Assembly (NCBI GenBank): GCA_910575665.1
Contig: CAJTFB010000010.1
Coordinates: 1-64,000 of the forward strand
DNA from: Eubacteriaceae bacterium
GTDB taxonomy: Bacteria; Bacillota; Clostridia; Lachnospirales; Lachnospiraceae
Reading direction: 5' to 3'
DNA length: 64,000 nt
A model generated the notes under the pieces. That model had not been told where the DNA came from, made no database searches, and was given only the letters and a program-made list of their open reading frames with translations. Below, piece after piece: positions 1-64,000 of this stretch. Numbering within the stretch: the stretch's first letter is position 1; each line of letters starts with the position of its first letter. The position numbers and the translations under genes were made by a program.

Positions 1-162
1 GTCCAGGAAAGGAAGCCGATATACCGATTGCTCCATCATTATAGCAGTTTAAGCAACAAGATGGGTAATTCCTTACTGGCTGTAAGGGATATTAACCATA
101 AATATATTGTAGTAGAAAGGGGATTTGGTGTTTGGAAATCTTTTGAACATCATACAAGATAA
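1..162 (+). CDS. C-terminal tail of an unidentified protein (5' end outside window)
   Basis: Frame 1 is open from the first base and stops with TAA at 160-162, giving a 53-residue tail that ends in GVWKSFEHHTR. I do not recognise the family. The tail is basic and aromatic-rich, with no repeat or membrane segment. Its AT content matches the next three genes and it overlaps the likely start of the thymidylate-synthase-like gene, so it probably belongs to the same operon. The alternative is that the frame is open by chance, which is possible at this length but less likely given the close packing with the next gene. Confidence 0.5.
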   Translation, partial: VQERKPIYRLLHHYSSLSNKMGNSLLAVRDINHKYIVVERGFGVWKSFEHHTR

Positions 163-1240
163 GATGATTATTATTTCTGGAAAAAATGAATACGAATTTT
201 ACGAAAATTTGAAATTAAATTTAAACGAAGGTAATATTGTTTGTAGTAATAATCATGAGTATTTTTGCAAATATTCTGTTTTATTGAATTTCTCTGGTAA
301 ACGTAAATTATTATTTCATAATAAGAAATTAGGAAGTAACTATTTAGCTATGCTTTTGGAATTTTTAATGGTAATTGGAAATTTTGGAAAAGAAAATATA
401 GATAGATTAAAAGTAATAAAAAACTTTTATCCAAGAAATTATTTGTTGAATTTGGATTCTTTCGAACTTCGGGATGGGGAAAGAATATTTGATTGGCATG
501 GAATCAATCAATTGAAAAGAATCGTTGATATTTTGAAAAAAGAGAAGCAGACATCCAGAGGAATCCTTTTCTTTCTTGACGTAAAGGATACAATTAATGT
601 TGAAAGTGAGTATTCACAACCTTGTCAACATTGGTGGCAATTCTTGTATAAAAATAATATGCTTTATATGAATGCTTGTTTTAGATCTTTGAGTTTGGAA
701 GAAGGATTATTTTTAATAAACTATTTTGAATTAAATATGTTTTTGCGTTTGGTGGCAAAGTGGCTAGATGTTGAATGTGGAGATTTAAATGTTTTTGTTG
801 GGCAATTAGTTACTAAAACCGAAAATAGTAATTATATAAAGGAAGCTTTGGAATGTGAAAGTTGGAAAGAAAAAAAAGATGTTAGAATTTCAGATTTAGA
901 AATATCTATCGAATATATGCAAGAAGATGCTAATAACGCTATAAAATTTGTGCAATTGGATTTTAGCTACAAATATAGATACCTGCGTGAGCGTATTCGT
1001 AGCAAATTGATACAAGAGTGGGTTGATTTGTTACATATTGCATATTTGATAAATAATTATAAATATGAGGAGGCTATGAATTTATATAACAGAGTTGAAA
1101 AAGATGAGTTCAAACTTGCATGCGCAACTTCATATCTAAGGTTATTAGAATCTAATAATAAAGAGAACTCTCTATTGATTCAAGAAATCCTTGGAGTAGT
1201 TAAAAAGGATGCAGAAGTTTTTTGGGAAAATATTGGATGA
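128..1240 (+). CDS. Thymidylate-synthase-fold enzyme, divergent (accessory cluster)
   Basis: I place this in the thymidylate synthase superfamily. The segment PCQHWWQF (cysteine codon at 623-625) has the spacing of the family motif P-C-H-x3-Q-F, with the nucleophilic Cys kept and the usual His replaced by Gln. Before it comes a QL-x-RIVDIL helix and an SRG that matches the phosphate-binding SRR; after it comes an FRS segment like the QRS of the family. Known relatives include true ThyA and pyrimidine hydroxymethylases of nucleoside antibiotic pathways; which reaction this one runs cannot be read from sequence. About 370 residues is longer than ThyA (about 264), with an extra C-terminal helical part. 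GTG at 128 has AAGGGG five bases upstream; ATG at 164 is the alternative start. It is AT-rich and followed by a ligase and an epimerase, which points to specialised metabolism or surface glycan modification and not to dTMP supply. Confidence 0.6.
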   Translation: MFGNLLNIIQDKMIIISGKNEYEFYENLKLNLNEGNIVCSNNHEYFCKYSVLLNFSGKRKLLFHNKKLGSNYLAMLLEFLMVIGNFGKENIDRLKVIKNFYPRNYLLNLDSFELRDGERIFDWHGINQLKRIVDILKKEKQTSRGILFFLDVKDTINVESEYSQPCQHWWQFLYKNNMLYMNACFRSLSLEEGLFLINYFELNMFLRLVAKWLDVECGDLNVFVGQLVTKTENSNYIKEALECESWKEKKDVRISDLEISIEYMQEDANNAIKFVQLDFSYKYRYLRERIRSKLIQEWVDLLHIAYLINNYKYEEAMNLYNRVEKDEFKLACATSYLRLLESNNKENSLLIQEILGVVKKDAEVFWENIG

Positions 1241-1287
1241 AGAAAGTACTGTAAATTTTAATTTAAATTAAGAAAGGGAAAATACAT

Positions 1288-2586
1288 ATGCTTACATATT
1301 ATCAAAAAATCAGGTTACAAGAATTATTAAACTATTTGTACGATAATAATCCATTTTATAGAAATAGATTAAAAGAAATAGGCTTTGAGCTTCTTGAAGA
1401 AAATGATTTAGACCAAATCTATTCTAGATTACCTATCATTACTAAAGAAGATATTTCAAACAATTTGTGCCAATATATTGATATATCTTTTAGAGAAAAT
1501 TTTGAAACGGATAAGGAATTTGAAGATTACATTTTTCAACTTACAAACTATAATAACAATTATTGCCGAAGTTATAAAAAAAATAATCGTTGTTGGAGCA
1601 TAGATCTAACTTCTGGTTCAATGGGAATTCCGCTTCCGGTTATAAAGAGTGATCAGGAAAAAATGATTTTTGCCATTAGATTGTTAAAAAATAGAAAAAT
1701 GTATTATTATGATGCAACGATAGAAAACGGATTTTTGCTCGCCCATGAGGTGGATCCATTTATAAGTCAATTTGAGTTTAGAAAAGAAGGATATGATTTT
1801 CGAGAAATAGTAGAGTATTTTTTGAAGAAAAAACCTAAATGGATATTTGCTACAGCAAATACAATAAAGAAAATGACAAAAGCAATAAAGAAGTTTAATT
1901 TAGTAGATCAAGTTGCACAGGTGAAAGTTCGGTTTATAGAAGTTACAAGTGAGAGTCTAACAGAAGTAGAAAAAAAAGAGATAGAGGAAGTGTTTAAAAG
2001 CACCATAGTAGATCAATACGGGAGTCGAGAGTTTTGGAATATCGCATATATGTGTGAATGTAAAGAGATGCATGTTTATGATTCTAATCTTATCGTAGAC
2101 ATATGTGATGAACAGGGACAAGTTTTAGAAATAGGACAAGAAGGAAAAATAGTAGTAACTAGTTTGGTTGACAAATGTACACCATTTGTTAAATATGATT
2201 TGGGAGATAATGCAAAGATTATTAACAAGAAGTGCAAATGTGGTTCAAGTGCCCCCATTTTACAATTAACTAAAATTAGTCCAAGAGAAAAATTGAAACA
2301 CACACCTTATTCAGGAACAAAGGTTTTTAGGAGAGTATTAAAAGCTATATATGCTTCCTTGGGGATAAAATACAGCCGTGTAAAGATTATACAAGATGCA
2401 GATTATCATCTTAGCGTTTTTGTTATGGGATGCGAAAATGAGGAAAAGTTTAAAGAAAAATTTCTTGCTGTTTCAGAAAATATAATCGAAGAGTTGAGTT
2501 ATTTCACTATTGATTTTTTCTTTGGTGCTACATTTGATTCCCAGAAAGATTTTTTGAAAGAACAAGTATTTATTTGTAAAGTATAG
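1288..2586 (+). CDS. Adenylate-forming ligase, phenylacetate-CoA ligase / CapK type
   Basis: This 432-residue protein belongs to the ANL superfamily. The ATP-binding loop TSGSMGIPLP is at about residues 108-117, followed by YGSRE, the adenylation motif YDLGD and a CKCGSSAP cysteine cluster as in PaaK-type ligases. Such enzymes activate a carboxylic acid as the acyl-AMP and pass it to CoA or another acceptor. CapK-like members occur in polysaccharide and natural-product clusters. The substrate cannot be told from sequence. A Shine-Dalgarno AAGAAAGGGA precedes ATG 1288, and the gene lies 47 bp after the thymidylate-synthase-like gene and 31 bp before the epimerase-like gene, so all three are likely co-transcribed. 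Base composition is strikingly AT-rich compared with genes beyond 4 kb. Confidence 0.75.
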   Translation: MLTYYQKIRLQELLNYLYDNNPFYRNRLKEIGFELLEENDLDQIYSRLPIITKEDISNNLCQYIDISFRENFETDKEFEDYIFQLTNYNNNYCRSYKKNNRCWSIDLTSGSMGIPLPVIKSDQEKMIFAIRLLKNRKMYYYDATIENGFLLAHEVDPFISQFEFRKEGYDFREIVEYFLKKKPKWIFATANTIKKMTKAIKKFNLVDQVAQVKVRFIEVTSESLTEVEKKEIEEVFKSTIVDQYGSREFWNIAYMCECKEMHVYDSNLIVDICDEQGQVLEIGQEGKIVVTSLVDKCTPFVKYDLGDNAKIINKKCKCGSSAPILQLTKISPREKLKHTPYSGTKVFRRVLKAIYASLGIKYSRVKIIQDADYHLSVFVMGCENEEKFKEKFLAVSENIIEELSYFTIDFFFGATFDSQKDFLKEQVFICKV

Positions 2587-2617
2587 ACGATACATTAGAA
2601 TAGAGAGGATAATATTT

Positions 2618-3640
2618 ATGGAAAATAAAATAGATAAAATATTAATAACTGGTGGAGCTGGTTTTATAGGGTCACATTTAGCGGAAACAATGTTACAAAG
2701 AGGGATGGAAGTTATCGTTGTTGATAATTTGTCAACGGGTAAGATGGAAAACATTGAGCATTTATTAGTTTATAAAGGATTTAGATTTTATAAGGAGGAT
2801 ATAAGGAACAAAAGCAAATTGAGAGCTATATTTAGTTCAGAATTGCCTTCTATTGTCAGTCATCATGCAGCACAAAAGTCGGTTCCCAAGTCTGTTGAAG
2901 ATCCTAAAATAGATTTTGATATTAATTTGGTAGGCCTAATAAATGTCTTAGATTGTATAATAGAATACGATGTTCGTAATGTGATATATGTATCTTCAGG
3001 TGGTGCACTATCTAAAGAAATTATGTATAACGAGAAGTCCAAAGAAATTGACTTTCCCCAATTGCTTTCCCCATATGCCTTGAGTAAATTTGCAGGGGAA
3101 AAGTATGTAGCTTTTTATTCAAAAAGGTATGGTTTTGATTTTTCCATATTAAGATATGCTAATGTGTATGGTCCTAGGCAAGTACCAGAAGGGGAAAGTG
3201 GAGTTATCCCAATATTTATAAATAACATTTTAGAAGAGAAACCTTCTATTATAATGACCTTTACTGATATGCCAAATGGATGCACAAGAGATTATATTTT
3301 TGTTAGTGATGCGATAACTGCTAATGTTCTTGCAATTGCCAATCCAACAAATTGTGTCGTTAATATAGCGTCAGGTCAAGAAGTATCTGTACGGGAAATA
3401 TATGATTGTATTGAAAATGTATTTGATATAAAAATTCCAATTAGCACAGCGGGACCGCGCAATGGAGATATAAGGAGATCTGTATTAGATGCTTCACTAG
3501 CTGAGTCTTTATTAGGCTGGATCCCAAAAGTAAGCTTGGAGCAGGGAATAATTACTTTAAAAGAGTTTTTGGAGCAAAATAGAGCTGGACATTGTGAATT
3601 AGTTCATGAAGTGTTTGATAATGAATCTTATGGATATTGA
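2618..3640 (+). CDS. NAD-dependent epimerase/dehydratase (extended SDR, NDP-sugar type)
   Basis: A Rossmann fingerprint GGAGFIG at residues 12-18 and the catalytic pair Y153-x3-K157 (PYALSKFAGEKY) identify an extended short-chain dehydrogenase of the UDP-sugar 4-epimerase/dehydratase class. The segment ANVYGPRQ is typical of GalE-like members. Its 340 residues are full length. The enzyme would epimerise or dehydrate a nucleotide sugar in the cytoplasm using bound NAD. It closes the AT-rich three-gene run; the composition changes to about average after its stop. Exact substrate is unknown. Confidence 0.8.
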   Translation: MENKIDKILITGGAGFIGSHLAETMLQRGMEVIVVDNLSTGKMENIEHLLVYKGFRFYKEDIRNKSKLRAIFSSELPSIVSHHAAQKSVPKSVEDPKIDFDINLVGLINVLDCIIEYDVRNVIYVSSGGALSKEIMYNEKSKEIDFPQLLSPYALSKFAGEKYVAFYSKRYGFDFSILRYANVYGPRQVPEGESGVIPIFINNILEEKPSIIMTFTDMPNGCTRDYIFVSDAITANVLAIANPTNCVVNIASGQEVSVREIYDCIENVFDIKIPISTAGPRNGDIRRSVLDASLAESLLGWIPKVSLEQGIITLKEFLEQNRAGHCELVHEVFDNESYGY

Positions 3641-3891
3641 TATAATTTGAAAAAAAGTACTACTTTATTCAAATAAGGGAAATTCGGAATAAACTGATAG
3701 ATTTGTGATTGAAAATGTCTTTTTCTTCATTTTATGTGTAAAAAACCCCTTTTCAGCAAAAAAATTCAAGTTTTTGTTTGGAATGTTATATAATGTTTCC
3801 TGAACAATATGTAAAGGAAAAATGCATTATTATTCATTGTAAAAATGATTTAAAAAGACTAGAATTTTTTTATAAGGAGAGTTACAAGAAG
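3641..3891 (+). other. AT-rich intergenic region at the edge of the accessory cluster
   Basis: There is no gene here. The stretch contains A/T runs and a TATAAT-like hexamer at about 3789-3794 that could be the -10 of the downstream XRE gene; the matching -35 is poor. No clear terminator follows the epimerase-like gene. Because base composition changes across this interval, it is a plausible boundary of acquired DNA. Confidence 0.4.
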
Positions 3892-4221
3892 ATGAAAGAA
3901 ATAAAGAACAAAGACATTGGGTATCGAATTATGGAGCTTCGTCTTGATCGGGGATATTCCAGAGAACGGCTGGCAGAAAGAGCAGGAATCTCTTCCAAAT
4001 TCCTGTTTGAAATTGAGCGTAATGAAAAAGGATTTTCTGCAAATACATTGATAAATCTGGCAGAAGCTTTGGATGTAAGTGCTGATTATATCATGACGGG
4101 ACATGGAAGTACCAAGTTTGATGAAGGGATTGCAGAGGCATTGGAAAAGTTTGAACCGAGCATTTTAGAAAAGGTAGAAGATTTGCTGAAGCTTGCATAC
4201 GAGATTGCTCACTGTAACTAA
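3892..4221 (+). CDS. XRE-family HTH transcriptional regulator (paralogue of the gene at 16.1 kb)
   Basis: This 109-residue protein has an N-terminal Cro/C1-type helix-turn-helix: RIMELRLDRGYSRERLAERAG, then SSKFLFEIERNEKGFS, then ADYIMTG. A C-terminal acidic helix, FEPSILEKVEDLLKLAYEI, may dimerise. The start chosen is ATG 3892 behind AAGGAG; an upstream TTG at 3778 extends the frame but has no Shine-Dalgarno and no match in the paralogue. It closely resembles the regulator at 16099-16431 over its whole length, including the spacing of the Shine-Dalgarno. Target genes are unknown; the adjoining GH43 gene is one candidate. Confidence 0.85.
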   Translation: MKEIKNKDIGYRIMELRLDRGYSRERLAERAGISSKFLFEIERNEKGFSANTLINLAEALDVSADYIMTGHGSTKFDEGIAEALEKFEPSILEKVEDLLKLAYEIAHCN

Positions 4222-4254
4222 AGTGGATTATAATCACATACTATGATTATAAAG

Positions 4255-4283
4255 CGCTTATCTTTTTGGAGATAGGCGTTTTT
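4255..4283 (+). terminator. Rho-independent terminator after XRE gene
   Basis: The arms CGCTTATCT and AGATAGGCG pair with one G-U, followed by a run of Ts. It lies 34 bp after the regulator stop and isolates it from the GH43 gene. Confidence 0.8.
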
Positions 4284-4550
4284 AAATGGAGGATGTCCAG
4301 AACACAGGCAAAGGAGTGAGTAAAGGAGGCGTTGGAAATAATTTAAAACTCAGACTAGCCATTTCACCCAGAATTTGGTACAATGAATCTACCGGTTATG
4401 CTGCTAAATGTAATGCTGAATTTGTCAAAAAACAGAGAAAGGGGGAACGTAGATTAATCACGTATCAAATTCGGTTTTACATTTAAGTAAGAAGCAATAA
4501 ATTTTGCATAAACCAAATGGGGATTTACAAATTATGGAAAGGAAGGTATC
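4284..4550 (+). other. Leader region of the GH43 gene, no supported gene
   Basis: A 66-codon open frame (4286-4486) lies here but has no family resemblance, so I do not call it. A weak promoter-like pair (TTGCAT and TACAAA, about 16 bp apart, near 4505-4532) sits just before the GH43 Shine-Dalgarno AAGGAAGG. No convincing cre site or riboswitch was seen. Confidence 0.3.
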
Positions 4551-7088
4551 ATGACGAAACAAATCAAATCAAAATTGTATGTGGTGGGTATGCTGATCAT
4601 CTTGGGGATGATCGCTACACTGACGAGGTTTGACGAGACCTTTGCTGCCGATAAGTTGGTAAGTGGTTCTGTGAGAAGTTCTTCAAACAACAATCCGATT
4701 ATGGATCATAAGTTTGCAGCAGATCCTTTTGCCATGACTTACAACGGAAGAGTGTATGTTTATATGACCAATGACAGCGAATGCTATGACCGCACGAACA
4801 AAGATGGGAGCGGCAATCCGACAACTGCTAATAAGTATAGTACCATTTCGACGCTTACCGTTTCATCTTCCAGCGATTTGGTGAACTGGGTTGATCATGG
4901 GGAGATCAATGTGGCCAATATTACATCATGGGCGAGAAATTCCTGGGCGCCATCTGTGTGTTGCAAGCGTATCAATGGCAAGGACAAGTTTTTCCTATAC
5001 TTCGCTGACAATGGCAACGGTATCGGTGTTCTGCAGGCGGATTCGCCGATTGGACCATTTACTGAGCCGCCGACAGGAAGCCATCTGATCCGCAGAGGAT
5101 CCCAGGCTGCCGAGGGAGTGGAGTGGTTATTTGATCCAGCTGTGCTGGTTGACGATGACGGAACGGGATATCTGTATTATGGAGGAGGCATACCAGGAGG
5201 TGATAATGCTTCCCAATATCAGAAAAACTATCCTGGAACTGCTAGAGTGGTACGTCTGGCAGATAATATGGTTCAGCTTGCAGGAAATGCGGTGACGATC
5301 AATGCGCCGGGTCTCTTTGAGGACTCTGGAATACATAAGAAGAACGGAAAATATTACTATACGTATTGTTCTAATTTCTCAAATAACCTTTCGACGACGG
5401 GCAATGGAAACATATGCGCTATGGAAAGCAATAGCCCGATGGGACCATTTACCTATGTTGGAATCGTGCATGAAAACCCTTATACATATTTTAGAATTGG
5501 TGGAAATAATCATCATGCCTTTTTTGAGTTTAATGGAAGCACCTATCTGACATACCATGCACAGACATTGACCAAAGCGTTGGCATTCCCAGATCATTGT
5601 CAGGGGTACCGCTCGACGCATATGGATAAGGTTTCCTATGATTCCAATGGACATATCAAAATGGTCAAGGGAACCTATCAGGGCGTGTCACAGACGAGAA
5701 ATCTCGATCCTTACGTGCGGAATGAGGCGGAGACCATTGGCTGGAGCAAGGGTCTGAGAACTAGTATGACCTGGCAGCCAGGTTCCTTTATCCAATCCTC
5801 CAATATGAAAGTTTCCCATATTCATAACGGGGACTGGCTGGCTGTATCTGACGTCGACCTGAAGACGGGGCTGAAATCGATCGCGATAGGTGCCCAGCCT
5901 GTAAATGGCGGCGGAAAAGTAGAGGTAAGGCTGGATAGCCAGTACGGCACCAAACTGGGAGAAGTACAGATCTCCGGCAGTTCAACAGCATGGAAGGAAT
6001 ATACCGCTTCCCTTTCAACAGCGACAGGTGTACACGATATCTATTTTGTTTTCACAGGTTTATCTTCAGGCGAACTGTTCTATCTGGACTATTGGAAGAT
6101 GTCGAGAACAAACACCACAGTAGATGTGCCCGCACCATCCGGGGACGAGCTTGTAAAAAATGGAACCATCGAGGATGGTATGACGAACTGGAGCAGTTTA
6201 TATGGCTGCAATCTGAGCTTGGGATATGTGACGGTGCACTCGGGAAAACTTTCCCTCAAAGCATCCGGCAGGAAAATGACGTCCGCCGGGGCAGTGCAGG
6301 ATATGACAGGTCGTCTTGAGAAAGGGAAGACCTATCAGGTCAGTGCAGCGGTACGATACAATGTATCAGAAAATCCGGGCGCAACCGGCCAGACGAAGTT
6401 TTTCATGAGCATCATTTACGGGGACGGAAAGATCGAAAATATGGCATCTGTGACAACCGCAGGTGACAAGTGGGCAGTGATCGACGGTAAATATACCGTT
6501 CCAGCGGGGGCTGATCTAAGCAGCGTCAGGGTATTTATCGAGACTGCTTACAAGGCAGATCCTGCTGCTCAGGATCTGGTATCCTTCTTTGTGGATGACG
6601 TATCCATAAAGAAAACGGCGGATCCGACCCAGAGCGGCAGTGGAGTACCATCCGACGGCTGGTATTATATTAAGAATACCAATTCCGGCAAATATCTGCA
6701 GGTGGCAGATAACAAAGGTGGAAACAGTGTAAATGTAGTGATCGGAACAGGCGCCGCATCCGCAAGCCAGAAATGGTATGTTACAAATCTCGGAAACGGA
6801 TACGTGACGTTGAAAAACGGCCTGGGATATATGCTGGATGTAGAATATGGCGCCAACAGCGACGGAGCCAATATTCAGACATATTCAGCAAACGGGGCAG
6901 ATGCCCAGATGTTCAAGATCCAGAAAACATCTACGACAAATATCTTTGGTATAACGACCAAAGTGACAAAGGATACAAAGGGACTTGATGTGTACAACTT
7001 TGGCAAATCCGATGGGACCAATGTATGCCAGTGGCAGTATAATGCAACATCGAACCAGACCTGGAGTTTCGAGGCATGCAGCAAGTAA
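4551..7088 (+). CDS. Secreted GH43 family arabinofuranosidase/xylosidase with CBM6-like, CBM22-like and ricin-type domains
   Basis: This secreted glycoside hydrolase is likely to release arabinose or xylose side groups from arabinoxylan. Residues 1-33 are a signal peptide ending near ETFA. The five-bladed propeller of GH43 spans about 45-380, with the expected acidic triad: D58 in AADPF (base), D195 in LFDPAV (pKa modulator) and E257 in LFEDSG (acid). A CBM6-like module starts at NEAETIGW (about 391-525), then a CBM4/9/22-like module (about 533-690) and a C-terminal ricin-type beta-trefoil (about 700-845) with QKW and QTW repeats. The order GH43-CBM6 resembles Bacillus XynD. No LPXTG or dockerin is visible, so it is probably released. 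It stands alone between two terminators. Confidence 0.88.
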   Translation: MTKQIKSKLYVVGMLIILGMIATLTRFDETFAADKLVSGSVRSSSNNNPIMDHKFAADPFAMTYNGRVYVYMTNDSECYDRTNKDGSGNPTTANKYSTISTLTVSSSSDLVNWVDHGEINVANITSWARNSWAPSVCCKRINGKDKFFLYFADNGNGIGVLQADSPIGPFTEPPTGSHLIRRGSQAAEGVEWLFDPAVLVDDDGTGYLYYGGGIPGGDNASQYQKNYPGTARVVRLADNMVQLAGNAVTINAPGLFEDSGIHKKNGKYYYTYCSNFSNNLSTTGNGNICAMESNSPMGPFTYVGIVHENPYTYFRIGGNNHHAFFEFNGSTYLTYHAQTLTKALAFPDHCQGYRSTHMDKVSYDSNGHIKMVKGTYQGVSQTRNLDPYVRNEAETIGWSKGLRTSMTWQPGSFIQSSNMKVSHIHNGDWLAVSDVDLKTGLKSIAIGAQPVNGGGKVEVRLDSQYGTKLGEVQISGSSTAWKEYTASLSTATGVHDIYFVFTGLSSGELFYLDYWKMSRTNTTVDVPAPSGDELVKNGTIEDGMTNWSSLYGCNLSLGYVTVHSGKLSLKASGRKMTSAGAVQDMTGRLEKGKTYQVSAAVRYNVSENPGATGQTKFFMSIIYGDGKIENMASVTTAGDKWAVIDGKYTVPAGADLSSVRVFIETAYKADPAAQDLVSFFVDDVSIKKTADPTQSGSGVPSDGWYYIKNTNSGKYLQVADNKGGNSVNVVIGTGAASASQKWYVTNLGNGYVTLKNGLGYMLDVEYGANSDGANIQTYSANGADAQMFKIQKTSTTNIFGITTKVTKDTKGLDVYNFGKSDGTNVCQWQYNATSNQTWSFEACSK

Positions 7089-7120
7089 TACAGTTACTGT
7101 GGGCTGAGAATTAAAAAGAA

Positions 7121-7170
7121 AAAAAGCCATGTGCAATAGCGATAGCAATCGCTGACGCGCATGGCTTTTT
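7121..7170 (+). terminator. Strong terminator after the GH43 gene
   Basis: The arms AAAAAGCCATGTGC and GCGCATGGCTTTTT pair almost perfectly around an inner hairpin (GCGATAGCAATCGC). With A and T tracts on both sides it can stop transcription from both directions, separating the GH43 gene from the convergent PadR operon. Confidence 0.9.
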
Positions 7171-7191
7171 AAAATTACATATGAAATCTCA

Positions 7192-7509
7192 TCATTTGGT
7201 TGTAATCGTAGAGGCATCCCATGAACTGGAAAATAAGAAGAGTGCAACACAGATAAGTATCAATATTCCCAAAATGATGAAACAAACCATTACTTTCTTT
7301 GAAATGTCGATACTTGTGGCTTCCACATCACTGACTTCCCCGCAGAATAAATTCTTTATTTCCTCTGAGGAGCTTTCTGGATGATTGCCCCAATAGGCAG
7401 ACATTTCATTGAACAGATTTTTTCTGTAGTTTCTGCCCTCAAAAAAGGGATACTGGGAAAGGGGGTATGCTTGTCTGGCAATCTTTTTCAATTCTTTTTT
7501 CTGGTTCAT
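7192..7509 (-). CDS. Small single-pass membrane protein, DUF6120-like (guess), last gene of PadR operon
   Basis: The product is about 105 residues: a basic, amphipathic cytoplasmic part, then the phrase SSSEEIKNLFCG, then one membrane helix (MVCFIILGILILICVALFLF) and a short tail. It is a diverged relative of the protein at 8023-8457, which has the same plan and a matching CSYDDIVHKFGTP phrase. Both resemble small proteins I recall being filed as DUF6120 beside PadR regulators in Lachnospiraceae; this is from memory and not verified. ATG 7509 is chosen because GGAG lies six bases upstream; ATG 7521 and TTG 7527 are alternatives that would overlap the preceding gene. The function is unknown. 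Confidence 0.6.
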   Translation of the reverse strand: MNQKKELKKIARQAYPLSQYPFFEGRNYRKNLFNEMSAYWGNHPESSSEEIKNLFCGEVSDVEATSIDISKKVMVCFIILGILILICVALFLFSSSWDASTITTK

Positions 7510-7523
7510 AGAAGTCTCCATGG

Positions 7524-8009
7524 TCAACTAAAGGTTCCGTTTTTGCTGCATGTAATCGAAATAGTTTTGCTTTTTATCAATGTTCGACGTCTCACTTTGA
7601 TCGTTCCCGTGGCGGTGCTGCCGGAGTAGGAGTGCTTTTCATCGTATAGGGAATAAGCGGAGTTGTAGATCGACAGCTTTGCTCTGGCATCTGCGCACAC
7701 GGCGCTGAATCCGGTAATGTAGCGGAAGGTTCCCGTTAGGGAATACCGCCAGCAAAGGGAATTGTTGGAATTATAATATTCGAAATGCTTCGTTCTGTCT
7801 ACTGTGGCAGCGATGCTGCTATAAGGGCTGACAGAAAAGGGGGACATAGAGGGTGTTTCCGTTATCGTTTCTACATAATACCCTCCATCAGCGTCTCTGG
7901 TGATGGTTGTTTTGGTCGTAGGCATCGGGGTGGCTGCCGAAGCAGTCGGTGGAATTGTGAGGCAGGCGGTCAGTGTCAGCATAAATAAGCAGGTTAATAT
8001 TCTTTTCAT
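7524..8009 (-). CDS. Secreted protein of unknown function (signal peptide, about 160 aa)
   Basis: ATG 8009 is preceded by AAGGAG nine bases upstream. The N-terminus is a clear signal peptide (KRILTCLFMLTLTACLTIPPTASAA) with cleavage near TASA; the LTAC within it resembles a lipobox, so a lipoprotein is possible. The mature part, about 135 residues, is rich in Ser, Thr and Tyr and looks beta-stranded. It contains the phrases YNSNNSLCWRYSLTG and GSTATGTIKVRRRT. I recall similar exported proteins under DUF6147, unverified. It sits between two related small membrane proteins, in an operon headed by padR. Confidence 0.65.
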   Translation of the reverse strand: MKRILTCLFMLTLTACLTIPPTASAATPMPTTKTTITRDADGGYYVETITETPSMSPFSVSPYSSIAATVDRTKHFEYYNSNNSLCWRYSLTGTFRYITGFSAVCADARAKLSIYNSAYSLYDEKHSYSGSTATGTIKVRRRTLIKSKTISITCSKNGTFS

Positions 8010-8022
8010 TGGTATCATCTCC

Positions 8023-8457
8023 TTAATCAAATGTGTACTCCCCATAAGGAGTAAAATCCGGTGGTGGCGGGCTGGTATCTGTCGTATCCCTTTGGTCCAT
8101 GTATTCTATGTAGTGTCCTTTTGAGTGATCAAAAGAATTTGTGACATAATCGATGGTAAATAGCATGATCGATATCGTTATGAGGACAGAGAACAGGATA
8201 ACAAGCCGGTATAATAGGATACTTCGTTTTTTTAACATATCAGCGGAAGCAAAAGATTCGCGAAGTTCTTTTGGCGTTCCAAATTTATGAACGATATCAT
8301 CATAGGAACAGCCGGGATGAGATTCCACATAACACAAAAGAGCGTCTTCTACATCCAGAAGAAACTGCTTCTTTAGTTTTTTGTCCCCGTAATAAATATG
8401 TTTTGCTTGGCGAAGATATTTTTTAAACACTTTATTATCCAAAATCTGGTCCTCCAT
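8023..8457 (-). CDS. Small membrane protein, DUF6120-like (guess)
   Basis: The 144-residue protein has a basic N-terminal half (KKYLRQAKHIYYGDKKLKK), the phrase CSYDDIVHKFGTPKELRESF and one membrane helix (YRLVILFSVLITISIMLF). A Pro/Asp-rich external tail follows (PPPPDFTPYGEYTFD). The segment before the helix resembles that of membrane proteins paired with PadR regulators, where the soluble part is cytoplasmic. It begins seven bases after the padR stop. The start is ATG 8457, with GTG 8460 directly before it as an alternative. It is related to the smaller protein at 7192-7509. The role is unknown; an export or envelope-sensing partner of the secreted protein is an inference. Confidence 0.65.
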   Translation of the reverse strand: MEDQILDNKVFKKYLRQAKHIYYGDKKLKKQFLLDVEDALLCYVESHPGCSYDDIVHKFGTPKELRESFASADMLKKRSILLYRLVILFSVLITISIMLFTIDYVTNSFDHSKGHYIEYMDQRDTTDTSPPPPDFTPYGEYTFD

Positions 8458-8464
8458 CACAATA

Positions 8465-8809
8465 TTACCTGGTATTTTTTATAATCTTATCTACAGCACC
8501 AGTTATGGATGCATACTCTCGTTTAAGATTCTGCAAGTGTTCCTGGCCTGCGGGCGTGATTTCATAATACACACGCGTGCGGCGGACACCTACTTTTACC
8601 TGGTTGCAGATCAAATATCCATTTTGCGTCAGGCGATATAATGTGGGGTACATCGTGGCCTCTTTCAGTTCATACTCACCGTCACTGTATTCTTCGAGTT
8701 CCTGAGCTAACTGATATCCGTATTTTTGTCCCTTTTGTAACAAAAGAAGGAGAACAAGTTCAATCGTACCCCGCTTCATATTATTTTGCTTTCGAGTTTG
8801 TTTTGTCAT
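8465..8809 (-). CDS. PadR-family transcriptional regulator
   Basis: The winged-helix core of PadR proteins is plain: RGTIELVLLLLLQKGQKYGYQ, the recognition segment EATMYPTLYRLTQNGYL and the wing GVRRTRVYYEITPAG. This is followed by a short dimerisation helix. The length of 114 residues is typical of small PadR proteins, which usually repress their own operon and a nearby transporter until a ligand or envelope stress is present. ATG 8809 has GAGG ten bases upstream; ATG 8833 and the Met at RGTIEL are alternatives. It heads the minus-strand operon and faces a consensus plus-strand promoter across a shared palindrome. Confidence 0.9.
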   Translation of the reverse strand: MTKQTRKQNNMKRGTIELVLLLLLQKGQKYGYQLAQELEEYSDGEYELKEATMYPTLYRLTQNGYLICNQVKVGVRRTRVYYEITPAGQEHLQNLKREYASITGAVDKIIKNTR

Positions 8810-8867
8810 ATATACCAGCCTCTGGTTTGTCAATTATTTTATGTTACTGGTAAGAGAGAATACCTTT

Positions 8868-8896
8868 ATTTTATACGTAAATAAAGAAAAAGTCAA
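8868..8896 (-). promoter_or_regulatory. Sigma-A promoter of the padR operon
   Basis: On the minus strand TTGACT (8896-8891) and TAAAAT (8873-8868) are 17 bp apart. Start of transcription would be near 8861, about 50 bp before the padR start codon. Confidence 0.75.
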
Positions 8897-8911
8897 ATGT
8901 TTTATAAAAAA

Positions 8912-8934
8912 AATACTTTTTACTAAATAGTATT
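8912..8934. promoter_or_regulatory. Candidate PadR operator between divergent promoters
   Basis: An inverted repeat with core TACTAAATAGTA (8921-8932) extends to AATACT and AGTATT arms. It abuts the -35 of the plus-strand promoter and lies 15 bp upstream of the minus -35. Position and symmetry fit a site through which the divergently encoded PadR could control both operons; binding is inferred. Confidence 0.45.
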
Positions 8935-8962
8935 TGACATATATATATTATTGTAGTATATT
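8934..8962 (+). promoter_or_regulatory. Consensus sigma-A promoter facing the ABC operon, now blocked by an IS
   Basis: TTGACA (8934-8939) and TATATT (8957-8962) are separated by exactly 17 bp. The only plus-strand genes downstream are the exported-protein/permease operon, from which it is now separated by about 1.5 kb of insertion sequence in the opposite orientation. Confidence 0.75.
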
Positions 8963-8999
8963 TATATCAAGTGATGAGAGGGAGTAAGAAGAGAGAATG

Positions 9000-9140
9000 T
9001 TCTTGTTGCTAATTTAAAAAGTCCAGCTAATAAATGTCAATAGAAAAATGGGAAAAATTTTCTCCTAAAAAAGGGCGCACTTATCCCTTGGTGAAAATAC
9101 CCTGTTTAAAAAGATATTGATTCGTTGGCTTTACAGTATT
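9000..9140 (-). ncRNA. Candidate bridge-RNA region of the IS110-family element
   Basis: This is the longer non-coding end of the element, downstream of the transposase stop. It contains two hairpins: GGGAAAAATTTTCTCC (9050-9065) and AAGGG...CCCTT (9071-9089, nine-base loop). IS110 relatives encode a bridge RNA in a non-coding end; the downstream position resembles the IS1111 branch. The strand and boundaries are inferred, and the loops have not been matched to target or donor bases. Confidence 0.3.
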
Positions 9141-10457
9141 TTATGCGGCTGTGTCGCATTTTGCAGCATTATATTGTTTCATATGCTCCTGTGGAGTGAT
9201 GATTTCAAAAGGCTTGTTATCCCTGAGTATTGCAAATATCATGTTGCATACCTTGTGTGAAACAGCACCCATTGCCACAAGCTTTGGTTTTGTCCCACAT
9301 TTTTTGAGGTAGTAATCACGGAGTACTGGATTTTTAGCTTCACCCGTACGGGATACACTGATACTTTGTAAAGTTAGTGTATGGATAACACGCCTGGCTA
9401 TGGCAGAGCCTCTTTTGGACATTTGAATTTTGGTACCTTCAAATTTGCCGGATTGTTTTACTGCCGGATCAAGGCCAAAGTAAGCAAAAAGTTGTTTTGG
9501 CTTTGAAAATGCAGAAAAATCCCCGATCTCTCCCATGAGGGATACGGCGGATAAGAAACCAGCGCCTTTGAATGTTTCAATTAAGTGAATCTGCTTCACA
9601 AAATCAGTATCTTCATTAGCATTCACGAGTTCGTGCATTGATTCCAAGATGCCGTTGATCTCTTCATCATATTTGCGGATGAAGCTGATATAGAGCCGGA
9701 TCCGCTTGATGTTGCTGTCAATGATGTAACCGAACTCATCCGCCTCATTAGCAGCCTTGATGATGGCATTATACTTGTCTTGGGCATAGGTAAGTCCAAA
9801 ACGGGCAGTTGATTTGATGATATCAATAATCTCTTGTCTGTCTGCTTCAATAAAGGCAGACGGGGATGTATATGCCTCCAATAAGGTAAGGGATGTATTG
9901 GTTGTAACCTTGGAGAAAATGCCAAGATACTGTGGAAATGCCATACGCAGTTCACCCTGGAGCTTGTTCACGTAAGCGCTGCGGTTATCCACTAAATCGT
10001 AGTATTCACGGCATAAATTGCGACAGTTTAAGGCAAGATCAGACGGCATAAGGGAAACCTTTAAATCAGGTTTCAAACCAACCAAAGCAGCTTTTTTAGA
10101 ATCAAAACGGTCATTATGTACTTTTCGTATGTTGATATTTGTGCTATTCTTAGTGATGATAGGATTAATAACGGAGCAGTTAAAACCCTTATCACGAAGA
10201 TAGCAGAAGAGTGGGTAATGATAAATTCCCGTGGATTCGAGGAAAATGCGACTTTCCAAAGAATACAGATCTTCTGCTTCTTTTATTTTAGAAACAGCGG
10301 CTGTAAGGGAATTCATGCTATTGTGTAGGATTTTAAAAGGTTTTCTCACAAACTGTTGGTTTGGAAGTGCGACAGACATCCATGAGAAGTCAGCGCCAAC
10401 ATCAATACCAACAGATATGAATAATTCATCAAGATTAAAAATAACTTTGTTTGACAT
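9141..10457 (-). CDS. IS110-family transposase (DEDD-type recombinase)
   Basis: The N-terminal RuvC-like DEDD domain begins SVGIDVGADFSW and continues through ESTGIYHYP and NDRFDSKKAAL. The C-terminal Tnp_20 domain (GAGFLSAVSLMGEIGDFSAF, AYFGLDPAVKQSG, MSKRGSAIARR) carries the serine region of the family. This gives 438 residues and an apparently complete enzyme. ATG 10457 has AAAGGAG eight bases upstream; the frame extends further to 10508 without a ribosome site. IS110 recombinases insert DNA using a bridge RNA made from a non-coding end of the element. The gene runs against the ABC operon it has entered. Confidence 0.92.
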   Translation of the reverse strand: MSNKVIFNLDELFISVGIDVGADFSWMSVALPNQQFVRKPFKILHNSMNSLTAAVSKIKEAEDLYSLESRIFLESTGIYHYPLFCYLRDKGFNCSVINPIITKNSTNINIRKVHNDRFDSKKAALVGLKPDLKVSLMPSDLALNCRNLCREYYDLVDNRSAYVNKLQGELRMAFPQYLGIFSKVTTNTSLTLLEAYTSPSAFIEADRQEIIDIIKSTARFGLTYAQDKYNAIIKAANEADEFGYIIDSNIKRIRLYISFIRKYDEEINGILESMHELVNANEDTDFVKQIHLIETFKGAGFLSAVSLMGEIGDFSAFSKPKQLFAYFGLDPAVKQSGKFEGTKIQMSKRGSAIARRVIHTLTLQSISVSRTGEAKNPVLRDYYLKKCGTKPKLVAMGAVSHKVCNMIFAILRDNKPFEIITPQEHMKQYNAAKCDTAA

Positions 10458-10531
10458 GAGCAAAAGCTCCTTTCTGATAGGAATCCATTTCCAGTCTGGC
10501 AGGTACACAACCTAGCGTGTTATACGGGTAT

Positions 10532-10867
10532 ATATTCAAGAATGGTAAAAAAGCGGCATCAGGCCTGGTTCTGACCATGATGGCAGTATGTATGGTTTCA
10601 TCCATGGCTCAGGGAGCTGTCGATCGGCATGGATCAAGAAATAGAGATTCAAAAGGTTATTACAGTTATACGAAGGTGTCAGGCCACGATGACAATGGAT
10701 ATGGGTATAAATTGAAGGTGGAAGCCAGAATGGCGGAAGGCGATTGGAGTTCCCGCATGGATTATGGGATAGTTGATATCCGTTCTAAATCCAGTAGTTA
10801 TTTTGCAGATGCTTGGCACCGTTATCAAATCGGCAGTGGTAACAAAGTAGAGTGGAAGCAAAATTAA
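10532..10867 (+). pseudogene. Small exported protein, copy 1, 5' end lost to IS insertion
   Basis: From KNGKKAASGLVLTMMAVCMV onward this is collinear with the intact copy at 12330-12674. It keeps the hydrophobic signal core, the AQG/AVD cleavage region and the mature part (YYSYTKVSGHDDNGYG, DIRSKSSSYFADA, YQIGSG). The first five or so codons and the ribosome site lie beyond the insertion junction. The frame can be extended back to a GTG at 10517, but no Shine-Dalgarno precedes it. Unless that GTG is used from an outward IS transcript, the copy is silent. Confidence 0.75.
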
Positions 10868-10916
10868 TTATGGTTTTGCGTTCTTTTGTTTCTTTGATTT
10901 CGGTTAGGAGTTGTCT

Positions 10917-12266
10917 ATGAGGAAAATAAAATTTATCACCGAGGAATTTTTCCGGAGTTTCCATAAGAGTCTGCTGAAGAATCTGCTGTTAATGGCTATG
11001 TTTTCGATCAGTCATGTGATGATGGTGATCATGGCATCCTACTATTTTGATCTGGGAGACCGCTATCTTGGTTCAACACAGCAGCTGGGGGACAGAATCT
11101 GGTGCCCTTTGGAGCTTATGTCGAGTGAAGACAGCGAAATCGAAGATAGTCTAATGACGGTTACGGACTGCCGTAATATGATGGATTATTACGAAACCCT
11201 CAGGTTATCTAAAGATTGTCCCATTATTTCTGTGGATATACCAGACCTTTATATGAAAGAAGAAGATGTAAAGTATTTTTTTGGTGACAGAAGTTATAAC
11301 AATTTTAAGCCAGAACCTGAGAGAGAGGCAGTTATGGCAGAGTTTGAGGATGAGGGGATATGCAGTCTGATACATATGAAAAGTGCGCGGATTGATTTGG
11401 GGGCTTACCGCTGCTTTGATCTAAGGACTCAGGAGGGAGAGGGCTTCACGGAGCAGAATCTGAGACTGGAGCACTGGTCGGATCCCATTCCCATCCTCCT
11501 GGGAAGCGACTACAAAGGGATCATTGAGCCAGGGACTGAGTTTAGTATCCAGTGTTGTTTCTATGACTATCCCTGCAGGGTGGTGGGCATATTGGAGAAG
11601 GGAGCTGTGATCCCGCAGTACCCGGCTTCCGCTAATACCGATTTGAGCCAGTTGGATTCCCAGATTCTTTTACCCTTTGGGATTCAGGTTTCAGAACCTG
11701 CTGAGACGGTAGATGAGATCAAAAAATATGCGTATCTTGCTTTATTAAGTTTGGAAGCTGGAATTGCACAGATTCCGGAAGGAAAAGTGAAAGAACAGGT
11801 CGGAGTGTTCCAGGATGTGGGAAAAAAGTTTGAACTTCCGCCGGTTCATGTGGTAGGTACCACCATGGGAGTGGATCTTCTGCGGAAGGAATCCGTGGTC
11901 AGTATTAGAATCCTGTTGATCCTGTCTATTACCCTGTCCTGTTTTACGCTGTATGGTATTTTTATCACTTTTTATGACAAGATACAGTCTAACAGCAGGG
12001 TATATGGCATTTATTTGATGAATGGATGTTCTCTAAGCATGATCTTGATTCCTCTTCTGCTGGAGATTGTCGTGACCCTCCTGCCCGCAGTTTTTGTGAG
12101 CAGATTGATGTTTGTAAGAGAGGATGCGAACGTGTATTATAGGCCGGAGGCCATCATGAGAGCGGCATATGTGATCATAGGTCTGGTATTTTTGATTGGC
12201 ATAGGGGTTGTTGCGTTTTTGATGCGGGGCGTCGACACGGAGCATCTGATCCGCCAGGAGGACTAA
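10917..12266 (+). CDS. FtsX/MacB-like ABC permease, copy 1 of tandem pair
   Basis: The 449-residue permease has the FtsX plan. There is one N-terminal membrane helix (about 21-43), an extracellular domain of roughly 280 residues, and three C-terminal helices beginning at SIRILLILSITLSCF. Between the second and third helices lies a cytoplasmic NSRVYGIYLMNG segment that would meet the ATPase. FtsX-like permeases of the MacB type move substrates from the outer membrane face or act as mechanotransmitters and sensors. ATG 10917 has TAGGAG six bases upstream. It lies 49 bp after the broken exported-protein gene and is collinear, without gaps, with the permease at 12724, to which it is very similar (roughly four fifths identical by eye). 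Confidence 0.8.
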   Translation: MRKIKFITEEFFRSFHKSLLKNLLLMAMFSISHVMMVIMASYYFDLGDRYLGSTQQLGDRIWCPLELMSSEDSEIEDSLMTVTDCRNMMDYYETLRLSKDCPIISVDIPDLYMKEEDVKYFFGDRSYNNFKPEPEREAVMAEFEDEGICSLIHMKSARIDLGAYRCFDLRTQEGEGFTEQNLRLEHWSDPIPILLGSDYKGIIEPGTEFSIQCCFYDYPCRVVGILEKGAVIPQYPASANTDLSQLDSQILLPFGIQVSEPAETVDEIKKYAYLALLSLEAGIAQIPEGKVKEQVGVFQDVGKKFELPPVHVVGTTMGVDLLRKESVVSIRILLILSITLSCFTLYGIFITFYDKIQSNSRVYGIYLMNGCSLSMILIPLLLEIVVTLLPAVFVSRLMFVREDANVYYRPEAIMRAAYVIIGLVFLIGIGVVAFLMRGVDTEHLIRQED

Positions 12267-12329
12267 AGGAGCATTCAGTTGGAGATGTTAGAGAAATTAT
12301 CAAATTGAAAAACGAAAGGAATGATAAAT

Positions 12330-12674
12330 ATGAAGAAAATATTGAAGAATGGAAAAAAAGCGGTAGCAGGCCTGGTCCTGACCATGATGGCAGTATGTAT
12401 GGTTTCATCTATGGCTCAGGGTGCTGTCGATCGATATGGTAAAAGAGATAAGGATAAAAAAGGCTATTACAGTTATACGAAAGTGTCAAGTTACGATGAC
12501 AGAGGATATGGGCATAAGTTGAAGGTGGGAGCCCAAATCGTTGGAGGAGAATGGAGTTATTGGGAAAATAGCGGGACGGCAGATATTCGTTCTAAATCCG
12601 TTAGTTTTTTTGCGGATGCCAGACATAGTTATCAGATCGGCAGTGGTGATAAAGTAGTTTGGATCCGAAACTAA
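12330..12674 (+). CDS. Small exported protein of unknown function, copy 2 (intact)
   Basis: The 114-residue precursor starts at ATG 12330, nine bases after AAAGGA. It has a basic N-terminus (KKILKNGKKA), a hydrophobic core (LVLTMMAVCMV) and a signal peptidase I site near AQG/A. The mature part, about 83 residues, has no cysteine and is rich in Tyr, Ser, Gly and charged residues. Phrases are GYYSYTKVSSYDDRGYG, TADIRSKSVSFFADA and YQIGSGDKV. It looks like a small beta-sandwich protein and faintly recalls lactococcin 972-type bacteriocins, which are also followed by permease and ATPase genes, but I cannot support that assignment. Each copy precedes its own permease by about 50 bp, so the pair probably acts together. 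Confidence 0.7.
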   Translation: MKKILKNGKKAVAGLVLTMMAVCMVSSMAQGAVDRYGKRDKDKKGYYSYTKVSSYDDRGYGHKLKVGAQIVGGEWSYWENSGTADIRSKSVSFFADARHSYQIGSGDKVVWIRN

Positions 12675-12723
12675 TTTGGATTTAGCGCCCGTTAGCTTGT
12701 TTGATTTAGTTTAGGAGTTGTCT

Positions 12724-14073
12724 ATGAAAAAAATAAGATTTATGACCGAGGAATTTTTCCGGAGTTTCCATAAGAGTCTGCTGAAGAATCTGCTGCTGAT
12801 GGTTATATTTTCCATCAGCCTTGTGATGACGGTGATCATGGGATCCTACTACTTTGGTTTGGGAGAGCGTCATCATGAATCGACGCAGCAGGTAGGAGAC
12901 AGAACCTGGTGTCCCTTGGATCTTATGACAGAAAATGACAGTGAGATTGAGGAAAGCCTGATGACGGCCACGGGTTGCCAAAACATGATGGAATATTATG
13001 AAACCCTCAGATCCTCCAAAGATTGTCCTATTATTTCAGTGGAAATACCAGGTATTAATATGAAAGAAGAGGATGTGAAGCGTTTTTTTGGTGGCAGAAG
13101 TTATTTGAATTTTCTGCTGGAAACGCGGAGAGAGGCATTTATGGCAGGGTTTGGGGATGAGGGGATGTGCAGCCTGCTGGATATGAAGGGGGCTCGGATC
13201 GATCTGGGTGCATACCGTTACTTTGGTCTGGGAACCCAGGAGGGAGAGGGCTTCACGGAGCAGAATCTGAAACTGGATCACTGGTCGGACCCCATCCCCG
13301 TCCTCCTGGGAAGCGATTACAAGGGGATCATGAAGCCGGGGGATGAGTTCAGCCTATGGTGCTGGGGATATGTTTACCCCTGCAGGGTGACGGGTATCTT
13401 GGAGAAGGGGGCTATGATCCCGGAGTACCCGGCTGCAGAAAATACTGATTTCTGCCAGCTGGATTCCCGGATACTTCTGCCCTTTGGGATTCAGGTTTCA
13501 GAGCCTGCTGAGACAGTAGATCAGATCAAAAAATATGCATATCTTTCTTACCTGAGTCTGCAGTCTGGAATCGCACAGATCCCAGAAGGAAAAGTGAAAG
13601 AACAGGTCGCGGTGTTCCGGGATGTGGGAAAGGAGTTTGAACTTCCGCCGGTTCAGGTGATAGGTACTACCATGGGAGTGGATCTTCTGCGGAATGAATC
13701 CATTGCCAGCATTAGAATCCTGCTGATCCTGTCTGTTACTCTGTCCTGTTTTACGCTGTATGGTATTTTTATCACCTTTTATGACAAGATACAATCCAAC
13801 AACAGAGTATATGGTATTTATCTGATGAATGGATGTTCTCTAAGTATGATCCTGGTTCCGCTTCTGCTGGAGATTGCTGTGATTCTTGCTCCCGCGGTTT
13901 ATGTTAGCAGACTTGTGTTTGAAAGAGAGAATTCCAATGTGTATTATATGCCGGAGGATATCATACGAGTGGCATGTGTGATTGCAGGTCTGGTGTTTGT
14001 GTTGGGCATTGGGGTTGTTGCCTTTCTGATGAGGGGCGTCGATACGGAGCATCTGATCCGACAGAAGGACTAA
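12724..14073 (+). CDS. FtsX/MacB-like ABC permease, copy 2 of tandem pair
   Basis: This is a 449-residue paralogue of the permease at 10917, aligned without gaps, with the same helix plan. Differences concentrate in the extracellular domain, for example around FGGRSYLNFLLETRREAF and SLWCWGYVYPCR. The C-terminal helices and the GVDTEHLIRQ tail are nearly unchanged. ATG 12724 has TTAGGAG six bases upstream, the same leader as copy 1. It ends ten bases before the ATPase gene. With the ATPase it should form one transporter; two permease paralogues plus the third permease at 14803 allow homo- or heterodimers. Confidence 0.82.
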   Translation: MKKIRFMTEEFFRSFHKSLLKNLLLMVIFSISLVMTVIMGSYYFGLGERHHESTQQVGDRTWCPLDLMTENDSEIEESLMTATGCQNMMEYYETLRSSKDCPIISVEIPGINMKEEDVKRFFGGRSYLNFLLETRREAFMAGFGDEGMCSLLDMKGARIDLGAYRYFGLGTQEGEGFTEQNLKLDHWSDPIPVLLGSDYKGIMKPGDEFSLWCWGYVYPCRVTGILEKGAMIPEYPAAENTDFCQLDSRILLPFGIQVSEPAETVDQIKKYAYLSYLSLQSGIAQIPEGKVKEQVAVFRDVGKEFELPPVQVIGTTMGVDLLRNESIASIRILLILSVTLSCFTLYGIFITFYDKIQSNNRVYGIYLMNGCSLSMILVPLLLEIAVILAPAVYVSRLVFERENSNVYYMPEDIIRVACVIAGLVFVLGIGVVAFLMRGVDTEHLIRQKD

Positions 14074-14083
14074 AGGAGGGAAC

Positions 14084-14803
14084 ATGGAAATGGAAAAGAT
14101 ACAGATCAGAGAGGTATGGAAGACCTTTGGTAAAAAAGAAGCACGCGTTGAGGCGCTGCGGGGAATTACGCTCTCGATCCAGGAGGGTGAAATGGCAGCC
14201 ATTATGGGAAAAAGTGGTTCTGGCAAATCCACCCTTCTAAATATCCTCGGTGGCATGATGTCAATGGACAGCGGGGAGTATTTGTATGATGGAAATGCAG
14301 TTAATTTCAAGAGCCAGCGGGATTTAACGAGATTCCGGCGCAATGAGGTTGGATTTGTGGTGCAGTACTTTGCTCTCATAGAGGATATCACTGTTTTTAA
14401 AAATGTGGCACTTCCCCTGAAGTATCAGGGATACTCCGGGCGGAAGATCAAGGAAATGGTGATGGATGCCCTGAGAGAGCTGGGCATCGAGGATAAGGCA
14501 AAAGCGTATCCTTCAGAATTGTCGGGAGGGCAGCAGCAGAGGGTGGCGATTGCGCGGGCCATTGTGAAGCGACCCAAAGTGATTCTGGCAGATGAGCCCA
14601 CCGGGGCGCTGGATGAGGCCACAGGGGAAGAGGTACAGAATATCTTCCGGAAGCTGAATGAAAAGGGAAACACCATCGTTATTGTCACACACGATGAGAA
14701 GGTGGCAAGAAATTGCGACAGGGTCATCTATGTGAAAGACGGCAAGGTGCCAGGAACCCAGGAGGAAGTGAGAAAAGGATATAGCGGGGGAGGGGATGCG
14801 TGA
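14084..14803 (+). CDS. ABC transporter ATP-binding protein, MacB/LolD type
   Basis: The 239-residue ATPase has Walker A GKSGSGKST at 42-50, a Q-loop in FVVQYFAL, the signature LSGGQQQR, Walker B VILADEPTGAL and the switch His in VTHD. The length and the sequence around the signature match the LolD/MacB/FtsE class that partners FtsX-like permeases. It lies ten bases after permease copy 2 and overlaps the next permease by one base (TGATG). It would power all three permeases of the operon. Confidence 0.93.
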   Translation: MEMEKIQIREVWKTFGKKEARVEALRGITLSIQEGEMAAIMGKSGSGKSTLLNILGGMMSMDSGEYLYDGNAVNFKSQRDLTRFRRNEVGFVVQYFALIEDITVFKNVALPLKYQGYSGRKIKEMVMDALRELGIEDKAKAYPSELSGGQQQRVAIARAIVKRPKVILADEPTGALDEATGEEVQNIFRKLNEKGNTIVIVTHDEKVARNCDRVIYVKDGKVPGTQEEVRKGYSGGGDA

Positions 14804-15840
14804 TGAAAATTGCTGGAAAGAGGATTCCCAAAGGAAACCTTCTTTTATTTTTTAGTTTTACCGCCATCTCCCTCTGTCTTTTGTTGATCGTATCTGCGGT
14901 CCGCGCCGAGAAGGTGAATCGTCTGAATAAGTACACGATGTATTCGGGCCATCATAAGGGATTCAGTATCAGTGGTGGGGATGGTGTAGAGCAGTGGGAA
15001 CCTGTGATTTCGGAGCTGGTATCCCAGAATGAAGGTTTTACTCTTTATGTGCCCATAGAGGATCCAGGGATTATCGTGAAGGGAATCTGTACCTGGGGGG
15101 ATGACAGGGAGGTACCGATTCTTTGGGGGGATTATTTTGATTTCTCCACCTCGTGGACGGATACGCCCAGGGCGGTTTTGGGCAGCCAGTATGAGAAAGA
15201 TATTGTGGAACGGAATGGGAAAAAATACTACGAATTTAATGAAGTGGATTTTGAAGTGATCGGAATCATGGGTACCAAAGATGAGAGCCGGATCAATCAA
15301 ATGCTGCTGATTGATTTTAAGTCTGCCGTCGGTATCACTGGAGTGGAGACAAATTATGTGCTGGATGGTGAAAAAAGTGATTTATTGGGGATCGGCCAGC
15401 AGATTTATGACAACATGCCCTTCCCTTCGAATGTGATCATCTCTTTGGAGGAGACAGAGGCAGTTTCCTTTGTGGAGCGTTTTTTGGCGCCAGATGTCAT
15501 AATGGATACGATGTATATAATGATTCTGATCAGTTTTTCGCTGAGTACGGTTCTGGTCACGCTGATCTGGCTCCGTTTTCGCAGGCAGTTATTTTTTGCG
15601 TGGAAGCTGTGTGGTTATGACAGACGTTCGGAGCGGATGGAAATATCCAAACGGTTTTATCTGACCACCGGAGCGGGTTTTGGGACGGGGCTGGTTTTGA
15701 TGTGTGTCATTGTCCAGGGCATGTCGGAAATTCACCTGGCGTTCCGTGATATTTTGGGAGCTTTGGCCATAACGGTTGGTATGGGGACGTTGATTCTATT
15801 TTTCTGTTATTTTCTGGATCGAAGAAAAGCTGGGAGCTAG
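14803..15840 (+). CDS. Third FtsX-like permease of the PadR-linked ABC operon
   Basis: The 345-residue protein has one N-terminal helix (LLLFFSFTAISLCLLLIV), an extracellular domain of about 210 residues and three C-terminal helices (YIMILISFSLSTVLVTLI and following). This is the FtsX plan in a shorter form than the tandem pair. The start is ATG 14803, sharing bases with the ATPase stop, so translation is coupled. The external domain is not clearly related to that of the other two permeases. It is the last gene of the operon. A heterodimer with one of the 449-residue permeases is plausible but inferred. Confidence 0.75.
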   Translation: MKIAGKRIPKGNLLLFFSFTAISLCLLLIVSAVRAEKVNRLNKYTMYSGHHKGFSISGGDGVEQWEPVISELVSQNEGFTLYVPIEDPGIIVKGICTWGDDREVPILWGDYFDFSTSWTDTPRAVLGSQYEKDIVERNGKKYYEFNEVDFEVIGIMGTKDESRINQMLLIDFKSAVGITGVETNYVLDGEKSDLLGIGQQIYDNMPFPSNVIISLEETEAVSFVERFLAPDVIMDTMYIMILISFSLSTVLVTLIWLRFRRQLFFAWKLCGYDRRSERMEISKRFYLTTGAGFGTGLVLMCVIVQGMSEIHLAFRDILGALAITVGMGTLILFFCYFLDRRKAGS

Positions 15841-16098
15841 CTCGACGGCGCAGCTTAGGCGTTGTAACATTCACTGAATGCAGGGATAAAGTCTCTAAGG
15901 TAACATATTTTTAATATCATCAGCTGTTTTTATTATGCTTAGTTGTAAAAAGGCTGTTTTTAGTAAATAAAAGCATTTCTGGGCGCAAAAAAGTTTATAC
16001 TGATTTCCAGAATAAAAGGTGAAAAAAGTTAGGAATTATAGTACATTGTTGTGAGAATCTATCTTTGTTATACTTTTCGCGTAAGGAGTGTTACCAAT

Positions 16099-16431
16099 AT
16101 GAGAAAAAAGATAAGAGACAAGGAAGTGGGACTGCGCATTATGAATTTGCGTCTTGACCATGGATATTCCAGAGAACGGCTGGCGGAGATGGCGGGAATC
16201 TCTGCCAAGTTTTTGTTTGAGATTGAAAGGAGCAAGAAAGGTTTTTCAGCGACGACGCTGGTTCGTCTGTCAAAGGCACTGAATGTCAGCACAGATTATA
16301 TTATGACGGGAAATGGTAACGAGCGATATGAAGAAAGACTTGCGGCTGCACTGGAACGCTTTGAGCCGGATTTTTTAGAGCAGGTAGAAGATTTATTAGA
16401 ATTTGCTTATGAGATCGTTCACAAAAAGTAA
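16099..16431 (+). CDS. XRE-family HTH regulator (paralogue of the gene at 3.9 kb)
   Basis: The 110-residue protein has a Cro/C1-type helix-turn-helix (LRIMNLRLDHGYSRERLAEMAG, SAKFLFEIERSKKGFS, TDYIMTG) and the same acidic C-terminal helix, FEPDFLEQVEDLLEFAYEI, as its paralogue at 3892. ATG 16099 follows AAGGAG; an upstream in-frame start at 16051 lacks a ribosome site. A possible TATACT -10 lies about 25 bp upstream of the start codon. Position between the ABC operon and the agr-like set suggests local control, but the target is not evident. Confidence 0.87.
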   Translation: MRKKIRDKEVGLRIMNLRLDHGYSRERLAEMAGISAKFLFEIERSKKGFSATTLVRLSKALNVSTDYIMTGNGNERYEERLAAALERFEPDFLEQVEDLLEFAYEIVHKK

Positions 16432-16536
16432 AATATTTTTCCTAAAATACTCTGCAAAATTATAAATACAACAAAACGGTATGGAATTAAATTGTATTTA
16501 CTCCTTATAATAGTATAAAAAGGCGAGGTTGTATTT

Positions 16537-16884
16537 ATGAGCAGAATGAAACAATTGAGAGAAGAAAAAGACATAACGCAGGAAGAACTGGCTTTTGTTC
16601 TGGATATTTCACAGCAGCGGATCAGTAAGATTGAGAGAAATAAAGCGCCGCTTAGTGATGAGCTTATCATTCGCTGTGCCAGATATTTTGGAGTGACAGC
16701 AGATTATTTTCTGGGGATAAGTGACATTCGCCTTGAGATGGAAGTAGATGAAGCGAAGCCGCTGGGACAGGACGGAGCAGGTTTTCGGGAACTTGTTTAC
16801 TATTTTACGCGTATGAATCCAAGGGAACAGGAAGTTCTGGTTGCAATTGAAAAGCTGCTTTGTCGTCTGACGGATAAAGAATAG
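16537..16884 (+). CDS. XRE-family HTH regulator upstream of the agr-like set
   Basis: This 115-residue protein has a canonical Cro/C1 HTH in its first 60 residues (LREEKDITQEELAFVLDISQQRISKIERNK, then FGVTADYFLGISD). A C-terminal helix (MNPREQEVLVAIEKLL) follows. It is only distantly related to the XRE gene just before it. A TATAAT hexamer lies at 16504-16509, 27 bp before the start codon. It precedes the LytTR regulator by 51 bp and may be transcribed with it; its targets are unknown. Confidence 0.87.
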   Translation: MSRMKQLREEKDITQEELAFVLDISQQRISKIERNKAPLSDELIIRCARYFGVTADYFLGISDIRLEMEVDEAKPLGQDGAGFRELVYYFTRMNPREQEVLVAIEKLLCRLTDKE

Positions 16885-16935
16885 ATAATTTGCTATGCTC
16901 TGATTATTTATTCTTTTTCTTTATGGAGGAAATTC

Positions 16936-17682
16936 ATGAATGTACTGATTTTGGAAGATAATGAAGTGGCAAGAAATGCCCTGGTTAAGATCGTAAAATC
17001 CTGTATGAATCAGATTGAGGTTTTTGCTTTTGATAATAGAGGTGAAGCTTATATGTGTGCTATGGACAAAAACATCGATCTGTTTCTCGTGGATATCATA
17101 CTGAATCCGAAAGAGAGAAATGATACTTCGGGAATACGCTTTGCCAGCGATCTCAGGGATAATATCCGTTATAAGGCAAAGCCTATTATATTCATAACTA
17201 CCTTGTCTGGCTTAGAGGGAGCGCTGCTCAGGCAGGTGCATTGTTATGATTATATCGAAAAACCCATTGACGCGCCAAGGGTAAGGCGGCGTATTCTTGA
17301 GGCTCTCGATGCCATTGTGGCAGAGCGTAAGCTAAAAAAGCCAGAACAGCTTTCTTTACGTTATGATGGGGTTAATTTTCCAGTGATCATTGATGAGGTC
17401 ATCTATATGGTCAGCAGGAGGGGAGTATTGTACATTTATGGGATAGAGGACCGGATTGAAATTCCCAATCTTCCCATGAGTACCTTTTTAAGCCGAATCC
17501 GGGATAATCATTTCCTGATTCCCATCAAAGGGACAGCAGTCAATATAAGATATATCAGGTCTGTTGATTTTTCCCAGAATAAAGTCTATTTAAAACGGAC
17601 GAAAGATGTGGTGGACATCGGGGGAAGGATGAAAAAAAGGTTTAGAGAGGAATTTGAAGAATGTTTTCGTTTGATCAATTAG
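16936..17682 (+). CDS. LytTR-family response regulator (AgrA-like)
   Basis: The 248-residue protein has an N-terminal receiver with the acidic pair in LEDNE and phosphoacceptor D53 in LFLVDII. The conserved Lys is in YIEKPID. A C-terminal LytTR DNA-binding domain follows (about 140-245; VIYMVSRRGVLYIYG, FLIPIKGTAVNIRYI). AgrA-type regulators bind direct repeats in promoters and switch on quorum-sensing genes when phosphorylated. It has GGAGG before ATG 16936 and overlaps the kinase gene by 22 bp. Since the kinase is frameshifted, phosphorylation by its own partner is doubtful in this strain. Confidence 0.92.
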   Translation: MNVLILEDNEVARNALVKIVKSCMNQIEVFAFDNRGEAYMCAMDKNIDLFLVDIILNPKERNDTSGIRFASDLRDNIRYKAKPIIFITTLSGLEGALLRQVHCYDYIEKPIDAPRVRRRILEALDAIVAERKLKKPEQLSLRYDGVNFPVIIDEVIYMVSRRGVLYIYGIEDRIEIPNLPMSTFLSRIRDNHFLIPIKGTAVNIRYIRSVDFSQNKVYLKRTKDVVDIGGRMKKRFREEFEECFRLIN

Positions 17683-18922
17683 TGGTTCACGTAAACAGTC
17701 TTTTGGAAATTACCAGTGTGATCATGCTTATCCATGTGCTGAATGTCGGTAAATCCAGGTTCAGACTGTTGAATTTTGTGCTGTTTTATATTTGCCTCAT
17801 TACATACCTTGTCTGGGTCAATCTTTTTATGGAGAGTAAGGAATTATTTGCTCTGGGGTATATTATCCTGCTTTTGTTCGCAAAATGGCAGTATCAGATG
17901 GCGATATTGCCGGGAGTGATTATTGTGGTTGGTGCAGTTGTAACGGTTGGAATCTTAGAGATGATTTATTATGCACCAGTTAGTCTGTTGAGTATGTTAC
18001 ATGTTTCAGACAGTTTGATTTCCTTTTTTGTGGTGTTAGCGATGTCTATAACCGTCTTTCTTACACATAAAAGAATACCGGTATATAAGGTTCATAAACT
18101 TTTGTTTCAGCAGGAAAAGTACTCCTTTATTGTGAGCAGTATATGCAGTGCGGCTGTGATCTATGCCATTATTTCTTTCAGCGGAAGCAAGGGGCTTACG
18201 TTCTCAGAATATTTTTATGTGATCTGCTGTGTGGCGATTATTGCATTATCCTCCTATAAGCTAAATAAGTACCGCTATGAAGTCAAGCTTCGGACAGAGT
18301 ACTCAGAGAAATATGGTGAGGTGCTGGAGCAGATCCGGGAGCGCCAGCATAAGTTTTCCAATCAGCTGAACGCCATCTATGCCCTTCACCAGCTCTATCA
18401 TACCTATGAGGAACTGGTAGAAAAGCAGAAAGAGCAGACGAAGGAACTGGGCAAATACATAATGCCGAACACCGTTATTATCCTAAAAAATCCTATCGTG
18501 ATCGCCCATGTGTATCAAAAGATCTGCGAGGCGGCAGATCATGGCATCCGGCTGCATACCAAATTTACCTGTGAGCTGGAGAGCGTGTCCATACCGGACA
18601 TCTATCTGGTGGGATCATCGGGACACTTTTTGACAATGCCATGGAAAATATCCTCGAAGAGCGCCCCGAGGCAGAGATGTATCTTGAGATTACGGGAAAA
18701 GAAGACCATGTGATGATCGAGGTCTGCAATGAACATCCGTTTATTCACCAGTCGGAATGGAGAAAATTTCTTCAGAGAGGTTATTCCACGAAGGGAAAAG
18801 GCAGAGGACTTGGACTGTATCATCTGAAGAAACTGATGGCGAAATACGATGGTGATATCCTGATTCAAAATAAGTTGATAGATGAAAGGCCATATTTTTC
18901 GATTGCGGTAAAGATACAATAA
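17661..18922 (+). pseudogene. AgrC-like GHKL sensor histidine kinase, broken by a one-base frameshift
   Basis: The N-terminal half has about six membrane helices (to about residue 200), then a dimerisation helix with the phosphoacceptor in RQHKFSNQLNAIY (H230). Frame 1 reads through IYLVG and then runs out of the family sequence, stopping at 18713. From 18614 the next frame continues with IIGTLFDNAMENILEE (N box) and STKGKGRGLGLYHLKKLM (G box) to a stop at 18922. Loss of one G in the GGG at 18611-18613 explains this exactly. Restored, the protein would be about 420 residues, normal for AgrC. It is either a real inactivation or a sequencing error in a short homopolymer. The truncated product would lack the whole ATPase domain. 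Confidence 0.85.
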
Positions 18923-18966
18923 AAAGAGATGTCCCGCCGTAGTAAATTGTGGGACATCTCTTCTTT
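18921..18966. terminator. Bidirectional terminator between kinase and agrD
   Basis: AGAGATGTCCC (18925-18935) and GGGACATCTCT (18951-18961) pair perfectly, with A-rich and T-rich flanks, so it can end both the plus-strand kinase transcript and the minus-strand agrBD transcript. Confidence 0.9.
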
Positions 18967-18971
18967 CTGAT

Positions 18972-19103
18972 TCAGTCTTTGTCTTCTGGATATTCCGGCT
19001 CTCCAAAGAATACAAAACTGGTGCCGTGAAACCGCATAAATGCGCCGAGGGCAAGACACAGGCTGCAGAGACTATACAGGGATGTTTTTGTGAATTTTTT
19101 CAT
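18972..19103 (-). CDS. agrD: AgrD-like autoinducing peptide precursor (43 aa)
   Basis: This short gene overlaps the 3' end of agrB by 32 bp, the normal agrBD arrangement, and has AAAGGA nine bases before its ATG. The 43-residue product has a basic amphipathic leader (KKFTKTSLYSLCSLCLALG), a candidate signal segment GTSFVFFG and an acidic, proline-rich tail EPEYPEDKD. AgrD tails of this kind are removed by AgrB. No Cys is present in the signal segment, so Ser29 would close the ring as a lactone (for example SFVFF), instead of the usual thiolactone. Leader cysteines 13 and 16 lie in the part that is discarded. Ring size is inferred. Confidence 0.8.
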   Translation of the reverse strand: MKKFTKTSLYSLCSLCLALGAFMRFHGTSFVFFGEPEYPEDKD

Positions 19104-19668
19104 AATGTTGTTTCCTTTCTTTTATTAGTTTGGCAGCGACAAGCTGCAGTATTTGTAAAATACTTACCCAGAAAATGAGATTCCGAAAGGGGAAGTACTT
19201 GACATTCAAAAGCAGGAGTATATAGAAAAGTAACACGGCACAGGCGATGATGCGGAATACATTTCCCTTTTTCCTTGAGGGGGCGGGACGCCTGTCCGAG
19301 GAAACCGGACCGATGATGCCAATGATAAAGATACCGGCTGTCAGGCATAGGATCTGAATCCATAGGGAAAGGAAACACAGCTCTGCTAAAATTATTGTGC
19401 TCAATAAAAATGAAAAGGTAAAGAGCAGACAGGACAGATAATGTGAAAGATGAATCCCACCAGTGAAATTACGTATGGATAGAAGTACTAGAATAGCTAC
19501 CAATAATTCCTTCTGGCGGTTCATCAGGGAAAACGCAGTAAACAATATAGCTAATTTGCTGGTCTCCGATATAAAACTGATGATCACATAACGGATTCTG
19601 GCGATTTCCAGCTCAGTAAAATGGAATTCCCGCGATAAATACGGGGAAATATCTTTGAATGCTGACAT
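19072..19668 (-). CDS. agrB: AgrB-like accessory gene regulator protease
   Basis: The 198-residue membrane protein has about four to six helices and the AgrB signature RNFTGGIHLSHYLSCLLFT. This contains the catalytic His and Cys of the family. AgrB cuts the tail of AgrD and helps form the cyclic peptide at the membrane. ATG 19668 has GGAGGG about eight bases upstream. It is transcribed away from the AI-2E gene and towards the kinase, opposite to the classical agrBDCA order, so signal production and sensing have separate promoters here. Confidence 0.9.
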   Translation of the reverse strand: MSAFKDISPYLSREFHFTELEIARIRYVIISFISETSKLAILFTAFSLMNRQKELLVAILVLLSIRNFTGGIHLSHYLSCLLFTFSFLLSTIILAELCFLSLWIQILCLTAGIFIIGIIGPVSSDRRPAPSRKKGNVFRIIACAVLLFYILLLLNVKYFPFRNLIFWVSILQILQLVAAKLIKERKQHYEKIHKNIPV

Positions 19669-19870
19669 TTTTGTTACCCTCCGAGGAAGAGAATAGCATA
19701 AATGGATTTTGGTTTTTGGATATATCGCCAGAGGTCTATATTTTGTATGTATTGTAGGGACAATGAAATATAAAATGTCAAAAGAACTACTTTATGAATT
19801 GCCCTGGTGACTATACATATCCGGTGGAGTAAATGCTCTTAATATGTAATGGATTTGCAGAAAAGTTGGG

Positions 19871-19899
19871 TTGAAAATATTTCCAATCCATTATATAAT
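19871..19899 (+). promoter_or_regulatory. Sigma-A promoter of the AI-2E family gene
   Basis: TTGAAA (19871-19876) and a perfect TATAAT (19894-19899) are separated by 17 bp. Transcription should start near 19906, the first base of a GC-rich hairpin. Confidence 0.8.
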
Positions 19900-19905
19900 A
19901 ATATT

Positions 19906-19926
19906 TAGCTCGGCGCCGCCGAGCTA
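19906..19926 (+). other. GC-rich hairpin at the predicted 5' end of the AI-2E mRNA
   Basis: TAGCTCGGC and GCCGAGCTA pair perfectly around a GCC loop. There is no T tract, so it is not a terminator. Placed at the predicted transcript start, it would give the mRNA a capped-like stable 5' stem. Confidence 0.55.
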
Positions 19927-19950
19927 GAATGGCAGGAGGTGATGAGACTT

Positions 19951-21171
19951 TTGAATAAGAAATTTGACAATAAGTATGTATATGCTGGACTGACTGCCTT
20001 TTGTGTATTGATCGCAGTTTTGATCTGTGCTTTTTTATTTTTTAATATGGATGGGGTCATGGGCATTTTAGGAAAGATAAATTCGGCACTGATGCCAGTA
20101 TACATTGGACTGGCAATGGCATATCTGCTGAGCCCGCTGGTGAATGTGGTGGAGCGGAATATTTTTATTCCCCTGTTCCGAAAGATGATCAAGAAGCGCA
20201 AGGCTGTCCGTGGGATAAGCCGGGCGGTTTCGGTGGCAGTGGTTCTGGTAATGGCGCTGGCTGTTTTGTTTTGGTTGACGATGCTGGTTCTGCCAGAGGT
20301 GGTGGAGAGCATTACAAATCTTGCGAATAGTCTTCCTGAGTATTACCGTAATATCGTGAATGTAGCGCAGGAACTTAGCGGCAAGCATCCGGAGATTGCG
20401 AATTACTTAAAAGAAACATCCGAAACCATTTATGTGCAGCTGATCGGATGGATGCAAAATGAACTGATCCCTACCAGTACAGAGGTTTTGGGGACCGTCT
20501 CGGATGGATTGATGGATGCGCTGGGAGTGCTTTTAAATCTGGTGATCGGAATTATCATTTCAATCTATCTTATGGCTGGAAAAGAAACATTCTGTGCTCA
20601 GGCAAAAAGAATGCTGTTCTCCATTCTTCCGTTGAAATACGCGAGATTGACACTGGAGATCGGGAAGGATATAAACCGTTCTTTTGCCAAATTTTTTAGT
20701 GGAAAAATAATCGATTCTATTATTGTGGCGATTATTACTTTTATTGTTCTGAGCATTGCGGATACGCCCTATACTGCGTTGATCAGTGTATTGATCGGGA
20801 TTACCAATATAATTCCGTTTTTCGGACAGTATATAGGAGCTGTTCCAAGTGCTTTTTTGGTTTTTCTGGTAGATCCGGTCAAAGGAATTATCTTTGTCAT
20901 TCTGATCATCATCATACTTCAGATAGATGGCAATATCATAGGGCCGAAGATCATAGGTGGATCGATTGGACTGGGAAGCTTCTGGATCCTGTTTGCGATT
21001 CTGGTGTTTGGCTCCCTGTTTGGAATTATCGGAATGATCTGTGCTGTTCCAGTGTTTGCCGTAGTATATAGAACCATAAAGAACTGGAGTGCAAGACGGT
21101 TGGAGAAAAAAGGGCTGCCACAGGATACCCAGAGCTATCATAGGATGGGGAGAGTCAATCAAAAAGAATAG
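19951..21171 (+). CDS. AI-2E family transporter (PerM-type permease)
   Basis: The roughly 406-residue protein has about seven membrane helices and the family hallmarks NIIPFFGQYIGAVPSA and DGNIIGPKIIGGSIGLGSFW. Members include E. coli TqsA, linked to AI-2 export, and many Firmicute proteins with unproven substrates, some acting as sodium-proton antiporters. TTG 19951 is preferred because the strong AGGAGGTG ends nine bases upstream; ATG 19942 and GTG 19939 overlap or abut that site. It has its own promoter and ends at a terminator shared with the convergent GH13 gene. Confidence 0.88.
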   Translation: MNKKFDNKYVYAGLTAFCVLIAVLICAFLFFNMDGVMGILGKINSALMPVYIGLAMAYLLSPLVNVVERNIFIPLFRKMIKKRKAVRGISRAVSVAVVLVMALAVLFWLTMLVLPEVVESITNLANSLPEYYRNIVNVAQELSGKHPEIANYLKETSETIYVQLIGWMQNELIPTSTEVLGTVSDGLMDALGVLLNLVIGIIISIYLMAGKETFCAQAKRMLFSILPLKYARLTLEIGKDINRSFAKFFSGKIIDSIIVAIITFIVLSIADTPYTALISVLIGITNIIPFFGQYIGAVPSAFLVFLVDPVKGIIFVILIIIILQIDGNIIGPKIIGGSIGLGSFWILFAILVFGSLFGIIGMICAVPVFAVVYRTIKNWSARRLEKKGLPQDTQSYHRMGRVNQKE

Positions 21172-21190
21172 GAATGGATAAGAAATTTAA

Positions 21191-21240
21191 AAGGGCTGCC
21201 GCAGAAAAGAGCTTATTCTGCCGGCAGCCTGTTTTTTATT
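21191..21240. terminator. Bidirectional terminator between AI-2E and GH13 genes
   Basis: GGCTGCCGCAGAA and TTCTGCCGGCAGCC form a long stem followed by GTTTTTTATTT. It serves the plus-strand gene and, through upstream A-rich sequence, probably the convergent gene. Confidence 0.85.
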
Positions 21241-22895
21241 TAAAAACTTTTGATCCAGTTGATCAGGGAAGGGTAATGTGTCTGGTTGTACACGTCCTTT
21301 CGCATCTGGTCTGTGACTGGACCTTTTGATTCCATGATTGCGATGATCGCTTCCTGAAGTCCCGCAACTTTTCCGTCTTCATAGGTCTTTTGGGAGTCTG
21401 GAGATGGAGTGCTGTTGGTGTCGGCAGTGTCAGCCGCTGCTTCCGGTTTCTTCTCCATAACCATCTTTTCGGGTTCGGTCAGTGTTGTGGGTTTATTCAA
21501 TGGTTCCAATATATCTTCTACTTCGGTAGAATCCTTGTTTTTTTCTCCCAGCAGGGGAACCCAGATATCACCGGAGTTTGCCCGGACGTTCACTACGATA
21601 TTTCCATTTACGGCAGATACAGTCTCACCGGATAGTTTTCCGATGTAGGTATTCGCACTGCCGGCAGGGACCGTCATGACAAAGTCACTGTCATCATTGT
21701 TTACCGTTACAATTGCGGACACGCCGTCCATATTTCTGGAAAAGGCATATTGTCGGTTGGTGAGGAGCAATTCCCTGTAGTCGCCGTAAGAGAGTGCGGG
21801 AGTTTCCTGTCGGATGGTTCCCAGTCTGGCGATGAGTCTGGTGCATGGATTCTGTGACAGGGCATCGCTGAAATCGTCCAGGTTCAGAGCCGGACGCAGA
21901 GAGGCATCGGAACCCCGTTCCTTTTTTCCCTCTATGGCAAATTCAGAACCATAGTATATAGACGGAACGCCAGGGAGCGTGTACAGGAGTATATGAACGG
22001 GAGCAAAATGAGCTTTATTTGTAAGTTTTGTATAGATCCGCTCCACATCATGGTTATCGACAAAGTTATAAAGTTTCAGACCCTCTGGTCGATTGCCCCC
22101 CATCTCATAGAGGCGTTTTACCGTATGGGCAATCTCAAAGAAGTTGTGATCGTTGTGGCCGGAGTACAACGCCTTGTGGAGATGATAATTGGTGACAGAA
22201 TGTAGAGTTCCCTCGTTGACCCAACGGGTATAGTCGCCATGGATCACCTCGCCCATCAGCCAGAAATCTGGTTTGACTTCATTTGCCACGTGGCGCAGTG
22301 CTTTCATATATTCAAAGTCCAGCACATCGGCGGCATCCAGACGGATTCCGTCGATATCAAATTCACTGACCCAGAAACGGATCACATCACAGATGTAATC
22401 CCGGACCGCAGGGTTGTGCTGATTCAGTTTTACGAGAAGATTGTAACCGCCCCAGTTTTCATATGAAAAGCCGTCGTTGTATTCATTGTTTCCGCCAAAG
22501 TTGACATTGCAGTACCAGTCGCGGTAAGAAGAATTTTCCCGGTTTTTGCGGATGTCCTGGAAAGCAAAAAAGTCTCTTCCAGTGTGATTGAAGACTCCGT
22601 CTAGAATGATGCGGATTCCCTCTTTGTGGCACGCCAGCACAAAATCTGTCAGATCCTGGTTGTCACCGAGGCGGCTGTCTAATTTCTTGTAATCGGTAGT
22701 TTCGTAGCCATGTCCTACGGATTCAAACAGCGGACCGATATAGATCGCATTGCACCCGATCTCTTTGATGTGGCGAATCCAGGGAAGCAGCTCCCGTAAG
22801 CGGTGAACTGGCTCACCGTAGCTGTTTTCCTTTGGTGCGCCACAAAGACCCAAGGGATAAATATGATAAAAAATCGCTTCGTCGTACCAAGCCAT
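21240..22895 (-). CDS. Cytoplasmic GH13 alpha-amylase family enzyme with C-terminal extension
   Basis: The 551-residue protein has the TIM barrel of GH13 and its catalytic triad: D187 in GIRLDAAD, E216 in LMGEVIHGD and D283 in FVDNHD. The early DGVFNH motif also fits. There is no signal peptide, so it acts on imported or stored alpha-glucans inside the cell. After the small beta domain, residues about 445-551 form an extra tail: a Pro/Glu/Thr-rich linker (TLTEPEKMVMEKKPEAAAD) followed by a helical piece ending LINWIKSF. Specificity (maltodextrin, neopullulanase-like or other) cannot be fixed. ATG 22895 is preceded by GGAGG. It is monocistronic between a terminator and a divergent promoter region. 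Confidence 0.88.
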   Translation of the reverse strand: MAWYDEAIFYHIYPLGLCGAPKENSYGEPVHRLRELLPWIRHIKEIGCNAIYIGPLFESVGHGYETTDYKKLDSRLGDNQDLTDFVLACHKEGIRIILDGVFNHTGRDFFAFQDIRKNRENSSYRDWYCNVNFGGNNEYNDGFSYENWGGYNLLVKLNQHNPAVRDYICDVIRFWVSEFDIDGIRLDAADVLDFEYMKALRHVANEVKPDFWLMGEVIHGDYTRWVNEGTLHSVTNYHLHKALYSGHNDHNFFEIAHTVKRLYEMGGNRPEGLKLYNFVDNHDVERIYTKLTNKAHFAPVHILLYTLPGVPSIYYGSEFAIEGKKERGSDASLRPALNLDDFSDALSQNPCTRLIARLGTIRQETPALSYGDYRELLLTNRQYAFSRNMDGVSAIVTVNNDDSDFVMTVPAGSANTYIGKLSGETVSAVNGNIVVNVRANSGDIWVPLLGEKNKDSTEVEDILEPLNKPTTLTEPEKMVMEKKPEAAADTADTNSTPSPDSQKTYEDGKVAGLQEAIIAIMESKGPVTDQMRKDVYNQTHYPSLINWIKSF

Positions 22896-22943
22896 AATAA
22901 TCCTCCTTCATTGTATCGTTTACTAATCTAAGAGACACACCCT

Positions 22944-22952
22944 AGTATATCA
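22944..22952 (-). promoter_or_regulatory. Extended -10 promoter of the GH13 gene
   Basis: On the minus strand TGATATACT forms an extended -10 (TGnTATACT). No good -35 is present, as is common for extended -10 promoters. Confidence 0.5.
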
Positions 22953-23009
22953 TATTTAAAGGTGTTTTAGAAGAAAAAAGTTTTTTTGGTTTCCCGAGAC
23001 GGAAAAATA

Positions 23010-23018
23010 TGTTATAAT
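23010..23018 (+). promoter_or_regulatory. Extended -10 promoter of the adaptor/ABC operon
   Basis: TGTTATAAT is a perfect extended -10, about 75 bp before the TTG start of the first lipoprotein gene; the -35 region is weak. Confidence 0.6.
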
Positions 23019-23093
23019 CAGTAGGGGGTTCGGCGTATGCCGGAGTCCGTATGCGAAGGTAAAGTGAGGGTTTACGAATGGAGGGAATATAAG

Positions 23094-24131
23094 TTGAAAG
23101 GAAAAAAAATCATCCCGGTTCTGGCCGGAGCCAGTATATGTCTGTGTCTGACCTCCTGTGGGCTTTTGCCAACGGAGGAAGAATTTGATGCGGCGCCCGT
23201 CGTGAAAGAATATGAGGGGGCAGATTTTAATAAAGTCTCAGTGGAGAGAGGGAACCTGGTAAAGACAGAAGAGATCTCCGGTAAATATAAAGGAACGGTA
23301 AGAGAAGAGATCCAGACGGACGGAGTGGGTGTTGTGAAAAAGATATATGTCCAGAAGGGACAGAGGGTGAAAGCAGGGGATAAGATTTTGAGTTATGTGC
23401 TCCAGGGCAGCGAAAATACGCTGCGAGAGGCGGAGAACAAGATTGAAAAAATGGAACTGCAGATCCGCCATGCGAAGCGTCTGATGAATCTCGAGATTGA
23501 GAAGCAGCAGAAGACTGGCGGAAGCAAGAAGGAGATCGATGGCATAAGGCAGCAGTATGAACAGGAGATTCGCTCTTACGAGTCTAGCCTGAAGCTTACG
23601 CGTATGGATGCCAGGATTGCCAGAGAAGAGATCGAGGCAGAGGAGATTACAGCATCGGTGAATGGTGTCGTCACTTTTGTGGATCAGAAAGCCGAGGGAA
23701 CCTTTGGGGACAGTTCCGAACCTACTGTGATCATAGAAGGGGCAACGAAAAATCGTTTTGAGGCGAACAGCAAGTACGCTTCCTACTGTAAGGAGGGAGA
23801 TGTGGTTACGGTGGAAGTGAAAGGAATGGAGTATAAGGCAACGATCCGAAAGGATAAAGATTCCACAGACAGCATCTATTTTTATCCCAATAATAAAGTG
23901 AATCTGGAAGAGGGAACCACCTGCATCTATAAGGTTGTACTAAAAGAGAAAAAAGACGTTCTGTATCTTCCGGTCTCCATCGTATATACCATGGGAGATA
24001 AACATGTGGTTTATTACGAAGATGAGAATGGCCTGAAAACCATGAAGGAGGTTACGATCGGGGAGACTATCAATAACTCGGTGGAGATTCTTGGCGGGCT
24101 GGAGGAAAACGAACAGGTGATAGCAAATTAG
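23094..24131 (+). CDS. HlyD/MacA-like adaptor lipoprotein 1 of exporter operon
   Basis: The start is TTG 23094 with GGAGGG nine bases upstream. A lipoprotein signal peptide ends in LTSCG, so the mature protein is anchored outside the membrane by its Cys. The rest follows the membrane-fusion plan. A biotinyl-lipoyl half (VKKIYVQKGQRVKAGDKIL) is followed by a coiled hairpin of about 85 residues, the second lipoyl half (ITASVNGVVTF) and a beta-barrel ending in VEILGGLEENEQVIAN. It is the first of three adaptors in tandem, 37 bp before the second. With the permease at 26421 it resembles Gram-positive MacAB-like efflux or peptide export systems. Confidence 0.85.
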   Translation: MKGKKIIPVLAGASICLCLTSCGLLPTEEEFDAAPVVKEYEGADFNKVSVERGNLVKTEEISGKYKGTVREEIQTDGVGVVKKIYVQKGQRVKAGDKILSYVLQGSENTLREAENKIEKMELQIRHAKRLMNLEIEKQQKTGGSKKEIDGIRQQYEQEIRSYESSLKLTRMDARIAREEIEAEEITASVNGVVTFVDQKAEGTFGDSSEPTVIIEGATKNRFEANSKYASYCKEGDVVTVEVKGMEYKATIRKDKDSTDSIYFYPNNKVNLEEGTTCIYKVVLKEKKDVLYLPVSIVYTMGDKHVVYYEDENGLKTMKEVTIGETINNSVEILGGLEENEQVIAN

Positions 24132-24168
24132 GTGCAGAAACATGACCTGCACAGAAACGGAGAATGAT

Positions 24169-25272
24169 ATGAAAAAGATCGTGGGTGTGTGTATGGCGGC
24201 CGTTCTTCTTCTGAGCGGCTGTGGTGAGACGAAGGCGTTGGAGGTGCCAGAACTGATCAAACCTGTGGGCGTGGACATGGATACCGCGGAGGTGGTGAAA
24301 ATGGATCTGAGCGGAGTGGTAGCATTTTCTGCCCAGATCGTGCCCAGTGTGGAGGAACTTTCCTTTTTATCTTCGGGAAGTATTGAGAGTCTGAATGTAT
24401 CCATTGGTGATAAAGTAAAGGAGGGGCAGCTACTGGCCTCCCTTTCTGTGACTTCTGGTAAAGCAAAAGATCTGAGAAGTGAGATCGAAACCTTGAGAGC
24501 GCAAAACGAAGATAGAAATAAGCAGGGGCAGTATGATATAGAGATGCTGGAGGAAAATATAAAGGAGCTGCGAAAGCAGCTTGCGAAAGAGAAAGATTCG
24601 TCCCGGAGAAAAAAGGTTAAGAAGCAGATAGAAAGTGCAAAAATGGATGTGAAGATTGCGGAGGAAAAGCTTTTGCAGCAAAAGGAACTGCAGCAGCTGG
24701 AGATCCGTCAGAAGGAAAGACAGCTTACCGAGCTGCAGAAAAGCACAAAAGGAGCTAAACTGTATTCGCCGATAAACGGAGAGGTGATTGGAACAGTAGG
24801 AGGTAGCGGTTATATGGTGCAGGGAGGAAATACAGCCATTCAGGTGGCAAATATGGAGAAACCCAGGCTTAAGACAGCCTTTGTGTCCTCCTCTCTGATC
24901 GCCAAGGCGAACCGCTGCATTGCGGTGATCGGCGGGAAAGAGTACGAGATCGAGATTGAAGAACAAGAATTGTCGAGAGAAGAAATTGAGCGGGGAGTGG
25001 TTCCGGAGAATTCCTGGTTTGATTTTAAAGAGGACCATGTATCGGCGGAAGTGGGGAACTCTGCCGCTGTGGAACTGCATACGGACTCTGTGAAAGACGC
25101 CCTGGTGGTGCCGGTGAATGCGCTGCTGGGCAGCGGGGAGGAAAAATACGTATATCTCGTAGAGGGAGACGCCAAGATCAAAACAGCGGTAACCGTAGGG
25201 ACGCAGACAGACGCATATGTTCAGCTTGTTACGGGAGTGAAGGAAGGGGATGTTGTATATGTGGAAAGCTAA
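24169..25272 (+). CDS. HlyD/MacA-like adaptor lipoprotein 2
   Basis: ATG 24169 has CGGAG upstream; the lipobox is LLSGC. The lipoyl halves are IESLNVSIGDKVKEGQLLASL and KLYSPINGEVIGTVG. They are separated by a lysine- and glutamate-rich coiled hairpin of about 90 residues (EENIKELRKQLAKEKDSSRR). The protein ends with a beta-barrel and VQLVTGVKEGDVVYVES. The length of 367 residues is typical for the family. It overlaps the start of the third adaptor gene, so expression is probably coupled. Confidence 0.86.
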   Translation: MKKIVGVCMAAVLLLSGCGETKALEVPELIKPVGVDMDTAEVVKMDLSGVVAFSAQIVPSVEELSFLSSGSIESLNVSIGDKVKEGQLLASLSVTSGKAKDLRSEIETLRAQNEDRNKQGQYDIEMLEENIKELRKQLAKEKDSSRRKKVKKQIESAKMDVKIAEEKLLQQKELQQLEIRQKERQLTELQKSTKGAKLYSPINGEVIGTVGGSGYMVQGGNTAIQVANMEKPRLKTAFVSSSLIAKANRCIAVIGGKEYEIEIEEQELSREEIERGVVPENSWFDFKEDHVSAEVGNSAAVELHTDSVKDALVVPVNALLGSGEEKYVYLVEGDAKIKTAVTVGTQTDAYVQLVTGVKEGDVVYVES

Positions 25273-26404
25273 GTTGATTTCGCTGTCTGTCCTGGCAGCC
25301 CTTGTCCTGACTGCCTGTGGAGGCGGGAATGGCAGCGGCGACGGGGAAGTTCTATTGTATGAGGAAGAGGTATCTGGTGGAGCGGTGGAAGCTGCTGAGT
25401 CATATGAGACCGTAACCGTTCGCAGAGAGGATTACCAGGAGATTTATTCCGATACGGGAGAGCTGGAATATACGGATATTGAGACAGTTTATATCGATGA
25501 AGAGGACGCTGTATTGGATTCGATCAAGGTGAAGAGGAATCAAAGGGTTCGAAAAGGGGATGTGTTGGCAGTATTTCATCTGGAAACTTCCAAGACCAAG
25601 CTGGAAAAGCAGAGACTTGTGAACGAACAGGCGAGAGCACAATTTGAGTCTGGGCTGGGCAGCCTGAATAATAGTTTGTCCCAGGCAGAGCAGGAGTATA
25701 AGCGTCTATCCAAGAAGTCAGAAAAGAAAATGAAGAGCCTAGAGATCAAAAAAATACGTAAGGAGATCGAGGCATATAAGAAGGGAGAGAAGGAACTGCT
25801 TGATCAGGAAAAAGCGTATGCCACACTGGTGAGAATGCAGTCCAAGACGAATTTAGTGGCTAAAAAGAGCGGTGTGGTTACTTCTGTCAGCAGGGACAAG
25901 GTGGGAGAGGAGATTGATTCCTCCCAGAAAATCGTGGAATTTCGTAATAATGACAAATGGCTGATCAAGGTAAAGGATCCAGAGTCTATGCTGAGATATA
26001 ATATGAGTGTGTCAGTTCGCCTTGGCAAAAATATGAAGAATTACGAGCATGAGGTGGCGGGCAAGGTGGTGACCGCCAGTGACCTGACGGGAACCGATGA
26101 GACGGATTCGGGAGGGGACAAGGTTGTTTATATCGATGTAAACGATGCGGACAAGAGGAAGTACGATTTTGAATCGAACAATATTTATATTCATGCGGTA
26201 TCCTTTGAAGTCAAAGATGCACTAATGATCGATGCCAGAGCGGTGGATACGGAATCGGTGGGTTTTACCAATAAATCCTTTGTGTGGGTCTTAGAAAACG
26301 GAAATCTTCATAAACGGTTTATCGTAAGCAATTATAAAAATGAAAAGGACTATTTGGTGGCTCAGGGGCTGTCCGAGGGTCAGACACTTGCCATAGTGGA
26401 ATAA
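25259..26404 (+). CDS. HlyD/MacA-like adaptor lipoprotein 3
   Basis: The lipobox is LTACG after a short hydrophobic segment. ATG 25259 is nine bases after AAGGGG; ATG 25250 is also possible. The lipoyl half DSIKVKRNQRVRKGDVLAVF, a lysine-rich coiled hairpin and the second half NLVAKKSGVVTSVS give the adaptor fold. The C-terminal part includes a longer beta region before EGQTLAIVE. It begins 14 bp inside the second adaptor gene and is followed, 16 bp on, by the permease. Its sequence is clearly diverged from adaptors 1 and 2, so the three are not recent copies. Confidence 0.84.
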   Translation: MWKAKLISLSVLAALVLTACGGGNGSGDGEVLLYEEEVSGGAVEAAESYETVTVRREDYQEIYSDTGELEYTDIETVYIDEEDAVLDSIKVKRNQRVRKGDVLAVFHLETSKTKLEKQRLVNEQARAQFESGLGSLNNSLSQAEQEYKRLSKKSEKKMKSLEIKKIRKEIEAYKKGEKELLDQEKAYATLVRMQSKTNLVAKKSGVVTSVSRDKVGEEIDSSQKIVEFRNNDKWLIKVKDPESMLRYNMSVSVRLGKNMKNYEHEVAGKVVTASDLTGTDETDSGGDKVVYIDVNDADKRKYDFESNNIYIHAVSFEVKDALMIDARAVDTESVGFTNKSFVWVLENGNLHKRFIVSNYKNEKDYLVAQGLSEGQTLAIVE

Positions 26405-26420
26405 GAAAGGAGGGATTTAG

Positions 26421-29243
26421 GTGATTCGTTTTATTAAGCAGAAGTTGATACATAAAAAATGGATGGTTGTGTGCCTTCTGATCGGAAATATTCTACTTGC
26501 CGCCATTGCCAGCAGCAATCCGATGTATCGGGATGCCGCACTGGAAAAAACGTTGAAGTCCAAGTACTCAGCATACATAGAGAAAAAAAATGCCTATCCA
26601 GGTGTCATTACATTTCAGGCGTCGATGGATGCCGGTCGGGGACACGAAGAAGATTTTATAGATATGAAGAATACGGCAGAGAAATCTGCCGAGACGCTTG
26701 GGGTCGATCAGAAATATCTCATATCCTTGTATGAGACTTCCAAACTAAGGGGAGATTTTGTTCAGTCCAGAGGTAATAAGTCCTCGACAAAATCTATGCG
26801 TATCGCGGCATTGACTGGGATCTCCGATCATATTAAAATCCTTGCGGGGGAAAATTGCGGAGATCAGCTGCTGGAGGATGGATCTATTCCGGTGATCCTC
26901 AGCCAACGCGCTATGACTAAGCTGGATGTAATTTTGGGTGATGTGATCGAGTTTGCCAAATTAAAAAAAGCAGATGACACCAATATGAAAATAAAGATCG
27001 TGGGGGTATTTGACGCCAGTGATTATGAAGATAGTTACTGGGTAAAGGGACCAAGTGATTATTATCTGGAAGTATTTATGAATGAAAAGCTATTTCAGGA
27101 GATGTTTGTCAATCTGAAAGATCAGCAGCACAGCATAACCGCTCTCTGGCATCAAGTTTTTGATTATGAAAATGTACGTCCTTCGGAGATCAATACTCTT
27201 GTGGAGCGCACGGAGGAGCTGTGCGGTATGTCAATGAGCCGTTTTACTAATATCAAGGAACCGGATTATCTTGAGGTTCTCAGAGAGTACCAGACGGCGG
27301 CAAAAAAAGTATACACTACGCTGCTCATTCTTCAGATTCCAGTGCTGGCGCTGCTTCTTGCCTTTATTTTTATGATTTCCAGGCAGATGCTGGATTTGGA
27401 ACAAAATGAGATCGCTCTGTTAAAGAGCCGTGGCAGCAGTAAAAAGCAGATTTTGCTCATTTATTTTCTTCAGTCACTGATCTTGTCAGTACTGAGCAGC
27501 ATCGTAGGTGTGCCACTGGGCTATTTTATGACAAAAGCCCTTGGATCCACCAATGGATTTCTGGAATTTATACAGCGTAAGGCGCTGCAGGTGCGCCTGA
27601 GTCCAGAGGTGCTTTTGTATACACTGGGCGCCATACTGGTGTCTGTTGCCTTTATGGTACTTCCGGTGATCAAGGATGCCAATGTGACGATTGTCAACGT
27701 CAAGCATAAGAAGAACAACAATGACCATAACATATTCAGCCGGGTTTATCTGGATGTGATTCTGTTGGCGGTGTCCCTGTACGGACTGTACTCCTTTACT
27801 GCCAGGCGCAATGAACTGATGACAAGTATGCTGGAGGGGGATTCCATTGATCCCTTCCTGTTTATCTGTTCTTCCCTTTTTATCATCAGTGCCAGTCTGG
27901 TGGGCCTGAGACTTCAGCCCCTCTTGATCAAACTTGTGTACTACATAGGTAGAACATACTGGAAGCCTGCATTTTTTGCCTCCTTCCTGCAGATTATACG
28001 GACAAGGAAAAAGCAGGGCTTTATGATGGTATTTTTGATGTTTACGGTTTCTCTCGGTATCTTCAATGCCACCGTGGCCAGAACGATTCTCTCCAATTCC
28101 GAGAAAGGGATCCGGTACAGCACCGGAGCAGATCTGGTGCTTCAGCAGCCATGGGAGGATAACTCGCTGGCGCTGTCCTATTATCCAGACCTGGAACTTA
28201 CTTATACAGAGCCGGATTTTGGCGTGTATGAGAGTATGGAAGGAGTGAAGTCGGCGGCAAAGGTATATCGCAATGATGAGATTGAAACTTCCTATAATAA
28301 GAAAAGTGGGGACAGTGAAGTCCGTACGACATTGATGGCCATTGATACAAAAAGCTTTGGGGAGACGGTTTCTGATTTCCAACAGGATCTGCTCCCGGTA
28401 CATATCAATCGATATTTGAATGCTATGGCAAAACGTACAGATGCGGTGCTGCTGAGCATGAATTATCATAAGAAGCATGGAATCGAGATCGGTGACCGCA
28501 TCTCTTTTACCAACGATGAGGGAGTAGAGGCAGAGGGAGTTGTTTATGGATTTTTTGATTATTTTCCCGGCTATATCGCCCAGACCCATTCGCTGAATGA
28601 AGAAGAGACCCTGGTTACTACAGAAAATTATCTGATCGTGGCCAATCTGGCACAGATCCAGCACACCTATGGGCTCCGGCCATATCAGGTGTGGCTGAAG
28701 ACTGCTGGTACTTCCCAGTTTATTTACGACTATGCCAGGGAAAATAATATTTCATATACCACCTTTGAGGATGTATCTTCCAAGATGATAGCGGTAAAAA
28801 ATGATGCGCTGTTTCAAGGAACCAATGGAATTCTGACCATGAGCTTCATTGTGATCCTGATCCTGTGCTGTACCGGTTTCCTGATCTACTGGATTCTGTC
28901 CATCCGGCAGAGAGAGCTTTTGTTCGGTGTGTTCCGGGCAATGGGCATGACAAGGAGAGAAGTCATCCAGATGCTGATCAATGAGCAGATTTTCAGTTCC
29001 GGTGTTTCCATTCTAATCGGAACTATGATTGGTCTTCTGGCATCACGGATGTTTGTGCCGCTGGTACAGATCTTCTATGCTTCTACCGATCAGGCGATAC
29101 CGCTGGAGGTAGTGAATAAGGCGCTGGATATGGTAAGGCTTTTCAGCATCATTGGAATTGTGATCATCATTTGTATGATTGTTCTAGGCAAGCTGATATC
29201 CAGGATCAATATATCCCAGGCACTGAAACTTGGTGAGGACTAA
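26421..29243 (+). CDS. Large FtsX-family ABC permease (two FtsX modules)
   Basis: The 940-residue permease starts at GTG 26421 behind AAGGAGGG. It has an N-terminal helix (WMVVCLLIGNILLAAI), an extracellular domain, a first FtsX module (helices from about 295 to 420) and a second external domain. A final FtsX module ends with SRINISQALKLGED. The phrases EIALLKSRGSSKKQILLIY and GVFRAMGMTRREVIQMLI are the cytoplasmic coupling segments typical of lipoprotein- and peptide-exporting FtsX proteins. With both modules in one chain it can work as a pseudo-dimer. Three adaptors lie upstream and two ATPases downstream in the same operon. Confidence 0.88.
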   Translation: MIRFIKQKLIHKKWMVVCLLIGNILLAAIASSNPMYRDAALEKTLKSKYSAYIEKKNAYPGVITFQASMDAGRGHEEDFIDMKNTAEKSAETLGVDQKYLISLYETSKLRGDFVQSRGNKSSTKSMRIAALTGISDHIKILAGENCGDQLLEDGSIPVILSQRAMTKLDVILGDVIEFAKLKKADDTNMKIKIVGVFDASDYEDSYWVKGPSDYYLEVFMNEKLFQEMFVNLKDQQHSITALWHQVFDYENVRPSEINTLVERTEELCGMSMSRFTNIKEPDYLEVLREYQTAAKKVYTTLLILQIPVLALLLAFIFMISRQMLDLEQNEIALLKSRGSSKKQILLIYFLQSLILSVLSSIVGVPLGYFMTKALGSTNGFLEFIQRKALQVRLSPEVLLYTLGAILVSVAFMVLPVIKDANVTIVNVKHKKNNNDHNIFSRVYLDVILLAVSLYGLYSFTARRNELMTSMLEGDSIDPFLFICSSLFIISASLVGLRLQPLLIKLVYYIGRTYWKPAFFASFLQIIRTRKKQGFMMVFLMFTVSLGIFNATVARTILSNSEKGIRYSTGADLVLQQPWEDNSLALSYYPDLELTYTEPDFGVYESMEGVKSAAKVYRNDEIETSYNKKSGDSEVRTTLMAIDTKSFGETVSDFQQDLLPVHINRYLNAMAKRTDAVLLSMNYHKKHGIEIGDRISFTNDEGVEAEGVVYGFFDYFPGYIAQTHSLNEEETLVTTENYLIVANLAQIQHTYGLRPYQVWLKTAGTSQFIYDYARENNISYTTFEDVSSKMIAVKNDALFQGTNGILTMSFIVILILCCTGFLIYWILSIRQRELLFGVFRAMGMTRREVIQMLINEQIFSSGVSILIGTMIGLLASRMFVPLVQIFYASTDQAIPLEVVNKALDMVRLFSIIGIVIIICMIVLGKLISRINISQALKLGED

Positions 29244-29261
29244 TGGAAGCGAGGTAAGGAC

Positions 29262-29942
29262 ATGGAAAATATTATTGTTACAGAGAGTGTGAAACAGAGT
29301 TTTCCGGTGGCTTCCGGGGGAGAGTTTGTGGTGCTGCACGATATCAGTATCCAGATTCCGGAGGGAAAGCTTACGATATTGAGAGGGCGTTCCGGCTCCG
29401 GCAAGACGACTTTAATGAATATACTGAGCGCTCTGGATTATCCCAAGGCGGGTGAGGTCATTTTTGACGGAAACAATCTGGAAAAAATGAGCGATGCCCA
29501 GAGGGAAGAATTCCGAAAGACCAATGTGGGATTTGTATTTCAGTCCGTGGCTCTGATTCCTATGATGACAGCCTATGAGAATGTGGAATTTCTTCTTCGG
29601 CTGGCGAAATATCCGGGGAATAAGCGCAAACGTGCGGAGGAATGTTTGAAACTGGTAGGGCTTGGACAGCGTATGCATCACATGCCCCAGGAGCTGTCCG
29701 GAGGAGAGCAGCAGAGGGTGGCCATCGCCAGGGCGATTGCCCATAAGCCCCGGATCATCTTTGCCGATGAGCCGACAGCAGAGCTGGATACCGCCACCGG
29801 GCTTCAGGTTATGAAGATCTTCCGGGAGCTGATCCAAAAGGAAGGGGTAACCATCGTAATGACAACTCATGATATGGGGCTGTTGGAGATCGCAGACTGT
29901 ATCTATCACTTGGAGGATGGTGAGATTATCAATGAAAAATAA
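29262..29942 (+). CDS. ABC ATPase 1 of adaptor/permease operon
   Basis: This is a 226-residue MacB/LolD-class ATPase with Walker A GRSGSGKTT (42-50), Q-loop in FVFQSVAL, signature LSGGEQQRVAIARAI, Walker B IIFADEPTAELD and TTHD switch. It lies 18 bp after the permease and overlaps the second ATPase gene by 11 bp. The two ATPases could form a heterodimer on the single double-module permease. Confidence 0.92.
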   Translation: MENIIVTESVKQSFPVASGGEFVVLHDISIQIPEGKLTILRGRSGSGKTTLMNILSALDYPKAGEVIFDGNNLEKMSDAQREEFRKTNVGFVFQSVALIPMMTAYENVEFLLRLAKYPGNKRKRAEECLKLVGLGQRMHHMPQELSGGEQQRVAIARAIAHKPRIIFADEPTAELDTATGLQVMKIFRELIQKEGVTIVMTTHDMGLLEIADCIYHLEDGEIINEK

Positions 29943-30921
29943 AGTGTTGGAAAAGATCAGGGATTTCCGTCACATCAACCGGCAGGCATCGGGAAGTCAG
30001 GAGATGGAAGAGCTTCATGTGCCGGAAGATGTGATGATCGAGTGTGACGGTCTGGTGAAGATTTATAAAACAAAAGATATCGAGGTTCTGGCGCTGCAGG
30101 GACTGGATCTCACGGTTCGCCGGGGAGAACTTATGGCGATTATTGGAAACAGCGGCAGTGGAAAATCTACATTTTTAAATATGATCGGAGGCCTGGACCG
30201 GCCATCGGCGGGAAAGCTGTACGTAGATGGAAAAAATCTGTTTCAGCTGACAGAAGAAGAATTGGTGGACTACAAGCGTAGTGCAGTTGGTTTTGTGTGG
30301 CAGAATAACGCCAGAAATCTTCTTCCCTATCTGACAGCCTGGGAAAATGTCATGACGCCAATGCTGTTCCGGCAGGATTCCATGACGGAGGCAGAGAAGA
30401 AACAACGGGCAGAAGAGCTTCTGGAGCTGGTGGGCCTCTCAGAGCGGAAGGACAATAAACTGAGCCAGTTGTCTGGAGGGGAGCAGCAGCGAGTGGCCAT
30501 TGCCATCGCTCTTGCCAATAATCCGAAACTTCTGCTGGCGGATGAGCCTACGGGAGCTGTGGACCGCCGGACTGCGGACGATATCTTGGATATGTTCCGG
30601 CGGCTGAATGAGACGCTGGGAGTTACGATTGTGATCGTGACCCACGATAAAGAGCTGGCGTCTAAGGTAAACCGGGTTATTTCGATCCGGGATGGAAAGA
30701 CCAGCAGTGAACGCATCATGAAAAGTGAATATAAACAGCGGTTGGAGGATATTACTATTAATTGGAACGAAGAAGAGGTTCAGGAGGAATTTGCTGTTCT
30801 CGACCGCGCGGGAAGAATCCAGATACCATCCGAACTTCTCCGGGAAATGGGGATGAAAGGAAACAAAGTAAAACTGGAGCTGGTAGATGGAAAAATTGTC
30901 ATTGAAAAACCAGAAAATTAG
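29932..30921 (+). CDS. ABC ATPase 2 with C-terminal SpoVT/AbrB-like domain
   Basis: The 329-residue protein starts at ATG 29932 inside the end of the first ATPase gene. After about 35 extra N-terminal residues comes a complete ATPase: Walker A GNSGSGKST (72-80), LSGGEQQR, LLLADEPTGAVD and VTHD. The last 45 residues (FAVLDRAGRIQIPSELLREM, then GNKVKLELVDGKIVIEKP) match the swapped-hairpin AbrB/SpoVT fold. That fold normally dimerises to bind DNA and is also used purely as a dimerisation unit. Signature and Walker B residues are intact, so the ATPase should be active. Whether the tail binds DNA, a partner or only itself is unknown. Confidence 0.86.
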   Translation: MKNKVLEKIRDFRHINRQASGSQEMEELHVPEDVMIECDGLVKIYKTKDIEVLALQGLDLTVRRGELMAIIGNSGSGKSTFLNMIGGLDRPSAGKLYVDGKNLFQLTEEELVDYKRSAVGFVWQNNARNLLPYLTAWENVMTPMLFRQDSMTEAEKKQRAEELLELVGLSERKDNKLSQLSGGEQQRVAIAIALANNPKLLLADEPTGAVDRRTADDILDMFRRLNETLGVTIVIVTHDKELASKVNRVISIRDGKTSSERIMKSEYKQRLEDITINWNEEEVQEEFAVLDRAGRIQIPSELLREMGMKGNKVKLELVDGKIVIEKPEN

Positions 30922-30963
30922 TGTTACACTTTGACTATTAAAATAATGGGAGGTTAGAGTGAA

Positions 30964-31836
30964 ATGAATCGGCATATAAAAGCAAGAAGGAAAATCAGTA
31001 GAAATTTTAACCAACGCAAAGGGAAAAAACAGAATGTGATTCTGGCAGTATCCGTTTCGGCGGCGGTCGTCATGATATTATTGTTATCCATTGTGAAGAT
31101 ATACTCAACGGTGAAAAACAACAGATCAGGAGACGGACCGAATGCCCGGCAGGTGCAGGCAACGGCTTCTCCAGTTCCAGAATCGGTGGAGGCAGCCGCC
31201 CAGCCCACGCCCACGCCTGCACCTGTGATCAGGGATAAAGCAGTTGCTCTGACCTTTGATGATGGTCCTTCCCGCGCAAACGACGGGAGAATTGTGGAAA
31301 CATTACAAAAATATGGCGCCCATGCCACATTTTTTGTACTTGGGGACAGGGCGAGAGTGGATGGCGACATTCTTCAGATGTACCTGGCAGCGGGCTGCGA
31401 GATTGGGAGCCATTCCTGGAATCATCCCCAGCTTAGTAAAATGAAGTGGGACGAGATAGAGCGGCAGCTCAGCAAAACGAATAAAACGGTCAGCAAACTG
31501 ACAGGGGGATATCAGATCCAGCTTTTACGGCCTCCCTATGGGTCTATCAGCAATACCATGAGAAAAAAACTTGACATGCCGATGATCCTATGGAGTCTGG
31601 ACACACTGGACTGGAAGACAAGAAATACGAAAAAGATATTTAGGGAAGTGAGAAAAGAGGTAAAGGACGGGGATATCATACTGATGCATGATATTTATAG
31701 CACTACCGCCGATGCGGTGGAAAAGGTAGTGCCCTGGCTGCAGAACAAAGGGTACGATATACTTACCGTCAGCGAGCTGATGGAAAGAAAAGGAAAGAAC
31801 ATAGAAGGTGGAAGTGCATATCTGAATGGCAGATAA
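30964..31836 (+). CDS. Membrane-anchored polysaccharide deacetylase (CE4/NodB)
   Basis: After a basic N-terminus and one membrane helix (about 24-46; VILAVSVSAAVVMILLLSIV) comes a Pro/Thr-rich linker and an extracellular NodB domain. Motifs are TFDDG (D99-D100), HSWNHP (metal His150 and His154), RPPYG, SLDTLDW and LMHD, so the catalytic set is complete. Such enzymes remove N-acetyl groups from peptidoglycan or O-acetyl groups from xylan. The gene lies 42 bp after the AbrB-tailed ATPase and only 23 bp before uxaC, so it may be co-transcribed with either set. Because uronate and xylan genes follow, an acetylxylan esterase role is possible, but peptidoglycan is equally likely. Confidence 0.88.
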   Translation: MNRHIKARRKISRNFNQRKGKKQNVILAVSVSAAVVMILLLSIVKIYSTVKNNRSGDGPNARQVQATASPVPESVEAAAQPTPTPAPVIRDKAVALTFDDGPSRANDGRIVETLQKYGAHATFFVLGDRARVDGDILQMYLAAGCEIGSHSWNHPQLSKMKWDEIERQLSKTNKTVSKLTGGYQIQLLRPPYGSISNTMRKKLDMPMILWSLDTLDWKTRNTKKIFREVRKEVKDGDIILMHDIYSTTADAVEKVVPWLQNKGYDILTVSELMERKGKNIEGGSAYLNGR

Positions 31837-31859
31837 ATTAGAGCAAACAGGAGGCTGAT

Positions 31860-33272
31860 ATGAAAGCATTTATGGACCAGGATTTTATACTGAATACGAA
31901 GACGGCAAAGAAATTATTTCACGATTATGCGGAGACCACTCCGGTTCTCGATTATCATTGTCATCTTGATCCAAAGGAGATCGCAGAGGACAGACAGTTT
32001 AAAAATATAACAGAACTTTGGCTGGGGGGCGACCACTATAAATGGCGTATCATGCGTTCTAATGGTGTAGAAGAAAAATATATTACTGGAGACGCGCCAG
32101 ATGAAGAGAAATTTCAGGCATTTGCGGAAGCCCTGCCGAGAGCCATCGGCAACCCAATGTACCACTGGTGCCATCTGGAACTGCAACGGTATTTTGGGAT
32201 TACGGAGCCTTTAAGTGGAAAGAACTGGAGGAAGGTCTATGACATCTGCAATGAAAAACTTCAGAGACCAGAGATGTCTGCGAAGAATCTTATCCGCATG
32301 TCCGGCGTGACACTGGTGTGCACTACCGATGATCCGGTGGACGATCTGAGATATCACAAGCAGATCAAGGAAGATCCAGATTTTGAGGTTCAGGTGCTTC
32401 CGGCATGGCGTCCGGATCTTGCTATGTCACCGGAAAAGGATGAATTTGCAGCTTATATGAAACAGCTTTCGGATATGAGCGGCGTGAAGATTACAGATTT
32501 TTCCACTTTGCAGGAGGCGCTGATAAAGCGTCTGGACTATTTTGTAGAAAATGGCTGCCTCATCACAGACCACGGGTTGGATTATGCCCAGTATCGTCCG
32601 ATCTCGGAAAATGAGATGGATGAACTGGTAAAGCGCAGTCTCGTTGGAGAGAAGCTGGAGCTGGAGGAACTTCTTCAGTTCAAGACAATGATGATGCTGT
32701 TTTTGAGCAGGGAGTATGCGAAAAGAAATCTTGCCATGCAGCTTCATTATGGGGCAAAGCGGGAGAACAATGAGCGGATCTATCAGAGTGCCGGCGCCAA
32801 TGCGGGGATCGACTGTATCAATGAGAAGGGATTTTCCGCTGAGGTGGCAGATTTTCTCAATGCCCTCTGCCGCACAGACGAGCTTCCCAAGACAATTCTG
32901 TATTCCCTGAATCCGGTGGATAACGCGGTGATCGGTACGATGATCGGATGTTTTCAGGGAGATGGGATCCGGGGAAAGATCCAGCAGGGATCTGCCTGGT
33001 GGTTTAATGACCACAAGCTAGGGATGACAGAGCAGATCACCTCTCTGGCAAGTCTAGGGCTTCTTGGAAATTTCATCGGTATGCTGACAGATTCCCGAAG
33101 TTTTGTCTCCTATCCGAGACATGAATATTTTCGGCGGATTCTTTGTGACTACATTGGCAAATTGGTAGAGGATGGAGAGTATCCCGAGGATTATGAGCTG
33201 TTGGGTGAGTTGGTGAAGGACATCTCATATTATAATGCAGTGAGATATTTTGGATTTGATTTATCAAATTAA
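31860..33272 (+). CDS. uxaC: Glucuronate (uronate) isomerase
   Basis: The full-length 470-residue protein has family marks VLDYHCHLDPKEIAED near the N-terminus (metal-binding HCH), CTTDDPVDDL and RPDLAM. It converts D-glucuronate to D-fructuronate, and galacturonate to tagaturonate, in the cytoplasm. AGGAGG precedes ATG 31860. The GH115 gene starts 17 bp downstream, so the glucuronic acid cut from xylan is passed straight to this enzyme. No uxuA, uxuB or kdgK is in the window. Confidence 0.95.
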   Translation: MKAFMDQDFILNTKTAKKLFHDYAETTPVLDYHCHLDPKEIAEDRQFKNITELWLGGDHYKWRIMRSNGVEEKYITGDAPDEEKFQAFAEALPRAIGNPMYHWCHLELQRYFGITEPLSGKNWRKVYDICNEKLQRPEMSAKNLIRMSGVTLVCTTDDPVDDLRYHKQIKEDPDFEVQVLPAWRPDLAMSPEKDEFAAYMKQLSDMSGVKITDFSTLQEALIKRLDYFVENGCLITDHGLDYAQYRPISENEMDELVKRSLVGEKLELEELLQFKTMMMLFLSREYAKRNLAMQLHYGAKRENNERIYQSAGANAGIDCINEKGFSAEVADFLNALCRTDELPKTILYSLNPVDNAVIGTMIGCFQGDGIRGKIQQGSAWWFNDHKLGMTEQITSLASLGLLGNFIGMLTDSRSFVSYPRHEYFRRILCDYIGKLVEDGEYPEDYELLGELVKDISYYNAVRYFGFDLSN

Positions 33273-33289
33273 GAACAAAGGAGAGCGGA

Positions 33290-36133
33290 ATGAAATTTAA
33301 TTTAGTGAAAGAAGGAATTGCGGCAGGTATCTGTCTGTCACCAGATTCCGAAGATATAAAAGGACTGGTTCATGTGGCGGGGATCTTTGCTGGTGATGTA
33401 GAGCTGGTGACCGGCGTGAGACCGCAGATCGAAGAAAAGTTGACAGATCAACCACAGGTGATCGCAGGAACCATTGGCAAGAGTCCTCTGTTGCAGCAGA
33501 TGGAAAAAGATGGTGTGCTTGATAGCTCAGAGTTGAAAGGAAAGAGAGAATCTTTCCTTGTTCAGCTCATTACATATAACAACACAGAAAAACTAGTGAT
33601 CGCGGGGACGGAGACGATCTCCACCCTTCACGGGATCTATCATCTATCAAAGAAGATCGGTGTCTCTCCCTGGGTATACTGGGCGGACGTAAAACCGGCA
33701 CACAGGGAAGAACTCATTTTTGATGAGAACATAAATTTTATTTCTAAAGAGCCGTCGGTAAAATTCCGTGGTTTCTTTATGAACGACGAGTGGCCATCCC
33801 TGGGTAATTTTGTAGAAAACACTTTTGGGGATTTTAATGAATTTTTCTATGAGAAGGTATTTGACCTTTTGTTGCGTCTGAAAGGAAATTATTTCTGGCC
33901 GGCGATGTGGTCAGCATCCTTGCCGCTGGATGGTTCTGAGGATCCTCTTGCTATCATAAAGTTGGGGACGGAACTGGGGATTACCATCGGGCAGTCCCAC
34001 CATGAGCCATTGATGCGTGCCAGTGAAGAGTGGGATAAGGTGAAGACCGAGGAGAACAACGTAGGGTACGGAAAGGACTGGAATTACTATACAAACAGTG
34101 AGGGGCTTTACCGCTACTGGGAAGATGGTGTGGAGAGGGACAAAGATTTTAAACATATGATCACCATCGGTATGCGGGGAGAACGGGATACGATGATGCT
34201 GGGACCGGATTCCACCATACAGGAAAATGTAGAGCTGCTGCGCCGCATCATTACGGACCAGAAAAAGATCATTCATGATAAAGGCTGTGATGACATGCCG
34301 AAGATGCTTGCGCTCTACAAAGAGGTGGAAGGATTTTATTACGGCGGCAACGGCGTAAAAGGGCTGCAGTCCTGGGGTGGGCTGGAGGATACTATTCTAC
34401 TGTTGTCGGATGATAACTTTGGGAATGTACGGACACTTCCCACGAAGGAGCTGAGAGACAGAAAAGCCGGCTGGGGCTTATATTATCACTTTGATTATCA
34501 TGGCGGTCCCATCTCCTATGAGTGGGTCAATTCTACGCCGCTTCCCAAAGTATGGGAGCAGGTATCCATGGCCTATGATTATGGAATACGGGATCTGTGG
34601 ATCGCCAATGTAGGGGATATCCGCCCGGATGAGCTTCCATTGTCCTTTTTTATGGAGCTGGCTTATGACTTTGAGGGCAGGGGAACGGATCACAAAAATG
34701 AGACGGATCAATTCCTCGCCGGCTGGGTAGAAGAGCAGTTTGGGGCTTATGTAAAAGACGATGCATGTAAGGCGGAGATCGCCGATGTGCTGAGAGAATA
34801 TACGAGGATCCACGGGTTGAGAAGACCGGAGTCGATGAATCCGAAGGTGTATCATGTCTCCCATTACAATGAGACGAAAAGAATGATCCGCCGCTGCGAG
34901 GCGTTGATCCAGAAGACAGATTCGATCAAAGAGAAGATTCCGGCGGAATCCGCAGATACTTTTTATGGTTTGGTTTATTATCCGGCGGTGGCGGGAATGA
35001 ACCTGCAGCTTATGAGTCTCTATGCGGCGCTGAATCACTGGTACGCGGAGCAGGGAATCACGGCGGCAAATGATTACGCAGACAAAGTCAAGACCGCTAT
35101 CGAATATGATGCGGAACTGACCAGGTATTATAATGAAGAGATGGCAGAGGGAAAATGGCAGGGCATGATGATGTCGAACCATGCCTGCTTTGTCTCCTGG
35201 AATGAAGAGGGCTGGCATTTTCCAGAAGTGGAAGAAATTCCAGTGACTCAGATTGTCAGAATGCTTGTACATGCAGAGAATGCCGATTGCTTTGTGGAAA
35301 CTGGAAAGACCAATCTTCCGGAATTTACCCAGGCAGGAGGGGAGCATTACTGCATCGAGATCGCCAGTGGGGGCGGCGAGTCCTTTGATTTTACCGTGGA
35401 GGCAGAAGACGGCATTATTGTAAGTCCCTCTGGCGGAAGAGTTTCCAATGAGATTGTCAGCATCGATGTCAGTGTAGATCCCTCGGCTTCTGCTGATTTT
35501 GAAAAGACTGTAAAAATAAAGGGAGCAAAAGAGACGATCGAGGTAGCAGTGCGATACACCACAACTGTAGAAAAGCTTCCTTGTGGTACCTTTATCGAGA
35601 GGGATGGTATCGTTTCTATGGAGGCGGAAAATTTTGTGGATTCCGAAATCTATGGAGAACATCATTTTGAGAATTTAGAGGGTTATGGAAAAACAAATTC
35701 TGCTATGAAGATCTATCCTACCATCGGAAATTTTGATGAGATCGGAAAGGCACCGAGTTTGACTTATTCGGTCTATGTAAAGGAAGCTGGGGAGTATTCT
35801 TTGAAAGTGATTACCACACCAGAAAACAATCTGGAACACGGAAGGACGGTACGATATGCCGTTGGTGTTGGAGATGAAGCTCTGGTGGTGGGAGATACGA
35901 TACTCGCAGAAAATTATGAGATCGGTGGAGGGCCTTGGGACCGTGCCCATGGTTGGGCTGAGGGCGTCCTCAACAACTGTCATTACGGTATCACCACTCA
36001 TCATCTCAAGGCCGGAGTGAATGAGATTCGGTATTATGGTGTGGAGGCTGGTCTTGCCCTACAGAAGCTCATTCTATATAAGGGAGAGCTTCCAGAATCC
36101 TATCTGGGACCGGAGGAAAGCCCACGGGTGTAA
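33290..36133 (+). CDS. GH115 family xylan alpha-1,2-glucuronidase, no signal peptide
   Basis: The 947-residue protein matches GH115 along its length. It has an N-terminal domain (to about 160), then the barrel starting RGFFMNDEWPSLGNF, with LKGNYFWPAMWSASL, the phrase GQSHHEPLMRASEEW and WGGLEDTILLLSDDNFGN. A helical bundle and a C-terminal beta domain follow. GH115 enzymes release 4-O-methyl-glucuronic acid from xylan or its oligomers. There is no signal peptide, so substrates are probably imported glucuronoxylo-oligosaccharides. It is translationally close to uxaC (17 bp), which uses its product. Confidence 0.9.
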   Translation: MKFNLVKEGIAAGICLSPDSEDIKGLVHVAGIFAGDVELVTGVRPQIEEKLTDQPQVIAGTIGKSPLLQQMEKDGVLDSSELKGKRESFLVQLITYNNTEKLVIAGTETISTLHGIYHLSKKIGVSPWVYWADVKPAHREELIFDENINFISKEPSVKFRGFFMNDEWPSLGNFVENTFGDFNEFFYEKVFDLLLRLKGNYFWPAMWSASLPLDGSEDPLAIIKLGTELGITIGQSHHEPLMRASEEWDKVKTEENNVGYGKDWNYYTNSEGLYRYWEDGVERDKDFKHMITIGMRGERDTMMLGPDSTIQENVELLRRIITDQKKIIHDKGCDDMPKMLALYKEVEGFYYGGNGVKGLQSWGGLEDTILLLSDDNFGNVRTLPTKELRDRKAGWGLYYHFDYHGGPISYEWVNSTPLPKVWEQVSMAYDYGIRDLWIANVGDIRPDELPLSFFMELAYDFEGRGTDHKNETDQFLAGWVEEQFGAYVKDDACKAEIADVLREYTRIHGLRRPESMNPKVYHVSHYNETKRMIRRCEALIQKTDSIKEKIPAESADTFYGLVYYPAVAGMNLQLMSLYAALNHWYAEQGITAANDYADKVKTAIEYDAELTRYYNEEMAEGKWQGMMMSNHACFVSWNEEGWHFPEVEEIPVTQIVRMLVHAENADCFVETGKTNLPEFTQAGGEHYCIEIASGGGESFDFTVEAEDGIIVSPSGGRVSNEIVSIDVSVDPSASADFEKTVKIKGAKETIEVAVRYTTTVEKLPCGTFIERDGIVSMEAENFVDSEIYGEHHFENLEGYGKTNSAMKIYPTIGNFDEIGKAPSLTYSVYVKEAGEYSLKVITTPENNLEHGRTVRYAVGVGDEALVVGDTILAENYEIGGGPWDRAHGWAEGVLNNCHYGITTHHLKAGVNEIRYYGVEAGLALQKLILYKGELPESYLGPEESPRV

Positions 36134-36165
36134 CAAAAATTTATAAAAAATTAATGAAATATATC

Positions 36166-36194
36166 TTGTAATCAGAAGATCGCTCCGATAACAT
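36166..36194 (+). promoter_or_regulatory. Likely promoter of the GH10 xylanase gene
   Basis: TTGTAA (36166-36171) and TAACAT (36189-36194) with a 17 bp spacer match the sigma-A pattern at four or five of six bases each, about 40 bp before the start codon. Confidence 0.45.
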
Positions 36195-36234
36195 TATAAA
36201 AGAAAAAATAATGTATCAGAAAGGATTTGATCTA

Positions 36235-39105
36235 ATGAACAAGAGAAGGATAGCGCTGATCCTTTGTTTTGCATTGACGCTTTCTATGTTGATTAAGCCA
36301 GAGCTGTCAGAAGCAAAAACGAGTAAGCCTAGACTCAACAAAAAGAAAGTGACCTTGTATGTTGGAAAGAGTGTCCGTCTCAAGGTTAAGGGAACAAAGA
36401 AAAAGGCGAAGTGGAAGAGCAGCAACAAGAAAGTAGCGGCTGTTTCTTCTAAGGGGAAAGTTTCAGCAAAGAAAAAGGGAACTGCCCGCATCACAGCAAA
36501 AGTCGGCAAGAAGAAATTGGTATGCCGCGTGACTGTTAAGAATAAGAAGAAACCTGTACCTACACGTACAGGTTCTGTAAATACAACCCCGGGGACAGTG
36601 CCATCGGCGCAGCCGCAGGTCACTTCGGATCCAGGAACAAAACCGGCCCCGAGTGCGACAGCAACTGCGGATCCAGGAACGGAGCCGACCCCGAGTGCGA
36701 CAGCAACTGCGGATCCAGGAACGGAGCCGACCCCGAGTGCGACAGCAACCGCGGATCCAGGGACGGAGCCGACCCCGAGTGCGACAGCAACTGCGGATCC
36801 AGGAACAAAACCGACTCCAAGTGCGACAGCAACTGCGGATCCAGGGACGAAACCATCCCCAAGTGCGACAGCAACCGCGGCTCCGGGGACAAAGCCATCT
36901 CCAAGCGCATCGGCAACTGCAGATCCGGGCGAATATCCAACCGAGATTGTCAGCATGAAGGATACCTATGATAATATCTTTGGAAAAACAGGTACATGTA
37001 TCAATCTGGTGCAGCTGCAGGATCCTGAAACATTGGAATATGTGAAAAAACATTTTTCCAGTTTTACCCTGGAGAACGAGATGAAACCGGATTATCTTAT
37101 GCCTGGCTGGCTGAAACCGATCAGCACAGAAGAGGCTAAGAAAAAGACGGGTGACTATGTGATTCCGGAAAGTTACAAGGAGACCACGGTTCCCCAGTTT
37201 AATTACGATACCGTAGACAAGGTACTTAAGATTGCAAAGGAACACGGTTTAAAGATACGTTACCATGTGCTCGTATGGCATTCCCAGTCACCGGAGTGGT
37301 TCTTTAAGGAGAACTACAGCCAGGAAGAAACAGCAGAATACGTTTCAGAAGAAGTGATGTATGAGCGTATGCGGATGTACATCAGCAGTATGATCCATCA
37401 TGTGTATACACTGGATAACGGGGCATATAAAGACGTTGTCTATACCTGGGACGTGGCAAATGAATATTTCAGTAATACCCCGGATAAAAACTGGGCGGCA
37501 GTATTTGGTAACAGAGAGAATATTGAAGGCACTACCAGCACCGATAGACCGGCACTGGGAACCAGACCTACTTATATCAAGAGAGCATTTGAGATGGCAT
37601 ACGATGCTTTGGCAGAATTTGGACTGCAGGATAAGGTGCCACTGTTTTACAATGATTTTAACACCTACTTTACAAAGGAAAAAATCATTGAGATGATAAA
37701 CTTTATCAATGAGGATCGCAAGGTCTGCAGCGGCGTAGGCATGCAGAGCCATCTGGCGCTGGCGAATCCTACTGTGGATACTTATATTAATACAGTAGCA
37801 GCATTTGTCCAGGAGGGATTCCAGGTGCAGATCACGGAACTGGATGTAGGATGTACTCCGAATAGAGAAGAAGATGATCCAGAACCTACAGAAGAAGAGC
37901 TTGCAGCGGCATATCAGAAGCAGGCAGAATATGTCAAAGAGCTGACCAAACAGCTGATCACGCTGCAGAAATGGTCCGGCAATAAGATCACAGGTCTGAC
38001 CTGGTGGGGACTGTATGATGCTATCTCCTGGCGGAAACATGAACACGTGCTGATGTTTGACAAGGATATGAATGATGCGAAACCGTCATATTATGCCTTT
38101 ATGCAGGCAGCGAAAGAAGTTCCGGATGAGCCGGTGAAGCCTTCGGTATCTTCGGCAGTAAAACTTGATTTTAATACCCAGGGCTCCTATGAAAGTGAAT
38201 CAAAGGATGCGGTTTGCCAGCTCAATGAAGATGGTTCCCTGACCATTACATTTACAGCCCAGTACGCAGCGGTTCGGTTTGATCTGCCGGCATCCTTGAA
38301 AAAGGATAGTCCGTACAAATCTGTTGTACTTACTTATACGAGTTCAGGAGGCGATCTTAGCCATGCGTTCTATACAGAGGCAGGCAAGAAAGTAGAGTGG
38401 GGCAGCAAGATTAAAGTATCAAAGGATGAGAAAACATGTGGGCTTAATACGGCGGCAGAGTTCACTGTGAATGACATTCTTCAGGGATTCCAGATATTTA
38501 ATGGCGGTGAGGCATCTGCGGAAAAGCCGATCACGATAACGATAAAATCTCTGATATTTTATGAGAAGACAGCCTATTATCCATGGGAGCTGAACCCGGA
38601 TGAGGTTCAGACTCCTGAGCCGGAGCCGGAGCCGGATCTGGATGCTGCACCGGAAGGGGAGGGATGGCAGTCTCTTCCCCTGGATCAGATGTCAGATGGC
38701 AGCAAAGAAGGCGGCAGGGTAGTGCTGAATAATATAGGACAGGTGACGATACCATTGCCACAGACCATCGAAGGCGATGGAAAGAAACTGGAGGTAGTGG
38801 TAAAAGGTACTCTTGGTACCGGCTCCCAGGGAATGCGTATGTGGCTGGCAAATGGTACAGGAACGGCATCTGCCCAGTATTATTATACGAAATCCCAGGG
38901 TATTGGATTCGGCGGTGCCGGTGATCCTGATGTGTTCTTTAAGACAGGGGCATTTGAGCTCCAGAAGATTTTGACCGTAGGACACACCGAAGGAGAAACA
39001 AGAGTGACAACTGCCAACAACCTGCTTCTGAAGGGACCTTCCTACAATGTTAATATGCTGGAGGTAACTATTTACGGCATTTACGTCCGTGAGGTACAGG
39101 AATAA
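36235..39105 (+). CDS. Secreted multi-domain GH10 endo-beta-1,4-xylanase
   Basis: ATG 36235 follows AAAGGA by ten bases. The precursor is about 956 residues. A signal peptide (IALILCFALTLSMLI) is followed by a lysine-rich Big2-like domain (about 30-105; KVTLYVGKSVRLKVKG, WKSSNKKVAAVSSKGKV). A linker of seven 14-residue repeats (132-229) and the GH10 barrel (about 235-630) come next. Acid/base E410 lies in TWDVANEYF and nucleophile E535 in QITELDVG. Two beta-rich modules (about 640-770 and 795-956) look like carbohydrate-binding domains that I cannot assign. The Big2-like domain may hold the enzyme to the cell wall. It cuts xylan outside the cell, feeding the GH115/uxaC route. Confidence 0.93.
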   Translation: MNKRRIALILCFALTLSMLIKPELSEAKTSKPRLNKKKVTLYVGKSVRLKVKGTKKKAKWKSSNKKVAAVSSKGKVSAKKKGTARITAKVGKKKLVCRVTVKNKKKPVPTRTGSVNTTPGTVPSAQPQVTSDPGTKPAPSATATADPGTEPTPSATATADPGTEPTPSATATADPGTEPTPSATATADPGTKPTPSATATADPGTKPSPSATATAAPGTKPSPSASATADPGEYPTEIVSMKDTYDNIFGKTGTCINLVQLQDPETLEYVKKHFSSFTLENEMKPDYLMPGWLKPISTEEAKKKTGDYVIPESYKETTVPQFNYDTVDKVLKIAKEHGLKIRYHVLVWHSQSPEWFFKENYSQEETAEYVSEEVMYERMRMYISSMIHHVYTLDNGAYKDVVYTWDVANEYFSNTPDKNWAAVFGNRENIEGTTSTDRPALGTRPTYIKRAFEMAYDALAEFGLQDKVPLFYNDFNTYFTKEKIIEMINFINEDRKVCSGVGMQSHLALANPTVDTYINTVAAFVQEGFQVQITELDVGCTPNREEDDPEPTEEELAAAYQKQAEYVKELTKQLITLQKWSGNKITGLTWWGLYDAISWRKHEHVLMFDKDMNDAKPSYYAFMQAAKEVPDEPVKPSVSSAVKLDFNTQGSYESESKDAVCQLNEDGSLTITFTAQYAAVRFDLPASLKKDSPYKSVVLTYTSSGGDLSHAFYTEAGKKVEWGSKIKVSKDEKTCGLNTAAEFTVNDILQGFQIFNGGEASAEKPITITIKSLIFYEKTAYYPWELNPDEVQTPEPEPEPDLDAAPEGEGWQSLPLDQMSDGSKEGGRVVLNNIGQVTIPLPQTIEGDGKKLEVVVKGTLGTGSQGMRMWLANGTGTASAQYYYTKSQGIGFGGAGDPDVFFKTGAFELQKILTVGHTEGETRVTTANNLLLKGPSYNVNMLEVTIYGIYVREVQE
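36628..36921 (+). repeat. Seven 42-bp tandem repeats encoding the xylanase linker
   Basis: Each unit encodes a variant of DPGTEPTPSATATA, with GGATCC-like joins. Units differ at a few positions (Glu/Lys, Thr/Ser/Ala), the last starting with Ala. The repeat keeps frame, so copy-number changes would only alter linker length. Confidence 0.95.
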
Positions 39106-39124
39106 AAATATAATATAAAAAGCG

Positions 39125-39164
39125 ATAGACCGGTAAGAACGATATTCTGACCGGTCTATTTTTT
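39125..39164 (+). terminator. Terminator after the xylanase gene
   Basis: ATAGACCGGT and ACCGGTCTAT form a perfect ten-base stem followed by a T run. Confidence 0.9.
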
Positions 39165-39293
39165 ATGTATGTTCTGCCAGTGGCTTAGCGCGGTGTATTT
39201 GGCTGTCAAAAGCAAAAAAAAATGTAGCATATTCCTTTGCTTTATGTTAAGATATTCACGAGTGTTTGCAAAAAAATACCGGGAGGATTTGTT

Positions 39294-40379
39294 ATGGCTG
39301 AAAAATGTATTGAGCTAAGAGGCATCACCAAAGCATTTGACGGACAAATCGTTCTAGATAATATGAATCTTGATATTCATGAGAATGAATTTGTTACCCT
39401 GCTTGGCCCCAGTGGCTGCGGCAAGACAACGACGCTGCGGATCATGGGAGGTTTTGAAAATGCGGATGTGGGAGAGGTACTGCTCTACGGTGATGATATC
39501 GCAGGGGTGCCTGCCAATAAGCGTCCCATCAATACCGTATTTCAAAAATACGCTTTATTTTCTCATATGAATATCGAGGAAAATATTGCATTTGGTTTGA
39601 AAATAAAAAAGAAGTCAAAGGACTATATTAAAGATAAGATAAAGTATGCCCTGCGGCTTGTAAATCTGGAGGGCTATGAGAAACGGATGCCGGACTCCCT
39701 GAGCGGCGGTCAGCAGCAGAGGATCGCCATTGCGAGGGCGATTGTGAATGAACCGAAAATACTTCTATTGGACGAGCCACTGGGGGCGCTGGATCTGAAA
39801 CTGCGCCAGGATATGCAGTATGAACTGATCCGGCTCAAAGAGGAGCTGGGCATCACTTTTGTATACGTGACCCATGATCAGGAAGAGGCGCTGACGATGT
39901 CAGATACTATAGTGGTCATGAACCAGGGGTATATCCAGCAGATCGGTTCTCCGGAGGATATTTACAATGAACCCCAGAATGCCTTCGTGGCAGACTTTAT
40001 TGGAGAGAGCAACATTATTCCGGCGACTATGGTAAGAGATAAACGGGTAAATATACTGGGCAGGGAGTTTGAGTGCGTCGATGTGGGGTTTGGAGAGAAT
40101 AAGCCTGTGGATGTGGTAATACGTCCAGAGGATCTTATTTTGGTGCCGCCAGAAAAGGCAATGATACGGGGAATCGTGACCTCGTTAGTTTTTAAGGGTG
40201 TGCACTATGAGATGGAGATTGAATCCATGGGGTATACCTGGCTGGTGCAGAGCACCCGTCTTGCAGAGGTGGGGAAAGAGGCTGGATTGTGGGTGGATCC
40301 CTTCAATATCCAGATCATGAAAAAGCCGGAAAATGAGACAGAGGAGGCGTTTGCTGGTGATAGAATCGAGAAGAGTTAA
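39294..40379 (+). CDS. potA: Spermidine/putrescine ABC transporter ATPase
   Basis: ATG 39294 has GGGAGG seven bases upstream; a longer frame from 39237 has none. The 361-residue ATPase has Walker [10 protein letters not shown], signature [15 protein letters not shown], Walker [12 protein letters not shown] and the VTHD switch. A C-terminal TOBE domain ([12 protein letters not shown]) is typical of PotA. It powers the PotB-PotC channel. It overlaps potB by 23 bp, and the four-gene order potABCD is complete. Confidence 0.95.
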
Positions 40380-41184
40380 GCGCCTGTCCTACCCTTATAT
40401 CGTATGGATGGCGATATTTGTAATCGTACCGCTTTTGATCGTGTGTTATTATGGCTTTTCTGACAGGGATGGGAACTTTACGCTGGAGTATGTGAAAAGT
40501 ATCGCTTCCCCAGTGCATTGGAAGGCGCTTTTGCTTTCGGTGAAGTTGTCTCTAATCAGTACATTGATCTGCTTTTTGCTGTCGTTGCCATTGGCTATGG
40601 TGATTCGCAGCCTGCGGCTCAACAGCAGTGGATTTATTATTTTTATCTTTATTCTTCCGATGTGGATGAATTTTCTGCTTCGTACCATTGCCTGGCAGTC
40701 TCTTCTGGAAAAGACTGGGATTATTAATACAATCTTATATGCCGTGGGGCTTCCGGGGCAGAGCTTGATCAATACAGAGGGCGCTATCATTTTGGGCATG
40801 GTATACAATTACTTGCCTTTTATGGTACTGCCGATTTATAATTCCCTGGTAAAAGTTAGTCAGGACACCTTTGATGCGGCGAAGGATCTGGGAGCAAACT
40901 GGTTTCAGATTTTGTGGCATATCACATTACCCCAGATATTTCCGGGTATCGTGAGCGGTATCACGATGGTATTTGTGCCGGCCATGACTACCTTTGTCAT
41001 TTCCAACCTTCTCGGTGGCGCTAAGATCAATCTAATCGGAAACATCATCGAACAGGAGTTTACGACGGCAAATAATTGGTATCAGGGCGCGGGGCTCTCC
41101 ATCGTATTGATGGTTCTTGTGCTGGGGAGTATGGCAGTCATGTCTCGGTATGATAAAGACGGGGAGGGGGCTGCGATATGGTAG
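40357..41184 (+). CDS. potB: Spermidine/putrescine ABC transporter permease
   Basis: This is a 275-residue permease with six helices and the EAA-like loop [21 protein letters not shown] that contacts PotA. GTG 40357 is chosen: AGGAGG lies nine bases upstream, within potA. The alternative ATG at 40333 would overlap further without a ribosome site. It overlaps potC by seven bases. Confidence 0.92.
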
Positions 41185-42011
41185 AAAAAAAGAGAAAGAC
41201 CTACCGGAGCCCGGTGCAGAGGCTTGTGGGTGCCAGTGGCAAGATTTATTTGTTTCTTATATTTGTATTTTTATATGGACCAATAGCCACATTAATCGTG
41301 TTATCTTTTAATGAATCAAAATTCAGGGGAAGATGGGGTGGTTTTAGTTTAAAGTGGTATGAGAGTCTTTTTTCTTCCAGAGAGATCATGGAAGCGCTGT
41401 GGACTACTCTGCTTCTGGCATTTTTATCGGCATTGATCGCGACGATCCTTGGGACAGCGGCCTCCTTTGCCATGAACCGGATGAAACGTCTGCCGAAGAT
41501 GATCCTTATGACAGTGACCAATATCCCGATGTTGAATGCGGATATCGTGACAGGAATATCTCTGATGCTTCTGTTTATCGCAATGCGGTATCGTATGGGA
41601 TTTAGCAGTGTTTTACTTGCTCATATTACATTTAATCTGCCCTATGTGGTGCTCAGTGTGCTGCCCAAATTAAAGCAGATCAATAAAAGTGTTTACGAGG
41701 CGGCACTGGATCTGGGGGCTTCCCGCGGATATGCTTTTATAAAGGTGATCTTTCCGGATATTTTACCGGGGATACTGACAGGTTTTCTATTATCTTTTAC
41801 CATGTCCCTGGATGATTTTGTTATCACCCATTTTACGAAAGGTATGGGCGTCGATACACTTTCCACGAAAATCTATGCGGAGGTCAGAAAAGGAATTAAG
41901 CCGGAGATCTATGCGCTTTCAACGATCATGTTTGTGGCTGTATTTATCATGCTGGTTATAATAAATCGAAAAAACGGGAAAAACGAGAATAAAGAGAGGA
42001 CATTCATATGA
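41178..42011 (+). CDS. potC: Spermidine/putrescine ABC transporter permease
   Basis: This 277-residue permease has the conserved EAALDLGASRGYAFIKVIFPD loop and six helices. The phrase SLDDFVITHF is typical of PotC. It overlaps both neighbours (potB by seven bases, potD by four), indicating coupled translation. Confidence 0.93.
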   Translation: MVEKKRKTYRSPVQRLVGASGKIYLFLIFVFLYGPIATLIVLSFNESKFRGRWGGFSLKWYESLFSSREIMEALWTTLLLAFLSALIATILGTAASFAMNRMKRLPKMILMTVTNIPMLNADIVTGISLMLLFIAMRYRMGFSSVLLAHITFNLPYVVLSVLPKLKQINKSVYEAALDLGASRGYAFIKVIFPDILPGILTGFLLSFTMSLDDFVITHFTKGMGVDTLSTKIYAEVRKGIKPEIYALSTIMFVAVFIMLVIINRKNGKNENKERTFI

Positions 42012-43075
42012 AACGAATTTTAACATTATTTTGTATTATGACGCTGGTTCTTGGCACCCTCACTGCCTGCGGAGGAAGTGGAGAGGAAACATCCGCTGGA
42101 GAGCTTTATGTCTATAACTATGGAGAATATTTTGATCCGGAAGCCCTGGCTCAGTTTGAAGAGGAGACAAGTATCAAAGTGACCTACGATGAGTATGAGA
42201 CCAATGAGGTGATGTATCCGATCATTGCCAACGGGGCGGCGCAGTATGATCTCGTCTGTCCGTCGGATTATATGGTCCAGCGGATGATCTCGGAGGGAAT
42301 GCTGGAGAAGATCAACTTTGACAATGTTCCAAATATTAAATATGTGGATCAGGTATATAAGGACGCGGCAAAGGGTTTTGACAGCGCCAACGAGTACAGT
42401 GTTCCCTATCTGTGGGGAACCGTGGGGATCCTTTACAACAAAAGGATGGTAAAAGAGCCAGTGGACAGCTGGGGCATTCTGTGGGATACAAAATATAAAG
42501 ATAATATCCTGATGCAGAAAAGTGTGAGGGATGCTTTTGGAATCACGCTGAAATACTTGGGACATTCCCTGAACAGCACCGATGAAAAGGAGCTGGAGGA
42601 GGCAAAGCAGAAACTGATCCAGCAGAAACAGTCCGGTGTGGTCCAGGCCTATGTGGTGGACGAAGTGCGGGATAAAATGATCGGAAATGAGGCGGCGATT
42701 GGTGTCATTTATTCGGGAGAAGCGCTGACCTGTCAGTCTGAAAATCCAGATCTGGAATATGTCATTCCGAAGGAAGGCAGCAATCTTTGGATCGATGCCT
42801 GGGTGATCCCCAAAGGGGCAAAAAACAAAGAGAACGCAGAGAAGTTTTTAGATTTTCTCTGCCGGCCGGAGATCGCAAAAAAGAATTTTGATTATATTAC
42901 CTATTCGATCCCCAACAGTGAGGGACGAAAGCTGATCGAGGAAGAGGAGTACCGCAACAGTACCATTGCTTTTCCGGAACTTTCTTCCCTCACTAATTGT
43001 GAAACCCTTCAGTACCTCGGTCCGGATGTGGACGATATATACAACCAGAAATGGAAGGAAGTGATGTCGAACTAA
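42008..43075 (+). CDS. potD: Spermidine/putrescine-binding lipoprotein
   Basis: The 355-residue solute-binding protein has lipobox LTACG. Mature features of PotD are LYVYNYGEYFDPEAL, YDLVCPSDYMVQRMI and VPYLWGTVGILYN. It captures polyamines outside the membrane for PotBC. ATG 42008 overlaps the potC stop (ATGA). It is the last gene of the operon; a separate consensus promoter starts hprK 112 bp downstream. Confidence 0.95.
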   Translation: MKRILTLFCIMTLVLGTLTACGGSGEETSAGELYVYNYGEYFDPEALAQFEEETSIKVTYDEYETNEVMYPIIANGAAQYDLVCPSDYMVQRMISEGMLEKINFDNVPNIKYVDQVYKDAAKGFDSANEYSVPYLWGTVGILYNKRMVKEPVDSWGILWDTKYKDNILMQKSVRDAFGITLKYLGHSLNSTDEKELEEAKQKLIQQKQSGVVQAYVVDEVRDKMIGNEAAIGVIYSGEALTCQSENPDLEYVIPKEGSNLWIDAWVIPKGAKNKENAEKFLDFLCRPEIAKKNFDYITYSIPNSEGRKLIEEEEYRNSTIAFPELSSLTNCETLQYLGPDVDDIYNQKWKEVMSN

Positions 43076-43127
43076 CATTCGACAGGCGAATTAAAATTTA
43101 CCAGGCGGATTTGGTTTTCTTGTTCCG

Positions 43128-43156
43128 TTGACGCAGGCGTCTTTTACAGGTATAAT
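43128..43156 (+). promoter_or_regulatory. Sigma-A promoter of hprK operon
   Basis: TTGACG (43128-43133) and TATAAT (43151-43156) are separated by exactly 17 bp, 32 bp before the hprK start codon. Confidence 0.85.
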
Positions 43157-43187
43157 GGAAGTATCATTGGGGAAAGAGGTGTGAATT

Positions 43188-44111
43188 ATGTATACTGTAG
43201 CATTGCAGGAATGTATTGACAAGATGAATCTGGAGTGCCTCACTCCGGAGGTGGAGCTGGAAGACATCAAGATCACCCAGTCGGATATCAACCGTCCGGC
43301 GCTGCAGCTGGCAGGTTTTTTTGATTATTTTGATCATCACCGGGTTCAGATCATCGGGCATGTGGAAAACACATATATGGAAAACCAGGGCATGGATTAC
43401 AGCACAGAGATGATGGGAAGGATCATGTCCTACAAAGTGCCGTGTATTGTGTTCTGCCGCAATATGGAGGTGCCGGGGGAATTTCTGGAGCTGGCGAAGG
43501 AGCACGGCGTGCCAATTCTCAGAACCAAAAAGACAACCTCATCTTTTTCATCAGAGCTGAACCGCTGGCTGAAGGTGGAGCTGGCGCCCCGGATCAGCAT
43601 CCACGGCGTGCTGGTGGATATTTATGGTGAGGGTGTGCTGATCACCGGCGAGAGCGGTATCGGAAAAAGTGAGGTGGCGCTGGAGCTGATCCATCGGGGA
43701 CATCGTCTTGTGTCCGACGACGTGGTGGAGATCAAGAAGGTCAGTGATGAGACGCTGATCGGGACAGCGCCGGATATCACAAGGCATTTTATCGAACTCC
43801 GGGGAATTGGAATTATCGACGCCAAGGCATTGTTTGGTGTGGAGAGCGTAAAGAATACCCAGTCCATTGACCTGGTGATCAAGCTGGAAGAGTGGGATAA
43901 GAACCAGGAATACGACCGCATGGGACTGGAAGAAAAATATATCGAATATCTGGGCAATAAGGTGGTGTGCCATTCGATTCCTATTCGCCCGGGCCGAAAT
44001 GTGGCGATCATCTGTGAATCGGCTGCAGTTAATTTCCGTCAGAAGAAGATGGGCTACAATGCGGCGATGGAAATGTATAATCGTGTCACCAGCAATCTGG
44101 GACAAAATTAA
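43188..44111 (+). CDS. hprK: HPr kinase/phosphorylase
   Basis: The 307-residue bifunctional enzyme has Walker A GESGIGKS at 154-161, the conserved SIHG (His139), LVSDDVV and the family stretch IELRGIGIIDAKALFG. It adds phosphate to, or removes it from, a serine of HPr (and Crh) according to glycolytic state. It is the central switch of carbon catabolite repression in Firmicutes. AGAGG precedes ATG 43188. Its last codons (LGQN, stop) are the start of the 80-bp repeat unit that follows. A substrate, the Crh-like protein, is encoded 4 kb downstream in the same direction. Confidence 0.97.
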   Translation: MYTVALQECIDKMNLECLTPEVELEDIKITQSDINRPALQLAGFFDYFDHHRVQIIGHVENTYMENQGMDYSTEMMGRIMSYKVPCIVFCRNMEVPGEFLELAKEHGVPILRTKKTTSSFSSELNRWLKVELAPRISIHGVLVDIYGEGVLITGESGIGKSEVALELIHRGHRLVSDDVVEIKKVSDETLIGTAPDITRHFIELRGIGIIDAKALFGVESVKNTQSIDLVIKLEEWDKNQEYDRMGLEEKYIEYLGNKVVCHSIPIRPGRNVAIICESAAVNFRQKKMGYNAAMEMYNRVTSNLGQN

Positions 44112-44318
44112 GAAAGGTTGTGCGGGATCAAAGAATAAATTTTACATCGGGGCGGATAATTTGGAGTGTTTTCTTGCTGGGACAAAATTAAGAAAGGTTG
44201 TGCGGGATCAAAGAATAAATTTTACATCGGGGCGGATAATTTGGAGTGTTTTCTTGCTGGGACAAAATTAAGAAAGGTTGTGCGGGATCAATGAATAAAT
44301 TTTACATCGGGGCGGATA
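44099..44318 (+). repeat. 80-bp tandem repeat joining hprK to the ROK kinase gene (2.75 copies)
   Basis: Two units (44099-44178, 44179-44258) are identical. A third, partial unit (from 44259) runs into the ROK gene. Each unit holds the hprK end with its TAA and the ROK leader and first codons. In units 1 and 2 the start ATG is AAG and the frame derails after GGGGCGGATA. So two dead copies of the hprK/ROK junction precede the working one. Confidence 0.95.
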
Positions 44319-45211
44319 TTGGTGGGACAACGATTAAATTCGGAATGTTTTCCCATACTGGCGAACTGCTGGAAAAATGGGAGATCAAGACGAGAGTGGA
44401 AAATGAGGGGGAAAACATTCTCCCGGATGTGGCGGCCAGCATTGAGGAAAAGCGGGCGTGGAACGATGGCAATATTATGGGGATCGGTGTGGGGATCCCC
44501 GGACCGGTGTCAGAGGATGGCACCGTACTGAAATGTCCCAATATTCCCTGGCCGGTGTTCAATGTAAAAGACAAGTTGTTTGATTTGACTGGAGTGGGAA
44601 ATATACGGGTTGCAAACGATGCCAATGTGGCTGCCCTAGGAGAGATGTGGAAAGGTGGCGGAAGAGGCTATGACAGCATCGTGATGGTAACTCTTGGAAC
44701 GGGAGTGGGCGGCGGTGTGATCCTCGGTGGACGAATTCTTACCGGAGCCAGAGGAGCTAGCGGAGAGATTGGGCATATGAAGGTAGAACTACATGAGACG
44801 GAACAGTGTGGTTGCGGCGGCAGAGGATGCCTGGAGCAGTACTCCTCAGCTACAGGAATTGTAAGGATGGCAAAAAAAGAGATGAAAGAAGATTCAGCGC
44901 TGGCAGCCTTGGAGGAGATTACGGCAAAGGATATCTTTGACCAGGCGAAGGCGGGAGATTCCTACGCTCTTTATATCGTGGATAAATTTGCCAAATATCT
45001 GGGAATAGCGCTGGCCAACGTGTCCCATGTGGTGGACCCAGAGGCATTTGTCATCGGCGGTGGTGTATCAAGAGCTGGAGATATTATCATAAATCACGTG
45101 GAAAAGTATTATAATGATAATGTGCTCTATGCGTTGAGGGATAAGGAATTTCATCTTGCGGAGCTGGGAAATGACGCAGGAATCTATGGTGCAGTGCGCA
45201 TGGTATTGTAA
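44291..45211 (+). CDS. ROK-family glucokinase-like sugar kinase
   Basis: The 306-residue kinase has the ATP-binding IGADIGGTTIKFGMF at its start, catalytic Asp in RVANDANVAALGE, TLGTGVGGGVI and the zinc-binding CGCGGRGCLEQ of ROK proteins. It probably phosphorylates glucose in the cytoplasm, as in Firmicute GlcK; other hexoses are possible. ATG 44291 is chosen because the upstream frame is only repeat sequence. The ribosome site is unusual: AAAGG lies 13 bases upstream and GGGA much closer. It follows hprK through the tandem repeat. Confidence 0.92.
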   Translation: MNKFYIGADIGGTTIKFGMFSHTGELLEKWEIKTRVENEGENILPDVAASIEEKRAWNDGNIMGIGVGIPGPVSEDGTVLKCPNIPWPVFNVKDKLFDLTGVGNIRVANDANVAALGEMWKGGGRGYDSIVMVTLGTGVGGGVILGGRILTGARGASGEIGHMKVELHETEQCGCGGRGCLEQYSSATGIVRMAKKEMKEDSALAALEEITAKDIFDQAKAGDSYALYIVDKFAKYLGIALANVSHVVDPEAFVIGGGVSRAGDIIINHVEKYYNDNVLYALRDKEFHLAELGNDAGIYGAVRMVL

Positions 45212-45235
45212 TAGAGACAGGAAGGGAAGATCAGT

Positions 45236-46099
45236 ATGCGTATACTTGAACAGGAACCGCTGAGTGCCCATACCACCTTTCGGATCGGAGGGTCAGCTTC
45301 ATTTTATATGATTCCGGAAAATGCAGAGGAGATAAGGGAAGGAATCCGTTTTGCCAAAGAGCGAGGACTTCCTTTTATTACCATTGGCAGGGGCAGTAAC
45401 ATATTATTTCCGGATGAAGGGTATGACGGTGTTGTTATTGAGATCGGCAGTGGAATGAATCAGATCGAATGTTGCGGGAATGGAGAGATCCGCGCCCAGG
45501 CAGGGGCGTTATTGAGCGCCATAGCCAGTGAGGCGGCGAGGCACTCCCTGACAGGGTTTGAATTTGCTGGGGGGATTCCGGGGACGCTGGGCGGCGCTGT
45601 GGTGATGAATGCAGGAGCTTATGGCGGAGAGATCAAGGATTGTATTGTAAGCGCCAGAGTGATGGATTCCGCGGGAAATGAATCTACACTGAGTCGAGAA
45701 CAGTTGGAACTGGGCTATCGTACCAGTGTGATCCAGAGCCGGGGCGATTTGGTCTTAGAGGCGGAGTTTCAGTTTGAGACGGGGGATCCCAGAGAGATTC
45801 GAGAGAGAATGAAAGAATTGAACGCAAAACGGCGGGAGAAACAGCCTCTGGAGTTTGCCAGTGCCGGGAGCACATTTAAGCGTCCCGAGGGGCATTTTGC
45901 GGGAAAACTGATCGAGGATGCCGGATTGAGGGGGTATCGCGTCGGGGATGCCCAGGTATCGGAAAAACACTGTGGATTTGTGGTCAACCGGGGACATGCC
46001 ACAGCCAAAGAGGTTCTCGCTGTGATCTGTGATGTACAGAGAAAAGTACTAGAAAGTTCTGGTGTAAAGCTGGAACCGGAAGTAAAAATAATCCGGTGA
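45236..46099 (+). CDS. murB: UDP-N-acetylenolpyruvoylglucosamine reductase
   Basis: The 287-residue enzyme of the type II MurB class has the FAD-binding FITIGRGSNILF, FEFAGGIPGTLGGAVVMNAG and catalytic Ser in SAGSTFKRPEG. It uses NADPH to make UDP-MurNAc for peptidoglycan. The hprK-murB-rapZ-whiA neighbourhood is widespread in Firmicutes. It is 18 bp before rapZ. Confidence 0.96.
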   Translation: MRILEQEPLSAHTTFRIGGSASFYMIPENAEEIREGIRFAKERGLPFITIGRGSNILFPDEGYDGVVIEIGSGMNQIECCGNGEIRAQAGALLSAIASEAARHSLTGFEFAGGIPGTLGGAVVMNAGAYGGEIKDCIVSARVMDSAGNESTLSREQLELGYRTSVIQSRGDLVLEAEFQFETGDPREIRERMKELNAKRREKQPLEFASAGSTFKRPEGHFAGKLIEDAGLRGYRVGDAQVSEKHCGFVVNRGHATAKEVLAVICDVQRKVLESSGVKLEPEVKIIR

Positions 46100-46117
46100 G
46101 TTAGAAAGGAGGAAGTC

Positions 46118-47011
46118 ATGCGTTTTGTCATTGTAACAGGGATGAGTGGTGCCGGAAGGTCTTCAGCAATGCGGATTCTGGAGGATGGCGGCTATTTTTG
46201 TGTGGACAATCTTCCTGTGTCCCTGCTTCCTACCTTTATGCAGCTAACAGAGGATTCCAGCGAGCAGATTCAAAAGGTAGCGCTTGGTCTGGATATCCGC
46301 GTGGGAGAAGAGGCTCTGAGAGAGACCGCCAGCGTGCTCCGGGAATTAAGACGCGGGGGCAATCAGTTTGAGATTCTGTTCTTTGAGGCAAGTACTGCGG
46401 TGCTGGTAAAACGTTATAAAGAGACGAGACGTCTTCACCCGCTGGCAAAGGGAGGACGAATTGACTCAGGTATTGAGGCAGAACGGGAGCTTCTGATCGA
46501 ATTAAAGAGCAGTGCGGATTACATCATTGATACCAGTACTCTGTTGATTCGAGATTTAAAGCAGGAGTTGGAGCGGGTTTTCGTAAATGAAGGGGAATAC
46601 TGTAACTTTTATCTTACCTTTGTCTCTTTCGGGTTTAAGTATGGGATCCCCACAGATGCCGATTTGGTTTTTGATGTGAGATTTCTTCCGAATCCATTTT
46701 ACATTGATGAACTAAAGCCTCTGACCGGAAATGATGAGGAGGTATACGACTACGTCATGAAATCTCCCAATGCCGAGGAATTTTTGCAGAAGTTAAAAGA
46801 CATGTTGGATTTTCTCATTCCCAATTATATTATAGAAGGAAAGAATCAGTTGGTGATCGCCATCGGCTGTACCGGTGGAAAACACCGATCGGTCACGCTG
46901 ACCAATGCTGTTTATAAAGAGTTTGAAAAATCCGAATATGGATGTAAGAAAGAGCATAGAGATATAGAGAAGGACAGGTTGAGGAATTTATGTCGTTTTC
47001 CGGAAAAGTAA
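46118..47011 (+). CDS. rapZ: RapZ/YvcJ-family nucleotide-binding protein (RNase adapter)
   Basis: The 297-residue P-loop protein has GMSGAGRS at 8-15, CVDNLPVSLLP, the FLPNPFY segment and the C-terminal GCTGGKHRSV motif of the family. In enterobacteria RapZ guides RNase E to GlmZ; the Bacillus YvcJ binds nucleotide and influences competence. The exact role in Clostridia is unclear. It overlaps whiA by 22 bp. The yvcK (glmR) gene that usually lies between rapZ and whiA is missing. Confidence 0.95.
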   Translation: MRFVIVTGMSGAGRSSAMRILEDGGYFCVDNLPVSLLPTFMQLTEDSSEQIQKVALGLDIRVGEEALRETASVLRELRRGGNQFEILFFEASTAVLVKRYKETRRLHPLAKGGRIDSGIEAERELLIELKSSADYIIDTSTLLIRDLKQELERVFVNEGEYCNFYLTFVSFGFKYGIPTDADLVFDVRFLPNPFYIDELKPLTGNDEEVYDYVMKSPNAEEFLQKLKDMLDFLIPNYIIEGKNQLVIAIGCTGGKHRSVTLTNAVYKEFEKSEYGCKKEHRDIEKDRLRNLCRFPEK

Positions 47012-47919
47012 AAGAAGAGCTTGGTGTCCATATCAGTCGGGCGAGACATTGTCAGATCGCTGAGCTGGCGGCGCTGTTTTCCTGTTGTGGTCAGGTGATT
47101 TCCGGGACGGATTTTGACGGAAAACAAAACTTTTCTGCGAAATTTGTCACAGAGAACTTGACAGTTGCGAAAAAATATTCTATCTTAATTAAGAAAGCAT
47201 TTCATTTTCATATAGAAATGTCAGTTAGAGGTCATCAGTATCTGATCTATCTTTTGGATTCAGAGGATGCGTTGACTTTTTTTAAAGCTCTAAAATTGCT
47301 GGAAGGAAAGCTGCTGGTTCATGAGCTGATCGTTCAGAGAAATTGTTGCAGAAGAGCTTTTCTACGAGGATTATTTTTAGCCTGCGGGTCTATTACAGAT
47401 CCAGGCAGGGGATATCATCTTGAGATGGCGTTAGACAACTTGGGCAAGGCACGAGAGGTGGTACGGCTTCTTTTGAGTTTCTCCATCGAGGCCAAAATTG
47501 TAGAGAGAAAGAAAAACTATATTGTATATTTAAAAGAGGGGGCACGTATTGTAGACCTTCTAAATGTCATGGAGGCACATGTGGCGCTTATGGAATTTGA
47601 AAATGTACGCATATTAAAAGAAATGCGCAATTCCATTAATCGCAAAGTAAACTGTGAAACTGCTAACATCAAAAAAACCGTTTCGGCAGCAACCAGACAG
47701 ATCGATGACATACAATACATTAAGGATACTTCCGGGTTTGGAACACTACCTAAGGGATTGGCACAAATCGCAAACCTTCGACTGGAACATGCAGAAGTAT
47801 CGCTGAAAGAACTTGGTGAGATGCTTGTTCCCCCGATTGGAAAATCGGGTGTGAACCATCGTCTGCGCAAACTGAGTGAGATAGCGGAAAATCTCAGAAA
47901 CCGTGATCTCAATGAATAA
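46990..47919 (+). CDS. whiA: WhiA DNA-binding protein
   Basis: The 309-residue protein has the LAGLIDADG-like N-terminal part (CCRRAFLRGLFLACGSITDPG) and a C-terminal helix-turn-helix (LKELGEMLVPPIGKSGVNHR). WhiA is a conserved sporulation and cell-division factor in Gram-positives. ATG 46990 lies inside the rapZ end and has GAGG upstream, so translation is coupled. Confidence 0.96.
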   Translation: MSFSGKVKEELGVHISRARHCQIAELAALFSCCGQVISGTDFDGKQNFSAKFVTENLTVAKKYSILIKKAFHFHIEMSVRGHQYLIYLLDSEDALTFFKALKLLEGKLLVHELIVQRNCCRRAFLRGLFLACGSITDPGRGYHLEMALDNLGKAREVVRLLLSFSIEAKIVERKKNYIVYLKEGARIVDLLNVMEAHVALMEFENVRILKEMRNSINRKVNCETANIKKTVSAATRQIDDIQYIKDTSGFGTLPKGLAQIANLRLEHAEVSLKELGEMLVPPIGKSGVNHRLRKLSEIAENLRNRDLNE

Positions 47920-47955
47920 AGCCATATGGATCATGTGGCAGCTTGGAGGATAAAA

Positions 47956-48207
47956 ATGATAGAAAAAAATGTTGAAGTAAATCTTGCTGAGAGCGGAGCT
48001 AGACCGATTGCGAAGTTAGTACAGATCGCAAGCCAGTATCAGAGCAGAGTCAGTATTCGTCAGAATAGCAAAACTGTGAATGCAAAGAGCATTATGGGAA
48101 TGATGACACTGGGGCTTGCCCTGGGGCAGAGTCTTGATGTAGAGATTGAGGGAGAAGACGAAAAGGATGCCATGTACAGTATTGAGCAGTATCTGCTTGG
48201 CAAATAA
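47956..48207 (+). CDS. crh: Crh-like HPr-family protein lacking the active-site histidine
   Basis: The 83-residue protein aligns with HPr and Crh, but the PTS histidine region reads AESGARPIAK: the His before Ala-Arg-Pro is absent. The regulatory serine is kept in NAKSIMGMM (Ser45, equal to HPr Ser46). So it cannot relay PTS phosphate but can be phosphorylated by HprK, like Bacillus Crh, which also lies after whiA. It would act as a CcpA partner or metabolic regulator. GGAGG lies seven bases before ATG 47956. A strong terminator ends the operon directly after it. Assignment as Crh rests on position and residue loss; it may be a clostridial parallel and not a true orthologue. Confidence 0.82.
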   Translation: MIEKNVEVNLAESGARPIAKLVQIASQYQSRVSIRQNSKTVNAKSIMGMMTLGLALGQSLDVEIEGEDEKDAMYSIEQYLLGK

Positions 48208-48218
48208 CTAAGAAAAAG

Positions 48219-48256
48219 ATACACCTTTCCGCAGGAAGTACGGAAAGGTGTATTTT
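48219..48256 (+). terminator. Terminator after the Crh-like gene
   Basis: ATACACCTTTCCG and CGGAAAGGTGTAT form a perfect thirteen-base stem followed by TTTT, ending the hprK-to-crh run before dnaE. Confidence 0.93.
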
Positions 48257-48275
48257 ACTAGGAAAGGATGGAACA

Positions 48276-51200
48276 ATGAATTTTACGCATCTTCATGTTC
48301 ATACAGAATATAGCCTGCTGGATGGCGCCAGTAAGATCAAGGAACTGGTGGCGAGAACGAAGGAGCTGGGAATGGACAGCATCGCCATCACAGATCACGG
48401 AGTGATGTATGGGGTGATTGATTTTTACCGGGCGGCCAAAGAGGCAGGGATTCGCCCCATTATTGGCTGTGAGGTATATGTGGCGCCGGGTTCCAGATTT
48501 GACCGGGAGAATAATCAGGGAGAGGAACGCTACAATCATCTTGTACTTCTGGCGGAAAATGATACTGGTTATAAAAATCTGATGAAGATCGTATCCAAGG
48601 GATTTATCGAGGGCTTTTATTATAAACCGAGGGTGGATTATGAGGTGTTGCGCCGATATCATGAGGGAATTATTGCCCTTAGCGCCTGCCTGGCCGGGGC
48701 AGTGGCTTCCAAACTGGTAAAGGGGCTCTATGAGGAGGCAAAGGCAGAGGCGCTAAAATTGCAGGGGATATTTGGAGAAGAAAATTTTTTCCTGGAACTG
48801 CAGGATCATGGTCTTTCCCCCCAGCAGACGGTGAATCAGGGGCTTCTCCGGATGCATGAGGAGACAGGCATCGATCTGGTGGCGACCAATGATCTTCATT
48901 ACATTTATGAGACAGACGTAGAAGCCCATGATATTTTGCTCTGTATTCAGACCGGCAAAAAGGTTAGTGATGAGAATCGCATGCGCTATGATGGAGGGCA
49001 GTATTTTCTAAAATCCCCAGAGCAGATGGCAGAGCTGTTTCCTTATGCAAAAGAGGCGTTAGAAAATACATATAAGATCGCACAGCGCTGCCATGTGGAG
49101 ATCGAATTTGGCAATTATAAACTGCCAAAGTTCGATGTGCCAGAGGGATATGAGGCGGAAGGATATCTGAGAAAGCTGTGCGCAGAGGGAATGGAAAAGC
49201 GGTATAGCAGCAGCGGGTATAACATGAATGAATTGAGAGACCGGCTGGCCTATGAACTGGATACCATTGTTAATATGGGATTTGTAGATTATTTTCTCAT
49301 CGTATGGGATTTTATCAAATATGCTAAAGACCATGGAATCCCGGTGGGGCCGGGAAGGGGATCGGCGGCGGGGAGTATCGTCGCCTATTGTCTAGAGATC
49401 ACAGATATCATTGATCCGATCAAGTACAATCTTCTGTTTGAGCGTTTTTTGAATCCAGAGCGTGTCACGATGCCCGATATCGACATTGATTTTTGTGTGG
49501 AGAGGCGTCAGGAAGTGATTGATTATGTGACGGAAAAATATGGTGAGGACCGGGTGGTGCAGATCGTTACCTTTGGTACGATGGCGGCCCGGATGGTGAT
49601 CCGGGATGTAGGACGTGTGTTGGATATGCCCTATGCTTTTGTGGACAGTGTGGCAAAAGCGGTGCCTATGGAACTTGGGATCACCATCAGCAAGGCATTG
49701 AAGATGAATCCAGAATTGAAGCAGATGTATGAGTCAGATGAGGGAGTAAAGAAATTGATTGATATGTCTCTGCGTCTGGAGGGACTTCCGAGACACACTT
49801 CGATCCACGCCGCCGGCGTGGTGATCAGTCCCAACGAGGTGGATGATTTTGTGCCGGTTTCCCGTGCGGCAGACGGAACGATAACGACCCAGTATACGAT
49901 GGTCACTCTGGAAGAATTGGGACTTTTGAAGATGGATTTTCTGGGGTTAAGGAACCTGACGGTGATCAAGAATGCCATCGACGGAAAATTCTCCCTGGAT
50001 GATATCAGTTATGATGACCACAATGTCTTTGAGATGATATCGGCGGGAAAAACAGAAGGGGTGTTTCAGCTGGAGAGCGCTGGTATGAAGAGCTTTATGA
50101 AGGAGCTGAAACCGGAATCCCTGGAGGACATTATCGCCGGCATCTCTTTGTACCGTCCGGGACCGATGGATTTTATTCCGAAGTATGTCGCGGGGAAAAA
50201 CGATAAGAACAACATTGTATATGATTGTCCAGAGTTGGAGCCCATATTATCTCCTACCTATGGATGTATCGTCTATCAGGAGCAGGTCATGCAGATCGTC
50301 AGGGAGCTGGCGGGCTATAGCTATGGCCGGAGTGACCTGGTGCGCCGTGCCATGTCGAAAAAGAAGGCATCGGTGATGGAGAAAGAAAAAAATAATTTTA
50401 TCTACGGAAATGTAGAGGAAGGTGTGGAGGGCTGTATTCACCGCGGGATTTCAGAGGAAGTGGCGAGGAAAATCTACGATGATATGACGGATTTTGCCAA
50501 GTACGCCTTTAATAAATCCCATGCGGCAGCATATGCAGTGGTATCTTATCAGACGGCCTATTTGAAATATTATTATCCCAGAGAATTTATGGCAGCGCTG
50601 CTCACATCTGTTATGGATTTTACAGGGAAGATTACCGAGTACACCCTGACCTGCCGGCAGATGGGTATCGAGATCTTGCCTCCGGATATCAACGAGGGGG
50701 AGGCAAGGTTTACGCCCTCTGAGACGGGAATCCGCTATGGGTTGGCGGCGATTAAGAGTGTGGGAAAACCAATCATCGATGCCATCGTAGAGGAGAGAAG
50801 GGCTGGAGGTGCTTTTCTGTCTCTAAAGGATTTCTGTAGCCGTATGAACGGTAAGGCGGTGAATAAGAGGGCATTGGAAAGTTTTATCAAGGCGGGAGCC
50901 CTGGACTGCTTAGAAGGCACCAGAAAACAGAAAATGTGTGCTTATGCTGGTATATTGGATGGCATAAGCCAAGAAAAGAAAGTGACCATGACCGGACAGA
51001 TGTCTCTGTTTGATTTTGCTGGGGAAGAAGAAAAAGAAGAGCTGGAGACGAAATTGCCGGAGGTGGGGGAATACGATAAAGAAATGATCTTGGGCTTTGA
51101 AAAAGAGGTTCTTGGGGTATATATCAGTGGCCACCCATTGGAGGATTATATTTCGGTGATGGAAAAAAATATTACTCGGACCACAGCGGATTTTATCGTG

Positions 51201-51740
51201 GCAGAGGGAGAGACTGCCCCGAAGGTGAAGGACAATGAGACGGTTGTGGTCGGCGGGATGATCGTGGATAAAGTGGTAAAGACCACACGGACTAATAGTT
51301 TGATGGCATTTATCACGCTAGAGGACCTGATGGGGACTGTAGAGATCATTGTATTTCCCAAGGATTATGAAAAATATCGGAGTCTGCTTGAGACAGATCG
51401 AAAGGTATTTGTCAAAGGTCGTATCACCGTGGAGGAGGACAAGCCTGCGAAGATGATCTGCCAGAAAATTGTACCTTTTGATGAAGTTCCTCAACAGCTT
51501 TGGCTCCAGTTTACAAATCGGGAGGCATATCGCAACATAGAGGAGTCCTTGTTTGCTTTGCTGGGGAAATACGATGGACAGGATACAGTGATCATATATC
51601 TTTCCCAGGAGAGGGCAAAGAAGCAGTTGCCAAACAGCCGCATGACGAAAGTGTGCCCAGAACTTCTGGAAAAACTTTATGAGGATATGGGGCGTGAGAA
51701 TGTAAAAGTAGTACAAATGAGTATTGAAAAAAGTCTGTAA
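48276..51740 (+). CDS. dnaE: DNA polymerase III alpha subunit, DnaE type
   Basis: The 1154-residue C-family polymerase starts with the PHP domain (THLHVHTEYSLLDGAS) and continues with the catalytic palm (GPGRGSAAGSIV; MPDIDIDFCVERR with the Asp pair). The fingers and helix-hairpin-helix region are followed by an OB fold (VVVGGMIVDKVV, VEIIVFPKDYEKYR). It lacks the exonuclease insertion of PolC. In Firmicutes this class extends RNA primers on the lagging strand and may assist repair. AAGGATGG precedes ATG 48276. It follows a terminator, so its promoter must lie in the short leader or read-through is used. Confidence 0.97.
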   Translation: MNFTHLHVHTEYSLLDGASKIKELVARTKELGMDSIAITDHGVMYGVIDFYRAAKEAGIRPIIGCEVYVAPGSRFDRENNQGEERYNHLVLLAENDTGYKNLMKIVSKGFIEGFYYKPRVDYEVLRRYHEGIIALSACLAGAVASKLVKGLYEEAKAEALKLQGIFGEENFFLELQDHGLSPQQTVNQGLLRMHEETGIDLVATNDLHYIYETDVEAHDILLCIQTGKKVSDENRMRYDGGQYFLKSPEQMAELFPYAKEALENTYKIAQRCHVEIEFGNYKLPKFDVPEGYEAEGYLRKLCAEGMEKRYSSSGYNMNELRDRLAYELDTIVNMGFVDYFLIVWDFIKYAKDHGIPVGPGRGSAAGSIVAYCLEITDIIDPIKYNLLFERFLNPERVTMPDIDIDFCVERRQEVIDYVTEKYGEDRVVQIVTFGTMAARMVIRDVGRVLDMPYAFVDSVAKAVPMELGITISKALKMNPELKQMYESDEGVKKLIDMSLRLEGLPRHTSIHAAGVVISPNEVDDFVPVSRAADGTITTQYTMVTLEELGLLKMDFLGLRNLTVIKNAIDGKFSLDDISYDDHNVFEMISAGKTEGVFQLESAGMKSFMKELKPESLEDIIAGISLYRPGPMDFIPKYVAGKNDKNNIVYDCPELEPILSPTYGCIVYQEQVMQIVRELAGYSYGRSDLVRRAMSKKKASVMEKEKNNFIYGNVEEGVEGCIHRGISEEVARKIYDDMTDFAKYAFNKSHAAAYAVVSYQTAYLKYYYPREFMAALLTSVMDFTGKITEYTLTCRQMGIEILPPDINEGEARFTPSETGIRYGLAAIKSVGKPIIDAIVEERRAGGAFLSLKDFCSRMNGKAVNKRALESFIKAGALDCLEGTRKQKMCAYAGILDGISQEKKVTMTGQMSLFDFAGEEEKEELETKLPEVGEYDKEMILGFEKEVLGVYISGHPLEDYISVMEKNITRTTADFIVAEGETAPKVKDNETVVVGGMIVDKVVKTTRTNSLMAFITLEDLMGTVEIIVFPKDYEKYRSLLETDRKVFVKGRITVEEDKPAKMICQKIVPFDEVPQQLWLQFTNREAYRNIEESLFALLGKYDGQDTVIIYLSQERAKKQLPNSRMTKVCPELLEKLYEDMGRENVKVVQMSIEKSL

Positions 51741-51838
51741 ATGTCGTACAATAAAAAATGTATATCGTTTTTTAAAAATAAAAACTTATTATAATATAGA
51801 GCTGTTGTATTTGGGGCAGTGCAAGAATGGAGGATAAT

Positions 51839-52816
51839 ATGTCAGAAAAGGCTGTGAAAACAATTGGAGTATTAACAAGCGGCGGAGACGCACCGGGTAT
51901 GAACGCAGCAATACGTGCGGTAGTTCGGTCTGGTCTGGCCAGCGGAGTAGAGGTAAAGGGAATCAAGCGTGGTTATGCGGGGCTCCTGGAGGAAGATATC
52001 ATAGATATGGATACGATGAGTGTATCGGACATTGTTCAGAAGGGAGGGACGATTCTCTATACATCCCGCTGCAAGGAAATGACCACGCCGGAAGGACAAA
52101 AAAGGGCAGCAGATATCTGTCGCAAACATGGCATTGACGGAATCGTCGTGATCGGAGGAGATGGTTCCTTTCGCGGCGCCCAGAAGCTTTCAGAAAATGG
52201 CATCAATACCATTGGTGTTCCAGGAACCATCGACCTGGATATTTCCTGTACGGAATATACCATCGGGTTTGATACTGCCTGCAACACGGCGATGGAAGCC
52301 ATTGACAAAGTACGGGATACATCGGCATCTCATGAGCGCTGCAGTATTATAGAGGTTATGGGACGAACAGCAGGACACATTGCTCTTTGGTGCGGAATCA
52401 GCAATGGTTCCGAGTACGTTCTTATTCCAGAGCGCTATGACAACGATGAAAAAAAGATCATTGAGAAGATCCGCGCCAAGAGAAGGATCGGAAAAAAACA
52501 TCATATTATTGTAAATGCAGAGGGAATCGGGGATTCCTATGGAATGGCGGAAAGGATTGAAAAAGCTACCGGAATCGAGACCCGTGCCACGGTGATCGGC
52601 CATATTCAGCGAGGCGGTAATCCGACTTGCCGTGATCGTGTCTATGCTTCCGCTATGGGAGCGTTGGCGGTAGATCTTCTTCTGGATGGACAAACAAACC
52701 GGGTAGTAGCTTATCGAGATGGACATTTTTGCCACTATGATATTGACGAGGCTCTTGCCATGACGAAGGATATCGATGAGCATTTGTTCAGCATGACAAT
52801 GCGCCTTTCCAGATAG
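51839..52816 (+). CDS. pfkA: 6-phosphofructokinase
   Basis: The 325-residue kinase starts at ATG 51839, with GGAGG six bases upstream; a start at 51827 adds four residues. It has GGDAPGMNAA, the ATP-type GGDGSFRGA and the catalytic loop GTIDLDISCTEYTIGFDTA. The usual TIDND is TIDLD here; both Asp are kept. HIQRGGNPTCRDR matches the fructose-6-phosphate site. It commits sugar to glycolysis in the cytoplasm. A TATAAT about 40 bp upstream gives a likely promoter. It follows dnaE, as in many Firmicutes. Confidence 0.95.
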   Translation: MSEKAVKTIGVLTSGGDAPGMNAAIRAVVRSGLASGVEVKGIKRGYAGLLEEDIIDMDTMSVSDIVQKGGTILYTSRCKEMTTPEGQKRAADICRKHGIDGIVVIGGDGSFRGAQKLSENGINTIGVPGTIDLDISCTEYTIGFDTACNTAMEAIDKVRDTSASHERCSIIEVMGRTAGHIALWCGISNGSEYVLIPERYDNDEKKIIEKIRAKRRIGKKHHIIVNAEGIGDSYGMAERIEKATGIETRATVIGHIQRGGNPTCRDRVYASAMGALAVDLLLDGQTNRVVAYRDGHFCHYDIDEALAMTKDIDEHLFSMTMRLSR

Positions 52817-52891
52817 CAGAAATTCCTCGATATTCTGTTGCTAGCAGAACGAAACAGAGTTCAAATTGGCACCGTCGAGAGAAATAAAAAC

Positions 52892-52934
52892 AAAAAATTC
52901 CCAGCAGTTTTTATAAAACTGTCGGGAGTTTTTT
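52892..52934. terminator. Terminator between pfkA and a convergent small gene
   Basis: AAAAAATTCCCAGCAGTTTT and AAAACTGTCGGGAGTTTTTT pair with two mismatches and carry A and T tracts on both sides, so it can work in both directions. Confidence 0.8.
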
Positions 52935-52965
52935 GTAATCAATTATCTTACTTGCTATTTTGTTA

Positions 52966-53238
52966 TCAGTTGGATTCTTCCTCTGTAGCATCAAATGCAG
53001 ATAGATCATCTTCCTGCGTCTCTTCTGCTGAGTCGGAGTCCGTTTCCGGAACATGTATCGTTACATAATCTCTTTGCTCTGAGGCGTCATCCTCATCGTA
53101 AAGATCATTATCAAAATCATCATCGTCATAGTCCTCAAGATAATCTTTCATTAGAACATTTTTCAGGAAATACATGATGCCTCCTATCGTGGCGATTAAA
53201 GCACCTGCTCCAAGAAGAAATTTAAAAAATTTTTTCAT
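52966..53238 (-). CDS. Small single-pass membrane protein with acidic tail, unknown function
   Basis: ATG 53238 has AAAGGA nine bases upstream (ATG 53244 is closer than optimal). The product is about 90 residues: KKFFKFLLGAGALIATIGGIMYFL as a short basic start and membrane helix, then a very acidic tail (LEDYDDDDFDNDLYDEDD, ending EEESN). The charge pattern places the tail outside or the short start inside; it may bind cations or a basic partner. I do not recognise the family. It is convergent with pfkA and stands alone. Confidence 0.65.
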   Translation of the reverse strand: MKKFFKFLLGAGALIATIGGIMYFLKNVLMKDYLEDYDDDDFDNDLYDEDDASEQRDYVTIHVPETDSDSAEETQEDDLSAFDATEEESN

Positions 53239-53262
53239 ATTCATCGTCCTTTCTGTCCGCAT

Positions 53263-53485
53263 GCTTATTATAGCACAAATGGAAATTTATATACATATTT
53301 TACGGGAAAAAATAGAAAATGTAAAGGGTTTTATACAAATCGAATAATGAAATAAATTAAAAATATATTAATTTTGTGAAAAATTATAATTGTAAAATTC
53401 TTTTAGATGTTGTAATATTATCTAATAGGATAACAATTTCATTATTGTGTTACTATTTTATTTATCTTTATGGAGGATATCAAAC
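53263..53485 (+). other. AT-rich divergent intergenic region
   Basis: No gene or hairpin is seen. The region separates the minus-strand acidic membrane protein from the plus-strand DUF6465-like gene and probably contains both promoters. It is too AT-rich to pick single sites with confidence. Confidence 0.4.
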
Positions 53486-53926
53486 ATGGCAGTAGCAAAA
53501 ACAAATGCACCAAAAAAATCCGAACCAGCCGATACCGTCAAAGATCCTGTTGAGACAGCAGTGACAAAGACAGCTGAGGTAGTGGCTTCACCAGAGAAGA
53601 CAGAAGAGAAGAAGACAGCAGAAGTGAAAGAAGAGCCGGAGAAAAAAACAGCAGCGAAGAAAACGACAACAAGAAAAAAAGCTTCAGCAAAAAAAGGCGC
53701 TAAGAGGGGACCAAAACCGGCGGCAGAAAGAACCGTGGAACTTCATGTTCAGTACGGAGGAAGAGAAGTCGCTTATACAGATTTGGTAAACCGTGTCAAA
53801 GAAATGTGGAAAGAGCAGGGAAAACGAGAGACTTCTTTGAAGAGCTTGAATATTTATGTGAAGCCTGATGAATTCAAGGCATATTATGTGATCAATGAGG
53901 AAATTACTGGCGAGATTGATTTTTAA
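53486..53926 (+). CDS. Alanine/lysine-rich protein with a small C-terminal domain (DUF6465-like)
   Basis: ATG 53486 has GGAGG eight bases upstream; the frame starts earlier at 53447 without a site. Residues 1-78 are low complexity, first Thr/Glu-rich and then Lys/Ala-rich like histone or SASP tails (KKTAAKKTTTRKKASAKKGA). Residues 79-146 form a compact domain: VELHVQYGGREVAYTDLVNRV, ending VINEEITGEIDF. I recall this domain in Lachnospiraceae as DUF6465, from memory. The basic tail suggests nucleic-acid binding; this is inference. Confidence 0.75.
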   Translation: MAVAKTNAPKKSEPADTVKDPVETAVTKTAEVVASPEKTEEKKTAEVKEEPEKKTAAKKTTTRKKASAKKGAKRGPKPAAERTVELHVQYGGREVAYTDLVNRVKEMWKEQGKRETSLKSLNIYVKPDEFKAYYVINEEITGEIDF

Positions 53927-53988
53927 TATTTTGCATTTGATGCTTTGCGTTTCAAAAAAATACAACTGGGGTTATGACTTATATTTTA

Positions 53989-54032
53989 AAACCTGGTGAC
54001 CGTATATAAGGAAAAGGTCATCAGGTTTTTTG
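53989..54032. terminator. Terminator between the DUF6465-like and MBL-fold genes
   Basis: AAAACCTGGTGACC and GGTCATCAGGTTTTTT pair with one mismatch; it can serve both convergent genes. Confidence 0.87.
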
Positions 54033-54046
54033 CGTGAGCTCCAAGT

Positions 54047-54748
54047 TTATAATATCTCAAACTGTTTTTTTAGATCCCAGTCCCCATGTCCTGGCATGAT
54101 CAGGGTATCTTCTGAAAGAGCTTCAAGATATGGCTTTGTGACAGCGATATAATCTTTTTTACTGCCCTGGGGAAGCCGGGTGATGATTTTGTGCCCGTTT
54201 ACCAGGCTGTCACCAGTGAAGACGATTTCTGGTGTCAATCCCTGTTGTGATGTCGTGAGGCGGATGCATTGACTGCAGTCGGAGTGCCCAGGTGTGTGGG
54301 TGATTTCTACCTGATAACTACCAAAGGGAAAGCTGATTTCTGACTCAAAGGTCTTATCTGGCTGACAGGAATAATCCAGTTCAAAAAAATCCATGCACAG
54401 TGCTTTCTCTTCTTCTGTTTTGTCCATGATCAATATATTGGAAAAGGCAGCGAGGTTTTTATGGGCATCTTGAATTTTGTTTCCACAACACTCTGAGCAC
54501 AGGAGAGTGCTATTGACTATTTCACGCAGCCAGTTTATGCCAGAGATATGATCATAGTGACTGTGGGTGAGAAGAACCAAAGCGTGGGTAAGTGTATCTA
54601 AAACAGAAATGGCCTCGTCTGAAATAAGAGGATCTATGATCAGAGCTTCTTTTGGATTTTGGTCATTTATCATTATATACATTCGGGAGTCCAAAGCTGG
54701 CATAGAATAGACAAAGATTTTAGTGTTTTGTGTGGTGTAATGATTCAT
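54047..54748 (-). CDS. Metallo-beta-lactamase-fold hydrolase (glyoxalase II-like)
   Basis: The 233-residue protein has the metal ligands of the MBL fold: THSHYDH, a His in THTPGHSDCS, Asp in FTGDSLV and a final His in PGHGD. This set matches hydroxyacylglutathione hydrolase-like enzymes. No second domain is present, and thiol cofactor or substrate cannot be told. It has no signal peptide. The AGGAGG site is eight bases upstream. The gene is single, convergent with the DUF6465-like gene and bordered upstream by the palindromic repeat. Confidence 0.85.
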   Translation of the reverse strand: MNHYTTQNTKIFVYSMPALDSRMYIMINDQNPKEALIIDPLISDEAISVLDTLTHALVLLTHSHYDHISGINWLREIVNSTLLCSECCGNKIQDAHKNLAAFSNILIMDKTEEEKALCMDFFELDYSCQPDKTFESEISFPFGSYQVEITHTPGHSDCSQCIRLTTSQQGLTPEIVFTGDSLVNGHKIITRLPQGSKKDYIAVTKPYLEALSEDTLIMPGHGDWDLKKQFEIL

Positions 54749-54774
54749 CGTCGTCCTCCTTTTAAAATTATTCT

Positions 54775-54935
54775 AGGGTGTGTCTGAAAACTGCTTTCTG
54801 CGGGCTGTGCGGCACAATTTGTAGGAGATTTATGCCGAATGAGGGAGGCGTAGCGGGCTACGTTGACCGAATGAGGTATAATCTCCTACAAATTGGGGCG
54901 TGTAGAACGTAGGAATGAGTTTTCAGACACGCCCT
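54775..54935. repeat. 161-bp nested palindromic element (MITE-like)
   Basis: The outer arms AGGGTGTGTCTGAAAACT and AGTTTTCAGACACGCCCT pair with one mismatch. Inner arms CAATTTGTAGGAGATT (54815-54830) and AATCTCCTACAAATTG (54880-54895) pair perfectly, and the centre CGTAGCGGGCTACG (54849-54862) forms a last hairpin. The whole can fold as one cruciform. It has no coding capacity. Similar elements exist, as I recall, in many copies in Lachnospiraceae genomes. Confidence 0.85.
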
Positions 54936-55012
54936 AAGCTGATATTAGAATTTTAACAGGGACAGGTGGGAAAGTCAAACTTTGTATGTGGGAATTTTCT
55001 ATTATAATTTCA

Positions 55013-55041
55013 TTGAATATAAAAGATAGATGTGGTAAAAT
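55013..55041 (+). promoter_or_regulatory. Sigma-A promoter of pyrE
   Basis: TTGAAT (55013-55018) and TAAAAT (55036-55041) are separated by 17 bp. The leader to the start codon is about 60 bases, without an obvious attenuator. Confidence 0.75.
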
Positions 55042-55107
55042 GGGGAAAATATTTAATGGTTTTTTTCTTAGCTTGATGATGCCAATATAACAGGAGGTTT
55101 TAGACAG

Positions 55108-55779
55108 ATGGAAGCATACAAAGAAGAATTTATCGAATTTATGGTTGAATCCGATGTATTAAAATTTGGAGATTTTACTTTGAAAAGTGGGCGCAAGTCG
55201 CCATTTTTTATGAATGCCGGAGCTTATGTAACGGGATCACAGCTGTCCAGGTTGGGTGAGTACTATGCAAAGGCGATTCATGATACATATGGTGATGATT
55301 TTGATGTGCTTTTTGGTCCGGCTTACAAGGGAATTCCTCTGAGTGTGGTGACGGCCATTGCGTTTCATAAACTGTACAGAAAAGAGATCCGCTATTGCTC
55401 CAACCGGAAAGAGGCGAAGGACCACGGCGATACGGGGATTCTTCTTGGCAGCAAGATCAAGGATGGGGACAAGGTTGTCATTATCGAGGATGTGACTACT
55501 TCTGGTAAGTCCATTGAGGAGACCTTCCCTATTGTCAAGGCACAGGGAGATGTGAAGATCATTGGGCTGATGGTGTCTTTAAACCGTATGGAAAAGGGGA
55601 AGACCGACCAGTGCGCGCTGGATGAAATCAAAGAGGTGTATGGTATGGAGACTGGCGCGATTGTTACGATGGAAGAAGTGGTTAGCCATCTTTATAACAA
55701 GCCTTGTCAGGGGAAAATAGTAATAGATGATGAGATGAAGGCAAAGATTGATGCCTATTACAAGGAGTATGGGGCATAA
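55108..55779 (+). CDS. pyrE: Orotate phosphoribosyltransferase
   Basis: The 223-residue enzyme has the PRPP-binding motif VVIIEDVTTSGKS, the orotate region LKSGRKSPFFMNAG and GPAYKGIPLS. It makes orotidine 5'-phosphate from orotate and PRPP in pyrimidine synthesis. AGGAGG precedes ATG 55108. It stands apart from other pyr genes and has its own promoter. The last 60 bases are repeated, with five changes, just after the stop codon. Confidence 0.95.
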   Translation: MEAYKEEFIEFMVESDVLKFGDFTLKSGRKSPFFMNAGAYVTGSQLSRLGEYYAKAIHDTYGDDFDVLFGPAYKGIPLSVVTAIAFHKLYRKEIRYCSNRKEAKDHGDTGILLGSKIKDGDKVVIIEDVTTSGKSIEETFPIVKAQGDVKIIGLMVSLNRMEKGKTDQCALDEIKEVYGMETGAIVTMEEVVSHLYNKPCQGKIVIDDEMKAKIDAYYKEYGA

Positions 55780-55795
55780 ATAAGCTTTATGAATT

Positions 55796-55855
55796 GTAAT
55801 AGATGATAAAATGAAAGCAAAGATCGATGCCTATTACGAGGAGTATGGGGCATAA
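55796..55855 (+). pseudogene. Duplicated 3' end of pyrE
   Basis: Sixty bases repeat the final 19 codons and stop of pyrE (55720-55779) with five substitutions, two of them silent. The copy would read VIDDKMKAKIDAYYEEYGA and then stop. It has no start. It looks like the remnant left by replacement of an older pyrE allele or by a partial tandem duplication. Confidence 0.85.
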
Positions 55856-55876
55856 TAACGCCAAATTTATGTGTAG

Positions 55877-55943
55877 AAAATGCTGTCTGTAGACCAGCTC
55901 AGGGCTGACCTTGAGTAGAAAAGGTTTGTGGTCAGCATTTTTT
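55877..55943 (+). terminator. Terminator after pyrE and its duplicated tail
   Basis: AAAATGCTG...GACCA and TGGTC-AGCATTTTTT form a stem with an internal loop and end in a T run, after a smaller inner hairpin (CAGCTCAGGGCTG). Confidence 0.75.
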
Positions 55944-56003
55944 AATGGAAAAAATATACAAGATATGGTAAAATGTCAAAAGTGATATAGAGGAGGGAGA
56001 AAT

Positions 56004-57413
56004 ATGGTTCAGATTCCTGAAAAGGTAGAGTATATACTTGATACTTTGAAAGCAAACAATTTTGAGGGATATGTCGTGGGAGGCTGCGTGCGGGACAGCG
56101 TGCTGGGACGGATACCTGGCGATTGGGATATTACCACATCGGCAAAACCAGAGGAAGTGAAAAAGATATTCCGGAAGACAGTGGATACAGGAATTGAACA
56201 TGGCACTGTGACGGTGATCCTTGGGGGAGAAGGATTTGAGGTGACTACCTATCGGGTAGATGGTAAATATGAGGATCACAGACATCCTACAGAAGTAGAA
56301 TTTACCCCTGATCTGAAAGAAGATCTGAAACGAAGAGACTTTACCATCAATGCTATGGCGTACAATCCAGAAAAAGGGATCGTGGACCTGTTTGATGGTA
56401 TAAAAGATCTGAAACACTGCTGTATTCGATGTGTGGGAGAGCCGGAGGAGCGATTCTCAGAGGATGCCTTGAGGATGCTTCGGGGGATACGCTTTGCTGG
56501 CCAACTGGATTTCACGATTGAAGAGCACACACTGGAAGCGATACAGAAACAATCCGTATCCATTGGAAAGGTGAGTGTGGAACGGATCCGGACCGAGATC
56601 ACGAAACTGCTTTTGTCAAAAAGACCAGATAAACTGCTTCTGGCTGAAAGGACGGGATTATGTGAAAGTTTTCTTCCTGAATTTTCTATGATGCTAGGGA
56701 CGGCGCAGAATCATCCACATCATTCTTTTGATGTGGGTCATCACTCCCTGTTGGTAGTCAGGAATGCGAGAGAACTAGGGGAAAAATTACGAAAGAAAGA
56801 AGCGGGGATACCCCAGCCCTATGATGGAGATTTCAGAACAGAGAAGGTGGATACGATTCTGGTGTTTGCCGCACTGCTTCATGATGTGGGAAAGCCTCCT
56901 TGTAAGACGACTGACGAAAAGGGCGTGGATCATTTTCATGGACATGCAGAAGTGGGCAGCCAGATGGCACATAATATCATGCGTCGGTTGCGGTTTGACA
57001 ACGATACGGTGAATATGGTCACGAAGATCGTCCGGTTTCATGAAAGACGTTATGCTGGCAGCCGGAAAGCAATGCGCCGGCTGATGAGCCAGGCAGGGGT
57101 AGAGGTTATGCCTTATCTGTTTATCATTCAGGAGGCGGATGTTCTCTCCCAAAGCGAGTATATGCGTGAAGAAAAACTGGCGCGCATAAATGAGGGAAGG
57201 CGTGTCTTTGCAGAGATTTTGAGGCAGAAAGAGGCGGTTTGTCTTCAGGATCTGGAAGTCACCGGTAAGGATCTGTTAGATCTTGGTGTTCCCCGGGGAC
57301 CACAGGTGGGAAAAGTACTTAGGGAGCTGCTGGACATCGTAATTGATTCCCCAGAGAAAAATAATAGAAAACTTCTTTTGACAGAGGCCAAAAAACGTAT
57401 TACAATAGAATAG
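56004..57413 (+). CDS. cca: CCA tRNA nucleotidyltransferase with HD domain
   Basis: The 469-residue class II enzyme has the polymerase motif GGCVRDSVLGRIPGDWDI (Asp pair DWD), the RRDFTINAMAYNP motif, ERFSEDALRMLRGIRFA and a central HD domain (HHSLLVVRNA, ALLHDVGKPP, HFHGHAEVGSQM). It adds or repairs the CCA end of tRNAs; the HD part can give phosphohydrolase activity. GGAGGG precedes ATG 56004 and an extended -10 (TGGTAAAAT) lies about 30 bp upstream. Confidence 0.95.
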   Translation: MVQIPEKVEYILDTLKANNFEGYVVGGCVRDSVLGRIPGDWDITTSAKPEEVKKIFRKTVDTGIEHGTVTVILGGEGFEVTTYRVDGKYEDHRHPTEVEFTPDLKEDLKRRDFTINAMAYNPEKGIVDLFDGIKDLKHCCIRCVGEPEERFSEDALRMLRGIRFAGQLDFTIEEHTLEAIQKQSVSIGKVSVERIRTEITKLLLSKRPDKLLLAERTGLCESFLPEFSMMLGTAQNHPHHSFDVGHHSLLVVRNARELGEKLRKKEAGIPQPYDGDFRTEKVDTILVFAALLHDVGKPPCKTTDEKGVDHFHGHAEVGSQMAHNIMRRLRFDNDTVNMVTKIVRFHERRYAGSRKAMRRLMSQAGVEVMPYLFIIQEADVLSQSEYMREEKLARINEGRRVFAEILRQKEAVCLQDLEVTGKDLLDLGVPRGPQVGKVLRELLDIVIDSPEKNNRKLLLTEAKKRITIE

Positions 57414-57481
57414 GGTAAATGAAATGTATTTTAAGGATACTCAAAGACACGTCGATATGCAGATGAAAGGTTGAGGGATAT

Positions 57482-59380
57482 ATGTTTTCAAATGGAAGAA
57501 AAACAATAGGATTAATGATATTTAATACGTATGCCGATTTTCAGAGTCAGATCTGCTGGGGAATGGCAGAGCGTGCCGAACAGTTGGGATATAATCTTGC
57601 CATTATTTCCAGTTATGGAAGCTATGGTACCTATCAGGAATATTATCAGGGAGAGATGATGATATTTGATCTTCCGTCTTATGATGAATTTGCAGGGATT
57701 GTCGTTGCCTTTGATACCTTTAATATCCCAGCAGCAAGAGACCGTATATTGGAACATATTCAGGAAGAAGCGGACTGCCCGGTGGTTAGTCTCCGGGAAA
57801 GACTGGTGGGAGTAAATAATATTCTGATCGATGAACATCATTCCATGGAGGGAGTGATCCGTCATATTGTCGAAGAACATGGCAAGAAAGACATCGCTTT
57901 TATGACAGGACACCAGGGGCGGTTTGACGCCGAAGCGAGGCTTCGCTGTTTTCGAAAAGCGATGGAAAAGTATGAACTGCCTGTCAATGACCACAGGATA
58001 TTTTATGGGGATTTCTGGCGGGAAAAGGGAAAAGAAGCCTGTGACTGGTTTGGCCAGGGAGGACAGTATCCGGAGGCGATCCTATGCGCCAATGACTATA
58101 TGGCGCTGTCTGTGATTGATGAGTTGTATGAGCGGGGGGTAAGAGTTCCAGAAGATGTGCTGGTAACCGGTTTTGACGGAGTGGAGGAAGGTGTTGTTTA
58201 CAGCCCGTCTCTTACAACACTGCATGTGGATTTTAAAGAAATGGCTTATGGCGCAGTAGATCTAATACACAAGCACCAGGATGATGATCTGGTGGAAGAC
58301 GTCTTTGTCTCTACAAAAGTAGTCGCCAGGGAATCCTGTGGCTGCCTGGAAAGAGGCCATTCATCTACGATCGCACAGAGATGCGCCCAGCATAAGTTTG
58401 GTGCAAGATCAGAAAATCTGGAGATGCAGTTTAGTTTTATGGCGATTGATTTCAATCAGGTTTCTTCCATCGAGGAAATGCATCAGGTGATCTCAAAATA
58501 CATATATAATATTGAAAATATTAAAAATTATGTGATCTGTCTGAGAGAGGACGTGGAAGAAAATAAAGTCAGATTCCGGGGGTACTCGGACACCATGCAT
58601 GTACGTACTGCCATAAAGGAGCGGCTGGATATGGGAGAGGTGGATATTCCCTTTGAAAGAAAACTGCTTCTGCCAGAGGGGATGAACTCCGATGAACCGC
58701 AATGCTACTTTTTCTATCCCGTCCATTTTCAGGACAGTTGTTTTGGATACGAAGCCTACAGCTTTTTGAACCATGAAAGCTACGGGACAGCATATGTGCG
58801 CTGGACGATCGCGGTATCCAATGCAATTCATAACATATTGTCCCAGAAAAAGATGAATGATCTGATTGTAGAACTTGAAAATATGTATATACAGGATGTT
58901 CTCACGGGACTTTATAACCGGCGGGGCTTTGAAAAGTATGGAAGAATGCAGTTTTCCAAAGCAAGGGCAAGAGATAGTATCATCTGTGTGATTGGAATCG
59001 ATCTGGATGGTCTGAAGCCGATTAATGATATCTATGGCCATCACGAAGGAGATTCTGCGCTTCGGGCAGTGGGCTATGCGATCCAGGAGGCTGCGATTCA
59101 GGGGCAGATCGGCGCACGCATCGGAGGGGATGAATTTGAGGTAATCTTCCCCTGCCGGGATAAGACGGATGTGAAAAATTGGATCCAGGTTTTTGAGGAA
59201 AGTTTGGATAAATTTAATCAAAAATCCCAAAAGCCCTATGATGTACATGCCAGCTGGGGTTATAAGATCGGTATACCGACGGTAAACGATACCATCGAGA
59301 GCTACATGAACGAAAGTGATGATATCATGTATAAAAATAAAGTGGCAAATAAGATGAGTAGAAATGAAGCGCTTCGATAA
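57482..59380 (+). CDS. Cytoplasmic LacI-type ligand-binding domain fused to a GGDEF diguanylate cyclase
   Basis: Residues about 8-290 are a periplasmic-binding-protein-like domain of the LacI/GalR type (KTIGLMIFNTYADFQSQICWG, EAILCANDYMALSVIDELYE, VLVTGFDGVEEG). There is no HTH in front and no signal peptide or membrane helix. A cysteine pair (ESCGC) follows, then a middle region (about 310-450) and a GGDEF domain from DVLTGLYNRRGF to the end. GGDEF is intact at 548-552, with the substrate segment DLDGLKPINDIYGHHEGD. There is no RxxD inhibitory site before it. The protein should make cyclic di-GMP in response to a small molecule, perhaps a sugar. It is followed by tex 39 bp on. Confidence 0.9.
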   Translation: MFSNGRKTIGLMIFNTYADFQSQICWGMAERAEQLGYNLAIISSYGSYGTYQEYYQGEMMIFDLPSYDEFAGIVVAFDTFNIPAARDRILEHIQEEADCPVVSLRERLVGVNNILIDEHHSMEGVIRHIVEEHGKKDIAFMTGHQGRFDAEARLRCFRKAMEKYELPVNDHRIFYGDFWREKGKEACDWFGQGGQYPEAILCANDYMALSVIDELYERGVRVPEDVLVTGFDGVEEGVVYSPSLTTLHVDFKEMAYGAVDLIHKHQDDDLVEDVFVSTKVVARESCGCLERGHSSTIAQRCAQHKFGARSENLEMQFSFMAIDFNQVSSIEEMHQVISKYIYNIENIKNYVICLREDVEENKVRFRGYSDTMHVRTAIKERLDMGEVDIPFERKLLLPEGMNSDEPQCYFFYPVHFQDSCFGYEAYSFLNHESYGTAYVRWTIAVSNAIHNILSQKKMNDLIVELENMYIQDVLTGLYNRRGFEKYGRMQFSKARARDSIICVIGIDLDGLKPINDIYGHHEGDSALRAVGYAIQEAAIQGQIGARIGGDEFEVIFPCRDKTDVKNWIQVFEESLDKFNQKSQKPYDVHASWGYKIGIPTVNDTIESYMNESDDIMYKNKVANKMSRNEALR

Positions 59381-59419
59381 ACAAAAGGGTGCTGCATGAA
59401 TGTATTATGGGAGGAAAAG

Positions 59420-61561
59420 ATGGATATAAATCAAAAAATAGCGGAAGAGCTTGAGATAAAAATATGGCAGGTAGATGCTGTTGTCAAATTGATCGACGAG
59501 GGAAATACGATACCTTTTATCGCTAGGTACCGAAAAGAACAGCATGGTGCGCTGGATGATGAGCAGCTTCGTAATCTCAATGAGCGCCTTACCTACTTGA
59601 GAAATCTAGAGGAGAAGAAAGAGCAGGTACTCGCCAGCATCGAAGAACAGGGGAAACTGACAGAAGAACTCCGAGAACAGATTCTGGCAGCACAGACCCA
59701 GGTTATGGTGGAGGATTTATATCGTCCTTACCGTCCGAAACGCCGTACCAGAGCGACGATTGCGAAGGAAAAGGGATTGGAAGGCCTGGCGAATATCATT
59801 TTGCTTCAGATGACAGATCGTTCACTGGAAGAAGAGGCGGCAGAATATCTGTCAGAGGAAAAAGGTGTAAGCACCGCCCAGGATGCGATTCAGGGAGCGA
59901 TGGATATCATTGCGGAATCTGTGGCAGACGAGGCGGACTATCGGATTTATATCCGTAAACTGACGATGGAAGAAGGTGTCCTTGTCTCATTGGCGAAGGA
60001 TGAAAAAGAAAAGTCAGTATATGAAAATTATTATGAATTCGAAGAAGCGGTCAAAAAGATCACGGGCTATCGGATTCTTGCCATTAACCGAGGGGAAAAA
60101 GAAAAGTTTCTCACAGTAAAGATTCAGGCGCCAGAGGAACGGATTCAGAGATATCTGGAAAAAAAAGTAATTACAAGAGAAAATCCGAATACCACGGAAT
60201 GCCTGAAGGAAACACTGGTAGACAGCTATAAGAGACTTATCGCACCCTCCATCGAGAGGGAGATCCGCAATGAACTGACAGAGAAAGCAGAGGATGGGGC
60301 GATCAAGGTTTTTGGGAAAAATCTGACCCAGCTACTGATGCAGCCCCCCATCACTGGTCAGGTAGTACTGGGGTGGGATCCGGCGTTTCGTACCGGCTGT
60401 AAACTGGCAGTGGTGGATGAGACCGGCAAAGTTTTGGATACGGTTGTGGTCTATCCCACAGAGCCCCAAAATAAGGTGGCAGAGACAAAGAAGATTGTCA
60501 AAGGTTTTATTGAAAAATATAATGTGACGTTGATTTCAGTGGGAAATGGAACGGCCTCCAGAGAATCTGAGATGGTGATCGTGGACATGCTGAAAGAGAT
60601 CAACAAACCAGTTCAGTATGTGATTGTCAACGAGGCGGGAGCATCGGTGTATTCCGCAAGCAAACTTGCCACGGAGGAATTCCCCAAATTTGATGTGGGG
60701 CAGAGAAGCGCTGTATCCATCGCAAGACGGTTACAGGATCCTCTGGCGGAGCTGGTGAAGATCGATCCCAAATCCATCGGAGTCGGACAGTATCAGCATG
60801 ATATGAACCAGAAAAAGTTGAGCGAAGCACTTTCCGCGGTGGTAGAGGATTGTGTGAATAATGTCGGTGTGGATCTGAATACGGCATCCGCATCTCTTCT
60901 GGAATATATTTCTGGTATTTCCAAGCCTATCGCTAAAAATATTGTGGCATACCGGGAAGAGAATGGACGTTTTACCAGCCGTAAGCAGCTTCTGAAGGTG
61001 GCGAAACTGGGGCCGAAGGCCTTTGAGCAATGTGCTGGATTTATGAGGATCAGCGATGGGAAAAACCCACTGGATGCTACCAGTGTGCATCCAGAATCCT
61101 ATCAGGCGGCAGAGGGGCTTCTGAAGATGGTTGGCCTTGCTCCGGAAGATATTCGCGGTGGTATTGTAGGACTTTCTCTTCTGGCAAAAGACCGTAAGGG
61201 GCTGGCGTCAAAGCTGGATGTGGGCGAATTGACTCTGGAGGATATTGTTAAAGAACTGGAAAAGCCAGGGCGAGATCCACGGGAGGAGATGCCCAAACCG
61301 GTACTTCGCACTGATGTGTTGGAGATGAAAGATCTCACGGAGGGGATGATCTTGAAAGGTACTGTGCGCAATGTTATAGACTTTGGTGCCTTTGTTGATA
61401 TCGGGGTTCATCAGGACGGTCTGGTACATATTTCCAAACTCACGGATAAGAAGTTTGTGAAGCATCCTCTGGAGGTTGTCAGCGTGGGAGATGTGGTAGA
61501 AGTCAAGGTGCTGTCTGTGGATCTACAGAAGAAACGCATTCAGCTGTCGATGATCTTATAG
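59420..61561 (+). CDS. tex: Tex-family RNA-binding transcription accessory protein
   Basis: The 713-residue protein starts at ATG 59420, six bases after GGGAGG; ATG 59396 lacks a site. It has the Tex N-terminal helices (VKLIDEGNTIPFIARYRKEQ), a YqgF-like domain (LGWDPAFRTGCKLAVVD), helix-hairpin-helix motifs (YREENGRFTSRKQLLKV) and a C-terminal S1 domain (GMILKGTVRNVIDFGAFVDIG). Tex binds nucleic acid and influences transcription and toxin genes in several bacteria; its exact activity is unsettled. Confidence 0.95.
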   Translation: MDINQKIAEELEIKIWQVDAVVKLIDEGNTIPFIARYRKEQHGALDDEQLRNLNERLTYLRNLEEKKEQVLASIEEQGKLTEELREQILAAQTQVMVEDLYRPYRPKRRTRATIAKEKGLEGLANIILLQMTDRSLEEEAAEYLSEEKGVSTAQDAIQGAMDIIAESVADEADYRIYIRKLTMEEGVLVSLAKDEKEKSVYENYYEFEEAVKKITGYRILAINRGEKEKFLTVKIQAPEERIQRYLEKKVITRENPNTTECLKETLVDSYKRLIAPSIEREIRNELTEKAEDGAIKVFGKNLTQLLMQPPITGQVVLGWDPAFRTGCKLAVVDETGKVLDTVVVYPTEPQNKVAETKKIVKGFIEKYNVTLISVGNGTASRESEMVIVDMLKEINKPVQYVIVNEAGASVYSASKLATEEFPKFDVGQRSAVSIARRLQDPLAELVKIDPKSIGVGQYQHDMNQKKLSEALSAVVEDCVNNVGVDLNTASASLLEYISGISKPIAKNIVAYREENGRFTSRKQLLKVAKLGPKAFEQCAGFMRISDGKNPLDATSVHPESYQAAEGLLKMVGLAPEDIRGGIVGLSLLAKDRKGLASKLDVGELTLEDIVKELEKPGRDPREEMPKPVLRTDVLEMKDLTEGMILKGTVRNVIDFGAFVDIGVHQDGLVHISKLTDKKFVKHPLEVVSVGDVVEVKVLSVDLQKKRIQLSMIL

Positions 61562-61583
61562 GTTGTTTGGAGGTTTGTTTTGG

Positions 61584-62765
61584 ATGAAACGAATACTTAG
61601 TATATTTATGGTGTGTATTCTGATCTTATCAGGATGTGGGAGTGAAGAGGTTCCCAGGACAAAGCAGGAGGTAACGATCGAGGAAAAAAAGGTCCGGTAT
61701 AATGTAGAGGAGCTGTCGCTGCCAGATCCACTGCTGTCAGAGAATGCTCAGGGTAGTGACTACATCGGGGATGATTTTAGTGGATTTACAGCAGACGTCA
61801 ATGGAAAGCCGGCGGTGTATTACAGCGATTTTACCAAAGAGGACGATGTCTATCAAGCTACCATAACCCGCTATAGTATGGATGAGAAAAAGAACTGGGA
61901 TTCAGAGGAGCTCTGTGAGAATTCCCTCAGTGATTTTATGGATCAAAAGTTCGAGCAGACTGGATGGGTGAGGTGTCACCTGAGTCAATTCCGCCGGGGT
62001 GATAATGGAAGCCTGTATGGAATCTTTTTCTACTTTGTCAAAGAGGATGTGGAGTCCGAAGAGGGAAAAAAGGAAATGCTGGCAGAAAAATATTCTGTGC
62101 TGGAGATCGATGAAGAGAATGACCGCATCTATGAAATTCCTCTGGAGATCGGGCCGGCGCCCCGGGATGAAAATGACTTTGGTAAGGATGTGGACATAGA
62201 ATGGCTCAGTGATTACCATGCCTTTGAAGATGGCAGTATACTGCTGCTCAGTTCCGACAATGGCGGTGGAACCGGCTATCTGATCGACAGTGAAAGTGGG
62301 CAGGTCAGTGAAGAACTTGGGAATGTGGTGACGGGGAAACGGAGATTTGTATTTGGTGAAAATGAGATCATCTTCTTTTCCAACAAGACCAATCTCTTTC
62401 AGGTTGTCAGTCTGCCGGATGTGACAGAGCTCAATACTTTCGGTTCCAAACTCAGTGAGGACGTCATGAATAAAGACTGGTTTTTCTACATGAATCCGGA
62501 TACCTGGGAACTGTTTATGTGCAATCGGAGCGGTGTGTACAAGGCGGCGAATTACCAAAGTTCAGATGACGTAGAGTGGCTGACAGAAAAGACAGATATG
62601 AGTGAAGTGGAAAATGGAAGTGCAGACATATTAGATTTTTTTGTGGGGGCAGAGGATGACTTTTATATCTGCATGATGGAGACAACAGAGGAGTATGGTG
62701 TGAAGACCAGACAGTACCGAATGGTGTACTACGGCAAAGAAGGGGAATCCACTGAAGAAAAATGA
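61584..62765 (+). CDS. Lipoprotein of unknown function
   Basis: The 393-residue product has a lipoprotein signal (RILSIFMVCILILSGCG), so it is anchored outside the membrane. The mature part is acidic and looks like a beta-propeller, with repeated short segments such as AVYYSDFTKEDDVYQATI, GSLYGIFFYFV and EDGSILLLSSDNGGG. I do not recognise a family. ATG 61584 lies 11 bases after GGAGG, and the gene starts 22 bp after tex, so the two may share a transcript. It ends at a strong terminator. Confidence 0.72.
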   Translation: MKRILSIFMVCILILSGCGSEEVPRTKQEVTIEEKKVRYNVEELSLPDPLLSENAQGSDYIGDDFSGFTADVNGKPAVYYSDFTKEDDVYQATITRYSMDEKKNWDSEELCENSLSDFMDQKFEQTGWVRCHLSQFRRGDNGSLYGIFFYFVKEDVESEEGKKEMLAEKYSVLEIDEENDRIYEIPLEIGPAPRDENDFGKDVDIEWLSDYHAFEDGSILLLSSDNGGGTGYLIDSESGQVSEELGNVVTGKRRFVFGENEIIFFSNKTNLFQVVSLPDVTELNTFGSKLSEDVMNKDWFFYMNPDTWELFMCNRSGVYKAANYQSSDDVEWLTEKTDMSEVENGSADILDFFVGAEDDFYICMMETTEEYGVKTRQYRMVYYGKEGESTEEK

Positions 62766-62770
62766 TAAAA

Positions 62771-62829
62771 GAAAAGGAGCTATCGCATCTATGATTTATT
62801 TAATCATTTTTGTGACAGCTCCTTTATTT
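62771..62829 (+). terminator. Terminator after the lipoprotein gene
   Basis: AAAGGAGCTATCGCA and TGTGACAGCTCCTTT pair with few mismatches around a small inner hairpin, followed by ATTTA. Confidence 0.75.
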
Positions 62830-62900
62830 AGCACAACAGGCCAATTGGAACCCTGTATTGTTCCAGGCTAACTGCTGGTAGTGGTATGATACACCTATGT

Positions 62901-63300
62901 CTATCTTGCCACACCTTCGGCGATCCGGCTCACGCCCACGTAAATTTCTGATATTTTGTACCATGTTCTGAGGCCTACGATGCCATCGGGAGTCAGTTTG
63001 AAAATACGCTGGAAGGTTTTGACTGCCTCTTGGGTCTGGGGACCGAAGACACCGTCAGCGGCAATCTTTGGAATCAGCGGATAGGCGCCGGAGATAACAT
63101 TCAGCTGTTGCTGCATCTGCCGTACCTTTTCACCGGAGCTGCCAAGTTCCAGATTGTACTGGGGCCAGGAGGCAGGGATACCAGAAACTACATCTGTAGA
63201 ATTGATAAACATAGAGCTTCCATAGTAGTTTCTGAGAATTTCAATGGCTGTGTAGCCCTGATCTCCCAGGGATTTACTTCCCCATTGCGTCAACTGTATT
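62901..63300 (-). pseudogene. Peptidoglycan-binding protein gene, 5' part removed by an integrated element
   Basis: The remaining 130 or so residues are the C-terminal part of a larger protein. A segment LTQWGSKSLGDQGYTAIEI leads into a peptidoglycan-binding-1 domain (SGEKVRQMQQQLNVI, ADGVFGPQTQEAVKTFQ, LTPDGIVGLRTWYKIS). Such domains occur in spore cortex and wall enzymes. Upstream the frame continues into recombinase-flank sequence to 63359 but no ribosome site or family match exists there. The 5' half should lie at the other end of the element, outside the window. Confidence 0.75.
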
Positions 63301-63336
63301 CTGTAAGGTATATATAAGGAAAACGCCGAAAAAACG
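63295..63336 (-). other. Probable attachment-site junction of the integrative element
   Basis: The recombinase stop codon lies only about 35 bp from the point where host gene sequence resumes, as is usual for large serine integrases. The crossover is therefore within this stretch; the exact core bases cannot be fixed without the other junction. Confidence 0.5.
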
Positions 63337-64000
63337 TCATTCCACAACGAACAAATCAAAAATCATAGATTCCGATCTTTTATCAAATGTAATCTTACTA
63401 CAGACAGACCGGATCGCTTCTCCCTTTCTGGCATTGTCATAATCTCCCTCAATGATATGTATCACATTTTCAATATTCGCCACAAGCAGTGCTTCGCTGT
63501 CTTGCTTTCCGGATGCCTTTTTAGGAGTAAGCTGCTTCTCGATCTCCTGGCGCTGTTTCTCAATTATTCTTTTATTTGCCTTGTATTCCTCCAGGCTGTC
63601 AATGCCATCAATATAGGCTATTTTAATTCGTTCTTCTTTTTTATCAAGATCTTTTAGCTGCGCACGAAGAGATTCGGTATCTGTGTCAAGCGTAGCTGCG
63701 GGAATCTTTTCATAGCTGAGTGTTTCAGAGACCAGAAGAGCCTTTAGCCCATCTAAAACATATTGTTCCGCCTTTGCTGCGGGAACATAGCTGCTCTTAT
63801 CGCAGATGCCCTTATTGTATTTCCAACACTGAAAACACTTGTTAGATTTGCCGTTTGTATAGGCGAGAGAGGCTCCGCAGTTTGCACACTTTAAAATACC
63901 GCTGAGCCAGTGCTTGGCGGCGGCAGAAGGAACCTGGCGTTCAGAGCTGTGAAAGTGTTCATAGGATGACTGGAGGCGTTTTTGAGCCTGTTCAAAGAGG
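63337..64000 (-). CDS. Large serine recombinase, C-terminal part (5' end outside window)
   Basis: The minus-strand frame from 63999 to the TGA at 63337 gives 220 residues. It begins in the recombinase domain end (LFEQAQKRLQSSYEHFHS). The zinc ribbon follows: LSGILKCANCGASLAY, then CFQCWKYNKGICDKSS. A long coiled coil (LRAQLKDLDKKEERI, IIEKQRQEIEKQL) comes next, then a short domain ending FDLFVVE. This is the signature of large serine integrases of phages and integrative elements (Zn_ribbon_recom). The catalytic N-terminal domain is beyond the right edge. It marks the end of a mobile element inserted in the peptidoglycan-binding gene. Confidence 0.88.
   Translation of the reverse strand, partial: LFEQAQKRLQSSYEHFHSSERQVPSAAAKHWLSGILKCANCGASLAYTNGKSNKCFQCWKYNKGICDKSSYVPAAKAEQYVLDGLKALLVSETLSYEKIPAATLDTDTESLRAQLKDLDKKEERIKIAYIDGIDSLEEYKANKRIIEKQRQEIEKQLTPKKASGKQDSEALLVANIENVIHIIEGDYDNARKGEAIRSVCSKITFDKRSESMIFDLFVVE

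Follow-up and report, generated by a model that had tools for sequence, protein, structure and literature searches.

A padR operon and an ABC transporter operon that diverge from each other in a Lachnospiraceae genome raise the question of whether both serve the same secreted protein, and if so what that protein does. The locus lies in a stretch of 64,000 nucleotides from a Eubacteriaceae bacterium (the window; contig CAJTFB010000010.1), in which the padR operon is divergent from an operon that encodes two pairs of exported protein and permease, a single MacB-type ATPase and a further permease. Lachnospiraceae are abundant in the gut, and to our knowledge few protein antimicrobials are known from its members there. 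Our preferred reading, to which we assign a probability of about 0.45, is that the locus encodes a bacteriocin-like secreted protein, of presumed activity, and the immunity machine that matches it, an ABC transporter with a split permease that PadR-HAAS controls, with an agrBDCA cluster adjoining.

The ABC operon, on the forward strand, begins with exported protein 1 (10517..10867), which has lost its native first codons and is read from an in-frame GTG at 10517. It continues with permease 1 (10917..12266), exported protein 2 (12330..12674), permease 2 (12724..14073), the ABC ATPase (14084..14803) and permease 3 (14800..15840), which is shorter than the other two. In agreement with the first-pass annotation, the operon holds one ABC ATPase (PF00005) and two small exported proteins that are 70% identical to each other; permeases 1 and 2 are 78% identical. 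All three permeases display four hydrophobic peaks, which by this crude method correspond to four transmembrane segments with an ectodomain between the first and the second. They had been described as three FtsX-like permeases, but a single family is not borne out, as the profiles of permeases 1/2 and of permease 3 show no homology (hhalign 4.7%) and the likeness between them appears, as far as sequence allows it to be judged, to be one of topology. Neither permease 1 nor permease 3 matches a Pfam or NCBIfam model at E<=1, and a distant permease relative in locus L072 matches MacB_PCD at an E-value of 0.012, below cut-off. The best NCBIfam model for the ATPase is TIGR03608, that of the lactococcin-972 transporters, which it matches below cut-off (227.6 bits versus 254.85); the DUF1430 permease model TIGR01654 has no match in the same genome.

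An exported protein and its permease form a pair that stands alone or is repeated two or more times in succession, accompanied by one ATPase and one permease 3, and the exported protein adjoins a permease in all eight genomes that carry it among the 61 searched. How far the mature exported proteins have diverged tracks the divergence of the permease ectodomain (Mantel r 0.63, 0.84 and 0.76 with 8, 7 and 6 pairs, respectively; p 0.0006-0.0033) and does not track that of the ATPase (r -0.27 and -0.16 with 7 and 6 pairs). In the 8-pair set the correlation with the exported protein drops along the gene (0.69, 0.52, 0.14); in the 7- and 6-pair sets the first transmembrane segment correlates too (r 0.60 and 0.61), and the co-divergence may reflect linkage. 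Comparisons of ten genes, each against as many as five relatives, gave dN/dS values of 0.02-0.48, with no sign of positive selection.

The exported protein carries a signal peptide-like segment, and exported protein 2 is predicted to adopt a beta-sandwich fold. Lactococcin 972-type bacteriocins are described as forming a beta-sandwich and interacting with lipid II (PMC11796350). Neither exported protein matches TIGR01653, PF09683 or NF052268 at E<=1 in Pfam and NCBIfam searches, in which lcn972 itself, used as a control, matches both TIGR01653 and PF09683; NF052268 has no match in the whole genome at E<=0.001. When aligned by hhalign with lcn972 and with mediterrocin, the exported protein aligns only over the signal peptide and its edge, while in the control comparison lcn972 and mediterrocin align over core residues, weakly (24%). 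Fold searches with the predicted structure return generic Ig/FN3 sandwiches, with no Foldseek match at E<=0.001, and PDB 2LGN, the lcn972 fold, is absent from the 50 matches listed by either search. A role in the production or sensing of a secreted protein, or in resistance to it, as originally suggested, continues to be the most fitting kind of explanation, but the exported proteins match no characterised family, so any activity is a presumed one.

The gene set is nevertheless less isolated than the first-pass annotation, which knew of no described system with it, supposed: the loci of lactococcin 972, streptococcin B and mediterrocin have a closely analogous layout. The lactococcin 972 and streptococcin B loci (lcn972, DUF1430 permease, ATPase) share with the present locus a small signal-peptide protein, the adjacency of the genes and an ATPase of similar type, but their regulators are unlike those found here and no sequence homology to the exported proteins or permeases was found. 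Comparison of the permeases with DUF1430 by hhalign gave 7.3% and 1.3%, and 0.4% for the distant group, which indicates no homology, against 97.7% for the control. The lcn972 and mediterrocin permeases, 646-648 residues in length, have eight hydrophobic peaks that are readable as two fused 1+3 halves, whereas the present locus encodes two separate 1+3 proteins. The mediterrocin cluster of Mediterraneibacter gnavus likewise includes a secreted protein (114 residues), an ATPase, a membrane protein, a transcription regulator and one more likely secreted protein (PMC12345188), but differs in its fused DUF1430 permease and in the sequence of its bacteriocin, as the NF052268 and hhalign results above indicate. 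In a mediterrocin-family locus (L119), LytTR-, kinase- and AgrB-like genes, named by likeness, are located upstream. Split permeases are also found in a group of loci from Sarcina plasmid p6 and several Lachnospiraceae (L072, L121, L124, L125, L126), which encode a small exported protein, two permeases that are homologous to those described here over 372 columns (hhalign 99.9%) and an ATPase; they differ in the order permease 3-permease-ATPase and in exported proteins of other sequence with no family match.

In a wider survey of 24 permease core loci the permease and the third permease occur together in 23 and the ATPase is present in 21, with an exported protein recognisable in 13 and none in the other 11. 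Transporter copies without a bacteriocin gene also occur in streptococcin B systems, where scbBC stands alone in 157 of 571 genomes (PMC11796350). The padR block adjoins five of the 24 loci; two of the other 19 cannot be scored for it, as their contigs start at or inside the operon. Core loci without the block have as neighbours Agr/LytTR-like genes, BlaI-M56 genes (two loci) or no recognised regulator; Agr/LytTR-like genes adjoin the relatives L062, L065, L066 and L125, and L126 weakly. The view of the two operons as one unit is upheld among close relatives of the window, where they form a single syntenic locus, but for the most part not outside this clade, where the exported protein and permease on the one hand and the PadR block on the other occur largely independently. 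Because the padR block is present at just five of 24 loci, the unit is better defined as exported protein, permeases and ATPase, with PadR-HAAS as an interchangeable regulator. A bolder proposal, which we make tentatively and with some doubt, is that these loci could belong to a wide and so far uncatalogued clostridial class of antibacterial protein systems. In such a class, secreted beta-rich proteins of diverse sequence would each fit the ectodomain of an ABC immunity machine with two split permeases, and the core would be combined with exchangeable regulators (PadR-HAAS, Agr/LytTR, BlaI-M56). If true, this class would offer an alternative to the DUF1430 type that lactococcin 972 and mediterrocin use, and its recognisable core of two half-permeases and an ATPase would let adjoining unannotated exported proteins be listed. 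The split-permease core would also bear on the role of the B and C genes, which PMC11796350 describes as unverified in any lactococcin 972 locus.

The padR operon is encoded on the reverse strand, and most of it (7192-8460) lies outside the region delimited by the first-pass annotation. It comprises the PadR repressor (8465..8833, with the ATG start probably at 8806; PF03551, 69.9 bits, cut-off 27), a 145-residue HAAS-like membrane protein (8023..8460), a 163-residue secreted-type protein of no recognised family (7524..8015; N-terminal hydrophobic segment, no Pfam match) and a 111-residue small membrane protein (7192..7527). The two membrane proteins are indeed related, as had been proposed (25% identity, E 3e-5), each with one hydrophobic segment. 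The 145-residue protein matches the HAAS model with an E-value of only 0.22 and scores 24.1 bits against DUF6120, for which the cut-off is 27; when the GxP motif of HAAS was sought, a GTP triplet was read from its sequence. HAAS-PadR dyads have been proposed as an alternative to two-component systems, and an association of theirs with envelope stress and with proteins of the FtsX/MacB type has been described (PMC11237479). The present locus is reminiscent of such a dyad in that PadR adjoins a HAAS-like membrane protein near FtsX/MacB-like permeases, but the two models score below cut-off and the permeases are separate from the HAAS-like protein.

An operator-like palindrome, AATACT-N11-AGTATT (8912..8934), is located between the two operons and is the single match to this pattern in the window, with none in 100 shuffles. 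The exact pattern is present with a changed centre in three relatives (L033, L034, L036); L037 lacks the outermost pair. The shared palindrome is thereby confirmed, but less can be said for the back-to-back promoters: the sites exist, one for the ABC operon (8934..8962, forward strand, 11 of 12 positions matched) and one opposing it (8896-8868, reverse strand, 10 of 12), but the four promoter-like sites in the window are not above chance (mean of 2.2 in shuffles). A 177-bp stretch with both sites is kept in the relative L050.

Downstream of the ABC operon the agrBDCA genes are all found together, encoding an AgrA-like LytTR response regulator (16936..17682, forward; PF00072, PF04397), an AgrC-like kinase whose frame is interrupted in the assembly (17661..18922, forward), an AgrD-like peptide of 43 residues (18972..19103, reverse) and AgrB (19072..19668, reverse; PF04647, 95.3 bits). 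AgrB and AgrA are recognised by Pfam, the peptide and the kinase by reading and relatives; Pfam recognises no family in the first 350 residues of the kinase (E<=0.01). The set resembles agrBDCA quorum sensing, with the difference that two XRE-type genes, named by likeness, intervene; control of the ABC operon by Agr is putative. Since the genome has 8 AgrB and 20 LytTR matches, adjacency by itself argues weakly for it.

It is proposed that each small exported protein leaves the cell via its signal peptide and would fold outside as a beta-sandwich with presumed toxicity. Its own permease, along with the permease 3 and the ATPase that both pairs have in common, would form a split MacB/FtsX-like ABC machine, and the permease ectodomain would recognise the cognate exported protein, most likely protecting the producer. 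PadR would occupy one operator between the two promoters and, upon envelope disturbance, could be released through its HAAS-like membrane partner, while the agrBDCA cluster probably adds cell-density control.

The same genes could instead form an envelope-stress or antimicrobial-detoxification module that PadR-HAAS switches on under attack, with an exported protein that is no toxin but serves the ABC machine outside the cytoplasm as an accessory or sensor. Such a role would suit the reported link of HAAS-PadR dyads with envelope stress and would account for the co-divergence with the ectodomain as that of a subunit. It is also consistent with the BlaI-M56 genes at two core loci, with a Macrococcus lcn972-type locus in which the gene of a YxeA family protein separates the permease from the ATPase, and with the Bce-like module that is reported to be activated by mutations after exposure to Lcn972 (PMC7438565). 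However, the 11 core loci without a recognisable exported protein imply that the machine does not need one everywhere, dN is higher for the mature exported protein than for any other gene compared in each of four relatives, and an Agr linkage is unexpected for pure detoxification, which makes this explanation somewhat unlikely.

Pairing and co-divergence, as well as the adjoining Agr cluster, would also fit an ABC machine for secretion or maturation, which would export the protein or extract it from the membrane or cell surface; the protein would then be no bacteriocin but a signal or a surface factor. This is distinctly improbable given that the protein has a signal peptide-like segment of its own and that Sec export without a special transporter has been inferred for mediterrocin and lcn972-type proteins (PMC12345188, PMC11796350). 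It is also improbable that the two operons are chance neighbours, two independent systems placed on either side of one intergenic region in a single clade: the scarcity of the padR block among the core loci points this way, but the palindrome lies in common between opposed promoter-like sites and keeps its arms while its centre changes, and the more distant L056 provides a second case, with a divergent PadR (38%) and a HAAS-like gene (26%) beside an exported-protein/permease operon.

An IS110-family transposase gene between the two operons (9141-10508, reverse strand; NF033542, 170.7 bits, cut-off 140), a single copy in the genome, was overlooked in the first-pass annotation. It is part of a foreign stretch (9010..10531), as homology to L050 ends at 9009 and restarts at 10532. 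With L050 as reference, 278 bp of leader have given way to this stretch, and with them the first three codons of the exported-protein gene and a 40-nt hairpin that is invariant across four relatives. Together with the interrupted agrC, the foreign stretch has probably disturbed control of the ABC operon in this strain. The four relatives with contigs that span the region carry no IS and retain both operons.

The locus consists of two divergent operons. The padR operon (7192-8833, minus strand) encodes PadR together with proteins of 145, 163 and 111 aa. The 163-aa protein is of the secreted type; the other two are membrane proteins related to each other (25%, E 3e-5), and the 145-aa protein gives a weak match to DUF6120/HAAS. 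The ABC operon (10517-15840, plus strand) encodes exported protein 1, permease 1, exported protein 2, permease 2, an ATPase and permease 3. All three permeases follow a 1+3 plan, in which an ectodomain separates the first hydrophobic segment from the remaining three; it spans about 280-290 residues in permeases 1 and 2 and about 195 in permease 3. Comparison of the permease 1/2 profile with that of permease 3 detected no homology between them. The first-pass annotation had described this gene set mostly correctly, but had overlooked an IS110-family transposase ORF (9141-10508) between the operons. A secreted glycosidase gene, which we take to be GH43-like by likeness, adjoins the locus at 4551-7088 and is retained in relatives.

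The transposase ORF scores above the cut-off of NF033542, and the element is present as a single copy in the window's genome. Comparison with L050, the locus of a genus relative, delimits the foreign stretch to 9010-10531 and shows that 278 bp of the relative's leader are absent; NCBIfam labels the family to which the element belongs RNA-guided. The native first three codons of exported protein 1 are gone, and an in-frame GTG at 10517 could serve as its start. The window also lacks a 40-nt hairpin that is invariant, loop included, among the leaders of four relatives (994-1033 in L033; L034, L036 and L037) and has no Rfam match at gathering score. The single palindrome proposed between the operons (AATACT-N11-AGTATT, 8912-8934) is borne out, being the sole match within the window with none in 100 shuffles; its arms are retained around a different centre in three relatives, and the fourth (L037) is without the outermost pair. 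Promoter-like sites are likewise present, but the scan count by itself (4 versus 2.2) is not above chance; the plus-strand site at 8934-8962 now lies about 1.5 kb away from the first gene of the ABC operon.

In a first set of 61 genomes (the window's own, 36 others of the genus and 24 of the order) permease matches occur in 10 and the exported protein in 8, all within those ten and with both genes adjacent in every case (8/8). The surroundings are retained in six loci (L033-L038) from five genus relatives. Two of these (L035 and L038) are on contigs that stop inside or at the operon; the inter-operon region is covered in the other four, all of which have the padR block and none an IS at that position. 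One relative, G018, has at least three exported-protein/permease pairs spread over two contigs, and in L034 one pair is apparently decayed and the ATPase match is split over two frames.

The permease alignment, used in a pattern-based scan of 84,980 species genomes, returned 24 loci, most from MAGs, with Roseburia, Eubacterium, Lachnoclostridium, Lachnospiraceae, Eubacteriaceae or Clostridia as record titles; six of them (L047-L052) are the five genus relatives once more. The co-occurrence that the first-pass annotation had expected holds for the transport genes, with permease 3 in 23/24 loci (the exception, L052, is truncated by a contig end) and an ATPase of more than 60% identity in 21/24 (not found in L052, L057 and L061). 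It does not extend to the padR block, as PadR and a HAAS-like gene adjoin only five loci (L047, L048, L050, L052 and L056), with L049 and L051 not judgeable because of contig ends. Only L056 falls outside the window's clade, and the pairing of the two operons is almost restricted to that clade; in L057 a PadR match lies more than 7 kb from the core. Elsewhere the core adjoins BlaI and M56 genes (L054 by Pfam, L064 by likeness only), LytTR regulators and/or kinases (L062, L063, L065 and L066) and AgrB (L065 and L066), so that a constant core is accompanied by changing regulators. The exported protein is recognisable in 13/24 loci, including an L065 copy fused to an AgrB fragment, and a lipoprotein-like gene is found in 15/24 but in none of L047-L052. 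L056 carries a row of three lipoprotein-like genes (1694-3646) between exported protein and permeases.

For ten genes, dN/dS against up to five relatives is 0.02-0.48; the window was represented throughout by its permease 2 and exported protein 2, even where the relative's copy was closer to pair 1. Change is slowest in padR, the first XRE gene and agrA, and dN is highest for the mature exported protein in all four relatives where it was compared. Its divergence follows that of its own permease ectodomain (r 0.63 for 8 pairs, 0.84 for 7 and 0.76 for 6; p 0.0006-0.0033) and not that of the ATPase (r -0.27 and -0.16). Against a pure recognition reading, the correlation in the 8-pair set drops from 0.69 through 0.52 to 0.14 along the gene, and in the 7- and 6-pair sets TM1 correlates too (0.60, 0.61); some of the co-divergence may therefore be due to linkage and recombination.

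We consider it most likely, at a probability of 0.45, that the locus specifies a bacteriocin-like secreted protein and a split-permease ABC machine cognate to it. In common with the lactococcin 972 system are the gene content, a small exported protein with signal peptide and a similar type of ATPase, whose best NCBIfam model, TIGR03608, scores below its cut-off. LclB of pBL1 and a 646-aa protein encoded in a mediterrocin-family locus show eight hydrophobic peaks readable as two 1+3 halves, like the window's plan, as against the seven TM segments of published descriptions. By analogy the locus may work like a lactococcin 972-type system. In contrast, neither exported proteins nor permeases show homology to those of lactococcin 972 or mediterrocin systems, and on the tests made the locus does not belong to the lactococcin 972 family; the known pairs, compared as controls, were detected, clearly for permeases and weakly for bacteriocins. 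The AlphaFold2 model of the exported protein has seven strands (pLDDT mostly above 90 beyond residue 40), and, among the matches listed by Foldseek and VIA-align, retrieves only common Ig/FN3-like sandwiches; the protein matches neither lactococcin 972 nor mediterrocin family models. A role in detoxification is a less likely rival, kept alive by the activation of a Bce-like module after Lcn972 exposure that is reported in PMC7438565. No split-permease system of this kind was among the titles and abstracts ranked highest in full-text searches of a library with few subscription journals.

Distant relatives were sought with the permease profile, which matched 22 places in 17 of 299 genomes (the window's own among them), in most cases weakly. 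Every returned locus was read with flanks of about 1.5 kb, and for six places the flanks were extended. A small secreted-type protein lies directly upstream of permease 3, permease and ATPase in four of the six wide-flank loci (L121, L124, L125 and L126) and was not seen in L122 and L123; one also adjoins the permease in L093, L096/L097 and L098, seen with short flanks. The same arrangement is present on Sarcina plasmid p6. In seven loci of this arrangement the permeases are homologous to those of the window (hhalign 99.9%, E 2.4e-33). The distant exported proteins scanned gave no credible family-model match. A regulator and kinase upstream in L125 and an AgrB-like gene in L126 are named from matches far below cut-offs.

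Downstream of the ABC operon the window encodes AgrB, an AgrC-like kinase (17661-18922), an AgrA-like regulator and an AgrD-like peptide of 43 aa with a tail near-identical in L048, L050 and L051. The kinase frame, open in each of the three relatives that were read, is broken here, and the break could be an assembly error. As the genome contains 8 AgrB and 20 LytTR matches, agr adjacency at one locus could be due to chance; its occurrence in other lineages too makes chance less likely. In L065 (7306-7800) the N-terminal part of AgrB is joined in frame to the C-terminal part of an exported protein, apparently a deletion product. In the mediterrocin-family locus L119 (1504-5341), LytTR-, kinase- and AgrB-like genes are located immediately upstream of the mediterrocin-family gene.
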